IMG/VR virus record: IMGVR_UViG_3300007770_001109
Location: 1 to 25,724 of that record
Reading direction: 5' to 3' (one strand)
Length of the DNA stretch: 25,724 bases
DNA from: a virus
Shown here: positions 1 to 25,724 of the stretch, piece after piece
Numbering within the stretch: the stretch's first letter is position 1
How the letters are laid out: every line of letters starts with the position of its first letter
The notes under the pieces: model-generated
What the model was told of the DNA's origin: nothing
Database searches by the model: none
The model's input: the letters and a program-made list of their open reading frames with translations, nothing else
Position numbers and translations under genes: made by a program

Positions 1-90
1 CAATGCTACAACATCACCACCATCGCCTGTTAAATACGAATTTATTTCTTTTTTTGTGCTAGATTCTCTTATAACTTTTGCTTTTTTCAT
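1..90 (-). CDS. N-terminal fragment of an unidentified protein (runs off left edge)
   Basis: An open frame starts at the ATG whose complement is at 88-90 and continues to the edge of the window, giving 30 residues beginning MKKAKVIRESSTKKEINSYL and ending in a Gly/Asp-rich stretch (TGDGGDVVAL). It starts one base after the stop codon of the gp62-like gene, the same tight packing seen through the window, so it is probably the next gene of the same transcript. In T4 the gene after gp62 is regA, but these residues do not resemble the RegA N-terminus. No function can be assigned from so short a piece. Confidence 0.5.
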   Translation of the reverse strand, partial: MKKAKVIRESSTKKEINSYLTGDGGDVVAL

Positions 91-91
91 T

Positions 92-517
92 TTATAATCC
101 CATTTGTTTTAATTCTTTACTTGTGTACCCATATAGAGAAATCAATTCTCTAATTTTATCTTTTGATAACAAATTTAAATAATCTTCTGATTCTGTTTGG
201 CTAATTTGAAAGTATTCCGAAATTTTCTGAATGACTTGTGTATTATAAATAGTACCTTTTTTCTTCTTAATATATTTTAAATATTGTTTACCTTTTGGTA
301 ATACGTTAGAATATACTAAATAAAGTTGTTTAGGTTTAAGATTTAATTTCTGTATTTCATTAACAAAATCTGCCCATTCCATCTTCATAGATAGAAATCT
401 ATGTATCATATAATTAGACCACTGCTTTTTCTCTGTTTCGTTTAGTGAATCCCAATACCCTTTGGTCTGTTTTTGAGTAATATGCGTGATGTGGTCGAAT
501 AGACCTTTATTTTTCAT
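92..517 (-). CDS. 62: Clamp-loader small subunit, gp62-like
   Basis: This 141-residue protein resembles the gp62 clamp-loader subunit of marine T4-like phages. It opens with an FDHITHIT-type segment, followed by an MIHRFLSM motif (residues 38-45), an internal VYSNVLPKGKQYLKYIKKKK segment, and a C-terminal pair of helices ending in LISLYGY. In T4, gp62 joins a gp44 tetramer to load the gp45 clamp on primer-template DNA. Here gp44 and gp45 are also present, but about 16 kb upstream in the transcript, beyond the accessory block. It has its own ATG with a weak AAAGG upstream and a 26-base gap from the preceding gene. The call rests on motif order and on the absence of any other gp62 candidate. 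T4 gp62 is longer (about 187 residues); marine homologues are usually shorter, as here. Confidence 0.75.
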   Translation of the reverse strand: MKNKGLFDHITHITQKQTKGYWDSLNETEKKQWSNYMIHRFLSMKMEWADFVNEIQKLNLKPKQLYLVYSNVLPKGKQYLKYIKKKKGTIYNTQVIQKISEYFQISQTESEDYLNLLSKDKIRELISLYGYTSKELKQMGL

Positions 518-543
518 AAATTAAAACCTTTTAAATAAATAGT

Positions 544-1212
544 TTAAAAATCTTCAAACCCATCCAAAAACTTTTCATACCAATCATTAATTTTTGCATC
601 AATTAATAATGTAACTCTATTAGTATCACCGTCATTCCATAAACCATGTATTTTCTTCGCAAATGTAACGTGATACATTACTCCAGGTTTGAATTGCACC
701 AATGTATAGAGTCCTTTAAATCTTTCTTTAAAGTTCTTAAGCGCAGTACCATCTTTATCATAAGGAACTTCATCCGTCCAGTTGATGCCATTCTTTATTC
801 CATCTTTTTCATAGAGTAATCTAATATCTTCTGGTATATAATCTAAATCCGTTGCCGCCAACCAACAATCATCATTTGTAACAATAGGTATTTGAACTCT
901 TTTTACATCCTCACCCATATCAGTATCTTCATGTAATCCATAAGATGAATGGGCATTTCTTCTCATTAATCTAAATCCAGTTATCTCTGTTTCGAAACTA
1001 TCAAAGATTTCTTTAAAATATGGAGTGTAACCCAATACTCCCCTCAATGGTACATTATTATGATGTTTTTTATGTGATTCTGCTATCTCATTAATACTCG
1101 GTAATGATATACAATGACCGAACGCTCCATCTTCATATTTAAATCGTTCTTCTACAAACTTTTTATCTTTATTTAATTTTTCTATATCGTATTTTTTACA
1201 ATGACGTTTCAT
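544..1212 (-). CDS. Aspartyl/asparaginyl beta-hydroxylase-like 2-oxoglutarate oxygenase
   Basis: The 222-residue protein has the signature of the Asp/Asn beta-hydroxylase cupin family. An HxD iron-binding pair is at H94-E95-D96, in a segment preceded by RLMRRNAHSS and followed by KRVQIPIVTNDDCW. A distal part has His181 or His189 and Arg199 (WNDGDTNRVTLLID), as expected for the third iron ligand and the 2-oxoglutarate-binding arginine. Members hydroxylate Asp, Asn or other substrates using Fe(II), O2 and 2-oxoglutarate. The substrate here is unknown. It overlaps the end of the sulfotransferase gene by 17 bases and is the last accessory gene before gp62. It is one of three distinct 2-oxoglutarate oxygenase types in the window. 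Which histidine is the distal ligand is not certain. Confidence 0.7.
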   Translation of the reverse strand: MKRHCKKYDIEKLNKDKKFVEERFKYEDGAFGHCISLPSINEIAESHKKHHNNVPLRGVLGYTPYFKEIFDSFETEITGFRLMRRNAHSSYGLHEDTDMGEDVKRVQIPIVTNDDCWLAATDLDYIPEDIRLLYEKDGIKNGINWTDEVPYDKDGTALKNFKERFKGLYTLVQFKPGVMYHVTFAKKIHGLWNDGDTNRVTLLIDAKINDWYEKFLDGFEDF

Positions 1213-1879
1213 AAATATTAAAATCCTTTGGCCAATAAACCTTTATTATATCTTTAATTAAAATCCTATCTTCCTTTAAAAATTTTTGTGATATATTTTC
1301 TACTGGTAAACCTTTTAAGTGAGTTTCGTTCCATATAGTATCAAAATCTTCAATTTTAAAATTTCTCCAGTTTAAAAAATCAAAATAAGATTGTGAATCA
1401 GTTTCATCTTTTTTTCTATCATTAAAATAAACAAACCATTCTAAAAAACTTCTCTCTTTACCACCAATGAAAAATTCTTTTTTTAGTTCTCCCTCGAAAT
1501 CATATACACTTCCATCTGGCTGGTATATTATAGGAAATTCTCTTTGACCAACTGCCCCCATTTTTCTAAAATTATATAACGATATTATTCTATCAATAGG
1601 ATTTCTAAGTATAGTATAATACTTTACTTTTTGATTAGGAAAATATTCTTCCAAGCCATTGAAAACACCATGTCCAAAAACTATTTTAACTCTATCTAAA
1701 TCTAAATATTTTAAATATGCTTTTATTCTTGAATGTGGTTCTGTTTTATTAAAACTTAAATCTTTAGGTATTTTACGAGTATATAACTCTAAATACTCAT
1801 CCTCATTCAAATTAGATTTTATATATTCACCTACGGATGTCCCACCACATTTCTGTATGTGTAATAAGGCCTTTACCAA
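1196..1879 (-). CDS. Sulfotransferase (PAPS-dependent, sulfotransferase family 2-like)
   Basis: The 227-residue protein carries both PAPS-binding motifs of sulfotransferases. The 5'-phosphosulfate loop HIQKCGGTS is at residues 7-15, and the 3'-phosphate motif LRNPIDRIISLYN is at 91-103, preceded by the usual FGH segment. Such enzymes move sulfate from PAPS to a hydroxyl, commonly on a sugar or a tyrosine. The frame is open from a TTG at 1903, but the better start is the TTG at 1877-1879. It lies six bases after AGGAGAGGT and overlaps the stop of the upstream oxygenase by only seven bases. There is no PAPS synthase in the window, so PAPS would come from the host. Its neighbours are two 2-oxoglutarate oxygenases, which could supply a hydroxyl acceptor (inference). 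Confidence 0.8.
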   Translation of the reverse strand: MVKALLHIQKCGGTSVGEYIKSNLNEDEYLELYTRKIPKDLSFNKTEPHSRIKAYLKYLDLDRVKIVFGHGVFNGLEEYFPNQKVKYYTILRNPIDRIISLYNFRKMGAVGQREFPIIYQPDGSVYDFEGELKKEFFIGGKERSFLEWFVYFNDRKKDETDSQSYFDFLNWRNFKIEDFDTIWNETHLKGLPVENISQKFLKEDRILIKDIIKVYWPKDFNIYETSL

Positions 1880-2430
1880 TTTAATACCTCTCCTGTAAAC
1901 CAAGTTACTAATTGTTTTCTAACTCCGAATGTTACTTCTGTAACTCTATGTGGTACAATCATTGGTAATTGTACCATCTGGCCAATAGCCGGAGTTAATG
2001 TTTCTACATCATAAGAATCATCTTGACTATAAAAATTGCCCTTAGATGAAATATTCCAATTGAATACTTGTAATTCTCCACCACCATAATCATCATTTAA
2101 ATTAGTAGAGCAAGTTACTCTCTTTATCCCTCTACAGTCATCTACATGCATCCCTACCTTATCCCCCTCATTATATACTTTCAATATCAATGGCCAGATT
2201 CCAGTACAATTGGCGAAGTTACCTATATCCATATTCCCATTTAATCTATCGTATACCCACTCATCTGCCTTCACAACCACATCTTCTACATCATATTTAT
2301 CAAACCCATTCATATATGATAATTCAAACTCCGGTGATAATTTTTTACGTTTGATTAATTCGGTATCCATTTTTAATATTTCATTACACTCATCTTTAGT
2401 GAAAATTGTTTTTACTATATACTTATCCAT
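1873..2430 (-). CDS. 2-oxoglutarate/Fe(II) oxygenase, prolyl-4-hydroxylase (P4Hc) type
   Basis: The 185-residue protein matches the compact P4H-type double-stranded beta-helix oxygenases common in marine phages. The iron ligands are visible as H95-V-D97 in YNEGDKVGMHVDDCRG and H161 in VPHRVTEVTFGVRKQ. R171 is the expected 2-oxoglutarate carboxylate ligand. A GGGEL turn (116-120) lies between them, as in the family. Members hydroxylate prolyl or other side chains; the substrate here is unknown. The start codon overlaps the last codons of the AmpG-like gene by eight bases, and its stop overlaps the start of the sulfotransferase gene. Translational coupling along the chain is likely. Confidence 0.85.
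   Translation of the reverse strand: MDKYIVKTIFTKDECNEILKMDTELIKRKKLSPEFELSYMNGFDKYDVEDVVVKADEWVYDRLNGNMDIGNFANCTGIWPLILKVYNEGDKVGMHVDDCRGIKRVTCSTNLNDDYGGGELQVFNWNISSKGNFYSQDDSYDVETLTPAIGQMVQLPMIVPHRVTEVTFGVRKQLVTWFTGEVLNW
1886..1894 (-). promoter_or_regulatory. Ribosome binding site deciding the sulfotransferase start
   Basis: The minus strand reads AGGAGAGGT here, followed by six bases and then TTG at 1879-1877. The site lies inside the last codons of the upstream oxygenase gene. It would be inside the coding sequence if translation began at the earlier TTG (1903), so it argues for the downstream start. Confidence 0.6.
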
Positions 2431-3625
2431 TTGCTTTATCTCCCCTATCTATAAATTTTATCAATATTAAACCAGGAATTGCAATTAAAGTACAAAATAT
2501 AAAAAAGTATTCCCAACCTATTGACTCTACTAAAAATCCTGTTTGTGATGTAAATATAGTTCTTGGTATTGATACAAAACTTGACAACAAGGCATATTGT
2601 GTTCCTGTAAACTTTACATTAGTAAGTAAAGCAATATATGATATAAACACGGCAGTTCCTAAACCAGAACAAAAACTCTCAAATGATCCTACTGAACAAA
2701 GTAAAATTAGATTTGGTTCTACCCAACTCAATATAACATATCCAAAAGTAGATACCATTTGTAATATACCAAAATAAAATAATCCCTTCATTATATTATT
2801 ATATTTTACCAACAAAATCCCACCAATAAAACTTCCAAGAAGTGTCATCCAAGTACCTATAAACTTCATATATCCAATTTGAGATTTAGTGTATTCTAAA
2901 TCCAGATAATAGGGTACACTCATAAAAAAAGCTAACATATCACCAATTTTGTAAATAAAAAGAAATGCCAATATAATAAATGCTTTATTCTTACGAAAAT
3001 AATCCAATAATGGTTCTATAATTGATTCTCTTATCTTAACTACATAATCATTCTCATCACATATCAATGTAGTAAAAATACCAATACCCATAAGACTTGA
3101 TAAATATAAAAATACAGAATTAAATGATATATAATCTGATAAAATAAATCCTACTGAACCAACAACTGCCATTGCTACTCTATAACCAATTACATATAAA
3201 GAAGATGCCAATGGTAAATGTTTCTCAGATACATTTTCTCGTCTATATGCGTCCACTAATATATCTTGAGTGGCCGAGAAAAATGATAATAATAAACATA
3301 ACATTCCAAGTCCGAATAATTGAGTAGAAATATCAATAAAATAAATTCCGATCGCAGTCAAAATTATAGATACTTGACTTAATAACAACCACCCTCTCCT
3401 TCTACCCAAAAATGGTAAAGAAAACCTATCTAAAAATGGTGCCCACATAAATTTCAAAGAATATGGTAATCCAACTAACCCAAATATACCTATCGTAGAC
3501 AAATCAATTCCAAAGTCTTTCATCCAAGCCTGTAAAATAGAAAGTGTCATTAATAATGGAACTCCTGCAGAAAATCCCATTAGTAAACTAACTATACAAT
3601 CCTTATTTATATAATCTTTAATCAT
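2423..3625 (-). CDS. ampG: AmpG-type muropeptide permease (MFS)
   Basis: The 400-residue hydrophobic protein has about 12 predicted membrane segments and the hallmark stretches of the AmpG family. These are GFSAGVPLLMTLSILQAW (17-34), VGLPYSLKFMWAPFLDRF (51-68), LGRRRGW (73-79), TQDILVDAYRRE (119-130), YVIGYRVAM (144-152) and, near the C-terminus, GTQYALLSSF. AmpG carries GlcNAc-anhydro-MurNAc peptides from the periplasm to the cytosol of Gram-negative bacteria for cell-wall recycling. E. coli AmpG is longer (491 residues, with extra C-terminal membrane segments); this form is shorter but full length for a 12-segment MFS protein, with no internal break. It overlaps the PP-loop gene upstream by eight bases and the P4H gene downstream by eight. 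A phage-borne copy is unusual. The family is secure; the substrate is inferred. Confidence 0.88.
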   Translation of the reverse strand: MIKDYINKDCIVSLLMGFSAGVPLLMTLSILQAWMKDFGIDLSTIGIFGLVGLPYSLKFMWAPFLDRFSLPFLGRRRGWLLLSQVSIILTAIGIYFIDISTQLFGLGMLCLLLSFFSATQDILVDAYRRENVSEKHLPLASSLYVIGYRVAMAVVGSVGFILSDYISFNSVFLYLSSLMGIGIFTTLICDENDYVVKIRESIIEPLLDYFRKNKAFIILAFLFIYKIGDMLAFFMSVPYYLDLEYTKSQIGYMKFIGTWMTLLGSFIGGILLVKYNNIMKGLFYFGILQMVSTFGYVILSWVEPNLILLCSVGSFESFCSGLGTAVFISYIALLTNVKFTGTQYALLSSFVSIPRTIFTSQTGFLVESIGWEYFFIFCTLIAIPGLILIKFIDRGDKANG

Positions 3626-4364
3626 TTAATATATCGTTATAATTAGATTTCCGTTTAATAAATCCATAATCGGATTGGCAACACCCAATCGTTTCATCAT
3701 CATACTCTACCACTCCCCCACAGATAGACCCATTTGGTTTTGGCCATCTACAAGACCAAGTATTTTCAAGTACGTTTTTAAAATCGTGATTAATGGAATC
3801 TTGAATCATTTCTTTTCTATAAGTTTTTGAAATTGGAAACTTCCAATATTTGTAAATATCTAACTCTCTAATTTCAGAATGAGATATAGAAAAATCATCG
3901 TTCATATGTTCTCTCAACAATTGAGTTGCTGGTGAATAACCACCAACATTAATATCTTTTTCATAACCAATTTCAAAAATTTCCTTTCGATGTAGTGCAT
4001 ATTGTGCCATAAAAAAATTTTGATCAATAAGTCTATAACTATGATTATATTCTTCATGTAGAAATCTAATCTTTTTATAAACTTCTTTATTTATTGGAAA
4101 TTCATCTATTAATATCGTTGGTGGAAATAGACTTTCTGTATAAGGAAATTGTTTAATTATCATTTCTCTTAACTTTTCCATAACCTTAACTTCCACCTCT
4201 CTACTATCTCTACCTAACGGATAAGGTGGATAATAACCATCACAAGGAAAGTTCAAATAATAAGTTTGTATTGGTTTTTTATCTATTATAACTCTTTTGC
4301 AAACCAAATAAGTGGAATCTATACCACCACACCAAAAAATATTATGTTCTTTTTCCGAATACAT
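3618..4364 (-). CDS. PP-loop ATP pyrophosphatase, QueC-like
   Basis: The 248-residue protein has an N-terminal PP-loop, WCGGIDST (11-18), the variant SGGxDS motif used by N-type ATP pyrophosphatases to adenylate a carboxyl, carbonyl or thiol-acceptor group. Its C-terminal region has NTWSCRWPKPNG followed by spaced cysteines (C205, C215, C228, C229). This recalls the zinc-binding WSC...C..C..C region of QueC, the 7-cyano-7-deazaguanine synthase. The order PP-loop, helical middle and Cys cluster fits QueC/ExsB relatives, but the Cys spacing is not canonical. No FolE, QueD, clear QueE or tRNA/DNA transglycosylase is seen, so a deazaguanine role is not supported. Its start overlaps the end of the radical SAM gene by 23 bases, which suggests the two enzymes act together. 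Confidence 0.65.
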   Translation of the reverse strand: MYSEKEHNIFWCGGIDSTYLVCKRVIIDKKPIQTYYLNFPCDGYYPPYPLGRDSREVEVKVMEKLREMIIKQFPYTESLFPPTILIDEFPINKEVYKKIRFLHEEYNHSYRLIDQNFFMAQYALHRKEIFEIGYEKDINVGGYSPATQLLREHMNDDFSISHSEIRELDIYKYWKFPISKTYRKEMIQDSINHDFKNVLENTWSCRWPKPNGSICGGVVEYDDETIGCCQSDYGFIKRKSNYNDILND

Positions 4365-5277
4365 CTTTATCTAAAACCTTTTCCCTTGTATCATCATAAG
4401 CTGGACACATATTACATATATCCTCTTCTTCCTGTCTCATCCAATTTACCATTTCTTCAAGAGTTGCATCACCACTTAAAGGTTTGTATTTAAGATACGG
4501 TTTCCATTTAGGGTGAGTATGTAAACCAAATTTTGTTAACGCACTTTTTAAATATGCTATAGGTGGACATTTCCATAAAGTATTTTCATATAACTGAACA
4601 TTTTGAACTCCACCATTTGCCCAAGAACATTGACAAATCTCCCAACTTTTTCTGGGTTCTTTATCTTCATAAGGTCTCATAGTTACACCATGTCCTTTAT
4701 ATTGTTTTCTCCAAATACCGTCATTATGAATTCTTCCACCACCCAAATCCACAGCATCAGTACCAGTCCATCCAAAGCCTTCAGTATAATCGAAAGACCT
4801 ATAATCTAATCCCTCGTCTGACCACCTTCGTAATTTTTCTTTTACTGGAGTAATCATATCGAGATATTTTTTCTCTTTGGAATGTTCTGTTAATTTTAAA
4901 ACTATTTTATTATCAATTAAAACTCTTTTTAAATTTTTATGTTTATGTAAATAAGTTCCGTTTGTAAAAAGTAGAATATTATTATTCGGAACATATTTTC
5001 GTGTCATCTTCAACATATCAACCAAATGTCTATTAAGTGTAGGTTCTCCACCCAATAAGCGAACCTCTAATTCCAATTGATTGAATTTGTCACTCCATGT
5101 TTTCAGATATTCTTCAAATCTTTCAAGTCCTAAATAACCACCAATTTTATAATTAGAATAATGATCACAACCATTACAAAAAAAATTACACATATTAGTT
5201 AAATGTATATTAGTACAATAGTCAAATGGTTTTTTATATTTATAAGGTTTATCTTTATTATCTCTAATATAATCCAT
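4342..5277 (-). CDS. Radical SAM enzyme with C-terminal cysteine cluster
   Basis: The 311-residue protein has the radical SAM cluster motif CNFFCNGC (C30, C34, C37; CxxxCxxC) and the SAM-binding LLGGEPTLN segment (74-82). Additional cysteines at C215, C217, C237, C288 and C291 look like ligands for a second metal cluster of the SPASM/twitch kind. Such enzymes use a 5'-deoxyadenosyl radical to modify peptides, nucleotides or cofactors. The start has AAAGGT at a good distance, and the 3' end overlaps the PP-loop ATPase gene by 23 bases. A second radical SAM protein of similar plan lies at 14773-15552. The substrate is unknown. A SPASM-type auxiliary cluster would point to peptide modification, but that is inference. 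Confidence 0.8.
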   Translation of the reverse strand: MDYIRDNKDKPYKYKKPFDYCTNIHLTNMCNFFCNGCDHYSNYKIGGYLGLERFEEYLKTWSDKFNQLELEVRLLGGEPTLNRHLVDMLKMTRKYVPNNNILLFTNGTYLHKHKNLKRVLIDNKIVLKLTEHSKEKKYLDMITPVKEKLRRWSDEGLDYRSFDYTEGFGWTGTDAVDLGGGRIHNDGIWRKQYKGHGVTMRPYEDKEPRKSWEICQCSWANGGVQNVQLYENTLWKCPPIAYLKSALTKFGLHTHPKWKPYLKYKPLSGDATLEEMVNWMRQEEEDICNMCPAYDDTREKVLDKDVFGKRT

Positions 5278-5294
5278 TTACAACCTTTTTTTAT

Positions 5295-6857
5295 TTAATA
5301 CTCCCACAAAGAAGAACTGAATGATGCTGACATTTGAGTTAATATATTTTCAGTATACTGTGCTACGTTGGTACTATAATTAGACCAATTATATGTAGTT
5401 CCACTGGCAATATTATATGATAATAAATCCATTTCTTGGTTATGTGCATCTGATCCAGAATATGCCCCAGTATACGATGCCGTATTTGGTTCGAAAATCG
5501 TATACATTCTATTTTCAAACAATACCAACTTATCATCACAAAATAAAGACCTATTATAAGAAGTTGAATCCGATCCACTTCCTGCAGTTTGTCCATAAAT
5601 CAAGTCTTGATTCGGTGCTGTACCCACACTACCAACAGTTCCTTCTCCCATTGATGAACTAACATAAACATCACCAACCAATACATCCGAAGCCTTTGTT
5701 ATTTTCCAAGTACTTCCACTCTTAATAGGAATTAAAGCAGTGCTATCAAAAACTGTTCCATCAATAGTTACACATTCCTCACTATAATCTGGATAAAATA
5801 CAAACTTATTACTGCTTGTTGTAAAATTAAAACTACCTGTATATGAAGTATAAAATCCTTGTCTTTCACTTGGTATATTGTATTCAAAAGAATCCAAATT
5901 TAAATCATCAATTTTTACGGTTTTAATACTATCTGAATTATCAGAAATACTTGATGAATGTATTTGTAACGGTGTTTTTGTACTACCATCTGCCAATGTG
6001 ATATTTGTATTCTCACCACAAACACCAGCATATACTAACTTACGTTTTAACTTCAAATCTTTATCAGAATAATCAGTAAGTGTGCTTCTTCTAAATGAAA
6101 TGCGACCATCACCAACATTTCTATGACTACTAATTGGAATTACAGTACCATCTTCCGTTAATACTACTCTATAACTAATATCTCCTGTAAAATATCCCCA
6201 TTTATTATTATCTGGTGGATAGTATTTTTCAACAAATGAGGCAGTTACTGCCTCATTTGACGCAGATATAGTAGTATTATTATCACTAGACTCATAAAAT
6301 GATAAACCGGCTCCAGTATCCATAGTGGACACTTTCCAAACAAAATCTGGAATTCCTGTATCGTTATGAGATGCAATTTGATTTGATCCTGTATTTGGTA
6401 TCAGACTTCCACTACCTATTTCGTTTACAAAGTTTATAAGATTTAATTTATCAACTGCATGATAATCTAATTTACTATTTATACAACTAGTTACTCTCAA
6501 ATCTAATGTAGTACTACTATCTATTTCATCTAACCCCTCCACATATTGATTTTGATCTATATATATTGAAGATGAAATATCATGTGTAGCAAGACTTGAG
6601 GAAAGTTTTGCAAAGACTTCAGGTGATACAGATGTTAAAGTATTACCAATCCAATCTATCGCATAATATGCATAATCGGAGTGATGTACTTTAACTTCAG
6701 TTAAACTTTGATCTGAGCAATACTGTGCTAATGCATCAAAATCAAAATTATACTCTGGTCTGCTATATCCCCCCATAGATACATCTGTATTTATTTCTAT
6801 TAATTTTAATGAACCAGAAGATGCAATCCAATCAAAACTAACTACTGTACTTTTCAT
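5295..6857 (-). CDS. ATP-grasp-like protein with Hint-like and Ser-rich C-terminal region
   Basis: This 520-residue protein matches no single family that I can name with certainty. Its first ~275 residues look like an ATP-grasp ligase: LKLIEINTD (17-25), DKLNLINFVNE (136-146), IPDFVWKVSTMDTGAG (169-184, K175 a candidate ATP lysine), FVEKYYP (208-214) and ISYRVVLTEDGTVIPISSHR (227-246). Several of these match the protein at 12613-13467. From C280 the sequence becomes Hint-like: CGENTNITLADGS (280-292), then VTIDGTVFDSTALIPI followed by W384 and ASDVLVGDVYVSSSMGEG (389-406). This resembles the first and W...DL.VGD blocks of Hint/intein folds. The usual His of the second block and the terminal His-Asn are missing. 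The last 80 residues are Ser/Tyr/Asn-rich, like a virion protein. It has its own GGAG ribosome binding site and a 43-base leader. A structural protein remains possible. Confidence 0.5.
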   Translation of the reverse strand: MKSTVVSFDWIASSGSLKLIEINTDVSMGGYSRPEYNFDFDALAQYCSDQSLTEVKVHHSDYAYYAIDWIGNTLTSVSPEVFAKLSSSLATHDISSSIYIDQNQYVEGLDEIDSSTTLDLRVTSCINSKLDYHAVDKLNLINFVNEIGSGSLIPNTGSNQIASHNDTGIPDFVWKVSTMDTGAGLSFYESSDNNTTISASNEAVTASFVEKYYPPDNNKWGYFTGDISYRVVLTEDGTVIPISSHRNVGDGRISFRRSTLTDYSDKDLKLKRKLVYAGVCGENTNITLADGSTKTPLQIHSSSISDNSDSIKTVKIDDLNLDSFEYNIPSERQGFYTSYTGSFNFTTSSNKFVFYPDYSEECVTIDGTVFDSTALIPIKSGSTWKITKASDVLVGDVYVSSSMGEGTVGSVGTAPNQDLIYGQTAGSGSDSTSYNRSLFCDDKLVLFENRMYTIFEPNTASYTGAYSGSDAHNQEMDLLSYNIASGTTYNWSNYSTNVAQYTENILTQMSASFSSSLWEY

Positions 6858-6870
6858 ATTTAATTCTCCA

Positions 6871-6905
6871 AGTAATGGTCGCTATATATAATAAATATCA
6901 TTACT
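6871..6905 (-). repeat. Inverted repeat / AT-rich element between PIG-L and ATP-grasp/Hint genes
   Basis: Seven-base perfect arms AGTAATG (6871-6877) and CATTACT (6899-6905) flank a 21-base AT-rich loop containing TATATATAATAAATAT. The element covers most of the gap ahead of the 520-residue gene, just upstream of its GGAG ribosome binding site. A related element lies ahead of the sliding-clamp gene (19236-19270). It could act as an RNA hairpin or as a promoter region; the sequence alone does not say which. Confidence 0.45.
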
Positions 6906-7437
6906 TTTGATATTTTATAAAAGATTCATTATAGAAATAATTTTCTAACATGGGTAAATATATTAACCCAAGTTCTTTCATTTGACTTTTATAATAATTT
7001 AACAATTTTAATTTTTGTTTAACCTCATCCAAACTTAAACCTTTTCCGTGATTATCAAAACAATATAAGTTATCCAAATCTGGAATTTCTTTCTCTACGC
7101 ACTCAAAAACTTGTCTATGATGTGGATGTTCATAATTATTATCACCAACTTCATTATGAGTTAAAACCATATTCCAATTTTCCTCTCTTAATGTTTTATG
7201 TAACTTCTTTCTAATACCTTCTGTATCTAAATCCACTTTCCATTCATCATGAAAATTCCATATTTCATAATCTACCTTTACTCTTTTCATTACACTTTCA
7301 AACTCAGACCTTCTAACTGTATTATCTCCATTAGTGACACAAATAACTTTATGAATAAATCCATAAGTCAATAATGAATTTCCTGCAAAAATTGTCTCAT
7401 CATCTGGATGTGCAACAATTAATAAATTATTTAACAT
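6901..7437 (-). CDS. PIG-L/LmbE-type zinc-dependent N-deacetylase
   Basis: The 178-residue protein begins with the family signature AHPDDE (9-14), which supplies zinc ligands and the catalytic aspartate. It also contains THNEVGDNNYEHPHHRQVF (93-111), which supplies the distal histidine ligands. PIG-L enzymes remove N-acetyl groups from GlcNAc-containing substrates (GlcNAc-PI, mycothiol and bacillithiol precursors, lipid or polysaccharide sugars). It overlaps the preceding SGNH-like gene by 11 bases. Next to sugar kinase, GT25 and SGNH-like genes, a role in trimming an N-acetyl sugar of a glycan is plausible, but the substrate is not shown. The length is at the short end of the family and both metal motifs are complete. 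Confidence 0.85.
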   Translation of the reverse strand: MLNNLLIVAHPDDETIFAGNSLLTYGFIHKVICVTNGDNTVRRSEFESVMKRVKVDYEIWNFHDEWKVDLDTEGIRKKLHKTLREENWNMVLTHNEVGDNNYEHPHHRQVFECVEKEIPDLDNLYCFDNHGKGLSLDEVKQKLKLLNYYKSQMKELGLIYLPMLENYFYNESFIKYQK

Positions 7438-8149
7438 TTAACTCCTTAAACTTTTCATAAATACAATTTTGATATTTAACCGTCATGTGTGATAAATCTC
7501 GTGCCTCCAATGAATCATCTGTAGATTTATCATAGTCATAAAATGATTCCGCTAATTTTACATAATAATAATTACATCCAATTTCCTTTGACAATCCTTT
7601 AATAGCATTAATATAAGTTTCCTCTATAAATTCACAATATCCTTCATCACAAAGAAAATCTAAATAAAAATCTTTATGTTTGAACTCACTCCAATTATTC
7701 ATTTGAAGTAATTCACTTTTGTTAAAAAACTCAAATCTAGAGTGATTAATAGTAAAATGAAATATATTTTTTATCTTTAAATGATCTTTCCATCCATATA
7801 ATAATCTATAATCAGTCTGTATGCCATGTCCACCTTGACTAAGATTCCAAAACTTTCCACCTACATCTTGATTTATTTTATATGACCAGGTATTTTCTAA
7901 ATGATGTCCAGTACCCATTGTATTACTATCCCCAAGAAAAACATTACCTTCATCTACTTCATTAAAATCATCTGGTGTCCTGAATCCATAATTGTTAAAA
8001 CTATATTTTATTGGATTTTCTTTATAATGTCTTATTGATTTATTATCATTACCATACTTAATAGTATTTTTCTCAAATAACTCCAAAGAATCGGCAGTTG
8101 TCCATTTACAAATCGTATTAGATGGATAATCTGAAATTCTATAATTCAT
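7427..8149 (-). CDS. SGNH-hydrolase-like protein (third of three)
   Basis: The 240-residue protein carries SGNH/GDSL-type blocks. Block I is FLGDSNTMGTG (71-81, candidate nucleophile S75), a Gly segment is NLSQGGHGIQTD (102-113) and a C-terminal DLSH (D218, H221) forms the expected Asp-His pair. SGNH enzymes are esterases or acetyl-transferring/removing enzymes for lipids and carbohydrates. The N-terminal 65 residues lie outside the SGNH core and contain YGFRTPDDF, a segment often seen ahead of block I in phage and bacterial SGNH proteins. It overlaps its neighbours on both sides (4 and 11 bases). No signal peptide is present, so action in the cytoplasm or on virion components is more likely than secretion. 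Confidence 0.7.
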   Translation of the reverse strand: MNYRISDYPSNTICKWTTADSLELFEKNTIKYGNDNKSIRHYKENPIKYSFNNYGFRTPDDFNEVDEGNVFLGDSNTMGTGHHLENTWSYKINQDVGGKFWNLSQGGHGIQTDYRLLYGWKDHLKIKNIFHFTINHSRFEFFNKSELLQMNNWSEFKHKDFYLDFLCDEGYCEFIEETYINAIKGLSKEIGCNYYYVKLAESFYDYDKSTDDSLEARDLSHMTVKYQNCIYEKFKELNVK

Positions 8150-8781
8150 ATTAAACTTCTTATATATTTTGCTAAATTTTTATGTCCTTGCTCAGTAGGA
8201 TGTATTTTTCCATCTACTAATTCTAAAATTTTCTTTGTATCTAAAACTGACTTTGGTAATTCATTTTCTATTTGTTCATCTGCAATTGGATGAAATTGAT
8301 ACAACTTTTGATTAAATTCTTTACATATAGCATCTACCGACCACATATATCTCACTAATCTACGTTTAACATCATTTTCATCATAATATTCTTCATAATA
8401 CTCTTTAGCATTTTTATCTTCTTCAATCAAATTAAGTGTTATTCCACTATAGAATCCACCTTTGTTAGACCAAATTTCGGTTCTATGTGAAAATGTCCAT
8501 TGAATTACATAAATACTTTTCTTTTTATTGTTCAAAATATGATCAAAAAATGTTCTGAAGATTCTATCGTTACTACCACCTCTCCAACCATAATTTTCAA
8601 CTTTACAACTTAATAAATTCCCAAGAATATATGGATAACTTTTTTTAGATGGTTTATGATATTTTAATTTAAGTGGCATAAAATTTCTCTCATCTTCCAT
8701 ATCTTCATACCAATTTGGTAAATCATCTAATTCATCACCGAAAGTAAATGAACAACCAAACGCTATAACATTGTCATTCAT
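8146..8781 (-). CDS. SGNH-hydrolase-like protein (second of three)
   Basis: The 211-residue protein starts almost directly with block I, AFGCSFTFGDEL (7-18), where S11 is the candidate nucleophile after a Gly-Cys. It continues with NYGWRGGSNDRIFR (63-76), IQWTFSHRTEIW (93-104) and the C-terminal DGKIHPTEQGHKN (190-202), whose D190 and H194 fit the Asp-His pair. The GCS form replaces GDS, a common variant in phage SGNH-like proteins. It overlaps the previous gene by eight bases and the next by four. The resemblance to the neighbour at 8774-9448 (GCSxTxG, GGS.D, IQW) suggests these two arose by duplication. The substrate is unknown. Confidence 0.65.
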   Translation of the reverse strand: MNDNVIAFGCSFTFGDELDDLPNWYEDMEDERNFMPLKLKYHKPSKKSYPYILGNLLSCKVENYGWRGGSNDRIFRTFFDHILNNKKKSIYVIQWTFSHRTEIWSNKGGFYSGITLNLIEEDKNAKEYYEEYYDENDVKRRLVRYMWSVDAICKEFNQKLYQFHPIADEQIENELPKSVLDTKKILELVDGKIHPTEQGHKNLAKYIRSLI

Positions 8782-9448
8782 CTCTTATTAATTCCTTATA
8801 CAAATATTTCGAATAATTATCATACCATAATTCATTTGGATGGCCGTCTTTAAGTCTGTATTTATTTTCAGTATCTAAATAGAATGGAAACTTTAAAATA
8901 TTATCAATATTATATAATTCAAATAACTCTCTTTGTTCGTGTCCAATCTTCGGTGATAAATTATAAACTTTTTTAAATGAATTTATCACTTGTAAATTAG
9001 ATAAATTTCTACTAATAACATAATCCCAATCAGCAATTTTACTAAAAGGTTTTGTTATATCCTTTCCATCATTTGGATAATATCCAACATATTCACCTTC
9101 ATTAAAATACATTCTTCTGTCAAAATTTGGCCATTGAATAACTACACAATCTATATCAAGTTTCTTTATAACTTTATTGTAAATGACATAAGCTAAATCT
9201 ATACTCCCACCTGGAACTCCAAAATTCAAACAATTGAATTCATCATTAGATAGTTTTTGGATTTGTGAAGGATAAGTATCTTCATTTTTTACTCCTTCAC
9301 CATATGTGAGAGAACATCCAAAAAATGCTATATTTTTTTTATATCTTTCTGTATTTAAATCAAGTGGTCTGTGTGAATGTCCAAATACATTTTCATAATT
9401 GTCAAGATAAATATTAAGATTCGATAAAACGATATTTTCATAATTCAT
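8774..9448 (-). CDS. SGNH-hydrolase-like protein (first of three)
   Basis: The 224-residue protein shows FFGCSLTYGEGV (42-53, candidate nucleophile S46), LNFGVPGGSIDLAY (74-87), VVIQWPNFDRRMYF (102-115) and a C-terminal DGHPN (201-205), where D201 and H203 stand in for the family's Asp-x-x-His. The tighter Asp-x-His spacing is a deviation that could affect catalysis. The block order matches the neighbour at 8146-8781, supporting a tandem duplication. The start overlaps the end of the aaRS-like/GNAT gene by 11 bases. No membrane segment or signal peptide is visible. An acyl-ester hydrolase or acyltransferase on a glycan or lipid is the likeliest class. Confidence 0.65.
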   Translation of the reverse strand: MNYENIVLSNLNIYLDNYENVFGHSHRPLDLNTERYKKNIAFFGCSLTYGEGVKNEDTYPSQIQKLSNDEFNCLNFGVPGGSIDLAYVIYNKVIKKLDIDCVVIQWPNFDRRMYFNEGEYVGYYPNDGKDITKPFSKIADWDYVISRNLSNLQVINSFKKVYNLSPKIGHEQRELFELYNIDNILKFPFYLDTENKYRLKDGHPNELWYDNYSKYLYKELIRDE

Positions 9449-10850
9449 TTATTTCACCAAATTCTTCTATCCAATTAGAACCAACGTGTCCCATCTTTTT
9501 CACAATCTTTAAAGATTTCCAATTCCAACCATCTTGATAATTTACATCAGTAGTGTAACCATTATTATAACTCCAATTATATGAAGCTGAAATAAAATCT
9601 TTTATAAATGTAGGATATTTTCTATTACTTCTATATTTTGGATGACAATACCAATGACCTGAATAATGATAATTTTCAGGTAAATTAACTTCAGCACTCC
9701 AAGAATCGTGATCTTTTATTATAAAACTATTAGTAAAATACCAATCCCATTGAACTCCCATTCCATTATGAAATGCAATTTTTAAAATATGTCCTTCTTT
9801 AATCCTTTCTACTGCATCTACAAATGTCCAATTATACTTCCAACCTATCTCTTTATCACATTCCCATAATCCTAATTTAATTTCTGATTCTCGTCTGTAT
9901 AAAGAATCTAAATCAGTAATAACCTCGAACTCTATATCTTTAAAATCCACATCTATATCTTTATAATTTCCCATGTCATTCTTAGCAAACCACCAATTCT
10001 CATCACCAAGTCTATACCAACCAACCTCATTCTCTACAACATTTTTATATCCATGTTTTTTATTTTTATTAAAATAAACAGGATAATTAAAATTAACATC
10101 TTCACCTTTTTGACTTATCAGAGCATACATAAGTCTTTCTAATCCCCAACCCCAACATCCAGAGGAAACGTCTTTTGTTTGAGTATTTTTTATATTAAAT
10201 CTATTATGATACAATTTACCAACAAAATTAAAAGAACCAACTGGTAAATACTTTTTCTCATTTGGAAAATATAATTTAAATTCTATCTTCGTACCATTCA
10301 TTCTTTGAGCTCTTCTTTTAGCCTCAACATTAGTACCAAAAAATGGATCTGTGGCGTTTTCAAATTTATAATCTAACTTCAGATATTCAAAAATCAGTCT
10401 TACATATTCTACTGATTTAGCAAAACAATTTTCAACATAATCATGACTACCTATATGAACAATTTCTTGTCCTGTAAAATTTATTAATCTTGTTAAATCA
10501 TTCAATTCACCTTCTTCAAATCTACTACATTTACCAGTTAAAATATGAGTCTTATTACCATCTACAAAATCATCAGCATAATAAGAATACATATGATAGC
10601 ACACGGTTGGTGAATTCATTCCTATATCAGAACCATCTAAATGTCTATGTACCATTTGAGCCTGATTAGAAAATGAATTAGTATAATTACTTCGAGTTGT
10701 ATTTTCTGGTGATAATATGGATGGTGTTAATAATTCTGTACCATCAAAAACATCTTTTATAAAAGATTTAGTTTTTTCTTGTATTTGATAATATAAATCA
10801 ACATACCTATCACTTAAAACAAATAACCCATTACCAATTTGTTTGTACAT
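9438..10850 (-). CDS. Amino acid:carrier-protein-ligase-like (class II aaRS homologue) fused to GNAT-like domain
   Basis: Residues ~20-265 of this 470-residue protein resemble amino acid:[carrier protein] ligases, truncated SerRS homologues that load amino acids on carrier proteins instead of tRNA. Matches include SPENTTRSNYTNSF, PTVCYHMY (C84), motif 2 around CSRFEEGE (R110), GQEIVHIGS (E129), ATDPFFG (166-172), SFNFVGKLYHNRFNI and motif 3 SGCWGWGLER (C232). C84, E129 and C232 fit the Cys-Glu-Cys zinc site of atypical SerRS enzymes and these ligases. No tRNA-binding coiled coil is present. The C-terminal ~160 residues are Trp-rich and end like a GNAT acyltransferase: HWYCHPKYRSNRKYPTFIKD, then WNWKSLKIVKKMGH. 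The frame is open from a TTG at 10871, but the ATG at 10850 has AAGGA five bases upstream. No acyl-carrier protein is seen nearby. Confidence 0.65.
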   Translation of the reverse strand: MYKQIGNGLFVLSDRYVDLYYQIQEKTKSFIKDVFDGTELLTPSILSPENTTRSNYTNSFSNQAQMVHRHLDGSDIGMNSPTVCYHMYSYYADDFVDGNKTHILTGKCSRFEEGELNDLTRLINFTGQEIVHIGSHDYVENCFAKSVEYVRLIFEYLKLDYKFENATDPFFGTNVEAKRRAQRMNGTKIEFKLYFPNEKKYLPVGSFNFVGKLYHNRFNIKNTQTKDVSSGCWGWGLERLMYALISQKGEDVNFNYPVYFNKNKKHGYKNVVENEVGWYRLGDENWWFAKNDMGNYKDIDVDFKDIEFEVITDLDSLYRRESEIKLGLWECDKEIGWKYNWTFVDAVERIKEGHILKIAFHNGMGVQWDWYFTNSFIIKDHDSWSAEVNLPENYHYSGHWYCHPKYRSNRKYPTFIKDFISASYNWSYNNGYTTDVNYQDGWNWKSLKIVKKMGHVGSNWIEEFGEINEL

Positions 10851-10855
10851 TATAT

Positions 10856-10860
10856 TCCTT
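10856..10860 (-). promoter_or_regulatory. Ribosome binding site supporting the ATG start at 10850
   Basis: The minus strand reads AAGGA, then ATATA, then ATG at 10850-10848. The alternative TTG at 10871 has a GGAGGAG directly abutting it with no spacer, which is too close to serve that codon. The shorter protein is therefore preferred, although the GGAGGAG about 20 bases upstream of the ATG is unexplained. Confidence 0.5.
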
Positions 10861-10898
10861 ATTACTTTCAACTCCTCCAGATAAACAAGCTAATATTT

Positions 10899-11144
10899 TC
10901 AAATATCTAACCCCGTACCCTCGGTAAATAATTTTGGAACCACTCCACAATTTCCACAACTATATACTTGAACTGGTGCTATTACTTCCTGACCAGTCGG
11001 TGATATTATTGCAGAAACCTTCTTTATTACATATGAATTAATAAAAAGATAATTACCACATTCATCACACTTCAAAGTATCTGCTTTTGACAAATCTACT
11101 TGTTTTTGTGGGCTAGCTAATGGTTTCATTGGTTTTGTACTCAT
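10899..11144 (-). CDS. Small zinc-ribbon-like protein of unknown function
   Basis: The 81-residue protein has two CxxC knuckles, CDEC (26-29) and CGNC (63-66), about 33 residues apart, as in a zinc ribbon. A short N-terminal tail (KPLASPQKQVDLSKAD) precedes them. I recall similar small ribbon proteins in marine T4-like phages, without a defined role. It has a strong GAGGAG ribosome binding site seven bases before the ATG. It begins one base after the HldE-type kinase gene and stops 48 bases before the ATG of the aaRS-like/GNAT gene. It lacks the DSL serine motif of acyl-carrier proteins, so it is not the missing carrier. It could be a nucleic-acid or protein-binding adaptor. Confidence 0.7.
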   Translation of the reverse strand: MSTKPMKPLASPQKQVDLSKADTLKCDECGNYLFINSYVIKKVSAIISPTGQEVIAPVQVYSCGNCGVVPKLFTEGTGLDI

Positions 11145-11145
11145 T

Positions 11146-11940
11146 TTATAACTCCTCTAAATTAACTGTTGCTACTCCGTGTTTTTGTACTACATGGGTG
11201 GTACACTTTTGTGCAAATTCTATTGCACTTTCTATATTATTTGTATCTAAATAACCCCGAACTAATCCTGCAATGAATGTATCTCCTGCTCCACTTACAT
11301 CCTTGACAGGAACTTCTTCTACTGTAAAGTCTTTTCCATTCCATCTACAACCTTTACTACCTAATGTAACAATAAGTTTTTCTTCAAATCCTTTTTCTGA
11401 TAACATCTCATGGTTTTTCTGGTATTCTAACTCATTTATCTTAATATAATCTGCGTCTTTAACCCACTCACCAAGTTTCTTTTTAGTATCAATAAATACA
11501 TTCTTATTATTTTTACAAATATATTCAATGTCACTTTCTTCTAAAAATCCTTTACAATAATCTGATATGATAATTGCATCATAATAGTTTTCAGTCGTTG
11601 AACCAAATCCGAATGGAGCTCTTTCAAATTTATTCTTTATAATTCCTTTTAATAAAGTTTCTTCAATTCTTTCACAATAATCATGTTCATCAACTCTTAA
11701 TACCATTTGACCTGAACGATTTTCTACATATCTTTTTTTAATAATACTATTTTTATTTGTTACGGTATGAATGTGCATATCTAATGATTCAACATTATTT
11801 GCAACATTTTTTGCCATACCATCATTTTTTTCTGTATGTGTTGGTTTAAAAACTGGGATAGGCGCTTCAGGACTTATTCTTTCTATGTCTCCATAGGTAA
11901 AAACATCCTTACAACTATCTCCTATAACTAATACATTCAT
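11146..11940 (-). CDS. PfkB-family sugar kinase, HldE/RfaE kinase-domain-like
   Basis: The 264-residue protein resembles the kinase half of HldE, which phosphorylates D-glycero-D-manno-heptose 7-phosphate in LPS-core or capsule heptose synthesis. Typical stretches are VLVIGDSCKDVFTYG (3-17), RISPEAPIPVF (21-31), a Gly/Asn segment GMAKNVANNV (41-50), RSGQMVLRVDEHD (75-87) and the PfkB active-site motif DVSGAGDTF (214-222) with D220 as the catalytic base. The cytidylyltransferase half of bifunctional HldE is absent. At 264 residues it is also shorter than the usual ~320-residue kinase domain. A four-base ATGA overlap couples it to the GT25 gene upstream. The substrate, heptose phosphate or another sugar, is inferred. 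Confidence 0.78.
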   Translation of the reverse strand: MNVLVIGDSCKDVFTYGDIERISPEAPIPVFKPTHTEKNDGMAKNVANNVESLDMHIHTVTNKNSIIKKRYVENRSGQMVLRVDEHDYCERIEETLLKGIIKNKFERAPFGFGSTTENYYDAIIISDYCKGFLEESDIEYICKNNKNVFIDTKKKLGEWVKDADYIKINELEYQKNHEMLSEKGFEEKLIVTLGSKGCRWNGKDFTVEEVPVKDVSGAGDTFIAGLVRGYLDTNNIESAIEFAQKCTTHVVQKHGVATVNLEEL

Positions 11941-12629
11941 TTTATTTTCTCCTTATCATAATAAAAATTCTTATCGGATGGTGGAGTTGTATTAGAATCA
12001 CCATTATCTATTTGATATGCCAATCGTTGATTTGTAATATAAGCATTTAATAATCCCTTTCTGACTACTCGATGTGTCATATCAGAATCGACTGCCATTT
12101 TAGGATATTTTAGATGTTTTAAAAATACTTTACAAGCCTTTTTGTTGACCATAAAGCATTGATTACCTGGTTTATAGTCATATGTTGAAAAAAAATTATT
12201 AATTTTCTCTTTAATGACTAAATCAGATTTTATATAACCAAAATGAACCATATCCCAATCCTTTGGAATGTGTTTTATACATTCATTAAATTTTTCTTCA
12301 AAATCACCTATACAAACACAATCATCTTCAATTATAAGTATATTACCATAATCTTTATTTATATTTTTTTTATATATTTCAAGAAAGGTTTTATGTAAAC
12401 CAACTGACCCAGGTGTCAATGATTTACCCAATTTAAATCCTGATCTTTTAGTCTCATAAAGTTCGCCTAATAACTTTTCCTTTTTATAATTTATTTTTTT
12501 ACCATCTATTGCAGGAAATCTCTCTGTTTTAGATAATAACGGAATTTTACTTAATTGATTTTCCATTTTTTTTCGTCTATCTTGACGATAATCTAAATTT
12601 ATATAATAAGATTTATGAAACATATTCAT
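11937..12629 (-). CDS. Glycosyltransferase family 25 protein
   Basis: The 230-residue protein shows the GT25 (LPS biosynthesis) pattern. It has an N-terminal YYINLDYRQDRRKKM (8-22), a FPAIDGK turn (38-44), LTPGSVGLHKTFLEIY (71-86) in the position of the family's GxxGCxxSH segment, and ILIIEDDC (97-104) with the acidic EDD that binds the nucleotide sugar and metal. GT25 enzymes add a sugar, often galactose, to LPS core or to hydroxylysine in collagen-like proteins. It follows the ATP-grasp-like gene with a 17-base overlap. Two in-frame ATGs lie two codons apart; the second (12623) is better spaced from AAGGA. The acceptor is unknown; a phage or host surface glycan is likely. Confidence 0.8.
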   Translation of the reverse strand: MNMFHKSYYINLDYRQDRRKKMENQLSKIPLLSKTERFPAIDGKKINYKKEKLLGELYETKRSGFKLGKSLTPGSVGLHKTFLEIYKKNINKDYGNILIIEDDCVCIGDFEEKFNECIKHIPKDWDMVHFGYIKSDLVIKEKINNFFSTYDYKPGNQCFMVNKKACKVFLKHLKYPKMAVDSDMTHRVVRKGLLNAYITNQRLAYQIDNGDSNTTPPSDKNFYYDKEKIK

Positions 12630-13467
12630 ATTCCTTTGAATCCTTAAAATAACCTTTATACCTTGATTTTAATGATAAACCCAATCTATTTTCTATCTCA
12701 GATTTAATACTTGAATATTGATACTCTGGTATATCAATTGGTTGTAAATTCTCATAATCAGTTATATCAATAGATATATTTTTTCCACATAAATGATAAG
12801 TATTCAAATAATAATCTGATACTATATAATCTTCACAATACTCGTCCACAAAAGCATCTTGATAATCTTCCTTGTCAAAAAGATAAATACCCTTTCCCGA
12901 ATCAAGTTCGGTATCTTTCATAACAAAATCTGGTACACCATTACCCTTTTCAGTTACATCCTCTAATCTTAATATTTGTTTTGGAAAATTAAGTTTATCT
13001 CCCAAATATTGTCTTACCCATCTTTTATTTGTAGATAAATGTTCAATAAATGCAAACTCACGATTAAATGTTTGTTGAAAATTGAAAATTGATGGATCAT
13101 CAGAAAAATCCATATAAACAAAATCTCCGACATCTTCGTTCACCGTTTTTATTTTTATCTCCTTTTCCATTAAATTATATAAACTTCCATCACGACCTAC
13201 ATTCCAAAACACAAGTTTACTATAATTGTTATTTACTAAAAAATCTTGTAGAATACTCAAATCAAGTTGAGTTTTGGAAGTTACGGTTGCGGCTGTATCT
13301 ATTTCTAAAAAATACAATTTGCCATCCTTTGGTATTAAAGAAGTCTTAACTAATATAAAATGATTAGACAACTCCATATATTCTTTCATATCTGATGAAA
13401 TCGATTCGTGAAAAATATCAGATTGTTTTTTAATTATCGGAATATAAATATTTAAATCAAAGTTCAT
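12613..13467 (-). CDS. ATP-grasp-like protein, relative of the one at 5295-6857
   Basis: The 284-residue protein has no certain family name but shares landmarks, in the same order, with the N-terminal half of the 520-residue protein at 5295-6857. These are DGKLYFLEIDTA (48-59) against SGSLKLIEINTD; a KLVFWNVGRDGSLY segment against EVKVHHSDYAYY; GDKLNF against VDKLNL; and VPDFVMKDTELDSGKG (178-193) against IPDFVWKVSTMDTGAG. The VMK...GKG segment resembles the ATP-binding lysine and glycine loop of ATP-grasp ligases, which join carboxylates to amines or thiols. No Hint-like region is present here. The frame opens at 13524, but an AAGGAGG ribosome binding site supports the ATG at 13467, which cuts the overlap with the upstream gene to 11 bases. 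It sits between two GT25-like genes. Confidence 0.55.
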   Translation of the reverse strand: MNFDLNIYIPIIKKQSDIFHESISSDMKEYMELSNHFILVKTSLIPKDGKLYFLEIDTAATVTSKTQLDLSILQDFLVNNNYSKLVFWNVGRDGSLYNLMEKEIKIKTVNEDVGDFVYMDFSDDPSIFNFQQTFNREFAFIEHLSTNKRWVRQYLGDKLNFPKQILRLEDVTEKGNGVPDFVMKDTELDSGKGIYLFDKEDYQDAFVDEYCEDYIVSDYYLNTYHLCGKNISIDITDYENLQPIDIPEYQYSSIKSEIENRLGLSLKSRYKGYFKDSKEYEYVS

Positions 13468-14230
13468 CCCAAGCCTCCTTACCTCTCGGTAATCTCCCAC
13501 CTTTGTATAAAAGATATCGTTCATTTTGTATTAATGAAAAGGTTTGGTTTTGGTATGCACAGTAGGGTAAATAGTCTGCTATTTCTATATTCTCTCTATT
13601 AATATGAATATCTGCAGGAAGTATACCTTTTACTTTCGATTTTTCTATCAATTTTTTTGCTACATTGGGTGTTATGACATAAGAATGTGCTCCGTGTAAA
13701 AAATACTCTTGACAATGACATCCCTGATATTCGAAAACCTTATCTGTACATTCACATTCTCTAATAGAGAATCCCTTTTTCTTCATTTTTCTTTTTTTAA
13801 TTATTTCTCCCCAATTCTCATTAAAATCAATTTTTTTTGGTTTTTTTGGGGTTTCGTCCCATAATGGTTCACCAATATTTACTACACCTTCAAACTCATA
13901 ATCTATATATTTTTTCTTAAAAATAGTATCATGTTCTAAAATCATAATTCTCTTATTCAACTCAATACAATGTTCCCATAGTGAATAATGACTAAAAAAA
14001 CAAGATAACGCAGGATCTAAAAGTTGCCATTTTGTCCAATGTGCATCATAATCTAAAAGTTTAAAATTATATTTTTCAAGTAACTCCTTTCCCTCATTTT
14101 TATGATAACCATCCCACAATTCAACATCTATTTTTCCAACATTTTTAGCTGAATTAATTGTATTTAATGCAGATTCATAACTAAGTTTATTTGATGAAAC
14201 ATGAATTACATATTTTTTAAAATCCGACAT
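13457..14230 (-). CDS. GT25-like glycosyltransferase
   Basis: The 257-residue protein is a more divergent GT25-like enzyme than its neighbour at 11937-12629. It begins YVIHVSSNKLSYESALNTI (7-25). It has LSCFFSHYSLWEHC (75-88), corresponding to the family's GxxGCxxSH region, then RIMILEHDTIF (94-104) with EHD in place of EDD. The C-terminal ADIHINRENIEIADYLPYC and YQNQTFSLI match the P.D......P....Q.....S pattern. A Cys-rich stretch (ECECTDKVFEYQGCHC) in the middle is unusual for the family and may bind metal. It overlaps the methyltransferase gene upstream by 14 bases. It probably transfers a sugar in the same pathway as the second GT25. Confidence 0.68.
   Translation of the reverse strand: MSDFKKYVIHVSSNKLSYESALNTINSAKNVGKIDVELWDGYHKNEGKELLEKYNFKLLDYDAHWTKWQLLDPALSCFFSHYSLWEHCIELNKRIMILEHDTIFKKKYIDYEFEGVVNIGEPLWDETPKKPKKIDFNENWGEIIKKRKMKKKGFSIRECECTDKVFEYQGCHCQEYFLHGAHSYVITPNVAKKLIEKSKVKGILPADIHINRENIEIADYLPYCAYQNQTFSLIQNERYLLYKGGRLPRGKEAWDEL
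13474..13480 (-). promoter_or_regulatory. Strong ribosome binding site fixing the ATP-grasp-like start
   Basis: The minus strand reads AAGGAGG, then six bases, then ATG at 13467-13465. The site is inside the last codons of the upstream glycosyltransferase gene and is among the strongest Shine-Dalgarno matches in the window. It argues against the longer frame beginning at 13524. Confidence 0.7.
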
Positions 14231-14792
14231 TTTTAATCCAACTTGAATCTACGAAACACTTATCAGGTTCACCAACTAACTCGTTTACAACATCACATAC
14301 GTCTTGAAATTCCTTATTATAATCATGACCACCGATTAGTCGTAGTGCCTTTAATTTTGGTAAATATAATTCTATATCTTTTAATACATCTTCATAATAA
14401 TGACTACCATCAATATAAACAAAATCAAATGATTTATCTTTGAATTTATCAACTACATTATAACTAAAATCTTGATGTAATGTAATGTTATCAAAAAACC
14501 TTGTATTCATATTAAACTCTTGTTTAACTTCCCCCCAATTATTTCCTAATAAATCATTGGCCTCCTCTTGTCCTTGAAATGGATCAATACAATGTATCTC
14601 TTTAAACATACCAGAAGAAGCAAATAAACAAGTTGACTCTCCCATATAACTACCAATTTCAATCATCTTTAAGTCACTTCTTCCTTTAAAAAAATCGTCT
14701 AACCAAATTATCATTTCTGATAGCCCTAAAAATAAATGATTACTCATATTGGATTTCCATTCATCCAAAGGGTTAAATCTTAGAGTATTCAT
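14217..14792 (-). CDS. Class I SAM-dependent methyltransferase (Methyltransf_24-like)
   Basis: The 191-residue protein shows a Rossmann-fold methyltransferase order. MIEIGSYMGEST (43-54) is motif I for SAM, EIHCIDPF is motif II, FDFVYIDGSHYYEDVLKDIE (123-142) covers motifs IV and V, and GGHDY follows. The DGSHxYxxVxxDIxxxxPxL pattern is typical of the Methyltransf_24 group, which often acts on sugars, such as O-methylation in surface glycans or antibiotics. The start overlaps the end of the radical SAM gene by 20 bases and the end overlaps the GT25-like gene by 14. The substrate is unknown, but a glycan fits the neighbours. Confidence 0.8.
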   Translation of the reverse strand: MNTLRFNPLDEWKSNMSNHLFLGLSEMIIWLDDFFKGRSDLKMIEIGSYMGESTCLFASSGMFKEIHCIDPFQGQEEANDLLGNNWGEVKQEFNMNTRFFDNITLHQDFSYNVVDKFKDKSFDFVYIDGSHYYEDVLKDIELYLPKLKALRLIGGHDYNKEFQDVCDVVNELVGEPDKCFVDSSWIKNVGF

Positions 14793-15552
14793 TAATTAAA
14801 TCTACTCCTCTATAAAAGTTTTTTCTATCCATTGGTAAGTTATTTGAATTCCATTTCATTTGTAACGGTGGAAATGGACAATCATTGCAATGACTAAGTG
14901 GTATATTACTTTCAATAAAATCTATAACTTTTTGTCTATCATCCCACTTACACATATCCCGTTTTCCACTATAAGTTGTTGTACATCTAAACAAATATTC
15001 TTTTGTTATAACTCTACAATCGTCTTTTTGATAACACCTTTCCCAATTCAACTCATTAGAATATTCTAAATTAGATTGTTTCTGTCCATATATATCAAAA
15101 GTGTTTTGCCACCAAAATTCTATTTTTACATTAGACTTTAAATAATCATATAAATATGAATTCTTTACTATATTTGACAAATCTTCTTCAAATGGATATA
15201 CTGAAATTACCAATCTATCCAATTTCATTAATGATCTCACAACAACTGGTGTAAAATTTAATCCATTAGTTATAAGTGTTAATTTATTAATTAAATTTGT
15301 ATTTTTTAAATAATCAATTATCTCATCCAAATTTTTATGAAGTGTAGGTTCACCACCCAATATCTTTAATTCATCTAATCGTAAATCTAATCTTTTTAGA
15401 TTTTCCATTACTATCTTTACATCACTTAACTCGTACCTTGTATTGGTTACACGACCATCTTGTAAATAATCTAAAACAATACATCCACTGCAATGTAAAT
15501 TACAAGTATCTATTATATGTAAATCAAAACTACCTAATAATAAATTGCTCAT
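14773..15552 (-). CDS. Radical SAM enzyme
   Basis: The 259-residue protein has CNLHCSGC (C17, C21, C24), the CxxxCxxC iron-sulfur motif, LGGEPTLHKNL for SAM binding and LITNGL in the expected beta strand. The C-terminal part carries further cysteines (ERCYQKDDC, FRCTTTY, DMCKW and HCNDCPF), suggesting an auxiliary metal site. Its plan parallels the radical SAM protein at 4342-5277, but the sequences are only distantly similar, so recent duplication is unlikely. It overlaps the PhyH-type oxygenase gene upstream by 23 bases and the methyltransferase gene downstream by 20. The reaction is unknown; peptide or sugar modification are the main possibilities. Confidence 0.8.
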   Translation of the reverse strand: MSNLLLGSFDLHIIDTCNLHCSGCIVLDYLQDGRVTNTRYELSDVKIVMENLKRLDLRLDELKILGGEPTLHKNLDEIIDYLKNTNLINKLTLITNGLNFTPVVVRSLMKLDRLVISVYPFEEDLSNIVKNSYLYDYLKSNVKIEFWWQNTFDIYGQKQSNLEYSNELNWERCYQKDDCRVITKEYLFRCTTTYSGKRDMCKWDDRQKVIDFIESNIPLSHCNDCPFPPLQMKWNSNNLPMDRKNFYRGVDLINEYSKI

Positions 15553-16141
15553 GATAAAATCCTTGTTGAAATCCTTTACCTATTGGTCTATCTGAATAAA
15601 CACAAAGGTAAACTCTTCGTGGATTATCTGTATTGTTATTATTTGAACTATGTAAAGTGTTACCTTCTATTAAAACTATATCACCTGTTTTAGGATAGAG
15701 TCCTTTACCATCAACCTTTATTCCACCATTCTCATCTGTATGATCATCAAGTACCAACATACAATTTATTGTTACTAATGTTTTATCATTTGGATATGGC
15801 CCATACTGATTATCACGATGTTCTTCAAATAAAAAACTTTCGTGTGGTTGTTTAACAACTATTTGGTCATTGAAGAAATATGGTTCTGGTATAAACTCTG
15901 TAATTACATCATACATAAATCGTGATGCAAATACACTATACAACTTATCATTTTCAATATCAGAAGATACTGGTGATTGAGATGCCATATCTAATCCCTT
16001 CCAATAAATACCTGAACCATTAGGTTTCACTTGACCTAATAATGGTAGTATTCTTTCCTTTACTTCTAAAGTGTAGGATTGAAGATACTTAACAATATTC
16101 GTTGGTATTTTGTTTTCCAAGATAGCATAACCATTATTCAT
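15530..16141 (-). CDS. Phytanoyl-CoA dioxygenase (PhyH)-type 2-oxoglutarate oxygenase
   Basis: The 203-residue protein follows the PhyH pattern: VVKQP (95-99), then FEEHRDNQYG with H108 and D110 as iron ligands, a long strand TINCMLVLDDHTDENGGIKV, GDIVLIEGNTLHSSNNN with H164 as the third ligand, and R175/R176 as candidate 2-oxoglutarate ligands. Bacterial PhyH proteins hydroxylate small molecules and acyl or amino-acid side chains rather than only phytanoyl-CoA. The start codon shares one base with the ClpP stop codon (TAATG), and the 3' end overlaps the radical SAM gene by 23 bases. The substrate is unknown. Confidence 0.82.
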   Translation of the reverse strand: MNNGYAILENKIPTNIVKYLQSYTLEVKERILPLLGQVKPNGSGIYWKGLDMASQSPVSSDIENDKLYSVFASRFMYDVITEFIPEPYFFNDQIVVKQPHESFLFEEHRDNQYGPYPNDKTLVTINCMLVLDDHTDENGGIKVDGKGLYPKTGDIVLIEGNTLHSSNNNNTDNPRRVYLCVYSDRPIGKGFQQGFYHEQFIIR

Positions 16142-16758
16142 TAAACTATCTCATCTATCATACCATACTTTAAACAAGTATTAGCATCCCACATTAAATC
16201 ATGTTTCAATATTTCATCTAATTTTTTTGTTGGTACTTTAGTGTAATCTCTATATATGTTTTTGATTGTTGTCATCATCAAATCTAAATTCTTTTTCTCA
16301 TCTTCTATCTCAGAATACTTTCCCCACAATTGAGAAGATAATTGATGAATTAACATATATGAATTTTTACTCATATATCTTTTAGTTCCAACTACAGATA
16401 TGAAAGTAGCTGCACTTGCACAAAATCCATCCACATAAGTATGAATTGGAACTTTACATCTCAATATTGTGTCCATAGATGAAATACCAGATGTAATTGA
16501 TCCTCCTCCGGAATTTATATATAAATGCATACCTGGCGGTTCAATATCTAAGTTATTAGCTAAACTAAAACTTTTAGATTGTAACTCTCCTACTTTCTTA
16601 TTAAGTTCTACTGCACTATCCCTATTCACTCCAGCATAAAAATAAATTTTATTTTCATTTACAGCAATATGTTTATAATCCCCGTCACCACCACGTTTTT
16701 TACTTGGTTTTACTCGATCTTTATTTGGAATTTCTCCCCAATACTTTTCTTTTTTCAT
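16141..16758 (-). CDS. clpP: ClpP-type serine protease
   Basis: The 205-residue protein has all landmarks of ClpP: HLYINSGGGSITSGISSMDT (78-97), GFCASAATF (111-119) with catalytic S115, YMLIHQLSS with H138, and KHDLMWDANTCLKYGMIDE with D187, completing the Ser-His-Asp triad. A basic, Gly-rich tail of about 30 residues precedes the core and differs from the bacterial propeptide. ClpP forms a barrel that degrades proteins fed by ClpX or ClpA; no ATPase partner is in the window, so it may use the host's. The gene is coupled to gp44 by a four-base ATGA overlap and to the PhyH gene by one base. In phages, ClpP-like proteases also serve in capsid maturation, but the position here argues for host or regulatory protein turnover (inference). 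Confidence 0.9.
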   Translation of the reverse strand: MKKEKYWGEIPNKDRVKPSKKRGGDGDYKHIAVNENKIYFYAGVNRDSAVELNKKVGELQSKSFSLANNLDIEPPGMHLYINSGGGSITSGISSMDTILRCKVPIHTYVDGFCASAATFISVVGTKRYMSKNSYMLIHQLSSQLWGKYSEIEDEKKNLDLMMTTIKNIYRDYTKVPTKKLDEILKHDLMWDANTCLKYGMIDEIV

Positions 16759-17681
16759 CGTATCTCCTGTAATATTTCAATTAACATTGCCATCGCATTT
16801 ATTTCTTTATCAACTACTTGACTATCTGATTGTTCATATTTAGCTATTAATAATATAACTTCCGCAATATGTCCACTACCATAACTATCTACTTCATCAT
16901 ATAGTAATCTAAAAAAGTCTGCAAAATCTGAAACTTTTGCGTCCGCTAATATTTGTCTTATTTCACTAAATGTTTCTTTTTTAGATTTACTTGATTTTAA
17001 AACTTCTAATATTTGTAACTTATAATCATTTAAAATAACCTCTCTAGCATCCATCCGTAAAATACCATCTACAACCTGTCTTTGTGATGTATTTATAACC
17101 TTTCTTATATCTGGATAAGCTCCATTAATAATTGTAGCTATATCATCCACTTCAAATTTTACATTCTCTTTAGTTAATATATCAGATAAATGTATTGCAA
17201 CTTCTTTCTTTGAAGGTGGTACTATTTGAAATGATTGACAACGTGATTGTATAGGTTCAATAATTCTCTCTACATAATTACAAGTTAGAATAAACCTACA
17301 ATGTCTACTAAATGTTTCCATTAGGTTTCTTAATGCAGCTTGAGCGTTAGGTGTGATGTAATCACACTCATCTAAAATAATAACTTTTAACGACTGAAAT
17401 CCTAATGTAGACGCAAAACCTTTAACTTTATCTCTAACAGTATCTACACTATTCTCATCAGATGCATTTATATACAAACATTCACAATCTATAGACTTTG
17501 TAATAATCTTTGAAAGTGTAGTCTTACCAGTACCTGCTCTACCATAAAATAATAAGTGTGGAGGATCATTAGTTTCTATAAAAATACTAACTTTAGATTT
17601 TAAATGTTCATTCCCAATATAAGTATCCAATGAAGTAGGTCTATATTTTTCATTCCAAATGCCGTGATGTTCTATTCCCAA
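16755..17681 (-). CDS. 44: Clamp-loader large subunit, gp44 (AAA+ ATPase)
   Basis: The 308-residue protein is a replication factor C/gp44-type AAA+ ATPase. It has WNEKYRPTSLDTYIGNE (9-25), Walker A GRAGTGKT (47-54), Walker B ILDECD (102-107), a sensor strand FILTCNY and the SRC arginine-finger motif (146-148). It uses ATP to open the gp45 ring and load it on DNA, together with gp62. The first codon is TTG (17679-17681), with AAAAGGG about nine bases upstream inside the methyltransferase gene, which it overlaps by ten bases. The length fits T4 gp44 (319 residues). gp62 is not adjacent as in T4 but about 16 kb downstream. Confidence 0.93.
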   Translation of the reverse strand: MGIEHHGIWNEKYRPTSLDTYIGNEHLKSKVSIFIETNDPPHLLFYGRAGTGKTTLSKIITKSIDCECLYINASDENSVDTVRDKVKGFASTLGFQSLKVIILDECDYITPNAQAALRNLMETFSRHCRFILTCNYVERIIEPIQSRCQSFQIVPPSKKEVAIHLSDILTKENVKFEVDDIATIINGAYPDIRKVINTSQRQVVDGILRMDAREVILNDYKLQILEVLKSSKSKKETFSEIRQILADAKVSDFADFFRLLYDEVDSYGSGHIAEVILLIAKYEQSDSQVVDKEINAMAMLIEILQEIR

Positions 17682-18484
17682 AAATCAAATCCCTTTTCTG
17701 CTGTTTCTATTTTTATTTTTTCTTTTAAAATTCTAGACCTTGCTATGTTACAATAATTATTTGAAATTTCAAATCCAATGTAATTTCTATCTAGATTTAC
17801 TGATGCAACTGCTGTAGTACCACTTCCCATAAATGGATCCAATACTATATCATCTTTGTATGTCATAAATTTAATAGCCTTAACTGGTATATCAAGACTA
17901 AAATTTGCTTCTGTCATTCCTCTAGTTTCTGCAAAATAGTTCCACAATCCAGATACAACTTCCATAAATCCTTTTTTATCTTCTTCCGAGTCTGTCCAAT
18001 AAGATTCACCTTTTTCTAACTTTTTCCATTGATCTTTATAACCTATCAATACACATTCTTTTGGATTGTGCATATAAGGAGCAGACGCCGATAACCAACT
18101 ACCCCATGCAGAAAATTTTACTTTTTGAGGTGCTTTTTCAACCAAATCTGCAATTCCACTAAACCCAAATCCTATCTCTTTCATCATTTGATAATATTCA
18201 GATGCTATAAAAACTCTATGATGCCCCCCAAGTTTTTTCATATTAACTTCATATGGAATATTAACTGCAATTCTCCCATCTGGTTTAAGAACTCTATAAA
18301 CTTCTGTCAACCAATCTTTAGAAAATTGCATATAATCATCTAATCTTAAACAATCATCCCAATTATCATACTCTATCCCAACATTATATGGTGGGGAAGT
18401 CACACAAAGATCTACAGAATTATCTAATATATGTTTTTTAAGACCTACTATACAATCTGTATTGTATATATAATTAGTCCGCAC
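17672..18484 (-). CDS. Beta-class DNA methyltransferase (N6-adenine or N4-cytosine)
   Basis: The 270-residue protein has catalytic motif IV TSPPYNVG (29-36) near the N-terminus and the SAM-binding motif DPFMGSGTTA (216-225) near the C-terminus followed by NYIGFEI. This is the beta-class order used by CcrM-like and N4-cytosine enzymes. TSPPY occurs in both classes, so the modified base cannot be decided. The first codon is GTG at 18484-18482, overlapping the clamp gene's stop by 11 bases. No restriction endonuclease is nearby, so it is an orphan modification enzyme, probably protecting phage DNA or affecting expression. Its insertion between gp45 and gp44 departs from the T4 order. Confidence 0.88.
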   Translation of the reverse strand: MRTNYIYNTDCIVGLKKHILDNSVDLCVTSPPYNVGIEYDNWDDCLRLDDYMQFSKDWLTEVYRVLKPDGRIAVNIPYEVNMKKLGGHHRVFIASEYYQMMKEIGFGFSGIADLVEKAPQKVKFSAWGSWLSASAPYMHNPKECVLIGYKDQWKKLEKGESYWTDSEEDKKGFMEVVSGLWNYFAETRGMTEANFSLDIPVKAIKFMTYKDDIVLDPFMGSGTTAVASVNLDRNYIGFEISNNYCNIARSRILKEKIKIETAEKGFDFWE

Positions 18485-19199
18485 TTTGTGTCGCGACCAA
18501 ATTATAAACTGCGTGATAATTATCTACCTTAAATGTAACTCTGGCAAGTCCTTGAGCAGAAATTTCTAATTTACCTTTACTACATTCTTTATTAGCTTGT
18601 AGAATTTTCCCAAAAAGATCTGCATTAAATGATAATAAATCCATATCATTAAATTGATCTACATTAACTGGTATTGTAATTCTATCTGAATTTATACTTG
18701 AATATCCTAGTATACAATCACACGATTCTCTATCTTTATCTGTAACTATTGTAAATGTTTCTTTATCTGTTAAAGCATTTTTACTTGCTATAAATCTAGA
18801 TACAAAATTACTATCAATCTCTAGTGTAAGTTGAAATTCTGGTACATTTTTCATTTCTGGTACCTGAGGAATGACCGTTTTATCACTCAACATATAATTT
18901 ATACTAGCATTTACATCCTCTAACTTGACAGATATAGCAGTATCTTCAGACCTCAATACATTTAACTTAACATCTTCTCCCAACACATTTAACATACGTA
19001 AAAATTGTGCAGTATTATAAATTCCCAATTCAATATCTTCAAATTGAAAATCATTTAATGCTAATTTTCCTAAAAGTGATTTTTCGGGAGTGATGAATTC
19101 TGTAGTTAAAACATTATCTTTTATTGTAAGTATTACTGATTGTACACTATCTCCAAGCGAATACTTATTAATGAATCTTTCTAAAAGTACTTTATTCAT
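18474..19199 (-). CDS. 45: DNA polymerase sliding clamp, gp45
   Basis: The 241-residue protein matches the gp45 clamp in length (T4: 228) and pattern. It opens LLERFINKYSLGDSVQSVIL, followed by DFQFEDIELGIYNTAQFLRML (51-71), which fits the first clamp domain. The second domain shows the characteristic alternating strands and ends FKVDNYHAVYNLVATQSAD. gp45 forms a trimeric ring that tethers gp43 to DNA and, in T4, also activates late transcription. It has a strong AGGAGATG ribosome binding site before the ATG. A 79-base leader with an inverted repeat lies between the polymerase stop and this gene. Sequence identity to T4 is low; gene order and fold pattern carry the call. Confidence 0.85.
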   Translation of the reverse strand: MNKVLLERFINKYSLGDSVQSVILTIKDNVLTTEFITPEKSLLGKLALNDFQFEDIELGIYNTAQFLRMLNVLGEDVKLNVLRSEDTAISVKLEDVNASINYMLSDKTVIPQVPEMKNVPEFQLTLEIDSNFVSRFIASKNALTDKETFTIVTDKDRESCDCILGYSSINSDRITIPVNVDQFNDMDLLSFNADLFGKILQANKECSKGKLEISAQGLARVTFKVDNYHAVYNLVATQSAD

Positions 19200-19235
19200 T
19201 ATTTCACATCTCCTATTTATTATTTATTAATTTAA

Positions 19236-19270
19236 AATGGTATATATACATATATATATCATTTACCATT
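19236..19270 (-). repeat. Inverted repeat / AT-rich element between DNA polymerase and clamp genes
   Basis: Seven-base perfect arms AATGGTA (19236-19242) and TACCATT (19264-19270) enclose 21 bases that include TATATACATATATATA, itself able to pair. It lies in the 79-base gap just before gp45. There is no T tract directly after it on the sense strand strong enough to call a terminator. It shares sequence and architecture with the element at 6871-6905. An RNA hairpin affecting clamp expression or processing is plausible. Confidence 0.5.
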
Positions 19271-19278
19271 CTCAAAAT

Positions 19279-21834
19279 TTAAAAAAACTTCTCTAAAGTA
19301 TATCTTTTATCAACTGGATTATCCCAACTCATAGCTTGATAAAACATATCAATTTTTTTACTTAAAGCTTGCTTATACATTTTGTCCACATCTATATAAG
19401 TTTTTATATATTTTAAAATCTCATGTGGGTCATCATACCCTTTATATGCTAAAACTGACAAATTTAATGGATTTTGTTTTAAATACACCCATTTAATCTT
19501 TTCTCCGTTAGATATTTTAGGATATCTTTTTATATTATAATATTCTAACATATCATTATATGCCATAGAAGCCTTAACATGAACTGGTGTGGCTTTTTCA
19601 TAATAAGTAGAAATAATTTTTCCTCCTGGAACATTTACTGGTAATCCAGTCTCTCTATCCAAACTACACTTAAATTTATCTATTCGTTTTACGCCAGTTG
19701 GTGAAGAAATTTCATCATAATCCATAGCCTTCATAGCTTTTTTAAACTTAAAAATTCTCTCATCAATTTTTTCTTTAGGCACTGCTACTAAAATATCATC
19801 TAAAATTTTTGATAATAAATTCTTCATAGCTACAGCAAAACTACTACGAACAGTATCCAACCCTTTAACCTGTATTTTGTTTACTTTACGCCCAGAATCA
19901 TTTATAATTTTCATCCCATATCGTTTTTTTGTAACAAACAATGCAGTTTTAGCAATAACTTCTTGTTTAATTTCATAATAATGTTTATCTAAATTACAAA
20001 ACTTTTTAGCAAATAAATCATAACTCTGGTTTAAAAATCCTTGTATCTCATCCGCAATATTAATAATATGTTGAGTCATCGTTGCTTCAGCACTGGTATC
20101 AATTCCTTTATGTCTTGCTTTAACCAACGGTGTGGCTGATGCGAAAATACTATCAGTATCTATGTATATAACATAATTTTCATCCGTTGTACCTAACTCT
20201 TTATTATAATATAGATTAACAAGTTTTTTACTAAATTTAATAAGTTCTTGTCCTGTTAAGGTTGTAGCTTCTGCATTATCAACATCATAAAACCTAAAAA
20301 CAGGTAATCCCAATACTCCATATAATGAGTTTAACAAAATCTTCTGTAGATATTGTCGTCTATCATAATACTGAAATTGTTGTTCATTTCCTTCATCATG
20401 AAATTGTTTTGCTAATTTTCTATATTCTACCCTAGTGTTAAACCATTGAGATAAAATAGCAGGAATCAATCCTTCTTTATCCATTCTATATAACACCCCA
20501 TTAGAGCCTATAGAAACATTAGTTTCATTCAAATAATTTTTTAATTCTTTTTCACTATATTTACAAATTTCCTTTTTACCACTCATTAATGTATAAGTTT
20601 TTACATTATCTTTCTTTATAAATTCTTCAGCATCCCACCCCAAAACTTTACCAACTTTAGTTTCAGGTGATATATTCAAACTACGAATAACACTTGGATA
20701 CATAGAAGTTACATCCAAATCATATACCCATTCATGTCTACCTCTAATTGGATCCTGTACATACGCTCCTGCAAACTTATCATCTTGACCCATCAGTTGT
20801 CTACCATACGGATTCTTGTTAGGTACTACAATATTTCTCTTTTTACAATAAGTTAAAATAGCCCCCTCTAAATAACGAGAACTTGCATAAATATCTTCAT
20901 AAGGAACATGACCAATATGACAAATACCACGTGATATTTCAATATAATCTAACTTCTTATCTAACTCTACAACTATATGTACGTCATTTAAATTATACTT
21001 TACGAACGTTTTTCTATCATTTTCATATAAATCGTTAAGTGTACCTTCATATGATACTTTTTTAATACCAACTTCATTTTTACCCACATCATCTAATCTA
21101 TAACTACTAACTTCATTGGGTGTAAATTTCTTATATATACCAAAATAATCTAAAGAAGATACTCCTGCTATCTCAAATTTTTGTCTGTATTCTGAATATT
21201 TAACAACTCCGATTGGTGATAACAAATTAGATATTTCAGAACCTAATAATTGTGTTGCTCTATTATACAAATATGGAATATCAAAATTATCTATATTCCA
21301 CCCAGTAAGTATTGTTGGTCTTATCTCATAATACTTACCAAAAAATGCATTTAACAACTCAACTTCTGATTTATAACCAAATATAGTATTATTACCATTT
21401 TTTAATACTCGGTCTTCAGATTCTATCTCAAGTTTATTCTCTGGATCTAAAACATAACAATAATATTCGTCTGTAAGACTATCCCATAATGCAATAGAAG
21501 TTATTTTATTTTCTGCCGTTGCTGGTGATGGAAATCCTTCTGTAACCTCAATCTCAATATCAAACACCATAACTTTATGACCAGTAGAAGGTTCATCACT
21601 TTGAGTATAATTATCAACTAATGCCCTAGTAACTGCGGGCACATCACTTTCATATAAGTCAGAGTTCTTTTTATCATATCTAAAAACCTTTTTAACTCTA
21701 TTTCCATCTAATGCGATATATTTTCCATTTTTATCTGGTAAAAAAGCATATCTCTTATTAGAAAATTTCTTATAACCTAATTTATCATCCCAGAGATGAA
21801 TTGTTCTTCCATCAAAATATATGTTCTGGTACAA
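19279..21834 (-). CDS. 43: Family B DNA polymerase, gp43
   Basis: The 851-residue protein is a T4-type replicative polymerase. The 3'-5' exonuclease motifs are FDIEIE (91-96; D92, E94), GWNIDNFDIPYL (178-189; D185) and YNLNDVHIV (280-288; D284). The polymerase motifs are A, DLDVTSMYPSVI (372-383); B, KILLNSLYG (498-506); and C, YIDTDSIF (557-564; D559, D561). The C-terminus ends YTLEKFF, a plausible clamp-binding tail. The first codon is TTG (21834), directly preceded in frame by TAG, so no longer start exists. GGAG lies ten bases upstream, and a good promoter-like site at 21864-21893 precedes the gene. No intein or split is present. Length compares with 898 in T4. Confidence 0.97.
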   Translation of the reverse strand: MYQNIYFDGRTIHLWDDKLGYKKFSNKRYAFLPDKNGKYIALDGNRVKKVFRYDKKNSDLYESDVPAVTRALVDNYTQSDEPSTGHKVMVFDIEIEVTEGFPSPATAENKITSIALWDSLTDEYYCYVLDPENKLEIESEDRVLKNGNNTIFGYKSEVELLNAFFGKYYEIRPTILTGWNIDNFDIPYLYNRATQLLGSEISNLLSPIGVVKYSEYRQKFEIAGVSSLDYFGIYKKFTPNEVSSYRLDDVGKNEVGIKKVSYEGTLNDLYENDRKTFVKYNLNDVHIVVELDKKLDYIEISRGICHIGHVPYEDIYASSRYLEGAILTYCKKRNIVVPNKNPYGRQLMGQDDKFAGAYVQDPIRGRHEWVYDLDVTSMYPSVIRSLNISPETKVGKVLGWDAEEFIKKDNVKTYTLMSGKKEICKYSEKELKNYLNETNVSIGSNGVLYRMDKEGLIPAILSQWFNTRVEYRKLAKQFHDEGNEQQFQYYDRRQYLQKILLNSLYGVLGLPVFRFYDVDNAEATTLTGQELIKFSKKLVNLYYNKELGTTDENYVIYIDTDSIFASATPLVKARHKGIDTSAEATMTQHIINIADEIQGFLNQSYDLFAKKFCNLDKHYYEIKQEVIAKTALFVTKKRYGMKIINDSGRKVNKIQVKGLDTVRSSFAVAMKNLLSKILDDILVAVPKEKIDERIFKFKKAMKAMDYDEISSPTGVKRIDKFKCSLDRETGLPVNVPGGKIISTYYEKATPVHVKASMAYNDMLEYYNIKRYPKISNGEKIKWVYLKQNPLNLSVLAYKGYDDPHEILKYIKTYIDVDKMYKQALSKKIDMFYQAMSWDNPVDKRYTLEKFF

Positions 21835-21844
21835 CTATGTATTT

Positions 21845-21848
21845 CTCC
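21845..21848 (-). promoter_or_regulatory. Ribosome binding site for the TTG-initiated DNA polymerase
   Basis: The minus strand reads GGAG, then AAATACATAG, then TTG. The ten-base spacing is slightly long and the start codon is TTG, which together suggest modest translation of gp43. An in-frame stop next to the TTG rules out a more upstream start. Confidence 0.55.
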
Positions 21849-21863
21849 AATTTATTATGTCTA

Positions 21864-21893
21864 AATATACGAATAAAACTCTATACAAGTCAA
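21864..21893 (-). promoter_or_regulatory. Sigma-70-like promoter for DNA polymerase gp43
   Basis: In the 104-base gap upstream of gp43, the minus strand carries TTGACT (21893-21888), an 18-base spacer and TATATT (21869-21864). This is five of six matches to TTGACA and five of six to TATAAT. Transcription would start near 21857, leaving a leader of about 23 bases with the GGAG site. No other gap in the window has so good a pair. It implies that gp43 and the genes after it can be transcribed by unmodified host polymerase. Confidence 0.6.
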
Positions 21894-21938
21894 GCACTAT
21901 ATTCATTAATTTCGTAATACTTGCAATTTAATTTTTTC

Positions 21939-23927
21939 TTAATTTGTGGTTGGAATATATTCTACGGTGCAGCTATCAGAATTACAGAATTTGTCTATTT
22001 CTGCTTCTTCGCCCTCAACGCCCACAAAACTTAAATATCCAAGTTTTTTAACTTGTTTATTGTATTCTTTCTCTGTAATTGATTCATAAGGCATTTGTTT
22101 GTAAGCCCCACCATTTGCTCTTGGTAATAATGAAATACCTTTTAAATAATACTGAAAATAATTTAAAACGTGTGGTAGTTCATCTGATTCTGTTTCTGGA
22201 TTGAAAGTTGCTGTACAACTTACTTGGTTATCAGCCCAGTGGCGTTGCATAAATGCAGCTAAACTAAATTGTTCCCAAATTGACAATTCATTAGCTGTTC
22301 TGATCCCCTCACCGACATCAACAGGAATTTCTACAACCATCGTAGTATCCTCGGAACCAAATGCTGGTTCTAATGTATACCCAGCTTTTACTAAAGGTTC
22401 TATTAAATCAGATTGATTTGATAATCTAATTCTTCTTATATAGAAACGACTTTCAGGATAATGTAAACCAGGTGTAGCGCCAGCCAAAAGGGAAACTGTG
22501 CCACTTGGTTTGACTGAAGTAGTTTTGATTGATTTTGGTATTGCAAACCAATCAGAATAAATACAATCCCAATCTTGTATTGTATCATACCCACCTTCTA
22601 ACCATTTCCTTAACTCTTCCATTCCGTGTTTTGTGATAAATTGCGCAACGCCACTAACTGAACAACCGATTCTTCGGTTACGTAACATAACCCTATTCGT
22701 ATCCGACCAGTGGGTTTTACCTAATGTAACTGTTTTTGCGTACAAGTAAGCATATTTAAGTGTTCTTTTATAATCTTCTAATGACTCATGGTTAGATGGA
22801 AATGTTTCTACTAAACAACATAACTCATATGATTCTAATGTTTGTTCTAAACATGGATTTCCACCTGATGCTCTATGGTCTTTATCATCACCACCATTTT
22901 TCATTCTTGAGTAGTGTCTCATATTGTCTAACCACGCTAAACCTGGCTCACCATTATCTGCAATTCTTTTACATACTTCACTATAATCCATACCAAGTTC
23001 TGCAAATATTGAATTGTTTGAAGTCCAACCATATTGGTCTCTATGTGGATTTACTTTGTAATTTTTTAAATCTAAATATTCTTCATCATGTGGGTATCCA
23101 AACACAATTTCTGCTGTTCGTCTTACATTACCTGCAACAACACATTTTCCTATAAGGTTCATAATATCAACAATTGTAGTAACTGATATAGGCTCTCCTG
23201 AATTTTTTTCTAATACTCCTTTAATTGCCACATGAATTTCTTTTAATGGTTTATGTCCACTTGATATTCCACCAAAACCCTTAATTGGTTCTCCAGCAGG
23301 TCTAACTTTTGAATAATCAAATTCTACTGGTTGTGAACCATGAAAATAACTCTCTAATAATAGTCTAAGTGATTCTACCCAACCTTCTCTAGTATCTGGA
23401 ATGACAAATGTTTCTTCTTGTCTATTTTTATTTACACCTTTAATAACAATTTCCCCAGCACCCTTTACATCAAAACCAACTCCTACACCTAACATAGAGG
23501 CGTCCATTAAGAAACAAAATGGTTTTGCGTAATCTTCCTTTAGTGTTTTCGTAGATACAAATGCACAATTGTTTAGTGCAGCATATAAATTCTTTTCTTC
23601 TGTAATTGGTGTTCCCATAGCCCAAAGACCTCGGCCAGGTGGTAGGAATTTCATATTAAAAATTCTATCATACATTTCTTGAGCTGACTTTTGAGCTTGC
23701 CACGCGTTCCATCCTAATTGATGTTGATTTATCCAACTCATTTGCATAGAATAAGTTCCCTCTACAACCCGTCGTACAGTTTCCCACCAACGTTCATTTT
23801 TTCCGTTTTCTTTAATTCGAGAATAGGTTCTCATATACACTAATTCACCCAAACCATTAAAACCAAAAGGGGGTCTTTTTCGTTTGTACTTACTTATAAA
23901 CTTTTCCGATAACTTAAATTTTTCCAC
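21939..23927 (-). CDS. nrdJ: Class II (adenosylcobalamin-dependent) ribonucleotide reductase
   Basis: The 662-residue protein resembles the monomeric B12-dependent reductase of Lactobacillus leichmannii (739 residues). C121 and C370 fit the redox pair, and NPCLE (357-361) has the thiyl-radical Cys359 with N357 and E361. The spacing to C370 equals that of N406, C408, E410 and C419 in the L. leichmannii enzyme. A C-terminal CNSDSC (C648, C653) is the shuttle pair. The enzyme reduces ribonucleotides using adenosylcobalamin for radical formation, so it needs host B12 but no oxygen. It starts with GTG after a strong GAGGAG site; the stop of the preceding small gene overlaps it (TAGTG). It sits with replication genes and supplies their precursors. 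Confidence 0.95.
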   Translation of the reverse strand: MEKFKLSEKFISKYKRKRPPFGFNGLGELVYMRTYSRIKENGKNERWWETVRRVVEGTYSMQMSWINQHQLGWNAWQAQKSAQEMYDRIFNMKFLPPGRGLWAMGTPITEEKNLYAALNNCAFVSTKTLKEDYAKPFCFLMDASMLGVGVGFDVKGAGEIVIKGVNKNRQEETFVIPDTREGWVESLRLLLESYFHGSQPVEFDYSKVRPAGEPIKGFGGISSGHKPLKEIHVAIKGVLEKNSGEPISVTTIVDIMNLIGKCVVAGNVRRTAEIVFGYPHDEEYLDLKNYKVNPHRDQYGWTSNNSIFAELGMDYSEVCKRIADNGEPGLAWLDNMRHYSRMKNGGDDKDHRASGGNPCLEQTLESYELCCLVETFPSNHESLEDYKRTLKYAYLYAKTVTLGKTHWSDTNRVMLRNRRIGCSVSGVAQFITKHGMEELRKWLEGGYDTIQDWDCIYSDWFAIPKSIKTTSVKPSGTVSLLAGATPGLHYPESRFYIRRIRLSNQSDLIEPLVKAGYTLEPAFGSEDTTMVVEIPVDVGEGIRTANELSIWEQFSLAAFMQRHWADNQVSCTATFNPETESDELPHVLNYFQYYLKGISLLPRANGGAYKQMPYESITEKEYNKQVKKLGYLSFVGVEGEEAEIDKFCNSDSCTVEYIPTTN

Positions 23928-24124
23928 TACAACTCCTCATATCCTTTATATTTCTTTAACCAATAAACCTTCTTCTTTTTTTCTAGAATAGACTCCCTAT
24001 GTTTCCAATAATATCTTTTTTGTCTTGCTCGTCTAGCAGCTAACTGCTGTTTTTTGGTTTGGTATATTCTTTTTCTTCCCAAAATATTTCCCCATATAAA
24101 AGTAGGGAAAAATTTCTTCCCCAA
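23927..24124 (-). CDS. Small, very basic protein of unknown function
   Basis: The 65-residue protein is dominated by Lys, Arg and aromatic residues: KKQQLAARRARQKRYYWKHR (24-43), then LEKKKKVYWLKKYKG. The central Arg/Lys/Tyr helix recalls the basic linker found before HNH nuclease domains and in small phage DNA-binding proteins, but no nuclease residues are present. It may bind DNA or RNA. The stop overlaps the NrdJ start (TAGTG), so it is co-transcribed and probably translationally coupled. The longest frame begins with TTG at 24124, where upstream ribosome-binding sequence is poor. A later TTG at 24082, behind GGGGAAATATT, is an alternative giving 51 residues. Confidence 0.6.
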   Translation of the reverse strand: MGKKFFPTFIWGNILGRKRIYQTKKQQLAARRARQKRYYWKHRESILEKKKKVYWLKKYKGYEEL

Positions 24125-24198
24125 TATTTAAAAATTTTTTACCTATCGCCAATAATAAATACAATATATATTAAAATATAACTATGAATTTTACAACT

Positions 24199-25605
24199 TT
24201 ATTCAAAACCATCTAAACTTTTTTCAGAAGTTTTTTCTTCACTACTTTTTTTAGCATTTGGACCTAATACTCTATAAGCATTTCTAGCAGTTTGTCGTAC
24301 AAAATCTTCTGCACTTCTCATTTTTTTAGAAGACTCTACTCCCATTTTAGAAGATGGTCTATGAACATTTATCAACCCAGTATGTGTATTCATAGTACAT
24401 GGATATGTTATACCATCTATACCAAATCTATTTTTTATAACGTGACATCTAGCAGTATTACTAGCTTTATCTTCAATCTTTCTACTAAGACTTACAACGA
24501 AATCCGCAGTCATAACCTTACTATAAGATTCTGCAACCTTTTCTGCTCCAATAACTTCTTCTTCAAGTGCTGAACGATTTGCTTGTGATGCAGTCCATAT
24601 AGGAACTTCCATTTCACCTGCAAGACCCCTTAAATCTTCATAAATGTTTCCTAATTGGTGTCTTAACTCTTTACCACCACTAATATCTTTCATAATATCT
24701 GCATAATCAACAACTACAATATCTGGTTTTAACCCACTTAATTCTACTTGTTTCATATGGGCATTTAAAGTTTGAACTGATGCAGACCTAGTTGGAAAAT
24801 ATTTAATTAATAAATTTCCTTTAGCCTTTTCCAACGCCTTTCTAACTGCATCCTTTTGATATTTTATTTCACTTGTTGGTATTCCAGAAAAAATAGTATC
24901 GTATCGTAATCCTACATAAGATTGATTTAATTCTAAAGTATAATGTAAAACATTTTTCCCCATACATAGTGCATGATATGATATTCTCTGTAACATCCAA
25001 GTTTTACCAATACCCGCTGGTGCAACTAAAACTCCCAATTCACCTTTACCTAAACCACCAGACATAATTTCATCTATTATTTCCCAACCAGTAGGAGTTA
25101 TATCTCTAACAGATTTTGTTAATCTCTCTTCCAATCCTTCTACATAATCATGCCCTAAATCTTTTGTAGTACCAGCCTTCATTGCCGCATCAATTGTAGT
25201 TTTTATTCCATCATAATCATGTCTCTCTAGCATATCTACGGATTCCATAATTGCACTTTTTAAGTTCTGATTCTTGCAAAATTCTATAACTTTTTCTTCT
25301 ACAAAATCTAAATCTGTTGCTTCTCTATGTTGAAACACTTCTCTTAAATTATCTACAACTAATTTTTTTAACACATCAGAAGAAATTTCATCTATTTGTA
25401 TTTTTAATGCTTCTAATGTAGGTTCTACTTTATATTTTTCATAATACTTCTTAATAGATCTAACTAACCACTTATCAGCATCAGAATCAAAATATTCTGG
25501 TAAAATAATATCACTAATAGTTTGTAAAAAACGTCTATTGAATAATAATAAAACCATTATTTTTTTCTGAAATGAGTGTCCGAATTGTATTAATGTATCT
25601 GACAT
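24199..25605 (-). CDS. 41: Replicative DNA helicase, gp41 (DnaB-like)
   Basis: The 468-residue protein is a gp41/DnaB-type helicase. An N-terminal helical domain (about 1-160) precedes a RecA-like core with TGWEIIDEIMSGGLGKGELG, Walker A APAGIGKT (195-202), Walker B IVVVDYADI (296-304) and a sensor segment ending TASQANRS. The C-terminal tail is Ser/Lys/Glu-rich and ends SLDGFE. It forms a hexamer that unwinds the lagging-strand template and works with primase, which is not in the window. It begins one base after the stop of the upstream gene, so the two are coupled. Length compares with 475 in T4. Confidence 0.93.
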   Translation of the reverse strand: MSDTLIQFGHSFQKKIMVLLLFNRRFLQTISDIILPEYFDSDADKWLVRSIKKYYEKYKVEPTLEALKIQIDEISSDVLKKLVVDNLREVFQHREATDLDFVEEKVIEFCKNQNLKSAIMESVDMLERHDYDGIKTTIDAAMKAGTTKDLGHDYVEGLEERLTKSVRDITPTGWEIIDEIMSGGLGKGELGVLVAPAGIGKTWMLQRISYHALCMGKNVLHYTLELNQSYVGLRYDTIFSGIPTSEIKYQKDAVRKALEKAKGNLLIKYFPTRSASVQTLNAHMKQVELSGLKPDIVVVDYADIMKDISGGKELRHQLGNIYEDLRGLAGEMEVPIWTASQANRSALEEEVIGAEKVAESYSKVMTADFVVSLSRKIEDKASNTARCHVIKNRFGIDGITYPCTMNTHTGLINVHRPSSKMGVESSKKMRSAEDFVRQTARNAYRVLGPNAKKSSEEKTSEKSLDGFE

Positions 25606-25606
25606 A

Positions 25607-25724
25607 TTAAAAGAAATCGTGTTTAACTAAATTAGCTGGATTCAATGCCTTCTCTACTCTCGCTTCAGCAATCTTAAAATATTCTTTTTCTTTCTCTATA
25701 CCCAAGTATTTTCTATCTAAAGTC
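25607..25724 (-). CDS. C-terminal fragment of an unidentified protein (runs off right edge)
   Basis: The frame ending at TAA (25609-25607) gives 38 residues, TLDRKYLGIEKEKEYFKIAE then ARVEKALNPANLVKHDFF. It ends one base before the helicase ATG, the same packing as elsewhere. In T4 the genes before gp41 are uvsX and 40, so a recombination protein is possible by position. The fragment shows no motif that proves it. Confidence 0.55.
   Translation of the reverse strand, partial: TLDRKYLGIEKEKEYFKIAEARVEKALNPANLVKHDFF

Follow-up and report, generated by a model that had tools for sequence, protein, structure and literature searches.

A T4-like phage encodes a permease of the AmpG family, and its gene is embedded in a conserved cassette of small-molecule enzymes. 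AmpG proteins import GlcNAc-anhydroMurNAc peptides; nutrient and metabolism genes have been described in phages before. In our preferred reading, to which we give a probability of about 0.4, the phage protein would be an importer that feeds a wall-derived amino-sugar peptide to the cassette for modification. We favor a role tied to the cassette over plain nutrient recapture because the cassette around AmpG is conserved. The fixed place of the gene among small-molecule enzymes makes this a testable case of a phage drawing on cell-wall recycling for its own product; if true, it would represent a phage biosynthetic route starting from host cell-wall fragments. Our search of the open-access literature, outside of which many subscription papers lie, turned up no account of a viral AmpG, and we provisionally regard the occurrence of AmpG in phages as new.

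The Window and Its AmpG Gene

The window, i.e., the whole stretch of DNA analyzed, is a virus record of 25,724 bases. It can be assigned to a phage because homologues of gp41, gp43, gp44, gp45, and gp62 surround AmpG. These T4-like replication genes comprise a helicase (gp41), a polymerase (gp43), and the two clamp loader subunits (gp44 and gp62), together with a DNA methylase; gp45 is named by position only. A B12-type ribonucleotide reductase is also encoded, and no Rfam family matched anywhere in the window. The closest named phage to the window polymerase is Microcystis phage Mel-JY01 (45%). The AmpG-carrying phages are an uncultured T4-like group, probably of marine origin as judged from their relatives.

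The AmpG-family reading frame occupies positions 2423–3625 on the minus strand and runs uninterrupted from ATG to TAA over 400 codons, encoding a transporter of 400 amino acids and 12 helices. The original prediction had placed an intact, in-frame AmpG gene at exactly these coordinates, within a phage operon and among enzymes that ligate, hydroxylate, or sulfate. All of this is borne out: the gene overlaps its neighbors in every copy read and is no stray, and PP-loop-motif and ATP-grasp-like proteins, a 2OG-Fe(II) oxygenase, and a sulfotransferase are present.

Profile, Fold, and Conserved Residues

Four lines of evidence, namely profile, fold, conserved residues, and phylogeny, place the phage protein in the AmpG family, as first proposed. 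It scores 402.1 bits (E = 2.3e-120) against the AmpG subfamily model TIGR00901, whose cut-off is 350, and the copies from five sister phages, at 387–418 bits, all exceed it as well. It is not a member of the E. coli-type AmpG equivalogs, scoring 304.6 bits against PRK11010 (cut-off 756) and 291.7 bits against PRK11902 (cut-off 656). The RhtX/FptX model TIGR02718 gives 126.2 bits, below its cut-off of 356, and this score, together with the tree described below, rules out a siderophore importer of the RhtX/FptX type. The Acatn model PF13000 passes its gathering threshold (46 bits versus 23.7) over residues 21–152 only, and AmpG is by far the better match. A sequence search of the PDB returned AmpG (8zgz, E = 1.2e-74), the acetyl-CoA transporter weakly, and nothing else.

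An AlphaFold model of the phage protein built from 30 relatives (pLDDT 86.5, pTM 0.85) has inward-facing AmpG 8zgz as its top fold (Z 50.0, TM 0.90), and it compares with 8zke, the AmpG complex with GlcNAc-1,6-anhMurNAc, at Z 44.9. The first non-AmpG family follows at Z 38.8; the absence of other named families from the fold lists was not counted as their exclusion.

Aligned with about 150 cellular AmpGs, the window protein carries the same residue in 64 of the 79 columns where cellular AmpG reaches at least 90% conservation. Almost all of the conserved charged and motif residues are retained, i.e., K58, D66, R67, R75–77, Q84, Q120, D121, D125, R128, R149, E191, K226, D229, K254, Q289, E316, Q343, and R355, as are the AmpG-typical W34, Y55, and Y148; a conserved Arg at 212 is Lys. 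Four residues of P. aeruginosa AmpG, namely G29, A129, Q131, and A197, have been shown to matter (PMC5154545). The first three correspond to G21, A118, and Q120 of the window protein and are all kept, and A197 aligns, by hand, with S176, a position that is also Ser in one cellular sister. The PAO1 A197S mutant lost function, but its transcript was also reduced or lost (PMC5154545). The position of E. coli G268 is G257 in the window protein and Ser in some sister phages. A clear loss of residues needed for muropeptide transport, which would have spoken against the original assignment, is not seen, with cautions at Ser176 and at the G268 position of those sister phages.

Viral Copies and Their Phylogeny

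Scans of IMG/VR for AmpG recovered five further contigs in which the gene is intact, with 83–90% identity to the window copy. A careful tree of 65 rows places all six viral copies in a single clade (100/100) on a long stem of 1.5 changes per site. Trees nest the clade within cellular AmpG, with RhtX/FptX outgroup rows outside; placement in another MFS group, the outcome named beforehand as contradicting the assignment, is not seen. The best cellular relatives, 46–49% identical, come from Nitrospirota, Desulfobacterota, and Gammaproteobacteria. Sister to the viral clade (97/91) are the AmpGs of four AT-rich Gammaproteobacteria with genomes of 1.0–1.2 Mb (L067, L072, L105, and L108). Removing either partner leaves the other close to that node, with weak support. 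Phylogeny was expected to show whether the viral copies form a clade and from which host they came: the clade stands, and small-genome, AT-rich Gammaproteobacteria are its nearest, tentative source. The origin is held as tentative because the leave-out support is weak and the base composition is shared, which may itself contribute to the placement.

Other phage records gave a different picture. INPHARED, an annotated phage collection, holds only distant AmpG copies (about 35% identical or less), which have the appearance of host DNA and were rejected as viral genes. In the Acinetobacter MD-2021a record (L009), protease La and rpmE are listed beside AmpG; in Moraxella phage Mcat17 (L008), AmpG lies just outside attR; and Escherichia phage EC22.5-2 (L007) is a 3.7-kb unverified contig with AmpG. 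We also set aside a contig of an unrelated phage (L214) that carries only the start of AmpG at its end, treating it as a host junction.

The Cassette and Its Locus

All cassette genes of the window lie on the minus strand, as AmpG does. Upstream of AmpG, the order is constant: a ligase-like/GNAT gene, a PIG-L deacetylase, a 520-amino-acid protein, a radical SAM enzyme, and a PP-loop protein, followed by AmpG and a 2OG oxygenase. The ligase-like protein (9438–10871) resembles amino acid:[carrier protein] ligases with the SerRS fold (phmmer to Bll0957, 3mey, E = 2.3e-11) and has a GNAT-like C-terminus; it scores 86 bits against NF005479, below the cut-off of 357, and no carrier protein gene to go with it was identified. 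It is class II tRNA-synthetase-like, and the phage collection gave only a single match to it, weak and partial. The PIG-L/LmbE-type N-deacetylase (6901–7437) matches PF02585 (E = 4e-17). The 520-amino-acid protein (5295–6857) has, by motif only, an ATP-grasp-like N-terminus (EINTDV) and a Hint-like C-terminal half; it matched neither family models nor the PDB, hhalign supports ATP-grasp kinship weakly, and its AF2 model is unusable (pLDDT 31). The protein is serine-rich, and related phages have at the same locus proteins that begin with an ATP-grasp-like part and continue into Hint-like (intein/hedgehog) domains (L203 14096–15967; L188 3386–5650). The radical SAM enzyme (4342–5277; PF04055, E = 8e-9) carries extra C-terminal cysteines and weakly matches several rSAM families, none above cut-off. 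The PP-loop ATP-pyrophosphatase-like protein (3618–4364) has a GGIDST motif, C-terminal TWSC...CG cysteines that look QueC-like by eye, and a weak QueC-like PHROG match (E = 0.004), with no family match in Pfam, NCBIfam, or the PDB. Downstream of AmpG lie the 2OG-Fe(II) oxygenase (1873–2430; PF13640, E = 4e-8) and a sulfotransferase (1196–1903; PF03567, E = 1.5e-7).

In six of six contigs, AmpG sits between the PP-loop and 2OG genes, an arrangement taken from gene order in L004. In the five contigs whose ORFs were read, two overlaps of 8 nt each join these genes, one between the PP-loop stop and the AmpG start (in the window, ATGATTAA) and one between the AmpG stop and the 2OG start. Other genes vary among the six contigs, including the SGNH-like and GT25 genes and the sulfotransferase, which is present in three of the six phages and was not found in L003–L005. 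Further genes of the sister cassettes, identified by eye, include a second PP-loop protein, a FabZ-like hotdog protein, and an extra ATP-grasp-like protein (L003 108–662, L001 2451–2822, and L005 236–916).

In the window, the block as a whole is bounded by gp62 (92–517, minus strand; phrog_225, E = 7.6e-17), the clamp loader small subunit, and gp44 (16755–17681, minus strand; PF00004 AAA, E = 9.6e-19, with clamp-loader-type matches), the large subunit; clamp-loader genes also flank it in those sister contigs that reach far enough. The metabolic gene block thus spans 16 kb (517–16755), and the gp62–gp44 interval, hypervariable between related phages, looks like an insertion hot spot. By similarity, the window AmpG is closest to that of L002, the radical SAM and 520-amino-acid proteins to those of L001, and PIG-L to that of L003, with which it is 99% identical while the other cassette genes of the same contigs are far more diverged. 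The cassette is mosaic gene by gene, its genes having recombined separately, yet the set stays complete.

An alignment search with the PP-loop protein found homologues (39–62%) in 19 further contigs (L185–L203), in most cases next to these clamp-loader genes. None of the 19, several of which are fragments, carries the AmpG, radical SAM, 520-amino-acid, or ligase genes within the stretch read. The corresponding search with the radical SAM enzyme returned AmpG-bearing contigs only. These two control searches therefore tie AmpG to a specific cassette and not to the locus in general, in a sample of six close relatives at one locus that holds few independent cases. At the same locus, one related phage encodes two long proteins that, by eye, are made of MORN-like repeats (L185 10001–12756).

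Selection and Composition

Viral AmpG is under strong purifying selection, with dN/dS between viral copies of 0.11–0.15, lower than in the four other cassette genes computed (PP-loop, 0.21–0.35; radical SAM, 0.13–0.39; 520-amino-acid protein, 0.23–0.50; PIG-L, 0.13–0.42). The GC and GC3 of AmpG agree with those of the phage, so the gene looks like an old resident. The 2OG copies of the window and L001 show no silent differences, part of the same gene-by-gene mosaicism. A stray host gene or contamination is ruled out by the presence of AmpG in six contigs, at a phage replication locus, and under selection.

Proposed Function and Alternative Explanations

The original prediction had offered three candidate roles: recapture of wall fragments as nutrients, silencing of muropeptide-based signalling, and passage of a phage-made glycopeptide. 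In our reading, the phage AmpG is presumably a proton-coupled inner-membrane importer. During infection, it would move a peptidoglycan-derived amino-sugar peptide, i.e., a GlcNAc-anhydroMurNAc-peptide or a close analogue, from the periplasm to the cytoplasm, where the PIG-L, ligase/GNAT, ATP-grasp-like, radical SAM, PP-loop, and 2OG enzymes could alter it, yielding a phage-specific compound as the end product. The modeled fold and the retained residues suggest that the substrate is likely related to GlcNAc-anhydroMurNAc peptides, and the presence of PIG-L, a deacetylase type acting on amino sugars, counts for a wall-derived substrate. Counted against it is that the stretches read contained no recognizable amidase, NagZ, or anhMurNAc kinase. 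The scores below the PRK11010 and PRK11902 cut-offs and the change of A197 to Ser176 also weigh against a muropeptide importer, and the long stem means that specificity may have shifted. In a fuller scheme, which we consider rather unlikely, an imported GlcNAc-anhydroMurNAc peptide would pass through deacetylation, aminoacylation, ligation, radical modification, and hydroxylation by the cassette to become a phage-specific compound.

A first alternative is a shifted substrate, in which an AmpG-fold transporter would carry what the cassette makes, or some other peptide-like molecule, in place of muropeptides. RhtX/FptX relatives of AmpG import siderophores, and the long stem, the failed equivalog cut-offs, and cassette enzymes of a secondary-metabolite type all speak for such a shift; we nevertheless judge it rather unlikely, given a score of only 126 bits against the RhtX/FptX cut-off of 356, a tree position inside AmpG, and the retention of W34, Y55, R128, Y148, R149, K254, Q289, E316, Q343, and R355. 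A second alternative is a plain auxiliary metabolic gene: in a nutrient-poor setting, a second AmpG would boost the uptake of released wall fragments, whose sugar, amino acids, carbon, and nitrogen would be recycled into phage production, its neighbors being unrelated. That AmpG is a recycling permease, that its nearest cellular sisters are small-genome, AT-rich Gammaproteobacteria, and that it is under purifying selection fit this account. We hold it to be unlikely, since AmpG was found only with the cassette while PP-loop relatives at the same locus go without it, the overlapping starts and stops are fixed, a linkage that nutrient recapture leaves unexplained, and no other recycling gene was recognized in the window.

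The remaining accounts are much weaker. Muropeptide-based stress signalling, which the original prediction had suggested might be silenced, draws on the role of AmpG in governing muropeptide-driven AmpC induction in model bacteria (PMC5154545): clearing wall fragments from the periplasm would blunt envelope-stress or muropeptide sensing, or affect a superinfecting phage. Silencing is disfavored because imported fragments would reach the cytoplasm, the site of AmpR-type sensing, and raise the signal; with no cassette gene pointing to signalling, we find this role very improbable. Even less credible is a neutral hitch-hiker, a host-captured gene kept through linkage: the locus is a hypervariable insertion site, as such an origin would have it, but dN/dS of 0.11–0.15, an intact gene in every contig, and a phage-like composition oppose it.

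Comparison with Known Transporters

The phage model shares the 12-helix inward-facing fold of E. coli AmpG (TIGR00901; 8zgz, 8zke, and 9c3f), and the phage protein has the family motifs GRRRGW, SATQDI..DAYR, YKIGD, and TQYALL. The two proteins are about 33% identical, and the phage protein differs in being phage-encoded, on a long stem, and within an enzyme cassette. The AmpGs of the four small-genome Gammaproteobacteria are, like the phage, AT-rich and occupy the sister position, but they are cellular and about 41–45% identical to phage AmpG. RhtX/FptX (TIGR02718) and SLC33A1 (Acatn) are branches of the MFS whose kinship with phage AmpG can be detected in both sequence and fold; RhtX/FptX differ from it by a score far under the cut-off and by their outgroup position in the tree.
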